Below, in pieces: positions 1 to 64,000 of a stretch of DNA of 64,000 nt. How positions within the stretch are numbered: position 1 is the first letter of the stretch; every line of letters begins with the position of its first letter. A program made the position numbers and the translations under genes. The notes below the pieces were generated by a model. The model did not search any database and was not told the DNA's origin. It was given only the letters and a program-made list of their open reading frames with translations. The stretch is from Quercus robur (taxonomy: Eukaryota > Streptophyta > Magnoliopsida > Fagales > Fagaceae): assembly GCF_932294415.1 (NCBI RefSeq), contig NC_065542.1, forward strand, positions 637,501 through 701,500, written 5' to 3'.

Positions 1-861
1 TCCAGTACTCAGATGGTATAGTATTCGTGCTTCATCTTTCTTTTCTTTTTGATTTGTGATTTATATTATATATTTTACTAGCTACTTAATTAATTTGTTC
101 CCTTCATTTTTATTTTCTTGTTCTGTCCATGATCATGAACTACCATGTCTTTTGTAGTGTTGTGCTTTGAAAGTGGATACCTCGTCTGCTGGATGGCATA
201 ATACCATGGTGAAAGTTTTGAAGAAAATCAGTGGTACTTTTTAATCCATGTTTTGCCATACTTATTATTATTATTTTGAATAAATATACAATACCAACTT
301 TGTGGAGCTTTAATTTGAAAGTAATACTTAACCCTATGGTAATGTTTTATATCATCTCATTATTTTTTTCACATATGTTAAAATTTACACATAAAATAAT
401 ATCATTTAGAATAAGTTGTGTTACATTCCAAACTTATGGGTTTGAGTATTTTATTTTATTTTTTTAAATTGCGAATAGGTGGAGTGATTATCTTTTTTGT
501 TTGTTGGCTTAAAATTTTTCCAGGAGTTGTGTACGACATAGATGCAGAAGAAGGGATGGCATATATCACTGGCAAAGTTGATCCACACAAAATATTGAAG
601 AAGCTAGTGAAAAGTGGAAAACATGCGCAACTGTGCTGGGTTGAGATTGGAAATCAGTATACGTACTCTCAAGATGGCTCGTATCTTCATCCTAGGGGAA
701 GAGAACCTTATTATGAAGATCCTTACCCTTACTCCAGTAGTTATCGAAGAGACTCTTATTGGGATGGGTACAATGGACCAGGATACAATTCCTACTACCC
801 ACACCAACCTATGCCCCATTACTATCCACCACAGGTCCCATATAACCCATACTACTATTGA
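1..861 (+). CDS. HMA-domain protein, 3' part (heavy-metal-associated family, degenerate metal site)
   Basis: Spliced partial gene. A likely exon end is at 1-15 (donor GT at 16), a middle exon at 158-233 (acceptor AG 156-157, donor GT 234), and the last exon at 524-861 (acceptor CAG 521-523, stop TGA 859-861). The 158-233 exon ends in phase 1 and joins a glycine codon completed at 524. Together these give a ferredoxin-like HMA fold: CCALKVDTSSAGW in the first strand and loop, then KVLKKISGVVYDIDAEEG, then GMAYITGKVDPHKILKKL and a short final strand. The tail is rich in Tyr, Pro, Ser and Gly and ends NPYYY. Family knowledge: HMA plant proteins bind metal through CxxC and many carry a C-terminal CaaX box for prenylation. 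Here the CxxC position reads S-A-G-W and there is no CaaX box, so metal binding and prenylation are both doubtful. The start codon lies before the window. Confidence 0.8.
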
Positions 862-897
862 ATAGATCACTACATGTTGGTTTTATATGTGTCATGG

Positions 898-1120
898 TCA
901 TGTTGAAATATTTTAGGATTCTTCATGACATGATATTATCTTTTATGTACTTTATTTGGGATACTACTTTTGGGATTTCAAGTTGTAATTTATATCTGTT
1001 TATTTAGATCTGTCATGCTGAAATATTTTAGGGTTCTTCTTCATGACATGAGACTATCTTATGTTATTAATGCGTACTTTTTTTTGGGAAATTACTTTTG
1101 GGATTTAAAGTTGTAATATA
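898..1120 (+). repeat. Imperfect tandem duplication (about 115 bp x 2) in the 3' flank
   Basis: Two diverged copies follow the HMA gene, about 898-1013 and 1014-1120. Both contain TGAAATATTTTAGG, TTCTTCATGACATGA and TACTTTTGGGATTT in the same order. This is probably transcribed 3' UTR or 3' flank. No coding signal is seen. Confidence 0.6.
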
Positions 1121-1609
1121 TTTCCCTTTAATTTACTTAGTCCAAAGACAAATAGCTTGTTTAAAGTTGAATTCATATATATATATATATATATATATAA
1201 ATGGTTTCTCTTTTGAGGCAATTTAAGAATTGTTTTTTTGTTTTATAGGAGTCGGAACTATAAAAATTTGAGAATAAAAAATATAGAGAACCAAATGGTT
1301 TTTTGTCAAAATATTCTGAAAAAAAGTTATATCTCAATTCTCAAGTATGGTTTAACTAATTTTTTTTTAATAAAAATAAAATTGCAAGACCAATTAATCC
1401 AAAAACAACACCAAAAAATTAAGAAAAGAGCAGCTGAGTTGCACATTCTTTTCTTTTTAATAAATCTTTTTTTTTTTCTTATGCAAGAGTTGAGTTGGAA
1501 CATATTGTAACATCTTCTTTTTGGTCTTTGAATATGGCCCGAAATTCTACCTAAGTACAAATTTGTGGAATATATTTAACAACGAAAAAGGAGATATGTG
1601 GTGACCCGA
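1121..1609. other. AT-rich spacer with a TA microsatellite
   Basis: There is a (TA)n run at about 1177-1199 and several homopolymer runs. The short open frames here have no recognisable content, and I see no gene. Confidence 0.6.
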
Positions 1610-1611
1610 TC

Positions 1612-1862
1612 GAATTCAGATCTTCGAGATTTCTTAGGATACTCTATTAATAGATTTCTTAAGAGTCTAGATTCTGCTATATTAGCATTCTACTAACAAT
1701 ACTCTTAAAATAATAAAATAATAGTGTAAACAAAACAATTAAGATTATTGTTAGTGGAATGCTAATATGGAAAAATTTAGACTATTCAATTATTAAAAAA
1801 TGATTAAGATTTATGAAATTTATTTGGTAGAGTAGCCTAAGAAATCTAGAAAATCTGAATCC
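1612..1862. mobile_element. Foldback MITE (about 250 bp)
   Basis: The left arm contains ATTCAGAT, GAGATTTCTTAGG, TACTCT and then TTAGCATTCTACTAACAATA. The right arm holds the reverse complements in opposite order: TATTGTTAGTGGAATGCTAA, AGAGTAGCCTAAGAAATCT, ATCTGAAT. Arms of about 100 bp surround an AT-rich centre, so the unit can fold into a long hairpin. There is no coding capacity. The exact ends and the target duplication could not be fixed by eye. Confidence 0.6.
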
Positions 1863-1997
1863 AACCCAATATGGACCTTATAGTAAGATCTGAAATTTTA
1901 CCTAGTACAAATTTATGTCTTATACAGATCACGTGTATTCAGATTAGGTTCCTAAGAAAACTTACCTCAATGTAGTAAATTTTAAAACAAAATTAAC

Positions 1998-3050
1998 TAG
2001 ACATGACAAAAGAAGTCAGAATTTGCTGACTTGATTCGACCTAAAAAATACCTGACCCAATCCCCTTTTTTAACCCGAAACAAAAATGGGTTAACCTGTG
2101 ACGCGATTCAATTTTTTGTGAATCAATCTAACCTGACTCAGATAATCCGTGACTTGACCTGTTAAAAAATTACTAAAAAATATTTAGACAACTACGTCTT
2201 GAATGCTAGGTGCATAAAGCACAAAGCATGTCAGGCCGGAGCCAATAGATAGCATGTTTACAGACAACCTATTTATTAATAATAATAATAATAAAAAGGC
2301 AATTCTACCGATTCTCATTTGCTTTGACCAGACACTTCACAGTAGTACACTAACACTACTAACACAGTAACGCGTACACCACTTTCTGAGTGATTGACTT
2401 AAGACTAACGACAAAACTTAAGGTTATTTGTTTTTTGAGAATTTGAAAAAACTAAAAAAATATGTGACAAAACAAAATTGTGTGCTCTTGTAGTTGTAGT
2501 CTACAAACCACTAACCAGCTAACACACAACACTCGCAGATACTCAGTCACGCACGTTAGAACATGTGCTAATAACTTGACATGGTCCATGACATGTAGTA
2601 TTTTTTTTTTTTTTTTGGGAATGATATTATTAGTGGTGTAAACTTAAAATATATATTTTTTGGTGCTCCTTAAGATCTATCTCTTTTTGAAGTTGTAAAT
2701 TTGTAATTACATGCATATTGGCAGTGAGTTATTAACATTGAAGACATTTTTCATTATGAATTCATGACTATAAAAAATTTTAGTTATGTTTAAAATTGTC
2801 AGAATTGGAAGGATATCAACAAGTGGCATTAAGTGCAATTCATTTCATTAATTAATCTTATTTATTCTCTCTAAAAAGGTTGCCATTGATTTGTTTTTGT
2901 AAATTAGAAATTTTTTTTTGTTGAAAATGCGGGTCAATCTGACCCAAACCGTAACCTGATTGACCCATTTAAAAATGAACTATTTTGACACAATCCGTTG
3001 AATCCGCAAATCCGATTGACCCGACTCAACCCACCTTATTGCCATGTCTG
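1998..3050 (-). mobile_element. Non-autonomous hAT-like element, copy 1
   Basis: The ends are TAGACATGACAA (1998) and the inverted form at 3040-3050. The flanks are 8 bp and differ at one base: AAATTAAC (1990-1997) and AAATTAAT (3051-3058). An 8-bp target duplication with TAG...TGNCAA termini is typical of hAT elements. The subterminal regions are rich in GACCCGA / TGACCC motifs on both sides. No transposase frame is present. It matches the element at 14187-15270 but lies in the opposite orientation. Confidence 0.8.
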
Positions 3051-3058
3051 AAATTAAT

Positions 3059-3487
3059 ATCCTAGTAACTCTTGATTTTGAGATCTCTTTAATTTCCACC
3101 TTAATGATCACATGATTAGTTTCCCGAGAGAGTGGACTTTCCTTGTCAAGAGACAACCGTAGCTGTGCGCCTCTATAAAGAGAGAACTTTTCTTCTTTCC
3201 TCGAGTGCTAGGCATGTAGTGTAAAGACAAAGTTTCTCAACTTATTATGTTCTCTTTATGTGTCTACTCTAATAGAGACTAGATAATAAGACATGGGCCA
3301 GCCCAAATATGAAAATTGAAAACAAAATATTTGTTAGTGGCTTTTTTAGTGGTTTGGCGATTGGTGGTGATCTCTCTCTCTCTCAAAAAATTATGAAACA
3401 ATGAGTCGATAATATTCTCTTTTAAAAAGTACACATGATAGAAATTAAAACTGGCCTATTATATCAATAAAAATTCAAAATGCTTTT
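3059..3487. other. Spacer, no gene seen
   Basis: AT-rich DNA with a short CT run near 3372-3384 and no supported coding region. Confidence 0.5.
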
Positions 3488-4096
3488 TGTAGGCACACGA
3501 TTTACGTTAAACCGCAGTTGAGTTGGGTTCGCACGTAAATGGGCCCATACAATATCATTTGTAGAGAGTGGGATCGAAAGGCTAAGCCATGTTTTCCCGG
3601 CTGTGTTTTGGTTAAGATATTTATGCATGGTTCCAGTATATTTGCCTCTGAAACCCTTTTTCCTTTTCGTGGGATTGGAGGAGCCCCCCTTTTAGGTTAC
3701 ATATTTTTTCTTTTATACTCGCATGCGTTCAATTTCCTTCGTCCACGTGTAGGGTCGACCCCTTCTGAGACTGATACTTGTCCCATCAGTCTTAGACCTA
3801 AGTCATTGAGAGTTGTTGATAAAGTTAATGGATAAGGCTCTGTTAGGTGCAGAGATATGCATGGGGAAGGTGGCAAAGGAAGCCTCTCTTAGATATTTTA
3901 GATTTCCCCTTCGAGATCGCCCCTTTACCTTTCTGCCCTTTTTCTTGGGTCAGCCGAGGACTGCACTGTCCTCGGCTGCTTCTCCGGGCCAATTGGGCCA
4001 CACTATTCTTGAACTCTGGCCATGACCTTTTTAGGCTTGGGCCTTTGGACCCTTCATCAGCAAACGGGCCTGGCCCGCCGATTACTGGACCCCACA
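3488..4096 (-). repeat. Solo LTR (RE-C superfamily), reverse orientation
   Basis: A 609-bp LTR read on the minus strand runs from TGTGGGGTCC (at 4096) to the TGTAGG end at 3488, with perfect 5-bp target duplications CTTTT at 3483-3487 and 4097-4101. It shares the palindrome CCGAGGAC...GTCCTCGG and the ends GGGCCCA / CCCTACA-like with the LTR at 54928-55543 and with RE-C. No internal element sequence adjoins it, so it is a recombination remnant. Confidence 0.85.
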
Positions 4097-4097
4097 C

Positions 4098-4101
<4 letters not shown>

Positions 4102-4143
<42 letters not shown>

Positions 4144-5481
4144 CAACATCAAAGTTATATTTGTAAAAAAAAAAAAATCTATTATTGTATATATATATAT
4201 ATATATACTTGTTTGTTTATGTTAATGTTATGTTATTGTTTATGTTTACGCTTATTATTATTTTGTTTATTTTTTCATGTTTATATTTGTTTTGATTCAT
4301 TAATTATTTTTTTATAAATATTCTGCCAAATAAATTTATAAATTAAACCATAAGATTCAAAACTTTGAAAAAAAAATTCAGTTATCAATAATCCATTTTT
4401 TGCACCAAAATATTTTTAACTATAAGATTTTTCATTGCACTTATAAGTTTTTTGAAAAAAATTTCCCAATAATATTGCAAACAGTTGTTCCATCAATGTC
4501 AAAAAATTCTTAATTCTTCTCAAAAATTATAATAAGAATTTTCCCCATAATATTCGATGATGATTGTACAACAGCAAACACCATCTATAAAGATCTTTCA
4601 ACATAGAATATAAAGAAAATCAGACTAGCCCTTTTCCGAAAGATGCTGTCAGCAATTGTTGCTTCTATAACCAACGACATAAAGTTTATTAGTTTCTTCA
4701 AAAAAATAATCATTACAAAAGATGTTGGAATGCATGGATGGAAAAATTAAGACACAGTGATAATGATCAATATATTAATAACAGTGATATTGATTTTTTT
4801 TTTTTTAACAAAGAAATAACTTTAGATGATTCTTATTTCTAATGATCTATATATTAATAATATTAAATAATTATGCCCAATTTATCAAAAAGTTTCTCTG
4901 ATAGTTGTTTTCACAAATCCAATCAAAGAGATAGAAAAACCAAGAATATTTTATTTTATTTTATTATGTTGGTGAATAAAATTATAATGATATCAATATT
5001 TTTATTTAGTTTTCCATTTTAATATTTGATTTGTATCATATATGTTTAAAACAAAAATATGATACTTGTAAAAGTTAAATCTCATTATTTGTGTATATTC
5101 GTTTATTTTATGTTAATGTGTATGTTCATATTTATGTTTGTTTTCATGTTTATATTTCTATGATTATATCGTTTGAACAAAGTTTTCCTTCAAACCGATT
5201 TGAAAGAATTTTCTAATCCAATATGCGGCAACTCATATAATTATGCATGCATATTATTTAAACAAGTTATATAACTCAATAAATAGGTTATGTGTGTGTG
5301 TGTGTATTTTTAGCAATTAGTTTGTTTCTAAAAAAAAAAAAAGTTGTGTGATAAAAAGTAAATATAGATGAATTTATCAATTGCGACGTGGTGGATTAGA
5401 GTAATTTTCCTCCAAACTAATTTAAAAGTAAACTTTTTCCATTTTTTTGTTTTGTTTTGTTTTAAGTCAGTGCTTGCACGC

Positions 5482-5519
<38 letters not shown>

Positions 5520-5900
5520 ATTTGGCTAAATAATTTTAAAAATCAAATCATAAGAAAGTAGCCTCTAAAAAAAATAAAAATCATGTTCATGACTTATATT
5601 TCTATGATTATATTGTTTGGAAAAAGTATAAACCTCAAAGTTTTCTTCTTCTTCCTCATCAAAGAAAAAAAAAAAAAAAAACCCTCCAAGTTTGATAAAC
5701 CACAATTCGTAGCCATTATTACCCACAATGCTGAGGCCAAATTAAACTGATAAGAGATTTGGTTAGATTGCAGGAACAAAACACAATTCTTTCCTTCCTA
5801 ATCGAGAAACATATAATATTGGTGACACATAACATATAACAGAGAGCACCACTAGCATCATACGCTTTTCCATTAACAAGCCTAACCATTTTGAGCAGTA
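4102..5900. other. AT-rich spacer with microsatellites
   Basis: Contains (TTA)n at about 4101-4140, (TA)n near 4189-4206 and 5483-5515, and many homopolymer runs. No coding region is recognised. The end next to the SUN gene probably holds that gene's 3' UTR. Confidence 0.55.
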
Positions 5901-6105
5901 ATTCATTTGAATTAAACAAATTCGCTAATTAAATCCCACACAACAAATAGCCTGCACCAGCAACATCTTAGCCTGATCTATGAGATACTGGCAATATTAC
6001 TCCCGTCAAAGAATATAGCGTAACTTGTCCCAGGACGCACATAAAGTGGCACTTACATGAACACTAGTAAAAGAAAGCTGAATAACTCAAAGATATGTAT
6101 ATTAC

Positions 6106-9100
6106 TTATATTGATAGTATGAAAATTATAGTGCTACAGCTCAATAGTAAGATTAGCCAGGAAGAGTTCATCTGACAAAATTTCCCCGACATTTTTGTTC
6201 TATGAACACTCAATGACATAAAAACACTCATCGCCAAACCTAGGAATAACCTTACAAGAGCTAAAAATGAAAAAATTAAACATACAAAAAATACTATGAT
6301 ACTCTTATTCTCCATGGAAAGCTGATTCTCCCGGACCTTATCAACTTGAGATCTGCAAATGATGGGCAATTATTAGAACTTTCATAAACCCAAACACCAA
6401 AAGAAGCTGCCCACTAGCAAGAACCAACTAGACAAAAACTAAAAAAATATTTTTTTAATGATGGCTAAGCAACAATATCATCGTGTGTAGGTATATATAT
6501 ATATACACACCACAAGTCAGTATTAAGAAACTAAGAGAGGATATTGAAATAAATGGAAAGGTGAAGATTCAACTGTAAAAATGAATAAAACATAAGCAAA
6601 GACGTGTGAACATTTTTGTCTTGTCTATAAATCTACTAAATTTTATTACTCCTTTTGACAACTCAAATGTTCCATCCCAATTTTGACTCTAATCACCTCT
6701 CCCCTAACAGAGATGCTGACAAACCCACAGGGCATTTCATTTCTGATCCAGAATTCAATCTAGGTATTCTTACTTCTAGTTCACTAGTAGGCAAAATTGC
6801 ATCCAGGAAACGGGAGGCGGTCCCACCCACACAAAAGGAACATCCCAGCTTGCACCAGAGTAGGTAAAAGCCATAATGCTAATCAGAAAGTTGCTATGCC
6901 CTATTATCACTATGTTTTCCTTATTCAACTATGTTGCATATTTTGTTTTGATTCAATCCCTCCCCCACTCCCCCTCTCCCCCCCCCATATTCTCTTTCTC
7001 CTTCCCAAAAAAAAAAAGGAAAAAAAAAGACCCAGAGAAAACCACAAAAAGAAACAGAAAGAGATTATTAAATAATGAGCTTTTTTTTTAATGAGTAATA
7101 AATTTTATTAGAAAAGAGAAGCCATCAAATATGCAGGTAGTATACTAGATGCCCAACACATCTATGTACTGACATTAAATAAGAAGATTATTATAACTTT
7201 GTATGCTTAAAAATACTTTCATTAAAAATTTCTTAATCCTAATCTCATACTGTAATAAACTAATAGTTATGAAGAACAAAAACAACAAAAGCTGTGGAAG
7301 TGTATGACATAAGAAATAAATTCTACCTCAGAACAACATTGTCCCTGAGTAAAGTATCCAACTGCAACGAAACAAGGGATCTCCAAGAAATAAGATCATC
7401 AACATCCTTACCCTGCAAAGGAAATCAACCATACAAACTTAACTGCATATAATGATGATACTAAACTGATCTTGACATTTATATCAAACAAAAATAATAC
7501 AACCACCAAGATTTCTAAAAGGTAAGTATCACATACAATGGCCTCTTGACTGTCAAGAAGATTCTTTATGTCTTCTCTCATCTTCTCTATAATAATATCT
7601 TTCTCTCCAATATCTTTGTTGATTTCTTTGAAAATATTGCCATATCTGGAATTCAGCTCGTCTAAAAATCGCTCTAAAACAGACAAATTTAAATCCAGTG
7701 AACGCACTTTCTGCATCAATATCTTGAGAACTGTGTCCCCAGGCATCCTGCCAACTTGGTGGTGACGCATTTCCTCAACTGGATCAGGCACACTATTTAC
7801 AGTTTCATGTGCATATTTTGATTCTGTGTGTATGATATTTTGATCAATATCAGCACTGTCAGTGAGCTCCGGCTGGGAAGGAATTTCTTTCTGGTCACCA
7901 GTGCCTTCTTCTGGAACAAACAGTTTTTTATCTTGAGCAGATATCAAATCTGCTATCATTTTTTCAACAGCATCCACACCATAAACTTCAACAAAACTCA
8001 GTGTGCAGTAGAATTCCGAACCATAATGGCTCAAAAGATTCAACTTTAGGTATCTTACCCATTTTGGCTCCTGAAGAACAAAACTTTGTGCATGCTTTAC
8101 ATTCAAAGCAGTGAAATTCCCAAGCTTGACCCATTCATCTGTTGGATAAACCAAACTTCCAAGCAACTCAAAATCTTTTAAATTAGAAGAGTGGTGCTCA
8201 AAATTAGCTATTTCAATTGTATCTACTAATGTTTCTTCCGAAAGCTCTATAGCAACAAACTTCTCTTCCGCAGAACATGGATTTCGTAAGTACTTGTCCT
8301 TATCTCTACCTAAGATATTAGGGGCACCCTTGGCTTCCTTGTTAAAAGCCAAGACCTTTGCTCCCTTTGATGCTGAAGCATAATTGTACTCAGCACCCCC
8401 GGGCTCCACTCTGCGTACGATGCTTCCAGCCTGACCAGTTCCAGATTTACTTATGGAACTAAAAGCCCTGCTCTTGAATTCATCAAGACCAAGTGGAACA
8501 CTATGAGACAGGCGACCAGTCTTTGGAGCATCACCTTCAGATTTCAGAGTGGAACTGGAATTCTCAACCTCAAGTTGCTCTCCAATAGTTGGAACATCAT
8601 TTGTGCTTCCTTCATTAGCAACTAATTCACTACCCAAACCTCTCGTTTCAGCACCATTTGTGGACAAAGACTCAGAAGAATACAGAGAATCGGTTTCTTC
8701 CTGTGGATAATTATCTACAGTATCTGAGGGTTCATTATGTTCTACCTTAGCTTCATCCCAAGTTGATATGCCAACCGAAAGTAGTGCAGATTCATCTAAG
8801 TTCAAAGAAAGGAAGAGAGCAGCCAATAAGAACAAGTTATGCATTAAGTACATTCCAAAAAAAAAAGAAGCATTGTGAAGAACAAGACTAAAGATGAGTT
8901 CACCAAATATTCACCCAAGTAAATGGAAAGACAAGAAGGTAAATTAGCAAGGAAAGACATTCACATTAAAATTCCACACATACACATATATACTCACATG
9001 TATATATCTTTATACAAAACACATTACATTATACATATATTATAAAATTCATATAAAAACAAAAACAAAAACAAAAAAATTTCAAACACAATATACAAAA

Positions 9101-10564
9101 ATCGTTAAAAATAGTGTACCTGACCAGGATGTAGTGTAGCTAAGAGATACTTTCAGCACATAACTAAATTAACAAATAAATATAGGTTCTATAGAAGATC
9201 TACATGGAATACCAATAATAGAATAGTTCCATCAGACATACAAGCACGGAGGTTAGATTTAGGAAGAGACTAATAAAATTATGGTTTGAAACCCGATAAA
9301 TCAACAAAGAATAAGACAATTGGAGTTGATGCTATGTCTGGCAACAGGTATAAAATTAAGGAATTAATAGAGGAAGAACGGAGATAAGGTTAGCTCAATT
9401 CTTCTGATATAATTGAAAGTGGCACTGCATCTGCACCATCTGAGTTATTAGTAGCCACCAAAGAATTTTTTGCCTTTTGCTCCTTTACATTAATTTGATT
9501 TGCCAATGAGCTCTAGCACAAATGGCACATCTTCCCATTAGAAGAACAATGTAAAGGGTGATGTAGATTTAAGACCTCCTAAGCCCACCTAAATAACATA
9601 GCAATAAAATAATAATAATAATTTCCAAATTTTGGGTTTTTTTTTTAAGGTTGTAAGTCATGGATCAGAATAGTACTCCACTAGAATATTACCATAACCA
9701 ATGTCAAATTAGCCCTTAAATATTAATTTTTGATTGTGTTCTTAAGGTTATAATTAGTTGTTAATTGCATTTTCTGAAAAATAGAATAAAAGAAAATGTT
9801 CTGCTGATAGCGTCAGACTTTCTGTTGACATTGTCATACTATAAATTGGAGCATATAGTTAAGATATAATTGATTTTTATTCAGGTTCCCCCAATCCGCG
9901 CTCATGCAAGCAGGGAATTCAGCCTGTTTTAGTGCACCACAACCCAGCTTATTAGTAACTTTTTTTTGGGGAGGGGGGGGGGGGGGGGTTGGTGGGGTTA
10001 TGTAATATGAAATCACAGAAGTGGGGTAAAGGCCTGCTTAAGCACTGCAATATGGAAATCAGGCCAATATTTCATGTTATAGTAATCAAAGGGAGGCTAT
10101 TCAGTTCAAAATGATGGATTACAGATATGCAGGAGCAAGAAAGGAAACGCATAGATTGCCAACTATGATAATATGCACTTACGCTAAGCAAAGGCATGGA
10201 ATCCCATCATAACCAGAAAGCAGTATAGCAAACCCACTGAAGCACCACCCATATTTCATCTAACATGACATTCCACATAGCCATTATTTATTTAAAAAAA
10301 TGCACAACAGCTCAGCACTCGGCATATTCTTTAGAGCTCTCAACAACAATTTATAAGGGGATTCAACAATAGTGTACAAAGAAAATTTAGTCTAAAAAGC
10401 TTACCTCTATGGTCATGGCCGTGACTGATCCATAAGCTAAGAAGGAAGACAAGCCCCCACAAAACAAATACCAAAGAAAGAGAAACCTTATACAAGTGAC
10501 TTCTTCCACTTATAGTATCCTCCAAAGCTCTTCTTTGCAGAAGAGCTCTACGTGATCTCTGCAT
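6106..10564 (-). CDS. SUN3/SUN4-like: Mid-SUN domain protein, SUN3/SUN4-like (complete, four exons)
   Basis: Exons: 10564-10405, 8795-7537, 7412-7327, 6352-6106. They splice in frame to 583 residues, and all introns are GT-AG. The N-terminus [12 protein letters not shown] precedes a membrane helix (about 27-47). An acidic, Ser-rich lumenal stretch follows, then the SUN domain (about 186-328) with [64 protein letters not shown] and [10 protein letters not shown] coiled coil follows (about 405-470), then two hydrophobic C-terminal segments. This is the plant mid-SUN plan. Family members sit in the nuclear envelope and ER and are linked to nuclear positioning and membrane organisation. The start ATG was chosen because it gives the conserved N-terminus. 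AUG-like uORFs lie just upstream if the leader is unspliced there. Intron 1 is long (8796-10404). I cannot tell SUN3 from SUN4. Confidence 0.93.
9968..9997 (+). repeat. Long G tract in SUN intron 1
   Basis: A run of G broken once by A and followed by TTGGTGGGG, directly after a T run. In the SUN pre-mRNA (minus strand) this is a C tract. The plus strand could form a G-quadruplex. Confidence 0.7.
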
Positions 10565-11600
10565 TGCTCATCAATCTGATCCAATCCTGACCATTGAACA
10601 ATTAAAGAGAAAAGGAGATATCCTGCATTACAAAATTCAGAGAACTTCTTTAGTCTACACTCACAGGAAAAAAAAAAAAAAACATAAATAATCTATTTTT
10701 GCTTATAAATGAAGCTCCGATCCAAGTACAACAACTGTAATTCCTAAAGGGTACCATTGAAATAAACAAAAAGAGAATTTGAATTGGAAAATCTGCCAAA
10801 TACCTCTAAAAAACTCAAACACTAGCACAATTATCTTCCTTTTTTTTCTTTAGGATCAATAATACTTCCACATTTTGAACAATCCAGCGACATATATACA
10901 TAAACACTTAGTAAGACCATATTATTATTCAAGCAAAACCACGCTTAGTTCCTAAGAAATATTGTGCCACTGAACCCATTACAGGAACATCAAATTCAAG
11001 ATTTTTTCGAATCTAACATAATCCACCCAATCACTTGGCTTACTAATCAAGCTGATCATTTTGTTATTCTCAGAAACCAAAACACCAAACAACATCATGA
11101 CACTATAACAATCTCATTTTCCTCTTAAATTCCACAGCTTTCTCAGCAACCAAACACAAACCCAAATATAACACATTCCAAACAACTTAATACACATGCA
11201 TATATTAGATTAAAACACAACCTATACAAATAAAAAGATAGAGAAATATATATCTGAGTGATCAAAATGAAGCTAAAGTTGAAAGCTTTGAGCACAGAAA
11301 TCAAACCAGTTCTAGATCTAACACAAATTCTGACCAAAACCCAGATATGAAATTCAAAAATAAAACAAACCCAGATTGATTAAAATAAGAATAGACACAA
11401 ATAGAGAGAGATTCAAATAGAAATCACCTGGGTTTTGAGGCTCACCTTTTTTTGTTTGGGTATTGGGATTGTCAACGACAAAAACAACTAGGAAACCCAA
11501 TTCTTTATTAGGAGAAATTTCGCGATCATAGATACGACAAAACGACGTAGCTTAAGGGGATTCTCCGAGTTGGCTTCGCTTGTGGTTTGGGCATCCTCGG
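10565..11600 (-). promoter_or_regulatory. Probable leader and promoter region of the SUN gene
   Basis: On the minus strand, a 5' UTR intron is plausible: an acceptor GGTCAG near 10590 precedes the start codon, and donors GGTGAGCC or AGGTGATT lie near 11425-11445. Sequence beyond about 11450 turns GC-richer, as expected for a first exon and promoter. This is inferred from splice-like signals only, and no transcription start is proven. Confidence 0.4.
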
Positions 11601-11605
11601 TGGTT

Positions 11606-11669
11606 CTCTCTTTCTTCTTCACCTTTGGCGTTTACATCTCTCTCTTTCTTCTTCACCTTTGGCGTTTAC
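11606..11669 (+). repeat. Perfect 32-bp tandem duplication
   Basis: The unit starting CTCTCTTTCTTCTTCACC occurs at 11606-11637 and again at 11638-11669. It lies just upstream of the SUN gene leader and may be part of its promoter. Confidence 0.8.
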
Positions 11670-12870
11670 ATCTATACTATTTTTTCTTTTCGCTTTCTTC
11701 TGTAACGGCTTCCTATTGAATTTTGAATTCTTTTGGAAAACAGTTTTTACATTTTGTTTTTATTGCTTTTCAGAAACACCCATTTGGACTTAATTTACAT
11801 CAATAAGTGAATCATTACAATAAAAATTAGCTATGCTCATTTAAAAAAAAAAAAAAAACATTGAATATAAAACTGTCTACTAATTATTATTATTATTTTC
11901 ATGTTATAGTAATCAAAAGTTTTGATAAGTGGAGTACTCAAATACTAAGAGGATTTTGTCTCTTTTTAATGTAGCAAATATGTGGGGCTTATGAATTATG
12001 TACATGACTCATGAGAATTTTCATGAATTGGGATGTGAGATCTTAGAGATTTCAATCCCTTTTCCAATTCCTAATGCGTATAATACAAAATTTTGGTGTG
12101 TGGATTTAAAATCAAGGAAAAAAAAAAAGGAGAGGAAATAAGTAGCATGAAAATTGATGTTTGATGCAAGTGCAAAAGTGATTATGTTGTGAAATAAAGA
12201 GAAATAGGTAAGATTGTGTTTTTGATATGTAGGCTGGAAAAGCAGGAGCTATATATATACACAGAGTGAGAGTATTAAGTATAAACAAGTAATTAAATTA
12301 AATAATTTTAGTGAAAACTAGCATACTCTTTATTTATTTTTTATGTCAATATTATAATTCTTTTTAATTTTGTAATGATTTTTTTTTTTTTGGGCTACTT
12401 AAGAACATTCCATATTACACTAGATTACAGTAATGAATTTTATATCTATTTTTGTGAAATGCTTTAATTGGTCAAATAGGTTTTTAGTTGTATTTGCCGA
12501 CTAAACTTTAAAGATTTTAACTTTTTACTCTTCACAGTGATTTATAAAAACAACAAAAATAACCCCTCCAATCATATTTGTATTAACCTAAAAATAAATA
12601 AAATAAAAAGCAATTGAGCTAAATTTCAAGCTTTGAAATTTGAAATTTTCCACTTTTAGCTAAAAATATTTATCTTTTAACGATTTTTGTAAACTTTTTC
12701 TTTGTCGTGTTTAATGATTGTATGCAAATTTAACGAATTGGGCCATGACAAGTCAAAGCAAGCAAACAAAACTTAAGAGCTGGCAATGGCTGCCATGGAC
12801 AAATTAAGAAATGCCACGTTGTAGAGTTGATTGCTTAATGGGGTACCATCAGTCCCCATGTATATAACAG

Positions 12871-12914
<44 letters not shown>

Positions 12915-14178
12915 CTTTTGCAATTACAGGTGAGCATGAGTTGAGGTCGGTCTAATGAGTAATGGTGGAATGACGTGTAATCGCGCGTCATTGGCGCGCA
13001 CATGCAGCATTTGCGTCGACATACCTAGTGCCTTTAATACACGTGTACTCAATGACACAAATATATATGCTTTGTCAGCTTTTTGTTTTGTTTTGTTTTT
13101 AATTAATGATTATTAACTATGTATTACATCCATGTAAAATGAAAAAAAAAAATATTGATTTTTATCTTAGTCAACTAATGAAATTATTTACTCCAAGAAA
13201 AGAAGCCTATTGACATTATTTTATCTTCTTTCGTTTATAATTTGTCGTTAGATAAAAAATATGAGAATAAAATTTTACCTACATTAAAAATTAACTAGTA
13301 TTTTGATCGAATGATATAAAACAATTATCATGTAACATATGAGAAATTCTTAAGTACACCAAGACGACTATAGGCACGGTAAACTTAATAATTTCTCGTA
13401 AATTGTCACCTTAACATTTATAGAATATTTTGGGAAAGTTGGTGTGGATCTAGACTTATTAAAAAAAAAAAACATATGCATTTAGTTCAACCTCTATCCC
13501 ATGTTTTGAATGGTCCTTACCCCGTAAAAAAAAAGTTTTAAATGGTCCTTATCATTTGAAATTATTCAATTTTAGTAGTAATAATTTTTTTTTTTGTTGA
13601 CCAAAGTAGTAATATTTTTAAGTTTGTGACAAAAAGGTTTCTATCCAACCGTTAACTCTTACTTAATGTTTTTTTATTGCCAAAAAATATAAAAGGAGCA
13701 AAAAAAATAAAAAGAAAGAATAATCAATGTCTTCCCCCACTTAACTCCGTTCTCAAAATTCAATGGATTTCATTAAAGAATCCCAATTCAAAATAATTGA
13801 AATAGTTAATGGCACAGATTTTTTTTTTATTTTTTTTTTTATATATAACTTAAAATGAAATATTTAAAAGACTAGAGACTATTTTAAAACACGTAATAAA
13901 GGTTAAAGATTAAATATGTAATTAAACCCAAAAAAATTGATAAAGCTTAAATATGCTTTTGTCCTAAAATTTTTAAGATGGTTTTGATTTTGTTCCACAC
14001 ACAATTTTTTGTTTTATTTTAATCTTTATCTCGAAGTGTGTTATAAGATTATCCTTCCTTATCATCAGCTAACTGATAGAAATTACTTATGGTGCTAGCG
14101 TGATAACGCTAGAAGAATGCTTAGCTCACATGTTACCTAATTACATTAAAAAAAAAAAGAAAAAAAAAACATGTCGAC
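11670..14178. other. AT-rich spacer with GA microsatellite
   Basis: A (GA)n microsatellite spans about 12873-12914. The rest is AT-rich with homopolymers. The frame translating as a Leu-Ser repeat opposite the GA run is an artefact of the microsatellite. I see no gene. Confidence 0.55.
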
Positions 14179-14186
14179 AACCCAAC

Positions 14187-15270
14187 TAGACATGGCAAAC
14201 GGGCAGGTCAGGTCGGGTTTGGGTCGAGTCAATCGGATTGTGGGTTGGGTCAGGTTAGGTTGACCCCATATTTTTCACATGAATTTTTTTTTATAAAGAA
14301 AACAATATCTATTTGCCATTTGGAAAGTAATACAACAAATTACTTGATATAAAATGCATTACTTTGAATTTACCACTTATATAAACTTATTAATACTTAT
14401 TCAATAGTTTTAAAATTATACAAATCCCAATATTGCTAACTAAAACAAAATAATACAAAGATATATAAATAAAATAAATACACAAGTTTTATTTCTACAC
14501 AATATCAACATCTCAAAATATAAAACAAAATTACAAATGATTTATTGGATAACTCATTTGACAAAGAATAAAAACATATAAGAAATTTACAAACTTGAAA
14601 ATTAATTTTATAATTTATTATCAATTGTATTTGGCACTCTATTTCAATTTGAGAATATACATTAAAGTTTGATTGTTTATTTATTTATACATGGTTTTCT
14701 TTTATGAATAACATATCATTGTTACACAACACATACTCTAAGAAATATCATAATTTAGTTTGAAAAGCCTTTTATTTTGGATATAAATTTTTAAAAAATA
14801 GGTCTAAGCATTCATAATTTATGCTAATTTGATATTTTGGCTTCACTATTTTCACACTTATAAATGTTTCTCACACATGTCTACAATTTTAAATCTATAT
14901 TTTTAACTCTGCTGTAACTATATTATCTTGCCATGTACTTTGCTATTTGATATTCAAAAATCTTTACTCATTATAGAATGCTCAACCATTCATGTTTCAA
15001 TTCATTTGCATGCAGTTACGTAAATGTCTCAATTGTTTCCTTAAAGCTTACAACAAACAATTAAACAAATATTGTCTTAATTTTATTATATTTTTTACCC
15101 AAAAAAAAGTTTTAAAAAATGATTCGGGTTACGGGTCGAGTTGGGTTGACCCGCAAAAAACATGGGTCAACCCGTTTTTTGCTTTAGGTCAAAAAATCAG
15201 GTTCGGGTCAGGTATTTTTCGAGTTGGGTCGGATCGAGTCAGAAAATTCTGACGTGTTTTGCCATGTCTA
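14187..15270 (+). mobile_element. Non-autonomous hAT-like element, copy 2
   Basis: Starts TAGACATGGCAA and ends with its exact inverse TTGCCATGTCTA-like (15259-15270). The flanks are 8-bp near-duplicates: AACCCAAC (14179-14186) and AACCTAAC (15271-15278). The subterminal parts are packed with GGGTCGGGTT / GGTTGACCCG motifs, and the core is AT-rich without a transposase. It is the same family as 1998-3050. Confidence 0.85.
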
Positions 15271-15278
15271 AACCTAAC

Positions 15279-15739
15279 TAATGGAAAAAATAGCACATTA
15301 GGCAAAAATTTACTCTCAAAATAATTGAATCAAATATTGTAAATAATATTACTTTATTTTCTTTTTCCTTAATTTAATTCCCCCTCACTTTCTTGGCAAT
15401 CAAACACATCACACTCACCCTATTGCAATGACCAGGTTAAAGATTTCCTCAATTACAATTAAAATTTTCCACAAAGATATGATTGCTCTTGCGTCTTTAA
15501 ACTCTGTCCAAGAATCTATTTCATCATTTTCTTAAATATTCTGTTTTCTGTGTCCTCGCCTTCTTTGAGCTGAACAATTTTTTCATCTAATTGACATTAG
15601 GTATAATACCAACTTATCAACCATTTAAACAAAAATTAGGGACATCAAATCAAGTTTGACCCTATGTGACTGTTGAAAAAACTTGCTTCCTGTTTGGTTT
15701 ATTTGATTGTTTAGAGCTTAGACTGCTTTTAAGAGAATC
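15279..15739. other. AT-rich spacer before RE-A
   Basis: Nothing recognisable is present. The last bases form the RE-A target site. Confidence 0.5.
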
Positions 15740-15744
15740 AACTT

Positions 15745-16240
15745 TGATACGCCCGACCAAAATGGTAATCGTCCACACAAGGCAAGATAGGGACGATCCT
15801 TGGCAAAATCGTCCCAAGAGAGAAGGTCGTCGCTCAAACATCCGGACACTCGTTCCTACTCTTCGCGGAGCGGTTACAAGACATTAATCAACCTTCAGAC
15901 CGTTGGGAATGACAACTCATCATTAACACCCAGCAAAGACGTTACCAGGCTAGATTAAAGCCTCCATCAAGACTCCACCAACGGCTAGAAGAAAGGACCT
16001 ACAAACACACATATAAAAGAGCTAAACCCCGAGAGGGGCAGGGTAAGAAAACACTCTAGAAAATTACTCCCATTGTTCTCCTTTGTCAATCTTACTGACT
16101 TTGGCATCGGAGACCTTTTTGCAGGCACAACGCCGGCAAACTACTTCCTTTCGTTCGTTCACGAGTTGCAGAAGATTGGTCTGGCGAGGAACAGTTTCAT
16201 CTGGACGATCATAAATCAACTGACGATCAAATCATCATCA
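15745..16240 (+). repeat. RE-A 5' LTR
   Basis: 496 bp, TG...CA ends. A TATA-like ATATAAAAGAG at 16011-16021 marks the probable U3 promoter. It is identical to the 3' LTR but for one base. Confidence 0.93.
16011..16021 (+). promoter_or_regulatory. RE-A LTR TATA box
   Basis: ATATAAAAGAG in the middle of the LTR, followed by a GC-richer leader. The same sequence occurs at the matching place in the 3' LTR (about 25469). Confidence 0.65.
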
Positions 16241-16243
16241 GTT

Positions 16244-16260
16244 TGGCGCCGTCTGTGGGA
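16244..16260 (+). other. RE-A primer binding site
   Basis: TGGCGCCGTCTGTGGGA begins three bases after the 5' LTR. Its first nine bases match the complement of the plant tRNA-Asp 3' end as I know it, and the rest fits less well. The same 17 bases follow the LTRs of RE-B and RE-C. Confidence 0.75.
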
Positions 16261-16293
16261 AACGACGATAAACGTAATTTGTCCCCAGTCCAA

Positions 16294-19200
16294 ATGGAAT
16301 CTAGTACAAACCCAGACCCTGCTGCGCTGGCCCTACAAGTCCAGTCGCTGTCAGCAACCGTGGAAGAACTCACAAGACAGAACCAAGAAATGAAACAACG
16401 ACTACTACAAGAAAGCAATCGTGCGGATAGGGGAGACGATGAAGACAGCAACAGAAGGCGGACAAGTACTCCAGAGGAAGCAAGTTCGGACCTATTGAGA
16501 GAAATGAGGAAAGAGATGGACGAGCTAAGAAACGCCATAAAAGGCAAGACGGACCAAAGTTTGGAGAGAATCGTCCGGAAGACGGATTCGCCCTTTACCA
16601 TGGCTGTCCAGGAGTGCCCTGTACCCTCCAAATTCCGTCTACCACAACTAGAACCTTTCGACGGGCTGAAAGACCCCTTGGATCACTTGAATACCTTCAG
16701 GACGACCTTAGGCCTCCAACAGCCACCTGACGAGATCTTCTGTCGCTCATTCCCTACGACCCTCAAAGGAGCAGCCAGGGAATGGTTCAACAAGTTGCCG
16801 ACATCGTCCGTCGACAATTTCGAACAGTTGAGCAACTCCTTTGTCCGTCACTTCGTGGGGGGGCAGCGACCAAAGAGAACTGCCGACCACTTACTTACCA
16901 TCAAACAAGGAGAGAAGGAACCACTGAGGTCCTACGTGACACGCTTCACCCGAGGAATGTTGGAAATAGATGAGACGGATGACAAGGTACATCTCACAAC
17001 CTTCAAAGCAGGATTGAAGTCCAGGGATTTTGTAGCATCCTTGGCAAAAAATCCCCCTAAGACGATGGCCGAGACACTGTTAAAGGCTCAGAAGTACATG
17101 AACGCGGAGGAAGCTCTGGCAGCTATTGATGGAGCAGATAAGAGCAGGGAAAAGAAGAAGGAAAAGGAGGACGATCGAAGAGGGCTAAAACGAGAACGTC
17201 ATGACAGGAGAAATGACGATCGAAGAAGGGACGATAAAAACCCTCGTCCGTCAAAGTTCACCCCGCTGGCGATGCCCGTAGATCAAATTCTAACAGAAAT
17301 AAGGGACGAACCATCCCTAAAGTGGCCAAAACCACTCCAGTCAGCACCTGGATTACGCGATAAGAGGAAATACTGCCGTTTCCATAAAGATCATGGGCAC
17401 TACACGGAGGACTGCAGGGACCTGAAAGAGCAGATTGAAGAGCTCATCCGTAATGGGAAGCTACAACAGTATGTAAAAAGAGGGGATTTCAGCAGGTACG
17501 GACAGAAGAGCCAGCCAGTGAATGCATGAAGAGACGAAGATCGCCCACAACCTCGTCCACAGAATGCGCTAGGGGAAATAAAAACCATCGCCGGGGGACC
17601 AACCGCCGGAGGGTCATTCAAGTCTCTCAGGAAGTCATACCAAAGACAGGTAAACAGCGTCCACAGTGTACCACCGTCAAAGCAAAGACGCACCAGTGAA
17701 GACTTGCATTTTTCTGAAGAGGAGGCCAGAAGTGTGAAGCAGCCCCATGATGATCCACTCGTCATTATGATCATGATCGAGGGGTTCAACACGCGAAGAG
17801 TCCTGGTCGACAGCGGAAGTTCTGCAGATATAATCTATCTTCCTGCTTTCCAACAACTAAAGCTGGACCCAAAAAGACTTCGTCCTTTTGAGTCTCCCCT
17901 AGTCAGCTTCAGCGGAGACAAAGTGTACCCCAGAGGAATCACGACGTTAACAGTTACAGCCGAGTCATATCCCTTTCAGGTAACCAACCAGCACAATTTT
18001 CTAATAGTAGACTCACCCTCGTCCTACAATGTGATCATTGGCAGACCAATGCTTAATCGTTGGAAAGCTGCTATCTCCACATACTGCCTAAAGGTGAAGT
18101 TCCCAACAGAGCATGGAATCGGGGAGATTAAGGGTGATCAAGTGCTGGCCAGGGAATGCTACCATGCCGTCCTGGCCTCAAAGGAAAACCATACGTGGAC
18201 GATTGAGGAGAAGACGCCAGAGATTATGGAGAAACTTGAAACGATAGATCTGGCTGAAGGGAACCCTCCAAGGACGACCCAAATAGGGACGAGCATGAGC
18301 CAAAAGACGAAAGACGAAATCGTCAGCTTTCTGAAGAGCAACCTCGACATTTTCGCCTGGAGTCACAGGGATATGCCAGGAATCCCAGCAAGCCTCATCC
18401 AGCACCATCTGAATGTTGATCCCGAAAAGAAACCTGTCCAGCAGAAAAGGAGAGTATTTGCTCCCGAGCGAAATAAGGCAGTAATGGACGAGGTAAATAA
18501 GTTGCTTGCAGCAAGATTTATCCGAGAAGTTCACTATCCAGAATGGTTGGCCAACGTAGTCATGGTCAAAAAGTCAAATGGGAAGTGGAGGATGTGTGTC
18601 GACTTTACAGACCTGAACCAAGCATGCCCAAAAGATAGCTTCCCGCTGCCCAGAATCGACCAGCTAGTAGACTCCACAGCAGGACACAAACTTCTCACAT
18701 TTTAGAAGCGTTTTCAGGATATAACCAGATACAGATGGCCGAAGAAGACCAAGAGAAGACCGCTTTTATCACCAGCCAGGGACTCTACTGCTATCGAGTC
18801 ATGCCTTTCGGGCTCAAAAATGCAGGGGCCACCTACCAAAGATTGGTGAATCAGATGTTCGAGAAGCAAATCGGGAGAAATGTGGAGGTTTACGTTGATG
18901 ATATGCTCGTCAAGAGCAAGGAAGAAGAAAACCATCTGGACGACCTCAGAGAGACGTTCAACACTCTCAGACGATGTAGAATGAAACTAAACCCGTCCAA
19001 ATGTGCCTTTGGGGTTTCCTCGGGAAAGTTTCTCGGGTTTGTAGTATCGCAGAGAGGGATTGAAGCAAATCCCGAGAAGGTCAGGGCCATCCTGGAAATG
19101 TCTTCACCCAGGACGGTCAAAGAAGTGCAGTCCCTGACAGGGAGAATTGCGGCCCTCAATCGGTTCGTCTCGAAGGCAACGGACAAATGCCTTCCGTTCT

Positions 19201-21422
19201 TCAAAACTTTGAAGAAAGCGTTTTCATGGACGGAGGAATGCGAAGCGGCCTTCCAAGAGCTAAAAAGTTATCTTAGCAACCCGCCCCTCCTGAGCCCGTC
19301 CAAAGAAGGTGAAGAGCTATTCCTGTACTTAGCCGTCTCAACCACAGCTGTCAGCGCGGCATTGATTAGAGAAGATGGTGGTTTACAACTTCCTGTGTAT
19401 TACGTTAGCCAGGCCTTCCAGGGCGCCGAGGCACGGTACCCGCGTATGGAGAAGATCACCTTCGCCCTGATTATGGCCTCAAGGAAACTCCGTCCGTATT
19501 TTCAAGCCAATCCCATCGTCGTGATGACGGATCAGCCCATTAAAAAGGCAATGAACAAACCAGAAGCAGCAGGAAGAATGGTGCAGTGGGCAGTCGAGCT
19601 CAGCCAGTTCGACATAAAGTATCGTCCAAGGGTGGCAATAAAAGCACAGGCACTAGCAGATTTTATAGCAGAGTTCACCGTCCCTGAAAACGTAGAGAAC
19701 ATCTGGACGGTTAATACTGATGGATCGTCCACCCAACACGGAGGCGGAGCCGGCATCGTCCTCACTTCTCCCGAAAAGAATGTTATCAAGTATGGAGTCC
19801 AACTTAAGTTCCCGGTGACCAATAATGAAGCAGAATATGAGGCACTGCTGGCAGGGTTAAGAGTGGCTCGAGCACTAGGAGCTGAGAATGTTGTGCTCAG
19901 GAGCGATTCTCAACTCGTCATTGGACAAGTAAGAGGGGAGTACGAGGCAAAGGAAACAAGGATGCAGAAATACCTCAAGCTGACAAACCAATTGATCAGT
20001 TCCTTCAAATACGCAGAGTTCGTCCGAATCCCCAGAGAACAGAACACAGAAGCTGATGAGGTGGCCCGAAGTGCCTCAACGGACAGTGGAGGTAAGAAGT
20101 CCGATTGGAGGATGGAAGAACAGAACCATCCCAGCATACTGGAACTTCAGATTTCCACCGTCCACACAGACAGTGGATGGACGAATCCGATAATCACCTT
20201 CCTTCAAGAAGGACGACTACCGGATGATCCAGAGGAAGCTAAAAAGATCAGAAAACGAGCAGCCAGATTCACGATACTTAATGACGAACTTTATAAAAGA
20301 GGCTACTCTCAGCCGTATTTAAGATGTGTTGAAAAGGAGGAAGCCAGGTACATCCTTGAAGAAGTGCATGGTGGGATCTGCGGAGATCACGCGGGGGCAA
20401 AGTCTCTCGCCAGAAACATCATGAGAGCTGGCTACTTTTGGCCAACAATGCAACAAGACGCAGCCGACTTTGTGAGGACGTGTGACAGTTGCCAGAGGTA
20501 TGGGAATGTTCAAAGGATCCCCGGAGAGAAGATGACCACAATATCATCTCCCTGGCCATTTGCGCAATAGGGGATCGACATCATGGGTCCCTTACCTCAG
20601 GCAAAGAGACAGGTGAAGTTTCTACTCGTCGCCATCGACTACTTCACAAAATGGGTGGAGGCAGAAGCTCTAGCGACAATCACCGAAGCAAAGGTAATAA
20701 ATTTTGTTTGGAAAAATATTGTTTGCAGGTTTGGTATACCAAGGACGATCATATCAGACAACGGTCGTCAGTTCGACAGCCAAAGCTTCAGGTCATTTTG
20801 CTCGAACTTAGGTATCAAAAATAAGTATTCATCGCCAGGGCATCCCTAGGCCAATGGACAGACGGAAGTAACCAATCGGACCCTGCTGAAGATCATCAAG
20901 TCCCGATTGGTGGGGGCAAAAGGAATGTGGCCTGAGGAACTGCCAGGCGCCCTATGGGCATACAGGACGACAGCACGGACACCAACTGGAGAAACACCAT
21001 TCAATCTAACATATGGCACAGAAGCAGTCATACCAGTCGAAGTTGGTCTCACAAGCTTGAGGAGGGAATTTTTTGACGAACAAACCAATGAGAACCAATT
21101 GAAGGAAAACTTAGACAGTCTGGACGAGATCAGAGATCAGGCAGCTGAGAAAATGGCGAAGTACCAGCAGAAGATAGCAGAATATTATAATCAAAGAGTG
21201 AAGCTAAGAAGATTCAACATTGGTGACCTCGTCCTTAGAAAAGTCACCCCTGCCATAAAGGACCCAGCACATGGTAAGTTGGGACCGTCCTGGGAAGGAC
21301 CCTACAGAGTCGTCCATTATTCGCGTCAGGGCAGCTATCACCTGGAGGATTCAGAAGGGAAAAGACTACCTCGTCCATGGAACGTTGAGCATCTAAAGAG
21401 GTATTACGAAAAGGAACCATAA
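16294..21422 (+). pseudogene. RE-A gag-pol polyprotein, broken in four places
   Basis: Starts at ATG 16294 ([17 protein letters not shown]). The gag capsid region includes [17 protein letters not shown]. The zinc knuckle is a C-x2-H-x4-H-x4-C form near 17373-17415. Protease VDSGSSADI lies near 17807, RT has YVDDM near 18891, a first RNase H follows, then a second RNase H with TDGSS, NNEAEYE and RSDSQL, then integrase with HGGICGDHAG and CDSCQ zinc ligands and a C-terminal region ending KRYYEKEP. Breaks: TGA at 17527-17529 between gag and protease, a one-base loss in RT near 18703, TAG at 20568-20570 replacing a conserved Trp codon, and TAG at 20847-20849 replacing a Gln codon. Flanking frames still align with RE-B, so the breaks are recent. 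No full polyprotein can be made. Confidence 0.9.
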
Positions 21423-21548
21423 ACTTCATTGTAAAACCAATTTGATACTTCTATCTTATGTAAGCAATTGTTCGAGTTATGAGTATTATCCAGCATCCTT
21501 TGAATATTATCGAGCAAGTCATTCATCACTGTTTCCAAAGATAAGCAC

Positions 21549-22005
21549 AGGCGATCGTCCCTAAAAAAACTTAATGGCGATAAAATTCCTTAAATGGATG
21601 TACATCGTCCCTAAAAAGCTTAATGACGATAAAATTCCTTAAATGGATGTACATCGTCCCTAAAAAGCTTAATGGCGATAAAATTCCTTAAATGGGTGTA
21701 CATCGTCCCTAAAAAGCTTAATGACGATAAAATTCCTTAAATGGATGTACATCGTTCCTAAAAAGCTTAATGGCGATAAAATTCCTTAAATGGATGTACA
21801 TCGTTCCTAAAAAGCTTAATGGCGATAAAATTCCTTAAATGGATGTACATCGTCCCTAAAAAGCTTAATGACGATAAAATTCCTTAAATGGATGTACACC
21901 GTCCCTAAAAGGCGTAAGGACGATAAAAATCCTTAAATGGATGTGCATCGTCCCTAAAGAGCTTAATGACCATGAAACTCCTTAAATGGACGTACATGGA
22001 TACAA
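21549..22005 (+). repeat. 49-bp tandem array after RE-A pol
   Basis: About nine copies of a 49-bp unit containing ATCGTCCCTAAAAAGCTTAA and ATTCCTTAAATGG. Copies vary between AATGACGAT and AATGGCGAT, and the last ones are more diverged. The array lies between integrase and the antisense gene, the same place as the 65-bp array of RE-B but with a different sequence. Confidence 0.9.
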
Positions 22006-22428
22006 ATCATGAACGAAATTACGTCATCTAAAGAATAATGACGGCAAAATTCTTTGGACGAATTACATCGAAGCACCACGACGACAAAAGTTCCTTAAAG
22101 AGATGGACATCGCCTCTAAGGCTAAATTCCCTCGATGTCCATGTACATCGCACAACATGGTCTCATCTGTACAGAAGAGCAAGAGGGACAAACCCTTCAA
22201 AGTGATCAACACGATTTTATCCATACAGGACGACCAGAAAGTCAGGTAATGGGAAACATTTCCAAAAATCAAATGAGCAAGCACAAACATTTATAAATTC
22301 AAATATAAAGTTAAATTGTTCAAAAAGGGGCCCCAAAAACAGGAGGGGCATCCAAACAACTACTGTTCTTCACTTGGTGCATAAAAAATAAAAAAAAAAT
22401 AAAAAAATGGAAATTTCCTTAAGGCAAA

Positions 22429-24707
22429 CTAGGCTGAAGGGGGAATTTCATCGTCCTGGGTAGCCTGAGGTGGTTCAACGCCGGTGGACGCTCCTGTTTG
22501 AGCCGCCTCGTCCTCCTCAATCTCCTTATCAACGGCTTCAAAGTCCAGATCGTCAAGGCTCACGGCAGGACCATGCTTGACGAGATACCTTCGCAACAGC
22601 TCGAACCCTTTAAAGTACCACTGGAAGAGAAGGGTGTTGTATTCTTCAGAGGATTGGAAGGCAGTGACGGCTTTGGCTACTGCAACCTTCATCTTCTGAG
22701 CAGCCGTCGCTAGAAGTTCGTCCTTCTGCTTCACGGTTTGTCTCTCAGAATCCAGCTGCTCCGTCAGCACGCGGACTTGCTCCTTAGAAGCGTTGAGAGA
22801 GTCCATAGTTGTGATCAAGTCCTTGCGCAAACCAGAAGCTTCATCCTCCAAAGCGTCTACCTTCGAGTTGGCCACGACGGCCTTCTCCTCATTTGCCAGG
22901 TACTGAGTGGTGATGTGCATGGTCTCCCCCAACACCTATGGACGAATACAAAGTTAATAAAAGTTAGCTCAATAAAAAACAACAAAGATGAAAAACGAAG
23001 AAAAAAACAAGATGTATGACGATTCACCTGCACGAGTTTGTGGACGTGGCGGCTCACCATCTCGTGTGAAGGAATGCTCGTAACTTCCCTCATCTCAGCA
23101 GGGGTAAAGAGCTCGGTAGCACGGTCCATGGCTGTCCCTGCATCTGACCAAACGCTGGCATCAGCTTTCCCTTTTCCCTTGCTAGCAGCTTTCTGCTTCT
23201 TCGAGGGACGAGCAACCTCCTCGATTGAAACTCCAGGAGATGCAACCAGACCTTCGTCCAGATCAAGGGTAGGTGTGGACGACCCTCTCTCCACTACCTC
23301 TTTCTCCTTCTCCCTATCCGTGATCCTCAGCCGCTTCTGGCCTATGCTGGAAAGGGGCTCATTCTTTTTGCCCTTGATTTTAGCATACATCTCCTTGTTG
23401 AATTTTGACGTCATTTCTACCAAGGACGAATAAAAAAAGAGGCGTAAGGACGAGTAAAAAGAATGCAAGCAAACACAAAGAAAAAGCATGAAGTGCAACT
23501 TACGTTTTCTCTCTTCACGGTCAAGAGTACTGAGAACGTAAAGTGAAGGTTCTGGCCCCAGGCAGTGACGAGCCAAGGTTCGCGGATCAATCAACTCTCC
23601 AAAATCTTCTATCGTCCTGGCGTATTCAAGAGCAACCTGCACTCGCTTGGCAAACCTGGCCTCTAGCTCCGGACGGTCTTTCACTGCAAAAGGACGACGT
23701 CAAGACACAAGCTAAAAAAAAAAAAAAAAAAAAAAAAGAGGGCCCAACAACATTGGGAGACACGCACCAATCAACGGGGTCTCCCATCGTCGCAGCAACC
23801 TAGGAACATTCCCCCACAGATCGTCGGGCAACGTCTCCCAACCGTCCCCAGATACAAAGAAGTATCTTGACTTCCAGTAGCGAAAGGACGACGGAAGGTC
23901 AGCTACCAGACGGGCCTTCCTAGACCAAGGGACGAACTCGTAGTACCCAAACTCCCTGGACTCTTTCAGACGATACAAGTAGACAAACTCATTAACTGAG
24001 ATCATATCCCCGTCAGCAATGGTCGTCCAGATCACCATGCAGCTAATCACTATTCTCCAAGAGTTAGGCATAATTTGCCCCGGTGCAAGGTTAAAATGGT
24101 AAAGAAGCTCCATTATGAATGGATGGACGGGGAATCGGAGGCCACACGAAAAAGCTGCCTCGTAAAAGCAAACTTCTCCGTGGGCAAAGGCACAAGCTTT
24201 TTCGCCCTTCTTGGGTAGACGAGCCTTAGTTCCCTCTGGAAATTGAAATATGTCCTTAAACTTACTAAAAACCTCAACTTTTAAGGAGCAATTTTCCTTC
24301 AGGGCATGAAATCGACGGGCCGTCGCCGGAACAGGGGAATGGGAGGACGAAGGAGCACGGGAAGGAGTGGTGGTTATAGCGACGATCCCGGTCTCTTCCT
24401 CAACCACATTTGAGGACGAACCCCTCTCTAGATCACCTAACCCTTCTTCTAAACCCATATTTTCCCCTCTTAGTTGCCCTCTAATAGACCGAAACCAAGC
24501 CTGAGACTCCAACAGAAGGGGGTATAAAACACCCAACGCCGAACCTAACCCAGAACCCCTATTAACAAATTCCTCCACCACAGGGTACGAACCGGCGAGG
24601 GAAGGCGCACCCAATAGGTCACCAGAAAGCTCTACCAAGGAACCTAGGCGGGCAAGGAGAAAGGCTACGGAAGGGAAGCTACGCCTAACTTCGAAGGTGT
24701 CCACCAT
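22429..24707 (-). CDS. RE-A antisense gene: PF04195-like 'putative gypsy-type transposon' protein with coiled coil
   Basis: Exons by splice signals and comparison with RE-B: 24707-23768, 23683-23504, 23416-23028, 22935-22429. They join in frame to 671 residues with no stop, and all introns are GT-AG. It starts MVDTFEVRRSFPS. The core domain in exon 1 has CFYEAAFSCGLRFPVHPF, APGQIMPNSWRIVI and YLYRLKESREFGYYE, which I recognise as the plant 'transposase (putative) gypsy type' family. Exon 2 is exactly 180 nt. Exon 3 carries a basic nuclear-signal-like stretch RPSKKQKAASKGKGK. Exon 4 is a coiled coil followed by YNTLLFQWYFKGFELLRRYL and an acidic tail. Extra antisense ORFs in this place are known in some Tat elements. 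The function is unknown. It is intact although the sense gag-pol is broken. Confidence 0.8.
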
Positions 24708-25186
24708 TAAAGGAGAGAAAAAGAAAAAAAACTAACCCCACCACTCAGTGAGAGGAGAAACCAGTACAGAAAAGGAAAAAGAATTCAAGCGACACAAATG
24801 CAAGGGAAAACTGAAAAGGAAAGAAAAGCGTAAAATGGGGTGGGCGTACCTGGAAGTTAGGAAGAAAACTGAGGAGTTGAGGAGCAAAATACGCGTAGGA
24901 GAGAACAACTGCACAGACAATGGAGAAATGGAAAAAGGAAAAACCAAAAGAGATCAAACGTTTCTGCCTTGGAAAGTGCGGGAAAACTGAAAAGACACTC
25001 ACCGGAAACGAGGCACTCCTACCAGTAGAAACCAAACACGTGGCGCTAAGAGGATTCATAGCCGCCACTACGCAATCAATGCGGAGCAGAATTCCAAGCG
25101 CCATTACTGAAAAATAAATGAATAAAAAATGAATGGTCATAACAAACTCTTCATATTCCTATAATCGTCCAAATAATGGACGACCA

Positions 25187-25202
25187 TGGAATAGGGGGCA
25201 GC
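25187..25202 (+). other. RE-A polypurine tract
   Basis: GGAATAGGGGGCAGC lies directly before the 3' LTR, as expected for plus-strand priming. Confidence 0.7.
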
Positions 25203-25698
25203 TGATACGCCCGACCAAAATGGTAATCGTCCACACAAGGCAAGATAGGGACGATCCTTGGCAAAATCGTCCCAAGAGAGAAGGTCGTCGCTCAAACATC
25301 CGGACACTCGTTCCTACTCTTCGCGGAGCGGTTACAAGACATTAATCAACCTTCAGACCGTTGGGAATGACAGCTCATCATTAACACCCAGCAAAGACGT
25401 TACCAGGCTAGATTAAAGCCTCCATCAAGACTCCACCAACGGCTAGAAGAAAGGACCTACAAACACACATATAAAAGAGCTAAACCCCGAGAGGGGCAGG
25501 GTAAGAAAACACTCTAGAAAATTACTCCCATTGTTCTCCTTTGTCAATCTTACTGACTTTGGCATCGGAGACCTTTTTGCAGGCACAACGCCGGCAAACT
25601 ACTTCCTTTCGTTCGTTCACGAGTTGCAGAAGATTGGTCTGGCGAGGAACAGTTTCATCTGGACGATCATAAATCAACTGACGATCAAATCATCATCA
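25203..25698 (+). repeat. RE-A 3' LTR
   Basis: 496 bp, one difference from the 5' LTR (G at 25373). Followed by the target duplication AACTT. Confidence 0.93.
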
Positions 25699-25703
25699 AA
25701 CTT

Positions 25704-27015
25704 GATCTTAGTAAATTATTTTTCTAAAAGTATATATATACTTTGATCCATAAAATTTAGGTCATGTTATATTTTAGTCTATAAGATTTGAATTTTTTTT
25801 TAAAAAAAGTCTAAAATAAATTGTGAATATGTCAACTTAATCCTTCCATAACCTTGTCGTTATAATTCATGTTTATGTGACAAAGTTTGACAAAGCGAAT
25901 TGTCTCAATGGGTTTAAGTTGGGCTCAACTATATACAAATGGTTCACTGGATATTTGGCTCAATTGGTGTGGGCTGTGCTCTTTACCCCTGAAGATCTTG
26001 CCCATTTGTGGCTGGGCTCAATTAGCGAAGGTAAGATTGCCTTTTGTAATTCACTAGGCTTCAGACTGTCACTTAATTTGTTACTTGTACACTGTAAAGT
26101 GAAAATTTTCCGATGAAACCTTTTCAATCTTAAGATGAAATCTCATTTTAGTTTTAAGGAGTTGTAAAATTTGATTCTCGAAAAAAAAAAATGTCTGTAA
26201 AATTTTAACCATTGAACCAATAATACATTACTTGCAACTTGCAAGTCATCATTCTTCATACAAGTGAATTCATTCTATCTAAAATGTGACCAAATCTGAT
26301 TAGACTATTTAGTTTGTTCCTGGCAACTTCTTGTTGTTTTGTTCCAATTTTATGTGTTAATATTTGATTGCAGTTTCAAAAACAGTTAGAAGAATAAACA
26401 CTCAAACATTAATTACTAGTGGTATGTAAATTTCTAACACTAGGACATGCTCATTTTGTTGGTGTTACTTGAACGCTTTTTTTTTTTTTTCTTTTTTTCT
26501 TTTTCAGATTCTGGGTATTCTTTGAGATCATATTAATAGTGAAGGATTGAGGCAGTCCATGGGTCAGTTTGGTAAATTGGAAAATGTAATGGTGATGAAG
26601 TTACTGTGAACAATTCTTGTGTGTGATTTTTCTCTATGATTGACTTGTTATTTAAGGGTACTTTTATAATTTTTTTATGCGAGACTTTTTTCTTATAGTT
26701 GATTCTCTCAATTTTTGTTAGAAGAAGCCTTAATTAAAGTTGCTCAGTTTTGGTTAAATTTGTCCATACAGAATCACAGATGGGTAGCTTTGGTTGATGA
26801 CTACCTAAGTGCTCACTAAGCAGAAAACTTATATTTTACTTGCATTGGTTTAATGAACAAATGTTGATCACCTCACTTTTAATGCTAATGATATCATGCA
26901 TCACATTGTGTATGCTCATTGTGTTTCAACTTTATATACTGCAAATGCAGATTGACTGTTCATTGCAATATTTGGTGGGTTTATGCCGAACAAGAGAAAA
27001 CCACGTTAGAATTTT
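25704..27015. other. Spacer, no gene seen
   Basis: AT-rich DNA. Several short frames have no recognisable product and no splice structure that I could join. Confidence 0.5.
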
Positions 27016-27660
27016 GTACATTTTTATATAGGTGGGGTTTGGAGATTCGTTTTGAGTTTTGCGTTTGCGTTTTACTTTCTTTTTCTTTTTCTTTTTTCTT
27101 TTTTTTATTTTTATTTTTTTTAGCTGCGTTTTAGTGGGACTTGAGCAGTTACGGTTAGTGTTCATAAACAGTAGCAGCAACTTTTGACTATTCTCTAGTG
27201 AACAGTGCATTCATGCATTGTTCACATGTCCCACAATTTCATTTTTTAATTACTTTTTCATTAAAAATGTGTCTCACAATACTATTCATACATTTAAAAA
27301 TTATTTTGTTACAGTGTTTTTAATTTTCAGTTTCAGCAAAATAAGTTCTATACAAACGGACCATAATATGTGTTTGGATAGGACTTATTGTGCGTCTACG
27401 TTTTCCATTTCACGTTTCCTTCCTTTTTTTTTTTTTTAGTATATGAACAGTAAAATCACATGGATTTACTATGCAGAGACAATTATCACTGTTCACGCAC
27501 TGTAGCAACACTGTTCACACACTGTAGCAACATTGTTCATATATTTAAAAATATTAAAAATAGATCTCACGGTACTATTTACACATTTAAAAATTATTTT
27601 ATTACTGTGCTTTCAATTTTTAATTTCAGTAAAAATAAATGGTAACCAAACAGTCCATAG
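27016..27660. repeat. Two related MITE-like remnants
   Basis: Two blocks share GTTCACA, CTGTAGCAAC / CAGTAGCAGCAAC, TTTAAAAATTATTTT and TTTCAGTAAAA / TTTCAGCAAAA in the same order. The second ends in a 'CCAAACAGTCCAT' motif that often marks hAT-type MITEs. Ends and duplications are not resolved. Confidence 0.4.
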
Positions 27661-28982
27661 ACACACATCATTTTGTTATAGATATCTCTCTATATTATAG
27701 GCTGCACTAGTCTGTTTTATCTAAGTTTAGCAATGAGCTAGCTAGCCAACATTCCTGCACACGGGTTCTATTTCAATAAGATCGTTGTTTGTATTGCTTT
27801 CCAGTTAATTTCCACTTGTCTTTACTTAACCTATAGGCTATAGCCATAATCTGTTTGCAAGGCTTCCTAGTCTTTTCCGACTTCATTGCTACGACATTTC
27901 CTTGGTGTCAGAGGCGAGGACATGAACACACTTCAACTTTATTTTTTTATTTTTTATTTTTTATTTTTTATTTTGGTAAGCACTTCAACTTTATTTGCAC
28001 ATAAGCTACTTTGACTCAAAACTACTTTTTGAAGTTTGAAGTAGAAGTGTAGAATCCATATATTTCATGCGCTGTTTGGTTGAGTAGTTAAAGAAATATA
28101 TTTTCAGTTTTTAAATAATATAACCTATTTTTTTATATATTTTTTCATTTACACATATTTTAAAAAACTATAAACAACATTATTCAAACTCCTTTATTAA
28201 ACGAGTCCTAATTTTAAGTCCTTTTTTAACGGGGAAAGTACCTGGAAGATGGTGAGGCCACTTTCAAACTGATTATGTGGAACTAGCCTCTTCACATCAC
28301 ATGCGTGCGACGAGTTTTTTTTAAATAATATTATAATTTTTCATTTATTCCAATTTGAGGTTTACACATTTTTTCATTAATATTACACATTTAGAACTAC
28401 TAATACAATCAGAAGTGTCATGGGCTAGCTTCAAAAAATGAACAAATATTACACATTTATTTTATAGCAAAAAAAAGAAATTGTGTTTTTATTTTATATA
28501 TATAATTTTTATTTTAAGAATCTAATTTATAAGTAGATAAAGTAATTTAAAAATCAACAGGAGAGTAGCTCTATGTTTTAGGCAATGTTTTAGTGGGAGT
28601 TAGAGTTGCATTTTTATCGAATTGTCCTTTAGTTTTGTCTTTACTTAAACATAGTGATATATGAGCATTTTTGAACAAAAAAATAAAGACCACAAACAAG
28701 GGTAGCCCCTTAAATAGTAGTATAGAAAACTAGCCTCATCACACGTGTTTGTGCGTGTGATGAGGCTCTTTTTTTTTTTTTTTTGGACTAGTGTTCGTGA
28801 GACTCTTTTTTTTTTTTTTTTTTTTTTTTGTCTCGTGTACATAAGATTAGGAATTAAGGAAACCATAAATTCAAAAATGAGTAAATAAATAAATAAAAGA
28901 AATTGGTGAGTCTTGATAAATTTTTTTTTAAAAAAAAAAGTTCAAATGTGGTCATGAGGGAAATATCAAAGTGGAATAAGAA

Positions 28983-29021
<39 letters not shown>

Positions 29022-29213
29022 TTTTAATTTGTGGATAAGTTTTTTTTTTTTTTGAAGACATGAATTAGTAAGAGAGTGTTCTATTTTGTAGGCATTTTAC
29101 GTGGAGTTAGAAATTTATTTTTACCAAGTTGTCCTCAAGTTTTGTCTCTATTAAATATAGAGTTTAGGAGGTATTTGTGAAAAACATAAAAATATAGTTC
29201 AAAGAGAGGAATC
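27661..29213. other. Spacer with degenerate repeats and microsatellites
   Basis: Contains one copy of a recurrent fragment (27840-27935), a perfect 14-bp hairpin (28732-28767), poly-T tracts near 28768 and 28807, and (CT)n at about 28987-29018. No coding gene is supported. Confidence 0.5.
28732..28767. repeat. Perfect 14-bp stem hairpin
   Basis: AGCCTCATCACACG and CGTGTGATGAGGCT flank an 8-base loop and are followed by a T run. It resembles the hairpin of a small repeat, and a similar but decayed motif lies near 28285-28315. Confidence 0.7.
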
Positions 29214-29551
29214 CTTTTATAGATAGTATAGATGAATCCTCTGTCTCTGTCTCACTTTTTTCCTTTGTTTAGTCATCACTACTCAGAAATCACTTACAAC
29301 ATTGATATTATGTAAAATAAACATTGCTTCTACTTCTAGGCTTCTAAAAATTCCTTATGCTGACATGTCGAATCAGATCTAAAAATGAATCCTCTGTCTC
29401 ACTTTTTTCCTTTGATTTTTTTTTTTTTCATCTCTTCATGTAATTTTTATATTTAATTATAATTTATAAATAGTGAGAGTTTACACTTTAGACCCTAATT
29501 TATGGCTTATATCAATTTAAATCTAATTAACAAATTAAGTCCAATTGTTAA

Positions 29552-30306
29552 TGTGAGGCCCAATAGTTTATGGGTCCGGCCCGCTCGCTTATAGGGAGTC
29601 CACAGGCCCCAAACTAAGGGAGGCCAGGGCCCAAGCCCAAAAATAGTGAGCTCAAAGTGGCCCGAAGATACGTCCGAGGACCGCTCAGTCCTCGGAAGGC
29701 CCAAAATCCCATTGACGAAAGTGGAATAAAAACAAACTAAAAAGATCAGAAAATATCTTGAGGTAAATTGTCCTTAATACCCCTCATTGACATGACACTA
29801 CACCTAACAGATCCGGATTCTTAGGCTTTATTAACCATGCCCAACAATGCTGGGATGGGATTGACGGGACAGATATCAGTCTTGGAAAAACTGACCCTAC
29901 ACGTGGACGAGGGACAACGAACGTAGGCTAGTATAAAAGAGAACGTAAGGTGACAAAGTAAGGGGATCCTTCTCACTTTCGGGGGAAAAAACTCCGGGAA
30001 TGAGGATGCCCGGATAAAATACGCGCTCCATCAAGGAAAACCCATCGACGGGTAACCGGAAAGGAACATTAGTGCTCCTCGGACATGATCCGAGGAGTCC
30101 AATCCCTTAGTTTATACAGTTATTGGGCCTGAATATCCAGATTAAAACCTTTTCGAGTCGAGGATTCTCTAAGCTCCGGCCTATATGGACGTCCCGTGAC
30201 CCAACTCCAGCCTTTCAAGCCCACTCTCTACAAAATTTATTGTGAGGGATCCATCACGCACGAGCCCAACGTCACCGCAGGGCCGCTTGAGAATCGTGTC
30301 CCTACA
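29552..30306 (+). repeat. RE-C 5' LTR
   Basis: 755 bp, TGTGAGGCCC...CCCTACA. TATA-like GTATAAAAGAG at 29931-29941. Two conserved inverted repeats: CCGAGGAC...GTCCTCGG (about 29673-29694) and CTCCTCGGA...TCCGAGGAG (about 30075-30097). Confidence 0.9.
29931..29941 (+). promoter_or_regulatory. RE-C LTR TATA box
   Basis: GTATAAAAGAG, conserved in the 3' LTR (about 35579) and in the related solo LTR at 54928-55543 (about 55325). Confidence 0.65.
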
Positions 30307-30308
30307 AT

Positions 30309-30325
30309 TGGCGCCGTCTGTGGGA
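30309..30325 (+). other. RE-C primer binding site
   Basis: TGGCGCCGTCTGTGGGA starts two bases after the 5' LTR and is identical to the sites of RE-A and RE-B. Confidence 0.75.
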
Positions 30326-30569
30326 AGGCTTGCGCGTTGGCACGGGTGGCGCATGAGTCAGTTCTCCAGCAAGCAGAGATTCACGAGTTTTTCCCATCTC
30401 CGGCGACGTACAGTTGTTGCTCCGCCATAAGCCTCTGCTAGGGGCTACGCCTTGCACTGCTAACGGAGCGGGCAGCTCTAGAGGCTTCCGGCCTCGAGCC
30501 AACTCCTCTCTCCCTGGCCTAGGAGCCGACCTTCGAAAAATAAATCAGTATAGAGAAAAGGCTACTTAA

Positions 30570-32191
30570 CAAAAAAGAAATCTTACAAGTATTGGACAGA
30601 ACCAAGGCCTTGCATGGTCCTCGGACCCAAGCCTATGGGGAAACCAAGTACAAAGAAGACATCTTACAAGTATTGGACAGAACCAAGGCCTTGCATGGTC
30701 CTCGGACCCAAGCCTATGGGGAAACCAAGTACAAAGAAGACATCTTACAAGTATTGGACAGAACCAAGGCCTTGCATGGTCCTCGGACCCAAGCCTATGG
30801 GGAAACCAAGTACAAAGAAGACATCTTACAAGTATTGGACAGAACCAAGGCTTTGCATGGTCCTCGGACCCAAGCCTATGGGGAAACCAAGTACAAAGAA
30901 GACATCTTACAAGTATTGGACAGAACCAAGGCCTTACATGGTCCTCGGACCCAAGCCTATGGGGAAACCAAGTACAAAAAAGAAATCTTACAAGTATTGG
31001 ACAGAACCAAGGCCTTGCATGGTCCTCGGACCCAAGCCTATGGGGAAACCAAGTACAAAAAAGAAATCTTACAAGTATTGGACAGAACCAAGGCCTTGCA
31101 TGGTCCTCGGACCCAAGCCTATGGGGAAACCAAGTACAAAGAAGACATCTTACAAGTATTGGACAGAACCAAGGCCTTGCATGGTCCTCGGACCCAAGCC
31201 TATGGGGAAACCAAGTACAAAGAAGACATCTTACAAGTATTGGACAGAACCAAGGCCTTGCATGGTCCTCGGACCCAAGCCTATGGGGAAACCAAGTACA
31301 AAAAAGAAATCTTACAAGTATTTGACAGAACCAAGGCCTTGCATGGTCCTCGGACCCAAGCCTATGGGGAAACCAAGTACAAAGAAGACATCTTACAAGT
31401 ATTGGACAGAACCAAGGCCTTGCATGGTCCTCGGACCCAAGCCTATGGGGAAACCAAGTACAAAGAAGACATCTTACAAGTATTGGACAGAACCAAGGCC
31501 TTGCATGGTCCTCGGACCCAAGCCTATGGGGAAACCAAGTACAAAGAAGACATCTTACAAGTATTGGACAGAACCAAGGCCTTGCATGGTCCTCGGACCC
31601 AAGCCTATGGGGAAACCAAGTACAAAGAAGACATCTTACAAGTATTGGACAGAACCAAGGCCTTGCATGGTCCTCGGACCCAAGCCTATGGGGAAACCAA
31701 GTACAAAGAAGACATCTTACAAGTATTGGACAGAACCAAGGCCTTGCATGGTCCTCGGACCCAAGCCTATGGGGAAACCAAGTACAAAGAAGACATCTTA
31801 CAAGTATTGGACAGAACCAAGGTCTTGCATGGTCCTCGGACCCAAGCCTATGGGGAAACCAAGTACAAAGAAGACATCTTACAAGTATTGGACAGAACCA
31901 AGGCCTTGCATGGTCCTCGGACCCAAGCCTATGGGGAAACCAAGTACAAAGAAGACATCTTACAAGTATTGGACAGAACCAAGGCCTTGCATGGTCCTCG
32001 GACCCAAGCCTATGGGGAAACCAAGTACAAAGAAGACATCTTACAAGTATTGGACAGAACCAAGGCCTTGCATGGTCCTCGGACCCAAGCCTATGGGGAA
32101 ACCAAGTACAAAAAAGAAATCTTACAAGTATTGGACAGAACCAAGGTCTTGCATGGTCCTCGGACCCAAGCCTATGGGGAAACCAAGTACA
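30570..32191 (+). repeat. 81-bp tandem array, 20 copies
   Basis: Unit core: TTACAAGTATTGGACAGAAC, CTTGCATGGTCCTCGGACCC, AAGCCTATGGGGAAACCAAG. Copies are almost identical. Variants are AAAGAAGACATC versus AAAAAAGAAATC and single changes. Because 81 is 27 codons and the unit lacks stops in three frames, very long open frames appear on both strands. They have no independent sign of being genes. Confidence 0.95.
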
Positions 32192-35182
32192 CAAGCACCA
32201 TCGGAGTTCTCTACTTCCCAGTCGATTGCTCGGATGGATTATTTAGAGATTCTCAGCATTGGACGGTATTCACGCGCTTATCACAGAATATTCAACTGTT
32301 GTTCCGGTTAGTTTCCTAAGTTTGGTTTACTATGAATTATCGATATAATGCCTGGTAGTATTGATAAATTGGAGTTAGTTAGATTATGTTTCAAGCTATT
32401 TTGCTCTAAATATTCTGAAAGAAACACACGCATGGGGCACACTCATTCATAAAGTAGTGTAGTCAAAGGAACAGTATCCAAAACAATTAAAGAAATTTCC
32501 ATTATCACTAAAACAAAGAAATAGTACAGTATACAATGAAAAGCTGGAATCAGTTTGTGTCAAAGCCCATTACATAGACGAAAAGAAAGGAAAATACAAG
32601 AGAGAAAAATGAAGCTGAGGAGGTGGGTCAGAGGAGAAGTTGGCTACAGCTCCAAGACCTTGTTCTTCCTCAATGCTTTCTCATGCCCACAACTCAAACA
32701 GCAAAAGAGACCCAACTTGAACTTGACACCGTTGAAGGAAAGGTGCAGGGAGTTGGAGATCGTGGGGCTTTCTCTAAATATACGCCTGCCGCAAAGCAGA
32801 GGCGCTGATGGCGGAAAATCTTTCTTCTGACATACCAAAGTTCTGGCATGAACAGAACCTGCTTCGGATTTTGACTGAAAGAGGGAGAGACCCCTTACCC
32901 CCCAAGACGAAGTGGAGTACTCTCCTGAACTTATACTTCCTGTGCCCATACCATACTATGCTGAGTCTCATGAAGGCACGACGTATCAGCGGCGGAGAGA
33001 GTTCTTTCTTCCCAACCCTTGCCTTAAACATGTTATGCTAAGGGAGGAGAGCTCCGAATATGGAAGCTGTGATGTGGGAGAAAACTGAAGGATTTATGCG
33101 CATATATAAAGCAACCTTTTCTCCTTTCCATTTATTTGAAAAGACAAGGTGATGGCAGTCAACTCACGCGGCGTCCCAAGGAACGCTACAGACAAAAGGG
33201 TTCAGGCTCAGCTTCCAACGTCAACTGCAACCCCAAGATTAAAGAAGCCTCGTAAAGGCGCATCTCGATCAGGATGATGTCAGAGAGTACCGCGTGGCCA
33301 GAGGCTGCAGAAATATCTCTTAATTCCTGGGCTAAATGAGTTCGTGGCCCAGGCCCGTTCCGCATAAGGGCCCAGGGACTATGGCCCACGCCGAGGAGTG
33401 GCCGCTGCCAAGGGCAACCTCCTGCTCGGCGCCTCATGATATACCTGAAGAAAGGGAGAATTCGAACTCAAAAGAGTCTGGGGCAGAACCTAGGACTTGT
33501 ATCGTCCTCGGACCCAAGCCTATGGGGAAACCAAGTACAAAAAAGATATCTTATAGGTCTTGGACAGAACCTAGGACTTGCATGGTCCTCGGACCCAAGC
33601 CTATGGGGAAACCAAGTACAAAAAAGATATCTTATAGGTCTTGGACAGAACCTAGGACTTGCATGGTCCTCGGACCCAAGCCTGTGGGGAAACCCAGCAC
33701 CTAAAAGAAAAAGTATAAGCCCTAAACAAAACCCAGGTTGTGCGAAGTCCTCGGACTCAGGATCCTTGGGAAATCAACTACCCGGGTGGAGAAGTTTTCT
33801 CGGCTTAAATATTGGAAAAGGTCAAGGCCAGTGTGTTAAAAAGATGGCGAAATAAACTGATGGTCGTTAGCCTAAAAGAAATCGTTCATTGAAAGGGTGA
33901 CATGTCCTCGGATAATTACTTCTTGCACCCTATCAAGCACTTAATCCCCATCGAGATTAATTTTGAGGTAAGTCTCGTTCCACACTGGTCGGATTGTTAT
34001 GTCGAATGATAATTTTGTTAAAGTTATTATGGCGTCTTTTTATTAGCGAGTATTTTGGCCTTAGTTGTCATTGGTTCAAATGCTATACTACTGTGCCGAG
34101 CAGAACTTGCAAATTTATTGAAACAAATAAACAGAACATACGAAATAGAATAACAATAACTTTTATTAATATAAAAAATTATTACAACGTACAAGGAAGG
34201 GTTTAAACAAGCCTATACAAAAAATGAACTGCCGAAGCAGTAATAACATCCACAATACAGATAAGTAAACAATCAGATGTCTTCTGAAATCGCCTTCAAA
34301 GTCTCTCTGAAATCTTTGCCTCAGTACTGCTCATATCAGGATAAGAACCTTTTACAGAGAAGAAGGAGAAGGAAGAAGAATTGGAACACATGGAAGCACT
34401 TCAGCAAACTCTTGTCGCTGAAGAAAGTAAGGGAAAAAGAAGATGGAGGACATGAGTAGGAAGGAGGAGAAGAAGAGGGAAGCAATGAAAAGAAAGTAAA
34501 AGGAGCAAAAGAGGGAGAAGGGGAGCCATATTAGGTATGCTCATGAGAGAGCGGATGGAGATGACAAGGGAGGTTTTCGACTCAGTCACACCGGAAGTGG
34601 GGTGTGACGAGTCCCTGCTTCGGATTTTGGCTAAAAGAATGGGGAGGCAAATCTTGAGTCTCCGCCATCCTTGCCCTGACCGAGCCATCTCAAGTTTTGT
34701 TAGGACATGGCGTTTCTGAGAAAGGAAGGATTTATTCATGGCTGACTATTATGGAGGATGTATTATTGGATAAGGAATAACCAGACGGAAGAAGTGAACT
34801 AGGAGAAGGGCCTGAGGGATTCAGATATGAGAGAATCACTTTTTGTCTTCTTTCTTTATATAGGGGAGTAAGACGAGGGTGCGTAACCCGTTCTGATCCC
34901 CAAGGAAATCTGCGAATAAATGTGCATCCGTTTCATTCCCCCACGCTATCAGTAACCGTTAGATTGGGGAGGTCTCGTAAAAGGAAGATGTTAAAGGCGT
35001 GCTACGGATAACCAAACGGAATAAGCGCATCACGCGTAAATCGAGGGAAATATCTTGTAGACCGGCGCATTCCTCGTGGAGGTGAAGAGTCGCCAACGTT
35101 GATCAAGGGCCGAATTAAATGAGCCGCAGTTAAGGCTCGGTATTACCAAAACCCACCTTTCCAACCAAGACGTTGGACAGCA
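32192..35182 (+). other. RE-C internal non-coding region
   Basis: Contains only short unrelated frames, a three-copy diverged 81-bp block at 33480-33700 (with TCTTATAGGTCTTGGACAGA), further CCTCGGA motifs (for example 33748 and 33905), and purine-rich stretches. No retroviral-type domain is recognised in any frame. Confidence 0.7.
33480..33700 (+). repeat. Second, diverged 81-bp array (3 copies)
   Basis: Three units share GTCCTCGGACCCAAGCCTAT and GGGAAACCAAGTACAAAAAA with the main array but have ACCTAGGACTTG and CTTATAGGTCTTGG. They are about 1.3 kb from the main array. Confidence 0.9.
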
Positions 35183-35199
35183 GGGTTTTGAGGGGCTAT

Positions 35200-35954
35200 T
35201 ATGGGGCCCAATAGTTTATGGGTCCGGCCCGCTCGCTTATAGGGAGTCCACAGGCCCCAAACTAAGGGAGGCCAGGGCCCAAGCCCAAAAATAGTGAGCT
35301 CAAAGTGGCCCGAAGATACGTCCGAGGACCGCTCAGTCCTCGGAAGGCCCAAAATCCCATTGACGAAAGTGGAATAAAAACAAACTAAAAAGATCAGAAA
35401 ATATCTTGAGGTAAATTGTCCTTAATACCCCTCATTGACATGACACTACACCTAACAGATCCGGATTCTTAGGCTTTATTAACCATGCCCAACAATGCTG
35501 GGATGGGATTGACGGGACAAATATCAGTCTTGGAAAAACTGACCCTACACGTGGACGAGGGACAACGAACGTAGGCTAGTATAAAAGAGAACGTAAGGTG
35601 ACAAAGTAAGGGGATCCTTCTCACTTTCGGGGGAAAAAACTCCGGGAATGAGGATGCCCGGATAAAATACGCGCTCCATCACAGAAAACCCATCGACGGG
35701 TAACCGGAAAGGAACATTAGTGCTCCTCGGACATGATCCGAGGAGTCCAATCCTTTAGTTTATACAGTTATTGGGCTTGAATATCCAGATTAAAACCTTT
35801 TCGAGTCGAGGATTCTCTAAGCTCCGGCCTATATGGACGTCCCGTGACCTAACTTCAGCCTTTCAAGCCCACTCTCTACAAAATTTATTGTGAGGGATCC
35901 ATCACGCGCGAGCCCAACCTCACCGCAGGGCCGCTTGAGAATCGTGTCCCTACA
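35200..35954 (+). repeat. RE-C 3' LTR
   Basis: 755 bp. The first bases read TATGGGGCCC, so the terminal TG has decayed. Otherwise about 98-99% like the 5' LTR by eye. Preceded by a TTGAGGGGCTAT purine-rich tract. Confidence 0.88.
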
Positions 35955-35959
35955 GTTAA

Positions 35960-38907
35960 TATGATTAGCCAATGCATGGATACACGATCATAAAAGCAAA
36001 TCCCAATAGCAAACACAAGAACCCAAACAACACGAAGAGAAAAAAAACTCAAAACTCTTTGGAGACTATACCACCAACTAGAAAAGTTGGTGCAATACAT
36101 CACACTTAATACACATATCAAATTTTGTATCAATCAAATATTATTTACTATATGATCTATAAGCTTATATTTTATGCATAATTTTAAACTACAAAAATTT
36201 GTGATTTAAACAATTTATTGATGACATAGCTATTATTCTTTAATTTTCTAGAAATTTTGCAAGCATGGAGAATATAAAAAGAAAATGTAATCCAATGGTA
36301 AATTTGTCAAAATTCATCTTATAAAAAAAAATATTGAGTAAGGTTATAACCTAAGTTTACAATTAATTTTGTAGCTAAACTTTGTCCTTTAAGCTTCGTG
36401 CTCCTGCTCCAAACTGATTATACCAATCCTTTTTCCTTGTTAGTTTTTGGTTTTGCAAGTTGAGGCGCCTATTAGAATTATGATTAAATGATTACCTTCA
36501 TTGTTTTATAATAGTTTAATCTTTTGGCACAATTAATAATTTATCATGGTATCAAAATAGAAGATTCTAAGTTCGATCAATGTTTTCATTCTACATGTGT
36601 AAGGTTTTGAATCTCCTCACCATGGAATTGGTAATTGGAGAGTTTTTATATTTGTTGATAAAATTGGAGAAGTTAAAGGTAGAGAGACAATATAGATTTT
36701 TGCTCTAGGGTAAAGGGTAGCTCTCTCACACTTCAATATGAGAATCAAGTATTGTATTTCGTGGGTTGAGAAGGCTATATAAGAGTTAATTGGATGGGTA
36801 CAATAGGGAAGTGTGTAACTAAAATTCTATTAGGTGCTAGCAATCTTGCTCAATCGAGTATCAATTGAGTGCAGGTGAGATTGCAAGACTCATCCAATAT
36901 GCTCAATGCAGCAACTTCAACTCCAATACTTTGACCTCTCACTTAAATACAAATTAACCGACAGAAGTACAAAATACATGGAAAATCAATCAATAGCAAG
37001 AACATACAATTGAGTTAATAGGTTTTATTGATTTTTATATGAACCCACTTTTTTTAATATATAATTAAATAGTTGAGAAGTAAAAATTTGAATTTTGAAT
37101 ATTTATGTCAGAAACATTAGGAGATGTTAACACTCTTGGTTGTGAACTAATTATTAACGTATCAACTACCATTCACAACTGTCATCTCATTGAGAAATTT
37201 TTTGTGAAGATCGAATCAAATCAAATCAAACCAACAATTCTAAAATCCAAACATGAAACTATTAAGAGTTTTTATTATTATTATTATTTTTTTTTTAAGA
37301 AAGAGATGACAAAATAAAGTGCACATGATGACCTTTAGCTCAAATTCAAAAGGTAACGAATAGACATAATTGCTAGGTGATTTCTGCCTTGACTAACCAA
37401 AATAAAAAAGTGAGACAGAGGTACAGCATTAATGTGTCAAGTATTCATTTTTTTCAGCATCAATCAATCAGTTTGCAAGTGGCTCCTATCTTCCAGTATC
37501 TTCCCGGTAAAATAAGACTTAGAATTATAGAAATATATGGGTTTTTATTTAATTTTCTAATTAACTTCCAAGTAATTTTCTTCTTATCCATCAAAAGAGA
37601 AAGAAAGGTAATTCTCATAGTCAAGCTCCGTATGTGTCAATAAAGATGAGATCGGTGTCCGCGCGGTAAATATATTATAAATAAAGGTAAAAGTTAGTTG
37701 AAGTAGTATAATGAGACTTATAAATAGTATCAAAAAGTACAGTGAGGTCCATACATAATAGTAAAAATAAACTGAATAGTAAAATACTTTTAATTTTTAA
37801 TCTTAACTCAAACACACACTGAGTGGAACTATTTATTTATATATAAAAAAAATGTGCATTTATTAGTGGAACTATTTACTTATATATAAAAAAAAAAGTG
37901 CATTTATTATTTCCACATAACTGTACTTGCTTCTCATGCCATCATGGCTACAAATTTGAGGAAAGAAATACTTATTTATACTCCAATTTGCTCCTTACTT
38001 CTTATCAATCTATTTTAAATGAATAGAGTGGATTTTAACACATTATTGTAATTATTTAACATGCTATCAAATTCTAATATTGTGATGGTAAATGCTTATT
38101 TAAAAGAGCAACAAACTCACCGACACAACAATAATTCACAATAGTTTCACACTTTCCCTTACTGGTAACAAAATCCAATCGGAATATTTTAGAATAATTG
38201 TTATTGAGATTTTAAGATATGTTTGCAAGGCCTTCCAAATTCATTGCTACAATAATTCTTCGTTGTTGTTGTTGAAAAAGAAGACACCCACTTCAACTTT
38301 ACACGTACGCTGCTTTAACTCAGAAGGAAATTGCATAAAACTCAAGTAGTCAAGGCCTTTCTTTTTTTAACGAGAAGATGGGAAGGGAGAGGGACACTTT
38401 AGCTTGAGTGCTTGACTTGCATTTTGCTAAGTTCACTTATAGCCTTATTTAAAATTACTCTATTTTACCATTAACATCTTCTAGATTTCTTAGAAAATTT
38501 TTAAATCTTATGACGTTATATATATTTATTTAAAAAAAAAAGAGTAAATTTAATTTTAACATTATCAATAATTTAACACATTATTACATTCTAAAATTGT
38601 GATGGTCAAAGTTTATTTAAAAGAAGAACAAAGTTATGAACAGAGCAAAAAATTACAAGAATAATATTTCTAAATTTTTTTTTCTTCTAATTAATAAACT
38701 TATATAGTAGTAAAATTTATAATGGTGTGACAAAATTCAGTTGGCATATATATTTTAAATGATAGTACAAATTTAAGATATGTTTTGCAAGGGCTTCCTC
38801 GTGATTTCCTACTGCATTGCTAGGATGGTTCCTTGGTGGCAGAGGCGAGGACAGGGATTCCAACTTTACACATACAATGCTTTGACTAAAGAACTTTTAG
38901 AAGAGAA

Positions 38908-38942
<35 letters not shown>

Positions 38943-39251
38943 TGGTGAAAGAAGAGAATTACTCATTACAACCATTTAATTATATTTGGAACAGTTTATT
39001 TGATTTCATTTAATTTATTTATTTTATATACAGTATTATATATTTTATTTTTTTAATATATGTTTTTGTTCAATTAATGTTTTTCATTAAAATAAGTTAA
39101 GGAAAATAAATTATAACAATGGCAGGTTTACAATTGTAACCTAATTTAAATATTTTCTAGAACTTCATAAATAAGCAAGATAAAATATTGAGACAAACAG
39201 TTATGATATAGTCAAAAGTCAAACTATATGTGTAAGTTTCGGTATCTCATA
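35960..39251. other. Duplicated AT-rich spacer
   Basis: 35955-37360 together with 29217-29551 is homologous to 57962-60002, and 37190-37480 matches 53560-53880. Sequence from 38981 onward matches 52750 onward. Two copies of a recurrent short fragment lie at 38205-38330 and 38770-38885. A long poly-T lies near 38911. No gene is supported. Confidence 0.6.
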
Positions 39252-39465
39252 GCTTTCTATGAGTCTTTTGGCTTAATATTGTTAAATTCGAAGTTAATTT
39301 GTGCTATAGGTACTGTTCCAACTTATTTAGGAATTTGAGGAAAGAGAGTGAATTTCGGCAATACCGTTGCCGAAATTCAACAAAAGTAGGAGAGAGAAAT
39401 TTTTGATTTTCGGCAACACCATCACCGAAATTCCTTCTGCACATTTCAATTTTTTTTTTTTTTTT

Positions 39466-39651
39466 AAAATGATATGTGCACACAATTTTTACAATAATTT
39501 TACAACATTTTCACAACAAATCACAGGTAATTAGTTATTATTAGTTAAAATTTGAATTTAACACTGAGATTACTTTTTTAATCCAACAATAACAACCTGC
39601 CACTTAAAATTTGTTGTAAAAATATTGTAAAAATTGTGTGCACATATCATT

Positions 39652-39653
<2 letters not shown>
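39466..39653. mobile_element. Nested MITE in left arm
   Basis: About 188 bp bounded by AATGATATGTGCACACAATT and its inverse AATTGTGTGCACATATCATT, inside the left TIR of the Mutator-like element. Confidence 0.7.
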
Positions 39654-39690
<37 letters not shown>

Positions 39691-40509
39691 GAAATGTGGC
39701 AATGGCATTGCCGAAATAGGAGGGAAAAATTTCCCTCCTATTTCGGCTAGGGGTGTGTTCGGTTCGGTTTCGGTCGGTTTGTATGGGTATGGCCAACCGA
39801 AACCGAATATTTCGGTTTGTGAAATTCTCAACCGAAACCGACCGAAATGGCTGGAAATCAATCGGTTTCGGTGTATTTCGGTTTCAATCGGTTTCGGTCG
39901 GTTTTCGGTTTTCCAAAGAGAGGGTTATTGAGATTTTCAAAACCACACCATAAGCTCAAAACACAAACAAAACCAGCATTCCACTCCAAATCAGTATTTG
40001 CTACTACTTATCCAAGAATTAACAAACCCCAATTCAAATAAAGATTAAAAATAAATAAATAAATAAAACAACACTTCAACTCTGCTAACAGATACCCTTT
40101 TTTCCAAAACAGAAATTCTTGATGTTCTTATCTGTTCAGAAAGAATCAGAGAATATGGAGAGGAAACTTATCTGGGAAAATGAAAATTCTTCTGAAGCTT
40201 AAAACTTTCCGGCGAAAAAAAAAAAAACTCAGAGGCAAGAAACTGCAGAGAAAGTTTGTGGGAAAATGGGATGTGAGGAATGGAAGGAAAGACCGACCAA
40301 TGTTCGTTGGTTTGGCGTTCTGTAATGTGCAAATGTGTAAGATTTTCACAGCTTGAAGAAAGAGACAGAAAAAATTGAGAGAAAAAGTTGGGGAAGGAGG
40401 CGCCTGAAGAAAAGAAAAGAAAAGGGAAGGATATAATAGGGGTATTTTCGTATTTATCTCATGCTCTAGGGTTTTAAAAAATTAAATAGCAAAAAAGACA
40501 CACACGCCC

Positions 40510-40572
40510 CACGCGAAGGCTTGAACCTGGGAACAGCTAGCCAAACAACAAGGTGCATACCACTAAGCCACT
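40510..40572 (-). repeat. tRNA-like (SINE head-like) segment
   Basis: On the minus strand an A-box-like TGGCTTAGTGG (40570-40560) is followed at normal distance by a B-box-like GGTTCAAGCC (40527-40518). I cannot fold a proper tRNA, so this is probably a tRNA-derived SINE piece or tRNA relic. Confidence 0.4.
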
Positions 40573-40596
40573 GATCAGTTATGTACTAGTGTTACA

Positions 40597-40635
<39 letters not shown>

Positions 40636-40747
40636 GGTCGGTTCGGTCGGTTTCGGTGTGAAAAAATCAAACACCGAAACCGAAACCGAAAATTTCGGTT
40701 TGCCATTGCCACATTTCACTTTTTTTTTTTTTTTTTCTTTTTTAAAA

Positions 40748-40935
40748 GAAATGATATGTGCATACAATTTTTACAATATTTTTACAACAAATTTTAAGTG
40801 GCAGGTTGTTATTGTTGGATTAAAAAAGTAATCTCAGTGTTAAATTCAAATTTTAACTAATAATAACTAATTACCTGTGATTTGTTGTGAAAATGTTGTA
40901 AAATTATTGTAAAAATTGTGTGCACATATCATTTT
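40748..40935. mobile_element. Nested MITE in right arm
   Basis: The same MITE as at 39466-39653, present as its mirror copy in the right TIR. It therefore belongs to the arm that was duplicated or copied. Confidence 0.7.
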
Positions 40936-41150
40936 AAAAAAAAAAAAAAAAATTGAAATGTGCAGAAGGAATTTCGGTGATGGTGTTGCCGAAAATCAAA
41001 AATTTCTCTCTCCTACTTTTGTTGAATTTCGGCAACGGTATTGCCGAAATTCACTCTCTTTCCTCAAATTCCTAAATAAGTTGGAACAGTACCTATAGCA
41101 CAAATTAACTTCGAATTTAACAATATTAAGCCAAAAGACTCGCTTTCTAT

Positions 41151-42566
41151 AGTTTATTTGCAAAGCATTTATTAAAATATATATTTTTATAATTTTTATA
41201 CTAAATGTGTGACAAAAAAATTAAAAATTACTAACTTATTTTTAGGATTAAAAAAAAGGTTTTGGTAAATTTTGAAAAGAAAAAAAATAGAGACAAAAAA
41301 CAAAAATCAAACAAATTTAGCTAAACAAAACTCTTGAGAGCACATTCTCCAACATGTTTAATGAGTACATTTGTCATAGTATTTTCACTTCATTATTGTT
41401 CTTTAGGTTCTTTTAAATTTCAGTAATTTGTTTAATTAATAAACTTGATAAATTGGGTTAAAAAAGAACTTCTCTTTCTATTACCTTTTTTTCTCCTATT
41501 TCCTCTTAGTTCATTAAAAATATATGTCAATTAATTGAGCAATAAAATATTAAAACCCTTGGCTAGCTCTAAACTCACGCAGCCTACAGAGAGAAGTTGG
41601 ATTCATGGGCTCCGTTCACAATTTCTCTTAGTTGTGTCTTTTCCTGATTGTGAGTATTTAAAAATAGGTTGGATATAAGCCAACTATTAGAGTAAGTCAC
41701 TTCAACGTTTATCTCGACAACTCATATTAATATAAGTTTAAGTTTGAACTCAAATTTAAATTCACCTATTAGGTTAGCAATGTGGACTATTCATTGGCCA
41801 TGGGTTATGGGTTGGGTCAAACCGACCCAATTTCTAAATACTAACAAAAAAAATATTGAATTACATCTTGATAGATAATTAAGTTAAATAAACAATTATA
41901 ACATATTTTCTTTTATATATAGAAAAAGAGACCATAGTCATCTTGTAAAACATAATAGCTTCTAAAGTTTTGATTATCATCAACAAGCATTTTATGCGAT
42001 ATTATTTTATGTGTAAACCATTAAAAATCTATAAAAAAAAAACAAACTGTGAATTGTTTATGTAAGGAAGGACATATATCCATATTATTTTTCCCATAAA
42101 ACAATATCATAGGGAGGTTTTGTATTACACTAAAAAATCCCACTGAGTTTACACTTAAAATCTTTCATAGAGTTAGGACTATAAATAAGTAAGCTATTTA
42201 TAAAGTCATATTCAACTCTATAAAAAACTTGTTTTTGTTCGTTTATATAAGATACGAGCTAAATTCATGCTCAAATTTATGTGCAATTTAAACATAATAA
42301 TGTGTTCGTGAATAAATTTGTTAGACCTATAGTTAAATGATTAAATTTATCATTTTTTTTAAAGTTTAAACATTTAAAATAATTATTAATTTAACATGGT
42401 ATTAGAATATGAGATCTTCATTTCAATTCTTAGCTATATACTCTACCTCCCACAAAAGCTTAAGATTTGGGATAATTGACAATATAACAAAACTTACATG
42501 TATGATGCTAAGTAAATATAATATTAATTCATAAAAAAAGTACATATAATATTAATATTTCAATAA
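41151..42566. other. AT-rich spacer before RE-B
   Basis: Up to about 41560 this continues the duplicated block matching 53030-53505. The remainder is AT-rich without recognised genes. It includes a GGGTTGGGTCAAACCGACCC motif near 41810 that resembles the hAT subterminal repeats. Confidence 0.5.
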
Positions 42567-42571
42567 GAACC

Positions 42572-43048
42572 TGACGGGAATGACGACTCTACATCCCGCT
42601 GACGAAGATACCATTACTGACGGGAGAATCATCCATGACGAAGTGATCAGAAACAACGAAGGAAGCCATCATCACTGACGAGGCAGAGAGTGATTCAATA
42701 CGATCAATCAATGATCCGAGCAGTTACCAAATCAACCAAGAAGACCGTTGGAGGGCCTATTCAAAGTCTCATTACTAGCCAGGTGCGTTACAAAAGAAAG
42801 CATTAACAGCCTCAACGGCTAGCCCTTATGGGCTCAGGTATAAAACTCTCACACAACCAACAGAAGCGGATATATGCAAAAAATACTCTGAAACTATCTT
42901 TTATTTCTTTATTGTGTTTAACTGTGATCCTAACTTTGGCATCGGAGACTTTGTGGCAGGCGCCACACCGGTGTCCCTCGTCGTGCAAACCTTCACACCC
43001 CACGAGTGATTCCATCTGTTCATTCACTGACGGATTTGTGTTCCATCA
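42572..43048 (+). repeat. RE-B 5' LTR
   Basis: 477 bp. The first 120 bases contain six TGACG motifs. TATA-like TATAAAACTC at 42839-42848. Confidence 0.93.
42839..42848 (+). promoter_or_regulatory. RE-B LTR TATA box
   Basis: TATAAAACTC about 270 bases into the LTR, placed as in RE-A. Conserved in the 3' LTR (about 52142). Confidence 0.6.
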
Positions 43049-43051
43049 GTT

Positions 43052-43068
43052 TGGCGCCGTCTGTGGGA
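43052..43068 (+). other. RE-B primer binding site
   Basis: TGGCGCCGTCTGTGGGA starts three bases after the 5' LTR, identical to RE-A and RE-C. Confidence 0.75.
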
Positions 43069-43124
43069 ACGAGTTTTCAGATTTACATTCGAAAACGTAG
43101 TTTCCATCAATTCACCATATCCAG

Positions 43125-46100
43125 ATGGAATCCAACCCAGATTCAACAGCCTTGGCCCAGCAAGTTCAAGCCCTGGCAGCCACCATTGAGGAACTCACTA
43201 GGCAGAACCAGGAAATGAAGCTGCGGCTCCAGCAGATTCAACAAGCTCAACAGGAAGAAAACCGGTCCAAGGGTAACACGGAGGGAGAGGGGGATAGCCA
43301 ACAGAGGGAAACCCCCCGGAGACCAACTACTCCGGACGAACAGAACTCAGATCTTCTTCGGGAAATGAGGAAAGAGATGGACGAACTAAGGAGCGCTATC
43401 AAGGAAAAGACAGACCGGAGTGTAGACAAGATGGTAAGGGCTACAGATTCGCCCTTCACTGCAGCAGTACTTGATTGCCCCGTGCCGTCAAAGTTTCGCC
43501 TGCCTCAATTAGAACCATTCGACGGACTCAAGGACCCTCAGGATCATCTTAATACCTTTAAGACGACTCTGGGCCTTCAACAACCACCTGACGAGATATT
43601 ATGCCGTTCCTTCCCTACGACTCTCAAAGGAGCTGCAAGAGAGTGGTTTACTAAGTTGCCAAACTCGTCCATAGACAACTTCGATCAGCTAAGTAGTGCT
43701 TTCCTGCGTCACTTCATAGGGGGACAACGCCCAAGGAGACCAGTAGATTACTTACTCACCATAAGACAGGGAGAGAAGGAGGCTCTGAGGTCATATGTCA
43801 AGCGATTCACCCGGGAAACACTGGAGGTGGACGAAGCTGATGACAAAGTACAACTGACGACCTTCAAGGCAGGGTTGAAATCCAGAGACCTTGTAGCCTC
43901 TCTTGCCAAAAACCCCCCGAAGACAATGGCTGAGATGCTCCTGAAGGCCCAAAAATACATGAACGCGGAAGACGCTCTAGCTGCCATAAAAGATACCGAG
44001 AGGCTAGGAGATAAGTCCAAGAGGGAAGACGACCGCAGAGGGCAAAAGAGAGACAGACCAGAACATCGGAACAGTGACGGGAATAGGAGGAGAGATGAAA
44101 AAAATCCTCGTCAGGTAAAATTTACTCCTTTGGTTATGCCTGTTGACAAGATTTTCACGCAGATCAAGGATGAGCATTATCTCAAATGGCCCAGGCCATT
44201 ACACTCGTCCCCCAACGTACGTGACAAGAACAAGTATTGCCGGTTCCACAGAGACCACGGCCACAACACAGAAGATTGCAGAGACCTGAAGGAACAAATA
44301 GAGGAGTTAATACGGAAAGGAAAGTTGCAGAAGTATGTAAAGAAAGGAGAATATAGCAAGTTCAGAGACGACAACAGGACCCAAAAGGAATCCTTCACTC
44401 AGGACGACGACCATACATCCCAACCTCCACGCAAAGTGATCGGGGAGATAAACACGATCACGGGAGGACCAATCGCAGGAGGGTCATTCAGATCGCTTAG
44501 AAAAGCATATCACAGACAGGTAAACAGCGTCCACGCCATTCCTCCGTCCAAGTACCAACGAACATACCAAGATATGTCCTTTAATGAAGGAGACGCCAGG
44601 GGAGTGAAACAGCTTCACAACGATCCCCTGGTCATAGTGCTGAATATAGAAGGGTTCAATACCAGAAGGATCCTTGTTGATAACGGAAGCTCGGCGGATA
44701 TCATCTACCTCCCAGCCTTCCAGCAGTTGAAGTTAGATCCAAAAAGGCTCCGTCCTTTTGACTCTCCGCTTGTTAGTTTCAGTGGAGACAGGGTCTACCC
44801 CAGGGGTATAGTGACTCTGACGGTGACAGCAGGGACCTATCCGTTGCAGCTGACCAAACAAGTAGATTTCCTAGTTGTAGATTGCCCCTCGTCCTACAAT
44901 GTCATCATTGGGAGGCCTACCCTAAACAAATGGAAGGCAGCAACAGCCACATACTGTTTGAAGGTGAAATTCCCAACAGACGATGGTGTAGGTGAAGTGA
45001 AGGGAGATCAGGTCCTGGCAAGGGAGTGCTACCAGGCCGTACTGGCAAGAAAGGAGAACCACACGTGGACGATAGAAGAAAAAGAGGAAGACGGAATGGA
45101 GATCCTGGAAGCAGTGGAGTTGGTAGAAGGAAATGCGGACAGGACAACCAGGATAGGGACGACGCTAAGCCCTGAGATGAGAGCGAAACTCATAAAGTTC
45201 CTTAAAGGGAATCTTGATGTCTTTGCATGGAGTCACGAGGACATGCCAGGCATATCTCCAGAGATCATCCAGCATAGACTGAATGTGGACGCCAACAGGA
45301 AGCCCGTTCAGCAGCGACGAAGAACTTTCGCTCCGGAGCGAGATCAGGCAGTAGCAGAAGAGGTAACCAAACTATTGACGGCTGGGTTCATCCGAGAGGT
45401 ATACTACCCAGAATGGCTCGCCAACGTCGTCCTGGTAAAGAAACCAAATGGAAAGTGGAGAATGTGTGTAGACTTCACTGACCTGAATAAAGCATGCCCA
45501 AAGGACAACTTCCCTCTACCAAGGATAGACCAGCTCGTGGACTCTACCGCTGGACACAAGTTGTTGACGTTCATGGACGCCTTCTCAGGGTACAACCAGA
45601 TAAAGATGGCTGAAGAAGACCAGGAGAAGACCGCCTTCATCACCAGCCAGGGACTTTATTGTTACAAGGTGATGCCTTTTGGGTTGAAAAATGCTGGAGC
45701 TATATATCAGAGGATGGTAAACAAAATGTTCAACCAAAAAATTGGTAGAAACATGGAGGTCTACGTAGACGATATGCTCGTCAAGAGTAAGGAAGAGCTT
45801 GCACATCTGAACGACCTGGAGGAGACTTTCGCAACCCTGAGAAAACACCAGATGAAGTTGAATCCAAACAAATGTGTTTTTGGGGTAGCCTCGGGAAAAT
45901 TCCTGGGATTCATGGTGTCCCAGAGAGGAATAGAAGCCAATCCAGAAAAAGTACAAGCTATCATTGACATGGCCCCACCCAAGACCGTCAAGGAGGTACA
46001 AAAACTTACAGGAAGGATAGCAGCTCTAAATAGGTTCGTCTCTAGGGCCACAGACAAATGCCTGCCCTTTTTCAAAACCCTCAAGCAAGCTTTCGTTTGG

Positions 46101-48299
46101 ACCGACGAATGCGAAGCAGCGTTCCAAGAGCTGAAGCGATACCTGAGCAGTCCACCTCTCCTGAGCCCGTCCAAAGGAGGGGAGAACCTATACTTGTACC
46201 TGGCGGTGTCAGTCTCGGCAGTCAGCGCAGCCTTGATTAGAGAAGAGGGCAAAAAGCAACTCCCAGTGTACTACGTCAGTCAGGCCTTTCAAGGAGCCGA
46301 GTTCAGATACCCAAGGATTGAAAAGATTGCGTTCGCGCTTATAGTAGCCTCGCGCAAGCTCAGGCCGTATTTCCAGTCAAATCCTATCCTTGTGATGACG
46401 GATCAGCCAATTAAGAAATCAATGAACAGACCAGAAGCAGCAGGGAGAATGGTCCAATGGGCAATCGAACTCAGCCAATTTGACATCGAGTACCATCCAA
46501 GAGCAGCCATCAAGGCACAAGCTCTGGCTGACTTCATCGCCGAATTCACTCTTCCAGACGAAGAAGGAACTACAGACGAAGTTGATAAATGGACAATACA
46601 GACAGATGGTTCGTCGGCCCAAAAGAGGGGGGGAGTAGAGGTCGTCATAACTACCCCCGACGGAGAAGTGATGAAGTATGGAGTTCAACTGGAATTCCCG
46701 GCCACCAATAATGAAGCCGAATATGAAGGAATATTGACGGGCTTGAGGCTTGGAAAAGCTCTTGGTGCCAAAAATTTGCTGGTCCAGAGTGATTCAAAGC
46801 TGGTAATCGGACAGATCAGTGGAGAGTACGAGGCAAAGGAAGAAAGGATGCAGAAATACCTTCAACTAACGAGGCAATTAACTCAGGAGTTCGACACAGT
46901 GGATTTCGTCCAGATACCAAGAAACCAGAATATTGAAGCTGACGAAGTGTCGAAACTAGCGTCGTCAGAAGCAGGAATGACAAGCACAGACGTGGCAATA
47001 GAAATTCAGAAATGCCCAAGTATTGAAGAGGTAGCAGTGCTCACCACCCAGGGCACAAACACCTGGATGACGCCCTTAATATCCTTCCTCTAAGACGGAC
47101 ACTTACCTCAGAATACTGACAAAGCCAGAAAGGTCAGAAAGAGAGCGGCTAGGTTCACGATCTTAAATGACGTCTTGTACAAGAGAGGCTTCTCTATGCC
47201 CTACCTGAAGTGCGTCGGCGAGGACGAGGCCAAATACATCCTAGAAGAAGTACACGGAGGAGTCTGTGGCGACCATGCCGGCCCCAGATCCCTAGTAAAC
47301 AAGGTGATAAGAGCGGGGTACTTTTGGCCAACCATGCAGGGGGATGCTGCTAACCTCGTCAGAAGATGCAACAGATGCCAGCGGTACGGGAATGTACAAC
47401 GGCTTCCAGCAGAGAAGATGACGACCATATCCTTCCCATGGCCATTCGCGCAATGGGGAATCGACATCGTCGGTCCCCTGCCCCAAGGTAAAGGTCAGGT
47501 AAAATTCCTTCTAGTTGCTATTGACTATTTCACAAAATGGGTTGAAGCAGAGGCCTTAGCAACCATCACTGAGGCTCGGATCCGGAGCTTCGTGTGGAAA
47601 AACATTATTTGCAGGTTCGGGATCCCTTTGACGATCATATCTGATAATGGGAAGCAGTTCGATAGCCAAGGCTTCAGAGAGTTCTGCTCGAACCTCGGGA
47701 TCAAGAATCAGTTCTCATCCCCGGGACACCCCCAAGCAAATGGACAGACGGAAGTAACAAACAGGACGCTGCTCAAGATAATCAAAACCAAGCTGGACGA
47801 AGCAAAAGGTGCCTGGCCAGAGGAACTGCCTAGTGTCTTGTGGGCATACCGGACTACAGCCAGAACCCCGACAGGAGAGACGCCCTTCAGGCTTACCTAC
47901 GGCTCAGAAGCAGTGATCCCAGTAGAAGTTGGAGTAACAAGCATCAGGCGAGGAGCTTTCAGAGAGGGACTCAATGACGAGGGGCTGCGGTTCAACCTGG
48001 ATTGCTTGGATGAAATAAGAGACAACGCGTCCAGTAGAATGACAAAGTATCAAAAGAAAATGGCCGAGTATTACAATAAGAGGGTCAAACTCAGGCGTCT
48101 GGCCATAGGGGACCTCGTCCTTCGCGAAGTCACTATAGCTACTAAAGATCATACTCAAGGGAAGCTGGGCCCTACATGGGAAGGGCCATATCGCGTCGTT
48201 CATTACTCTAGGCAAGGGAGTTACCATCTGGAAACTATGGACGGACGAAAGCTCCCTCGTCCTTGGAACATTGAGCATTTAAAGAAATACCATGAGTAA
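43125..48299 (+). pseudogene. RE-B gag-pol polyprotein with one premature stop
   Basis: One frame of 1725 codons with a single internal stop, TAA at 47091-47093, where RE-A has a Gln codon (CAA to TAA). Domains by residue: gag capsid region around 173, CHHC zinc knuckle ([14 protein letters not shown]) about 371, protease VDNGSSADI about 519, RT YVDDM about 880, first RNase H from about 1020 with LAVS where the catalytic DAS is expected, second RNase H from about 1158 with TDGSS, NNEAEYE, QSDSKL and EADEV, integrase zinc ligands HGGVCGDHAG / CNRCQ near 1376, and a D-D-35-E triad at about 1467, 1507 and 1543. The stop separates the RNase H part from integrase. Without read-through the element makes no integrase. 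Otherwise full length. Confidence 0.93.
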
Positions 48300-48405
48300 A
48301 TGTAACACACGAATGCACTCATTACTGAAGTTAATAAAAATATTATTCATTCAATGTTTGTGCGCAGGCAGTACAGGTCGACCATGAGGCCTATAAATCA
48401 TTAAT

Positions 48406-48900
48406 TAACAAGATTTCGCCTTGACGGATGTAAGTTACGGACGACCATAATACTATGGTAAAAAGACTAAGTAACAAGATTCCGCCTTGACGGATGTAAG
48501 TTACTGACGACCATAATAATATGGTTGAAAACTAAGTAACAAGATTCCACCTTGACGGATGTAAGTTACTGACGACCATAATACTATGGTTGAAAACTAA
48601 GTAACAAGATTCCGCCTTGACGGATGTAAGTTACTGACGACCATAATACTATGGTTGAAAACTAAGTAACAAGATTCCGCCTTGACGGATGTAAGTTAAT
48701 GACGACCATAATACTATGGTTAAAAAGACTAAGTAACAAGAGTCCGCCTTGACGGATGTAAGTTACCGACGACCATAATACTTTGGTTAAAAGACTAAGT
48801 AATAAGATTCCGCCTTGACGGATGTAAGTTACTGACGACCCTAATAATGAGGTTAAAAGACCAAGTGACAAGAGTCCGCCTGGACGGACGTGAGTCAAAC
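48406..48900 (+). repeat. 65-bp tandem array after RE-B pol
   Basis: Eight units of about 65 bp with AACAAGATTCCGCCTTGACG, GATGTAAGTTACTGACGACC and ATAATACTATGG. Each unit carries two TGACG motifs. The same array occurs in RE-B2. Confidence 0.92.
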
Positions 48901-49151
48901 GACAGAAGTCAGTTCACGGAAGAGCACAGCGCATTAAATCAACAACTAATCAACAAAGCACAAAAAGTACGGACGGATGCAAACCAGCCAGAAGAAAAGT
49001 AAGTACGCTTCATTCCAGCCCATAAACACTGGGCCAATATCATTGTTTTCAAAATAAAGTAAATTGTTTTGAAATTAAATTTACATAAAGAAAGGCCCAA
49101 AACAAGACGGGCACCCACAACAAAACAAAAAATTATTCTAAGTATAAAGAG

Positions 49152-51362
49152 TCAAGCATCAGCAGTGCCTTCACTGGCCGGCACGTCAGCAACAGGCTCG
49201 TGAGCATCCTCGGGAGCATCATCACCAAGAGCAGAAGACAAAGCCGCCTCCTCCAGAGCCATCTCCTTGTCCACTTCCTCCAAATCCAGGCTCTCCAGGT
49301 TGACTCCAGAAGGATGCTTGATCATGTACCTCCGGAGAAGCTCAAAACCTTTAAAATACCAACTAAAGAGCACGGTGTTGTACTCGTCAGTGGTCTGGAA
49401 AGCCTCCACAGACCGAGCAGCGATGGTCACCAGTTTCTCCTTGGCTGCCAGAAGCTGCTCGTCCTTCTCAAGAGTCAACCCGCGCTCAACTCTGAGGTCG
49501 TCCTCCAACACCTTGACCTTCTCCTTGAACGTTGTTGCCTCGTCCACGGAAGAGATCAGGTTCGTCCTCAGGTCAGAGTTCTCCTTCTCCAGAGCCTCCA
49601 TCCGAGTGGCCAAAGATGCCACCTTGGCCCCTTGAGTGAGATACTCGGCAGTGATATGGATACTCTCTCCCAGCACCTGGAGGGAATTATGAAGTCGTCT
49701 ATTAAAAAAAAAAAAAAAAAATGATGATAAAGAGAGAAGAACCCCGCACCTGGACAAGTTTGTGGACGTGACGAGAGGCCACATCGTTTAAGGATAGGTC
49801 AGAAAGAGCCTTCAAGTCCGATGAAGTAACGACCTCGTGAGCTCTTTCTACGGCCAGAGACTCGTCATCCCATATTGTGGATGAACGAGTACCCGTCTTC
49901 TCCTTCCCTTTGCCAGACACACGCGGCCTTTTGGAGCTGGGAGTAGGGATCTCTTCTATTGAAACGGCCGGGGAGGCAGTCCTCGTCGTCTCAGAAGCTA
50001 TTGAAGGAACGATGCTGAGCGGGATGGAAGCAGGACCCTTCCCGGTGACTCGCACAGTCTTCTTCCCCAAATTGGACAGGGGTTCGTCCTTCTTTGACCT
50101 CATTTTTGCATACATGTCCTTGTTGAACTTTGTCGTCATCTCTGCAAGAAGAAAGTATGTCAAAAAAAATTGCTTAAGTATACATAAGGGGAATCAGCAT
50201 TGACGAAGTTATACATAAGGGGAATCAGCATTGACGAAGTTAAAACTTACTCTTTTTGCCTTCAATGCCAAGCTGACGAAGAACGAAAGGAGATGGGTCA
50301 GGACCAAGGTTGTAAAACGCAAGAGATCGAGGGTCAACCAGCTCGTCCCAGCTCTCAATCGTCTCAGCGTACCCGATGGCGGTCTCTATGCGTTCCTTAT
50401 ATCGTCTCTTCAGCCCATGCCGTCTCTTAACTATACCAAACAAAGAAACAAAGAAGTCAGCAAGACCAGAACTTCAAAATTGGCAAGATTGAAACAACGG
50501 GGAGAAATACTGACGCACCTAAGGTCGGGGTTCCCCACCGACGGAGCAACCTCGGGATATCACCCCAATCACTGCTAGATTGGGTCTCGAAGTCGTCCCC
50601 AAACACAAAGAAAAAGCGCGACTTCCAATACCTGAATGACGAGGGCAACCCCTTGACGATCCTAATCTTTCTCTCCCAAGGGACTAATTCGTAATACCCC
50701 CACTCTTTAGACTCTTTCAAACGATACAGGTAGGTGAGCTCACCTATCCTGATCATATCCCCGTTGGAGGCCAACCAGATTTGCATACAGTTAATGACGA
50801 TCCTCCACGAGTTTGGCATGAGCTGTCCAGGGGCTATACCAAAATGATCTAAAAGTTCCATCAGGAACGGGTGGACGGGGAACCTAAGCCCACAGGTGAA
50901 GGCTGACTCATAAAAACATATTTCGCCTGGAAAGAAGTGACAAGCCCTATCTTCCTCCCTAGGACGACGAACACGAACCCTAGACGGAAATTGGAACCTA
51001 TCCTTAAATCTATTCACGGTCTCATCATCCAGACCACAGATCTCCCTAAGGGCATAAAAAGCCCTAACCTCTCGAGAACCAGAGACGGCGGTATCTCCTT
51101 CAGCCGGGCCACCACTGGACGATAGCCCAGTCTCGAGGTCACTAGACCTAACCTCAGACATTAATCTTCTCCCTCCTAAACCCTCAAACCAATTTAGCGA
51201 TTGACGGAGCAACGGCAACAAATCACTCAAAACGACGCTCAGACTATTGCCTTCGTACACAAAATTTTCTAAAAAAGGGTAAGTACCCAAAGACCCCCCT
51301 AGACGTGCAAAAAGGAAGGAGATCGACGGGCAAGCTATCCTAACCTCTAAGCTATCAACCAT
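49152..51362 (-). CDS. RE-B antisense gene: PF04195-like protein with coiled coil, intact
   Basis: Exons 51362-50519, 50430-50251, 50141-49750, 49676-49152 join in frame to 646 residues. All introns are GT-AG and the splice phases are 1, 1, 0. It starts MVDSLEVRIACPSISF. The core (about 145-280) has GEICFYESAFTCGLRFPVHP, APGQLMPNSWRIVI and YLYRLKESKEWGYYE. Exon 3 has a basic stretch SKRPRVSGKGKEK, a possible nuclear signal. Exon 4 begins VLGESIHITAEYL, is a long coiled coil, then has YNTVLFSWYFKGFELLRRYM and an acidic Ala-rich tail. An upstream in-frame extension to 51551 exists, but the MVDS start is shared with RE-A and RE-B2. It lies opposite the sense transcript, between the repeat array and the 3' LTR. 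Its role in the element's life cycle is unknown. Confidence 0.82.
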
Positions 51363-51859
51363 GGAAAATACAGAAATCAAAAGGAAAACAAGGTACGAAA
51401 CTGAAACCTCAAAAGAAAAACGAAAGCCAACACCAGAATAGAAGCGAAAAGGGAATAGCAAATAAGAAATTATATAGTAAAAGAAGAAAAAGAAGAAAGA
51501 AAAAGGAAAGAAGAACATACCTCCAATGGCGGAACGGCAGAAGCAACGCAAGGCAAATCGGAGAAGAAAGGAAGCCTCAAAATATTCAGAGTATCACTAA
51601 AAAACTGGTTTGCTTTTGCTCTCTGAGAAATAAACGAAAAGTTGAAAAGGAGAAGTTTTAAATGTGGGCCAAAAACGATTGAAAAACCAGCGGGAAACCC
51701 AAGGGTCATGCCATTAATTCCACAGACCATCAAGCGCCACGTGGCCATGATTGCGTGTAGCGCCGCCACTAAGCATTAAAGGCGGAACAGAACCCCAAGA
51801 GTCACAAGAAAAACTTTTCATCTTCTGTGATCGTCATGACGGGTCATTGACGACCCCAG

Positions 51860-51874
51860 AACCTGGGGGGCATC
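51860..51874 (+). other. RE-B polypurine tract
   Basis: AACCTGGGGGGCATC lies immediately before the 3' LTR. The same feature, inverted, adjoins the RE-B2 LTR at 60485. Confidence 0.65.
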
Positions 51875-52351
51875 TGACGGGAATGACGACTCTACATCCC
51901 GCTGACGAAGATACCATTACTGACGGGAGAATCATCCATGACGAAGTGATCAGAAACAACGAAGGAAGCCATCATCACTGACGAGGCAGAGAGTTATTCA
52001 ATGCGATCAATCAATGATCCGAGCAGTTACCAAATCAACCAAGAAGACCGTTGGAGGGCCTATTCAAAGTCTCATTACTAGCCAGGTGCGTTACAAAAGA
52101 AAGGATTAACAGCCTCAACGGCTAGCCCTTATGGGCTCAGGTATAAAACTCTCACACAACCAACAGAAGCGGATATATGCAAAAAATACTCTGAAACTAT
52201 CTTTTATTTCTTTATTGTGTTTAACTGTGATCCTAACTTTCGCATCGGAGACTTTGTGGCAGGCGCCACACCGGTGTCCCTCGTCGTGCAAACCTTCACA
52301 CCCCACGAGTGATTCCATCTGTTCATTCACTGACGGATTTGTGTTCCATCA
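51875..52351 (+). repeat. RE-B 3' LTR
   Basis: 477 bp, four base differences from the 5' LTR by eye. Followed by GAACC. Confidence 0.93.
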
Positions 52352-52356
52352 GAACC

Positions 52357-54095
52357 CATATATTTCTATAATTCTATTTTATTTTTTTTCCGGGGTAGAT
52401 TCCTGGAAGATTGGGCCTGGACTCGGGAGGCCATGCAAACTGTAGAAAAACTGAATACTTCTACTTTACTCGTGAATTCCGTACCCTGTGTCTCACTTGG
52501 TTCTTTACTTCTTTTGGTTAGTCACGCTCATGCAGGCAGAAATCACTTCCACGGTTCCACCAATGATGACTTTCTCTATTCTTTTCTAACTTTTTGGAAA
52601 AAAATAAAAGAAAAAAAGTGACGTTAATCATGATAGCTTTTGAATTTGAGCAAGTTTGTCATTTGCGCACATTATACGAGGACTTTTGTCGCTGCTCAAT
52701 GCTTTCCACCGAAACTTGGTTGGATTTTTTTTTTCCTACTTCTTAATAATATATTTGGAACAGTTTATTTGATTTCATTTAATTTATTTATTTTATATAC
52801 AGTATTATATAATTTATTTTTTTAATATATTTTTTTTTTCAATTAATGTTTTTAATTAAAATAAGTTAAGGAAAATAAATTATAACAATGGCAGGTTTAC
52901 AATTGTAACCTAATTTAAATATTTTTTAGAACTACATAAATAAGCAAAGATAAAATGTTGAAACAAACGGTTATGATATAGCCAAAAGCCAAACTATATG
53001 TGTAAGTTTGGGTGTCTCATAGCTTTCTATAGTTTATTTGCAAAGTATTTATTAAAATATATATTTTTATACTTTTTATATTAAATGTGTGATAAAAAAT
53101 TAAAAATTACTAACTTATTTTTAGGATTAAAAAAAAAGGTTTTGTTAAATTTTGAAACAAAAAAAAATTTGAGACAAATAACAAAAATCAAACAAATTTT
53201 GCTAAACAAAACTCTTGAGAGCACATTCTCCAACATGTTTATTGAGTACATTTGTCATAGTATTTTCACTTCATTATTGTTCCTTAGGTTCTTTTAAATT
53301 TCAGTAATTTGTCTAATTAATAAACTCGATAAATTGGGTTAAAAAAGAACTTCTTCTCTTTTCTTTTTTTTTTTTTTTTTTTATTTTATGTGAGAACTTC
53401 TCTTTCTATTATCTTTTTTTTTCTCTCCTTTTTCCTCTTAGTTCATAAAAAAAAAATGCCAATTAGTTGAGCTATAAAATATTAAAACCTTTGGCTAGCT
53501 CTAAACTCACTATTAATATTATTTTATCAACTACATTTAAATCTGCCACCTTAACTGATATGAAATATCTCGTAAAAATCAAATCAAATCAAATATACCA
53601 TTCCAAACATATCAATAAAATGACAAAATGTGAATCCGAATCCGGTTTGTAGGAAACTATTGGGCAGTGACAATTGTCCTAAATAATGTGCACATGAGCT
53701 CAAATTCAAAAGGCAGCAAGATAATTGATGTGTTAAATTTTTTTTCAAAAGTTAGAACGAATAGTCATACATTGACCGGTGATTTCTGTCTTGAGTCTTG
53801 ACTAACCAAAAGAAAAAAAGTGAGACAGAAGGTACAGCATTCACGTGTCAAGTATTCAATTTTTTTCAACATTAATCAATCAGTTTGCAAATGGCCTCCT
53901 CCAACCAAACAACTTCCTCCCTAAGATTTCTAGCAAACCGAGCTAAAGAATGGGCTACTCCGTTAACAACATGTCTAAGCTGATTGGTCTCAGCTGGGGA
54001 ACCTTTATGAGGATATTCACTGCTCGGTTGGAAGGTTGCGGTAAAATAAGACTTAAAATTATTGAATTTAGCCAAAAAAAAAAAAAAGGACTTAG

Positions 54096-54135
<40 letters not shown>

Positions 54136-54922
54136 GTATATGGATTCTTATTGAATTTTCATATTAACTTCCAAGTATACATATATATATATATATATAT
54201 ATACTTGGAAGGGAATTACTATCCAAAGCAGTGTACGTGAAAACTGTAAATAAAGACGAAGTGGGTGTCCTCGCCTCTGACACCAGGGAAATATCGTAGC
54301 AATGATGTAGGAAAAGACGAGGAAGCCCTGCAAACAGACTATAGGTAACAAGTAAAGACCGGTAGAAATTAAAGTGAATAGCAATACAATCGAGGAACTT
54401 ACTGGAATTGAATTCCGTGTGGAGGAATGTTGGATTCATTGGTTACGTTAGATAGGAAACTAACGCAGCCTACAGAGAGAAGTAAAACTCAATCTGGCAA
54501 TTAAATGAAATTATATGTTTATTATATATATACACCCACAAAATTGGAAATTCTCATGTGATTTTTTTCGCCAAATACATAATTAATAATTTTTTGAAGT
54601 TTTGAATGTAATAACAAATAGACTTAACCTTCTTACGGTAATGTTTTATGTATAAATTGTTAATTATGTCTATGTAGGGTTGTGAACGAAGAAGAACCAA
54701 AAAAATTTTATGATACAAATATTAAAAGTTCAAAATTATTCGTTTAATTTTATTTTGAATACAAGCCGATCTCGAGCTTATCAACAAAGTAGATTACATG
54801 TTTCAGTTTGGATCATTTTCTTGTTAAACAAGCTTAAATTTGTTCACAAACTAGTTGATTAACTTATTATTTTTTCATATATATTAAACATTGCAACTGA
54901 AAGTTTTATTCCTTCACAAATC
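52357..54922. other. Duplicated AT-rich spacer
   Basis: 52750-53505 matches 38981-39260 plus 41142-41560 and lacks the Mutator-like insertion. 53560-53880 matches 37190-37480 and 59870-59995. A recurrent fragment lies in reverse at 54240-54430. (TA)n runs lie at about 54100-54128 and 54179-54202. No gene is supported. Confidence 0.6.
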
Positions 54923-54927
54923 TATAC

Positions 54928-55543
54928 TGTGGGGCCCAATAACTCACGGGCCAGGCCCACTCGCTCATGGGGGATCCAAGGCCCTGGACTCCCAAAGCTA
55001 AAGAAAGCCATGGCCCAAGCCCAATAATATAAAACCCAAAAAGGTCCAGAGATGCTGCCGAGGACAGTTCAGTCCTCGGCAGACCCAAAATTCCACCAAG
55101 AGGAGGGGCAAAAACGGAATAGGAATAAACTCGAAAGAAAATCTAAAATATCTAAGAAAGGCTGCTCTTATGACTTTTTCCCTACAGGACTCTGCACCCA
55201 TCAGAGCCGGACTCTTGGGCTTTATCAACTGCCCCCAACAACTATGGATTGGGACTGACGGGACAAGTAGCAGTTTTGGAAAGGTCGACCCTACACATGG
55301 ACGAGGGACAGCGAACGTAGGCTAGTATAAAAGAGAAAGTAAATAATCTAGCGAAGGGGGGGGACCAGAAAAAAAGACTCCAGAGGTGAATACACCTGAA
55401 TCATGCATAAATACTACAACAAAACCACCGCCGGGTAACCACGACCTAGCCTTTCGAACCCACTCTCTACAAATGATATTGTCTGGGCCCATTCACGTGC
55501 GAACCCAACCCTACTGCGGTTTGTTGCGGAACGTGTCCCTACA
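54928..55543 (+). repeat. Solo LTR (RE-C superfamily)
   Basis: 616 bp, TGTGGGGCCC...CCCTACA, flanked by perfect 5-bp duplications TATAC (54923-54927 and 55544-55548). Shares GTATAAAAGAG and the CCGAGGAC...GTCCTCGG inverted repeat with RE-C. It is a different subfamily from the RE-C LTR (shorter, with many changes). Confidence 0.88.
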
Positions 55544-55548
55544 TATAC

Positions 55549-57015
55549 TAATATTTAACAATTAAATTATAGTTGAAATTATAGTATTTGAGTTATTTAG
55601 ATAGAACAATTTTTGTTTATAAACTTATAAAATTAGATTAAAAATTATAAATAATTTTTATTATGAATAACTTTTTTTTTTGAGAATATGAATAACTATT
55701 TATATTACCAAAAAAGTTACAATTATAATTTGATATCTTATGAACTTGTTTATAGATATACAAAATCTAATACCAAGTAATACCTAATAAAAAATAATCC
55801 AATTATACACATATACTTGAACATATAATGTTATATATACTTAAATTAAGTATTATGTTCACAAGGTTGTTTACGAGCAAATTATTATGTGAGTTGGACT
55901 TGTTTAACAATCGTGCATAAATTAGAGCTTGAGATTAGCTCGTTTGCTAAATAAATGTAAATATATAAACAAACTTTTTTTTTAGTTGAGCCCAAATTGT
56001 TTATAAATATCTTGGTTAATTTATACCTCTAACTCTATGAAGGTTTTGAGTGTAAACTCCATGAAATTTCGAATGTAACACAAAAGCCTCATGTAGTATT
56101 GTTCTATGTGAAAATAGTATCAATACTTGTCAATATATGAACAATTTAGTTTGTTTTTACAAATGAACTCCATATAATTTTTAAGTGTAACACAAAACCC
56201 TCATGTAGTATTGTTCCATGTGAAAATAATATCGATACTTGTCATCATATGAACAATTTAGTTTGTTTTTACAAATGTTTGATGATTTATACATATAATA
56301 CCACATTTTTCTAGAAAAGAAAAAAAATACCACATAATGTGATCTCTTAGTTTAATGATTCATACATATACAATGCCACATGTTTCTTAGAAAACAGAAA
56401 ACCACATAGTGTGATTTCTTTCTTGAAGGTCTTCCAACATTCTCTGTCGGACAAGTGACTCAGTGATTTTCTATGCGTCATTGTCATAAATTCTCTAATA
56501 TAAAAAAAATTATGTTGTCATATCCTATTTGGAAACCAATTATTATTATTATTATTATTATTTTTAATAGATTTGATAGAATTTCGACCTATGCCGTCAT
56601 CTCCATGATGATTGCTACCTATTATCATGTTGAGACACTAGTTTATTTTTCATGTAGGCAGAATTTGAACTCAAAATCTTTTATTTGAGTACAAAAGGCT
56701 TTAATAGTCAAGCTAACTAGAATCTAAAAAAAAAAAAAAAATCAACTTTGAGTGCAAAACAAAATAATTATTTTTTATTTTATTTTTATAATTCGATCAT
56801 TACAACAATAGGAAGGGGAGATTGAAACCCTAACTCTTCTAATAAAGGAGAGCATTACAACAATAACTTGTCAACAATAGGGTTAGGGAATTGGAACCCC
56901 AACCCTAACCGAGGGGTACTACTTCATTCAAAAGTTTAAATTTATAAATTTGGACTCACTTATATTATAACTACTCATTTTTCTCATTATTATTTGTAAA
57001 ATTGAATTTATTCAA
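55549..57015. other. AT-rich spacer
   Basis: Contains the tandem duplication listed below, (ATT)n near 56541-56561 and homopolymers. A short CCCTAAC-rich patch near 56890-56920 is not a telomere array. No gene is seen. Confidence 0.5.
56054..56276 (+). repeat. Tandem duplication (about 111 bp x 2)
   Basis: Both copies contain AACTCCAT, CCTCATGTAGTATTGTTC, ATGTGAAAATA and GAACAATTTAGTTTGTTTTT in order, with about 10% difference. Confidence 0.8.
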
Positions 57016-57020
57016 CTATG

Positions 57021-57830
57021 TGTTGGCTTTATTTCATGTCAAATTTGCTTGTAATTCAGCATTTAGAAACCTTGTATTTAGGTGGAAATAATGTAAGGGT
57101 TGTGTGTGAGAGAGTGTGAAGATTTGATCAAGAGTGTATAATAAGAAGGTGACTCAAGACTGGACTCGCGACTAACTCGCGAGTGGTGTCTCGCCAAAAT
57201 GAAGCACACGTGTGAAGCATGCAAGAAGATGAAGAGTCAAGTTAGCTGGATCACTACAGGACAAAAAGTACAATCTGGCCTAGTTTGGTAACTGGTGACT
57301 GGAACTTGCGACTCATCCCAGTTGCGAGTGACTAGTTATGCACTCTGTTTTGCTAAAAAATGACTTTTCACATTTCATCCCATACTCTACTAAAAAATAC
57401 CCTCATACCCACAAAATGTAGAGATCTTCCAGAGGGAATTTTGAGAGAGAAACCCTAGAGAAAAACAAGATTGATTCATCCACAATCTTATACACTTGAT
57501 TCTCCAAATTCCTTTACTCTCACCCTCTCCATTGTCATATCCATGAGAGGATCATAAACCAAATCCTTATCTCACCAAATTCAGAGTAGTGAGAAGGTTC
57601 TTGGTGTTTGAGAAGCAGTTCAAGAGAGAACCAGTTCATATTGGTTGATGCAATGGGTTAATTGCGGGATCCGGTTTGGGAAGATTGTAACTAGGACAAA
57701 AAGCCATGTATTTTTTTGGTAGTTTGTAACTAGGACTTAAAGCCATGTAATACTCAATATATCAAGTTTGTACTTTTTACTCAATCAATAAAAATGAAGC
57801 AATTCAATCATGTAAAGTTGTGTTTATTTT
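57021..57830 (+). repeat. LTR-like repeat fragment, unassigned
   Basis: Starts TGTTGGC and runs through an ACTCGCGAGT-type region to two near copies of GTAACTAGGAC...AAGCCATGTA and an AATAAA-like tail near 57786. The layout resembles an LTR or transposon 3' end, but no target duplication or partner was found. Confidence 0.35.
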
Positions 57831-57961
57831 ATTATTATTTTTTGTATAAAAAAATAAGTGGTGACTCCACACCACTTACCCAAAAAAAGAGGTGCCCTTA
57901 AAAGCACCCAAAAATCTCTTTTTTGAGAGCACTCCTAATTTTAGCGGTCTCTCATAATAGT

Positions 57962-60002
57962 ATATAGATAGTATAGATGAATCCTGTCTCTATCTCACTT
58001 TTTTCCTTTTTTTAGTCATCACTACTCAGAAATCACTTACAACATTGATATTATGTAAAATAAACATTGCCTCTACTTCTAGGCTTCTAAAAATTCTTTA
58101 CGCTGACATGTCGAATCAGATCTAAAAATGAATCCTCTGTCTCACTTTTTTCCTTTGATTTTTTTTTTTCCTTCATCTCTTCATGTAATTTTTATATTTA
58201 ATTATTATTTTTAAAGAGTGAGAGTTTACACTTTAGACCCTAATTTATGGCTTATATCAATTTAAACCTAATTAACAAATTAAGTCCAATTGTTAATATG
58301 ATTAGCCAATGCATGGATGGATACACAATCATAAAAGCAAATCCCAATAGCAAACACAAGAACCCAAACACCACAAAGTGTTTGTAGAGGGAAAAAAAAA
58401 AAAAAAAAAAAACTCAAAACTCAAAACTCTCTGGAGACTATAGCACCAACTAATGCACTAACTACAATAGCTGTGCAATACATCACACTTACAAGCCCTC
58501 CAAACTATATAAAGGAAATTGAATTTGAGTTCAGACAAAGTTTAGCTATAAAATTGGTTGTAACCTTAGGCTACAGTCTTAAAATAAACATTGAATCATA
58601 TTTTAAAAATCTAATCGTTGAATTACATGTTCTTTATGCTCTTAATACACATGTCAAATTTTGTGTCAATCGGATATTATTTACTATATGATCTATAAGT
58701 TTATATTTCATGCATAATTTCAAACTACAAAAACTTATAATTTAAACAATTTATTGTGACGTAACTGTTATTCTTTAATTTTTTAGGAATTTCACAAGCA
58801 TGGAGGATATAAAAAGAAAATGTAATTCAATGGTGAATTTTTCAAAATTCACCTCCAAAAAAAAAAGATATTGAGTAAGATTATAGCCTAAGGTACAACT
58901 AATTTTGTAGCTAAATTTTGTCTTTTAAGCTTCATGCTCCTACTCCCAACTGATTACACCAATCCTTTTTCCATGTTAGTTTTTGGTTTTGCAAGTTGAG
59001 TCACCTATTAGAATTATGATTACATTCATTAATTGTTTTATAACAGTTTAATCTTTTGACACAATTAATAATTTACCATGGTATCAAAATAAAAGATTCT
59101 AAGTTCGATCAATGTTTTCATTCTATGTGTATAAGGTTTTGAATCTCCTCACTATGGAATTGGTAATTGGAGAGTTTTTATTTTTGTTGATAAAATTGAA
59201 GAGGTTAAAGGTAGAGAGACAACATAGATTTTTGCTCTAGGGTAAAGGGTAACTCTCTCACACTTCAATATGAGAATCAAGTATTGTATTTCGTGGGTTG
59301 AGAAGGCTATATGAGAGTTAATTGGATGGGTACAACAGGGAAGTGTGTAACTAAAATTCTATTAGGTTCTAGAAATCTTGCTCAATCGAGTATCAGTTGA
59401 GTGTCAGGCGAGATTGCAAGTAACAAATTTTTAAAACTTGCACTTTGCTTGACATTTCGCATGACACACCAAATTCACTCATCCAAGATGCTCAATGCAG
59501 CAACTTCAACTCCAACACTTTGACCTCTCAATTAAATACAAATTAACGGACAGAAGAAAATACATGGAAAACCAATCAATAGAAAGAACATATAATTGAG
59601 TTAATAGGTTTTATTGATTTTTATATGAACTCACTTTTTTAATATATAATTAAATAGTTGAGAAGTAGAGATTTTGAATTCTGAATGTTTATATTAGAAA
59701 TATTAGGAGGTGTCAACACCTTCGGCTGTGAACTAATTATTAACGTATCAACTACCATTCACAACTGCCATCTCATTGAGAAATATTTTGTGAAAATCAA
59801 ATCAAACAAACTGTTCTAAAATCCAAACATGTTACTATTAAGAGGCATAATTTTTTTTTTTTTTTTTTTTTTAAAGAAAGAGATGACAAAATGTGAATCC
59901 GAATCCGGTTTGTAGGAAAGTATTAGGTAGAGCCTCAGAGACAACGGTCCTAAATAACGTGCACATGATCACCTTTAGCTCAAATTCAACAGGTAGCATG
60001 TT
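57962..60002. other. Third copy of the duplicated spacer
   Basis: Homologous to 29217-29551 joined to 35955-37360, with the RE-C site empty at about 58275. Contains no supported gene. It ends where RE-B2 inserted. Confidence 0.75.
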
Positions 60003-60484
60003 TGATGGAACACAAATTCGTCAGTAAGAGTGGGCAGATGGAATTCCCTGTAGAATATGAAGGTCCGCTCGATGAGGGCCACCGGTGTGGTGCCTGCCAC
60101 AACGTCTCCGATGCCAAAGTTAGAATAAAGGATAAACACAATAAAGAAGTAGAATGTGCTTTCAGAGTATTTTTTGCATATATCTTCCCTTCTGTTGATT
60201 GTATGGAAGCTTTATACCTGGGGCCTTAGGGGCTAGCCGTTGAGGCTGTTAATGCTCTCAGAAGTAACGCCCCTGGTCCAGTAATGAGACTTTTAAGAGG
60301 CTCCCAACGGTCTGCTTGGTCGATTTAGTAACTGCTCAGGTCATTGATTGACTGCATTGAATGATCCCCTGCCTTCGTCAGTGATGATGGTTTTCTTCGT
60401 TATTTTTGATGACCTCGTCATGGATGATTCCTTCGTCACTATTGTTATCTCCGTCAGTGGGAGGTAGAATCGTCATTCCTGTCA
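60003..60484 (-). repeat. RE-B2 3' LTR
   Basis: 482 bp. On the minus strand it starts TGACAGGAATGACG (60484) and ends TTCCATCA (60003). Homologous to the 477-bp RE-B LTR with many substitutions. Confidence 0.88.
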
Positions 60485-61009
60485 GTTGCCCCCCAGGTTC
60501 TGGGGTCGTCGGTGACATGTCATGACGATCACAGAAGATGAAAAGTTTTTCTTGTGACTCTTGGGGTTCTGTTCCGCTTTTAATGCTTAGTGGCGGCGCT
60601 ACACGCAATCATGGCCACGTGGCGCGTGATGATCTGTGGAATTAATGGCATGACCCTTGGGTTTCCCGCTGGTTTTTCAATCGTTTTTTGGCCCACATTT
60701 AAAACTTCTCCTTTTTAATTTTTCGTCTACTTCTCAGAGAGCAAAAACAGACCAATTCTTCAATGATACTCTGAGCATTTTCTTGAGACTTCCTTTCTTC
60801 TCCAAATTGCCTTGTGCTGAGCTTCTGCTGTTCCGCCATTGGAGGTACGTTTCTCTTTCCTTTTTCTTTCTTCTTTTTCTTCTTTTACTACAGCATGATT
60901 TCTGATTTGCTATTTCCCTTTTGCTTCTTTTCTGTTGTTGGTCCTTGTTTTTCTTTTGGGGTTTTAGTTTCGTACCTTATTTTTCTGCCCTCCGATTTCT
61001 GCATTTTCC

Positions 61010-63169
61010 ATGGTTGATAGCTTGGAGGTTAGGATAGCTTGCCCGTCGATCTCCTTTCTTTTTGCGCGTCTAGGGGGGTCTTTGGGTAATTACCCGTTTT
61101 TAGAAAATTTTGTGTACGAGGGCAATAGTCTGAGCGTGGTTTTGGGCGAATTATTGCCCTTGCTCCGTCAATCGCTCAATTGGTTCGAGGGTTTAGGAGG
61201 GAGAGGACTAATGTCTGAGGTTAGGTCTAGTGACCTTGAGACTAGGCTATCATCTAGTGGTGACCCGGCTGAAGGAGATACAGCCGTCTCTGGCCCTCGA
61301 GAGGTTAGGGCTTTTTATGCCCTCAATGAGATTTGTGGTCTGGATGCCGAGACCGTAGGTAGATTCAAGGATAGGTTCCAATTTCCGTCTAGGGTTTGCG
61401 TTCGTCTACCTAGGGAAGAAGATAGGGCCTGTCACTTTTTTCCAGGCGAAATATGCTTTTACGAGTCAACCTTTACTTGCAGGCTTAGGCTCCCCGTCCA
61501 CCCGTTCCTGATGGAACTTTTAGATCACTTTGGTATAGCACCCGGGCAGCTTATGCCTAACTCGTGGAGGATCGTCATCAACTGTATGCAAATATGGTTG
61601 GCCTCCAACGGGGATATGATCAGGATAGGCGAGCTCACCTACCTGTATCGTTTGAAAGAGTCTAAGGAATGGGGGTATTATGAATTAATCCCTTGGGAAA
61701 GAAAAACTAGGATCGTCAAGGGATTGCCCTCGTCATTCAGGTATTGGAAGTCGCGCTTTTTCTTTGTGTCTGGGGACGACTTCGAGACTCAATCCAGCAG
61801 TGATTGGGGTGATATCCCGAGGTTGCTCCGTCGGTGGGGGATCCCGACCTTAGGTGCGTCAGTATTTCTTCCCGTCGTTTCAATTTTGCCAATTTTGAGG
61901 CTCTGGTCTTGCTAACCTCTTGACTTCTTTGTTTGGTATAGTTAAGAGACGGCCCGAACTGAAGAGACGGTATAAGGAACGCATAGAGACTGCGATCGGG
62001 TAAGCTGAGACGATTGAGAGCTGGGACGAACTGGTTGACCCCCGGTCTCTTGCATTTTACAACCTTGGTCCTGACCCGTCTCCCTTCGTTCTTCGTCAGC
62101 TTGGCATTGAAGGAAAAAAGAGTAAGTTTTAACTTCGTCAATGCTGATTCTTCTTATGTATACTTAAGCAATTTTTGACACACTTTCTTCTTGCAGAGAT
62201 GACGACAAAATTCAACAAGGATATGTACGCAAAGATGAGATCAAAGAAGGACGAACCCCTGTCCAATCTGGGGAAGAAGACTGTACGAGTCACCGGGAAG
62301 GGTCCTGCATCCATCCCGCTCAGCATCGTTCCTTCCATAGCTTCCGAAACGACGAGGACTGCCTCCCCGACCGTTTCAATAGAAGAGATTCCTACTCCCG
62401 GCTCTAAAAGGCCGCGTGTGGCTGGCAAAGGGAAGGAGAAGACTGAAACTCGTTCATCCACAATATGGGATGACGAGTCATTGGCCGTAGAAAGAGCTCA
62501 CGAGGTCGTCACTTCAGCGGACTTGAAGGCTCTCTCTGACTTGTCCTTAAACGATGTGGCCTCTCGTCATGTCCACAAACTCGTCCAGGTGTGGGGTTCT
62601 TCCCTCTTCATCATTTTTTTTTCTTTTTTTATGGACGACTTCATAATTCCCTCCAGGTGTTGGGAGAGAGTCTCCATATCACCGCTGAGTACCTCACTCA
62701 AGGGGCCAAGGTGGCGTCTCTGGCAACCCGGATGGAGGCCTTGGAGAAGGAGAACTCTGACCTGAGGACGAACCTGATCACTTCTATGGACGAGGCAACG
62801 ACATTGAAGGAGAAGGTCAAGGTGCTGGAGGACGACCTCAGAGTTGAGCGCAGGTTGACTCACGAGAAGGACGAGCAGCTTCTTGCAGCCAAGGAGAAAC
62901 TTGTGACCATCGCTGCTCGATCCGTGGAGGCTTTCCAGACCACTGACGAGTACAATACCGTGCTCTTCAGTTGGTATTTCAAAGGTTTTGAGCTTCTCCG
63001 GAGGTACATGATCAAGCATCCTTCTGGAGTCAACCTGGAGAGTCTGGATTTGGAGGAAGTTGACAAGGAAATGGCTCTGGAGGAGGCGGCTTCATCTTCT
63101 GCCCCTGGTGATAATGCACCTGAGCCTGTTGCTGACGTACCGGCCAGTGAAGGCACAGCTGATGCTTGA
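61010..63169 (+). pseudogene. RE-B2 antisense gene, one nonsense codon
   Basis: Same four exons as RE-B: 61010-61853, 61942-62121, 62197-62588, 62657-63169, with lengths 844, 180, 392 and 513 and the same GT-AG borders. Exon 2 contains TAA at 62001-62003 where RE-B has a Tyr codon, which would end the protein after about 301 residues, within the region just after the core domain. All other exons are open. The core motifs FPGEICFYES, APGQLMPNSWRIVI and YLYRLKESKEWGYYE and the exon 4 coiled coil are kept. Confidence 0.82.
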
Positions 63170-63434
63170 TTTTTAATACTTAGAAATTTTCCCTTTTGTT
63201 TTATGGTGGGTGCCCGTCTTGTTTTGGGCCTTTTCTTTTTGTAAATCTAATCTTAAAACAGTTAATTTTATTTTGAAAACAATGATAGTGGCCCAGCGGT
63301 TATGGGCTTGAGTGAAGCGTACTTACTTTTCCTCTAGATGTTTTGATTTACATCTGTCTATAACTTTTGTGCTTTGTCAATCAGTTGTTACATTCTGTTT
63401 TGATTTGATGTACTGCGCTCTTTTTTTATTTATC

Positions 63435-63745
63435 GTCAGTAACTTACATCCGTCAAGGCGGAATCTTGTTACTTGGTCTTTTAACCATCTTATTATGGTC
63501 GTCAGTAACTTACATCCGTCAAGGCGGAATCTTGTTACTTAGTCTTTTAACCATCTTATTATGATCGTCAGTAACTTACATCCGTCAAGGCGGAATCTTG
63601 TTACTTAGTCTTTTAACCATCTTATTATGGTCGTCAGTAACTTACATCCGTCAAGGCAGAATCTTGTTACTTAGTTTTTCAATCATGGTCGTTAGTAACT
63701 TACATCCGTCAAGGCGGAATCTTGTTACTTAGTGATTTATAGACC
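63435..63745 (-). repeat. 65-bp tandem array of RE-B2
   Basis: About five copies of the RE-B unit in reverse: GTAACTTACATCCGTCAAGG and CGGAATCTTGTTACTTAGTC. Confidence 0.9.
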
Positions 63746-63833
63746 TCATGGTTGACTAGTACTGCCTGCGCAAAAACATCAGAGGAATAATACTTTTATT
63801 AACTTCAAGAACGAATGCCTTCGTGTATTACAT

Positions 63834-64000
63834 TTACTCATGGTATTTTTTTAAATGCTCAATATTCCAAGGACGAGGGAGCTTTTGTCCGTCCATAGTT
63901 TCCAGATGGTAACTTCCCTGTCTAGAGTAGTGAACGACGCAGTAGGGCCCTTCCCACGTAGGGCCCAGCTTCCCTTGAGTAGGGTCTTTAGTTGCTATAG
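63834..64000 (-). CDS. RE-B2 pol, C-terminal end of integrase (runs off window)
   Basis: On the minus strand the frame ends with a stop at 63836-63834 after LPRPWNIEHLKKYHE and contains GKLGPTWEGPY and HYSRQGSYHLE, matching the last 55 residues of the RE-B polyprotein. No break is seen in this piece. The rest is outside the window. Confidence 0.88.
   Translation of the reverse strand, partial: IATKDPTQGKLGPTWEGPYCVVHYSRQGSYHLETMDGQKLPRPWNIEHLKKYHE

What the first reader, a model, noticed from the sequence alone, without database searches (positions are those of the whole stretch)
49152..51362. Intact four-exon gene carried antisense inside a Tat-lineage retrotransposon
The sequence shows four open exons with consensus GT-AG borders joining to 646 residues on the strand opposite gag-pol. 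Introns inside an antisense ORF of an LTR element are unusual because a sense genomic RNA keeps them while only an antisense transcript is spliced. The protein has a PF04195-like core, a basic nuclear-signal-like stretch and a coiled coil. It could act on the element's own transcription or on host silencing, or serve as an element-borne nuclear factor. Antisense ORFs in some Tat elements are known. The spliced structure and combined domain layout are what I would examine as possibly undescribed.
Basis: partly seen in the sequence, partly recalled or inferred. Interest (0 to 1): 0.82.

Follow-up and report, generated by a model that had tools for sequence, protein, structure and literature searches.

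The report
Spliced antisense gene in oak retrotransposon
A jumping DNA element in an oak-type genome carries, on its back strand, an intact gene made of four pieces that must be spliced together; such back-strand genes were known in this group of elements, but the splicing, kept in every close copy examined, was not described in the papers that could be read here.

Summary
Window 51362-49152 (minus) holds four exons joined by three GT-AG introns into 646 codons, antisense to gag-pol, inside a complete LTR element (LTRs 42572-43048 / 51875-52351, target duplication GAACC). Beyond chance: (i) 41 of 41 aligned copies keep all three GT-AG introns, 34 of 41 are intact (set biased to close copies), and introns 2-3 vary in length while exons hardly do; (ii) B versus C dN/dS 0.08; (iii) another element in the window (A, 49% protein identity) has the same exons and intron phases; (iv) 29 of 30 loci picked only by Pfam PF04195 match all four exons in order; (v) two Castanea database proteins cross the same junctions. 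No intronless copy was found for junctions 1 and 3.

Antisense PF04195 ORFs are a published hallmark of Retand elements (all but two of 63 analysed clusters, PMC11963269), and maize Grande gene23 has its own promoter and a nuclear protein. Element and domain are ordinary; the conserved spliced gene, uniting PF04195 core and coiled coil, is the new part. No RNA evidence was available and the core fold was not predicted. Best mechanism: a nuclear, oligomeric regulator made from the element's own antisense promoter.

The parts
42567..42571 (.). 5-bp target site duplication GAACC (left copy)
   Evidence: read
42572..43048 (+). 5' LTR of element B (477 bp, TG...CA)
   Evidence: 4 mismatches against the 3' LTR in the 479 positions compared
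43052..43069 (+). primer-binding-site-like TGGCGCCGTCTGTGGGAA, 3 nt after the 5' LTR
   Evidence: the same motif follows the 5' LTR of element A; tRNA not assigned
43125..47093 (+). gag - reverse transcriptase - RNase H - second RNase H (RVT_3) ORF, 1322 aa
   Evidence: Pfam: Retrotrans_gag 3.3e-16, RVT_1 1.4e-35, RT_RNaseH 8.5e-17, RVT_3 3.3e-19
47175..48299 (+). integrase ORF, same frame as gag-pol, after one in-frame stop at 47091-47093
   Evidence: (rve 2.2e-16, Integrase_H2C2 7.6e-10)
48402..48895 (.). array of about 7.5 copies of a 65-66 bp tandem repeat between pol and the antisense gene
49152..49676 (-). antisense gene exon 4 with stop (525 nt); coiled coil and conserved WYFKGFELLRRY stretch
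49677..49749 (-). intron 3 (73 nt, GT-AG, phase 0); 65-108 nt in 41 copies
49750..50141 (-). antisense gene exon 3 (392 nt); basic SKRPR/KGKEK stretch
50142..50250 (-). intron 2 (109 nt, GT-AG, phase 1); 75-135 nt in 41 copies; holds a 31-bp duplication in B
50251..50430 (-). antisense gene exon 2 (180 nt); basic KRRHGLKRRYKER stretch
50431..50518 (-). intron 1 (88 nt, GT-AG, phase 1); 88 nt in 41 of 41 copies
50519..51362 (-). antisense gene exon 1 (844 nt, ATG at 51362-51360); PF04195 core
51401..51520 (-). candidate 5'-leader intron (donor GT 51520-51519, acceptor AG 51402-51401); both dinucleotides kept in 41 of 41 copies; untested
51656..51664 (-). TATA-like CATTTAAAA upstream of the antisense gene: CATTTAAAA in 38 of 41 copies, ATTTAAAA in 40 of 41; untested
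51864..51874 (+). polypurine-tract-like TGGGGGGCATC next to the 3' LTR
51875..52351 (+). 3' LTR of element B
52352..52356 (.). target site duplication GAACC (right copy)
22429..24707 (-). the same four-exon antisense gene in element A (LTRs 15745-16240 / 25203-25698, target duplication AACTT): exons 24707-23768, 23683-23504, 23416-23028, 22935-22429; introns 84/87/92 nt; 671 aa
   Evidence: PF04195 4.9e-10 in exon 1
61010..63171 (+). the same gene in copy C (inverted relative of B, cut by the window end): same exons and GT-AG introns, one nonsense codon in exon 2

Best explanation
It is the antisense accessory gene of a Retand-type (Tat clade) Ty3/gypsy retrotransposon: a real four-exon protein gene, read from an antisense promoter between the 3' LTR and the ATG, spliced at three conserved introns, and kept by selection on the element. 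SHOWN by sequence: gene structure, its conservation, purifying selection, generality among the loci sampled in this genome. INFERRED: it is transcribed and spliced; the 646-aa protein oligomerises through its long C-terminal helix, enters the nucleus through basic stretches, and acts there on the element's own DNA or RNA as a regulator (of the kind proposed for Grande gene23 and for antisense proteins of HTLV). The introns survive because the genomic RNA that is reverse-transcribed is the sense strand, in which they are not recognisable to the spliceosome; antisense is the orientation in which an element can keep a multi-intron gene. By the same logic the gene most likely entered the element as genomic DNA, not as an mRNA copy.
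For: 41 of 41 copies (window B and C plus 39 genome copies) keep GT-AG at all three introns, with no variant in 12 dinucleotide columns where intron-wide variation predicts 4.6 segregating columns (P about 0.01). Exon lengths are constant except for an in-frame 12 nt in exon 4 and two copies with frame-breaking deletions (L010, L041), while introns 2 and 3 take 13 and 29 different lengths. B-C dN/dS 0.081 (bootstrap 0.055-0.124), third-position changes 112 of 154. Variants shared by two or more copies: 158 synonymous, 49 non-synonymous or stop, pN/pS 0.094. Element A: same four exons, same phases, 49% identity. 29 of 30 PF04195-picked loci match all four exons in order; of 87 intron slots 68 are exact GT-AG at extrapolated borders, and of the 70 whose two flanking matches reach the exon ends 64 are (my tally). 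Database proteins P0001 (Castanea sativa, 652 aa, 66% over 100%) and P0002 (Castanea dentata, 621 aa, 67% over 96%) run through all three junctions without a gap. Joined junction 1: 0 matches in the genome; its unjoined form is in 39 of 39 fetched copies. Literature precedent.
Against: No RNA data were available, so splicing and expression are inferred from conservation. Introns are not frame-breaking everywhere: in element A introns 1 and 2 are multiples of three (84, 87 nt) and the ORF 23684-22857 runs in frame through intron 2; the unnamed protein P0022 reads in frame through introns 1 and 2 of a relative and leaves the frame only at intron 3; open frames of 577-582 aa around the PF04195 match are listed for some loci. 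The database proteins are automatic predictions, and some differ: P0041 matches copy C by eye but skips exon 2, P0009 is nine residues shorter than element A's product, missing at junction 2, and P0034 takes another frame in exon 4. The core has no confident fold (pLDDT about 50 overall, blocks up to 66) and no relative of solved structure by sequence, so DNA or RNA binding is not shown here. Singleton variants also show pN/pS 0.28, below the value near 1 expected for purely post-insertion changes, perhaps because copies were picked for closeness to B. Six of 70 fully reached intron slots are not GT-AG.
Confidence: 0.6

Rival explanations
1. The antisense RNA itself is the functional product: pairing with genomic RNA gives dsRNA and small RNAs that limit the element, and the protein is secondary.
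For: Proposed for antisense ORFs in PMC7264820; the antisense unit overlaps the 3' part of the genomic RNA.
Against: Codon-level selection and a frame kept in exons but not in introns: an RNA-only function does not predict this. Both roles may coexist.
Confidence: 0.12
2. The protein serves particle assembly or nuclear import of the pre-integration complex and not gene regulation; coiled coil and basic stretches would suit that.
For: Basic stretches and long coiled coil; a nuclear import role is discussed in PMC7264820.
Against: An own antisense transcription unit and splicing uncouple its level from gag-pol, which suits a regulator better (inference); nothing tested directly.
Confidence: 0.25
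3. A recently captured host gene that rides as a passenger.
For: Introns and a promoter-like leader look like a host gene.
Against: The gene is in A, B, C and 29 of 30 Pfam-picked loci, down to 42% identity in single exons; PF04195 has 4148 loose first-look candidates in this genome, of which 150 were scored and matched; the same domain is in all but two of 63 Retand clusters of eudicots and monocots. Capture, if any, is ancient.
Confidence: 0.04
4. Unspliced or chance ORFs: four open stretches with chance GT-AG borders, or in some relatives one long unspliced frame.
For: Single borders are common; introns 1 and 2 are open and in frame in some relatives (A intron 2, P0022).
Against: In B all three introns shift the frame and hold stops; same borders, phases and order in many families under selection.
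Confidence: 0.02
5. The core is a divergent plant mobile domain (as in MAIN/MAIL1) that competes with the host silencing pathway.
For: Retrotransposon-borne PMD clades exist (PMC5418596, passages); two relatives, P0017 and P0021, bear a source name beginning 'Aminotransferase-like plant'.
Against: Profile-profile comparison with nine oak PMD sequences: probability 0.2%; Pfam lists PF04195 (below its cut-off) and not PF10536 for P0017 and P0021.
Confidence: 0.03

Closest known systems
Retand lineage antisense TRP28 (PF04195) ORFs, Vicient 2025 (PMC11963269)
   Same: Antisense ORF with PF04195 between pol and 3' LTR; tandem repeats in the same region; LTR 477 bp, internal 8826 bp and pol-3'LTR 3575 bp lie within the published ranges (315-1194, 7380-12869, 2933-6566 bp); separate SMC-like antisense ORFs are also reported there
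   Different: There ORFs were predicted with ORF Finder (104 antisense ORFs, 57 with TRP28), so introns would not be seen; here PF04195 core and coiled coil are exons of one gene. Neither A (1 LTR mismatch) nor B (4) meets that paper's criterion of identical LTRs
Grande gene23 of maize (Gomez-Orte et al. 2013; seen here only through PMC7264820)
   Same: Antisense accessory gene between pol and 3' LTR, promoter upstream of it, nuclear protein
   Different: Whether gene23 is spliced, and its length, could not be read (paper not held)
Ogre gag-pol intron (PMC6317226, passages)
   Same: Intron carried by a Tat-clade LTR element (clade placement of Ogre recalled)
   Different: Sense-strand intron, spliced in a subset of transcripts; here three antisense introns that splicing of the genomic RNA cannot remove
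HTLV antisense gene (HBZ), as cited in PMC11963269 and PMC7264820
   Same: Antisense accessory gene near the 3' LTR with a nuclear protein; a spliced form and a leucine zipper are recalled, not read here
   Different: No sequence relation tested; analogy only

Membership tests
Ty3/gypsy, Tat clade | gag, RT, RNase H, integrase in the gypsy order | tested here: met
Ty3/gypsy, Tat clade | second, additional RNase H after the native one | tested here: met
   RT_RNaseH 1021-1119 followed by RVT_3 1160-1278 in the 1322-aa ORF; that an additional RNase H is a Tat feature is from PMC6317226; that RVT_3 here is that domain is my reading
Retand lineage | reverse transcriptase groups with Retand references in a tree | not tested
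   no named reference RT sequences were fetched
Retand lineage | antisense PF04195 gene between pol and 3' LTR | tested here: met
   over the Pfam cut-off
Retand lineage | long pol-3'LTR region with frequent tandem repeats | tested here: met
   3575 bp; array 48402-48895
PRARE (potentially recently active Retand element) | identical LTRs and identical target repeats | tested here: not met
   B 4 LTR mismatches, A 1; target duplications identical in both
Grande gene23-type antisense gene | transcribed from its own promoter | tested here: inconclusive
   conserved TATA-like motif and pyrimidine-rich leader upstream; no RNA
Grande gene23-type antisense gene | nuclear protein | not testable with these tools
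   basic stretches only
Plant mobile domain (PF10536) | detectable PMD homology | tested here: not met

The most novel reading that the evidence does not exclude
Retand elements as a group carry one ancient multi-exon antisense gene, not several antisense ORFs, and use splicing as a strand filter: only antisense transcripts are spliced, exported and translated, so the element gains a host-gene-like nuclear regulator, separately controlled from gag-pol, that feeds back on its own sense transcription or on silencing. Antisense orientation would then be required, because a sense gene would lose its introns in one cycle.
Probability: 0.3. Interest if true: 0.75.

Novelty: new variant of a known kind. 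Interest (0 to 1): 0.52.

Why it matters
The survey of antisense ORFs of Retand elements that I could read used an ORF finder, which cannot see introns. If the antisense ORFs are exons of one spliced gene, the catalogue (ORF counts, short TRP28 ORFs, separate SMC-like ORFs) has to be redone, the protein to express and test is the spliced one, and RNA-seq can look for a clear signature: antisense junction reads at three fixed places. The introns also bear on the open question of origin: a multi-intron gene in antisense points to entry as DNA.

Tried and rejected
Chance ORFs: rejected. Recent host-gene capture: judged unlikely. Plant mobile domain homology: rejected by profile comparison. Fold of the core: two AlphaFold runs gave low confidence over the core, so no fold search was run. 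PDB sequence search with the core profile A3: 0 matches up to E 10. Rfam on the window at gathering scores: 0 matches. Bacterial promoter scan of the leader: nothing, and not suited to a plant. The weak bZIP and Myb Pfam matches (E 0.085 and 0.09, below cut-off) are treated as coiled-coil or chance matches. Search for intronless copies: junction 1 joined, 0 matches in the genome; junction 3 joined, 3 matches, each reading as the end of intron 3 plus exon 4 in copies already held (L035, L021, L018), so not joined exons; junction 2 was checked only in the 69 fetched loci, 0. All these patterns fit B's family closely and would miss distant families. The genome-wide positive control did not complete; the control is local (unjoined junctions 1 and 2 in 39 of 39 copies, junction 3 in 13 of 39; in the 30 Pfam loci 17, 7 and 13). 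Two key papers (Gomez-Orte 2013, Steinbauerova 2011) are not held, so whether splicing of an antisense ORF was reported there is unknown. Passages seen that added nothing decisive: PMC3091746, PMC11728184, PMC12786077, PMC7156037.

Full report
WHAT IS THERE. The minus strand of window 51362-49152 reads ATG, then four exons of 844, 180, 392 and 525 nt (with stop) separated by introns of 88, 109 and 73 nt, all GT-AG, giving 646 codons. Each intron shifts the frame and holds a stop in the continuing frame. The gene lies between integrase and the 3' LTR of a complete LTR element, here called B: LTRs 42572-43048 and 51875-52351 (4 mismatches in 479 compared positions), target duplication GAACC, a primer-binding-site-like motif 3 nt inside, gag/RT/RNase H/second RNase H in one ORF and integrase in a second ORF of the same frame after one stop. 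A 65-66 bp tandem array (48402-48895) lies between pol and the gene's 3' end.

WHERE IT COMES FROM. The window lies in a 785.7-Mb assembly of 42 contigs. Named protein relatives come from Castanea, Quercus and Lithocarpus. Two assembly contigs have the lengths 56,641,698 and 56,648,912, which equal the contig lengths listed for Quercus robur proteins P0009 and P0041; so the genome is very probably the Q. robur reference.

TWO MORE COPIES IN THE SAME WINDOW. Element A (15745-25698; LTRs with 1 mismatch in 496, target duplication AACTT) carries the same gene as exons 24707-23768, 23683-23504, 23416-23028 and 22935-22429, introns 84, 87 and 92 nt, 671 aa, 49% identical to B's product, with introns at the same codons and phases. 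Two of A's introns are multiples of three, and an ORF runs in frame through intron 2 (23684-22857), so keeping that intron would not break A's frame. Copy C (60002 to the window end, inverted) belongs to B's family; its gene has the same exons and GT-AG introns and one nonsense codon in exon 2.

MANY COPIES. A genome search with B's exon 1 gave 535 candidates of which 40 were scored, all 97-100% identical. I fetched the 39 that are not B and aligned them with B and C. All 41 keep GT-AG at all three introns. Exons 1 and 2 have one length in 41 of 41; exon 3 in 40 of 41; exon 4 has one of two lengths that differ by 12 nt in 40 of 41. Intron 1 is 88 nt in all; intron 2 has 13 lengths (75-135), intron 3 has 29 (65-108). 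34 of 41 are open from ATG to the final stop; the other seven are C, L009, L010, L022, L034, L041 and L047. The set is biased: 40 of the 41 are the best matches to exon 1, so the intact fraction is not that of the whole family; exons 2-4 and the introns were not selected on. In the 12 splice dinucleotide columns no copy differs; at the rate of the other intron columns 4.6 would segregate (Poisson P about 0.01).

SELECTION. B against C: dS 0.317, dN 0.026, ratio 0.081 (0.055-0.124), changes at codon positions 27/15/112; each of the four exons below 0.10, the N-terminal 140 codons 0.14. Variants shared by at least two copies: 158 synonymous, 48 non-synonymous, 1 stop (pN/pS 0.094); singletons: 138, 118 and 9 (0.278). 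Stops are thus almost confined to singletons, as expected for decay after insertion, but the singleton ratio is well below 1, which does not fit simple neutrality and which I ascribe, without proof, to the choice of close copies. Between A and B synonymous sites are saturated; dN is 0.44 for this gene against 0.17 for gag and 0.19 for RT-RNase H, so the gene evolves faster than gag-pol, its core (residues 141-281, 0.25) slowest.

GENERALITY. A search of the genome with Pfam PF04195 gave 4148 loose first-look candidates, of which 150 were scored and 30 cut out as loci. These 30 were picked by Pfam score only. 29 of 30 match all four exons in order on one strand, at 42-98% identity per exon; in L059 the matches to exons 1 and 2 overlap and in L072 about 455 nt lie between them; L053 shows exon 1 only. 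Of 87 intron slots 68 are exact GT-AG at extrapolated borders (20, 21 and 27 of 29); of the 70 slots whose two flanking matches reach the exon ends, 64 are (19 of 20, 21 of 25, 24 of 25; my tally, summed). Castanea proteins P0001 and P0002 pass all three junctions without a gap. Other automatic models differ: P0009 is nine residues shorter than A's product at junction 2, P0034 changes frame in exon 4, P0041 skips exon 2. The unnamed protein P0022 reads in frame through introns 1 and 2 of some relative before it leaves the frame at intron 3, and some loci have open frames of 577-582 aa around the domain: in part of the relatives introns 1 and 2 are thus open and the case for splicing there rests on the borders and on intron 3.

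NO INTRONLESS COPIES. A 26-base joined pattern for junction 1 with up to 3 mismatches has no match in the genome. The joined pattern for junction 3 has three matches, each reading as the end of intron 3 plus exon 4. On the fetched loci the unjoined forms of junctions 1 and 2 are found in 39 of 39 copies, that of junction 3 in 13 of 39; joined forms are in 0, 0 and 3 of 39 copies (the three just named) and 0 of 30 Pfam loci. Junction 2 was not searched in the whole genome, and the patterns fit B's family only. So there is no sign that the antisense mRNA is reverse-transcribed back into elements, in keeping with the sense genomic RNA as template.

UPSTREAM. About 510 nt separate the ATG from the 3' LTR. 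In them a TATA-like CATTTAAAA (51664-51656) is kept in 38 of 41 copies (ATTTAAAA in 40), and a donor-like GT (51520) and acceptor-like AG (51402-51401) in 41 of 41, a possible fourth intron in the leader. These are motifs, not evidence of initiation or splicing.

PROTEIN. PF04195 at residues 148-189. AlphaFold of P0001 (37 sequences): confident only within the C-terminal helix 468-567. AlphaFold of the exon-1 core (94 sequences): mean pLDDT 50. No solved relative by sequence. No plant-mobile-domain homology.

WHAT IS KNOWN. Vicient 2025 (PMC11963269; parts 1-3 of 5 and a term search) surveyed 617 assemblies; all but two of the 63 clusters analysed (97%) encode PF04195 ('TRP28') antisense between pol and the 3' LTR, function unknown, DNA binding predicted. 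ORFs were found with ORF Finder; 'intron' does not occur, 'exon' and 'splic' only in its references. Vicient and Casacuberta 2020 (PMC7264820, parts 1-2 of 3) report Grande gene23: antisense, promoter upstream of it, nuclear protein; they ask for a look at antisense and spliced transcripts. Neumann et al. 2019 (PMC6317226, passages) describe an intron in Ogre gag-pol and reverse-oriented extra ORFs as a class. Ikeda et al. 2017 (PMC5418596, passages) describe retrotransposon-borne plant mobile domains. I found no description of introns in antisense PF04195 genes with searches; two likely sources are not held, so priority cannot be claimed.

MECHANISM. Shown: a conserved, selected, multi-exon antisense gene. 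Inferred with high confidence (about 0.85): it is transcribed and spliced at these places. Inferred with moderate confidence (about 0.45): the protein is a nuclear, self-associating regulator of the element's own DNA or RNA. Antisense orientation explains how introns persist in a retrotransposon and suggests entry as genomic DNA.

VERDICT. Observation confirmed; element and domain ordinary; conserved spliced architecture apparently undescribed in what could be read, a new variant of a known kind. Interest 0.52.

Noticed in passing
window 15745-25698 (+): Second complete Retand-like element (A) with nearly identical LTRs (1 mismatch in 496) whose pol is split over several ORFs (17704-18705, 18735-20570, 20907-21422) while its antisense gene is intact; 49-bp tandem repeats at 21466-22053.
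   Followed up: partly
window 60002-64000: Third copy (C) of B's family, inverted and cut by the window end; database protein P0041, listed on a contig of the same length as the window's, matches its exons 3-4 by eye and skips exon 2, where C has a nonsense codon.
   Followed up: partly
window 7408-8853 (-): ORF of 481 aa with a Sad1/UNC (SUN) domain, E 1.8e-34: probably a host gene.
   Followed up: no
window 30488-32184 and 33475-33710: 81-bp tandem array (about 20 units, most 96-100% alike) with long open frames on both strands (575 and 542 aa), and a related short array nearby.
   Followed up: no
window 38977-39270, 41142-41492 versus 52747-53371: Repeat pair about 94% alike on both sides of element B, so B seems nested in an older repeat; inside the left copy an inverted pair 39261-39717 / 41141-40692 (97%).
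   Followed up: no
window 50179-50242: 31-bp duplication inside intron 2 of B; copies such as C lack it, so intron length changes by non-multiples of three.
   Followed up: yes
window 36105-37315 versus 58641-59892; 29218-29556 versus 57963-58301; 29554-30306 versus 35202-35954: Further repeated stretches of 88-99% identity within the window, not identified.
   Followed up: no
P0022, P0036 (protein database, source ena): Unnamed proteins of this family that read on from exon 1 into intron 1, P0022 also through intron 2 in frame, as plain ORF calls do; they show how ORF-based surveys would cut or blur the gene.
   Followed up: partly
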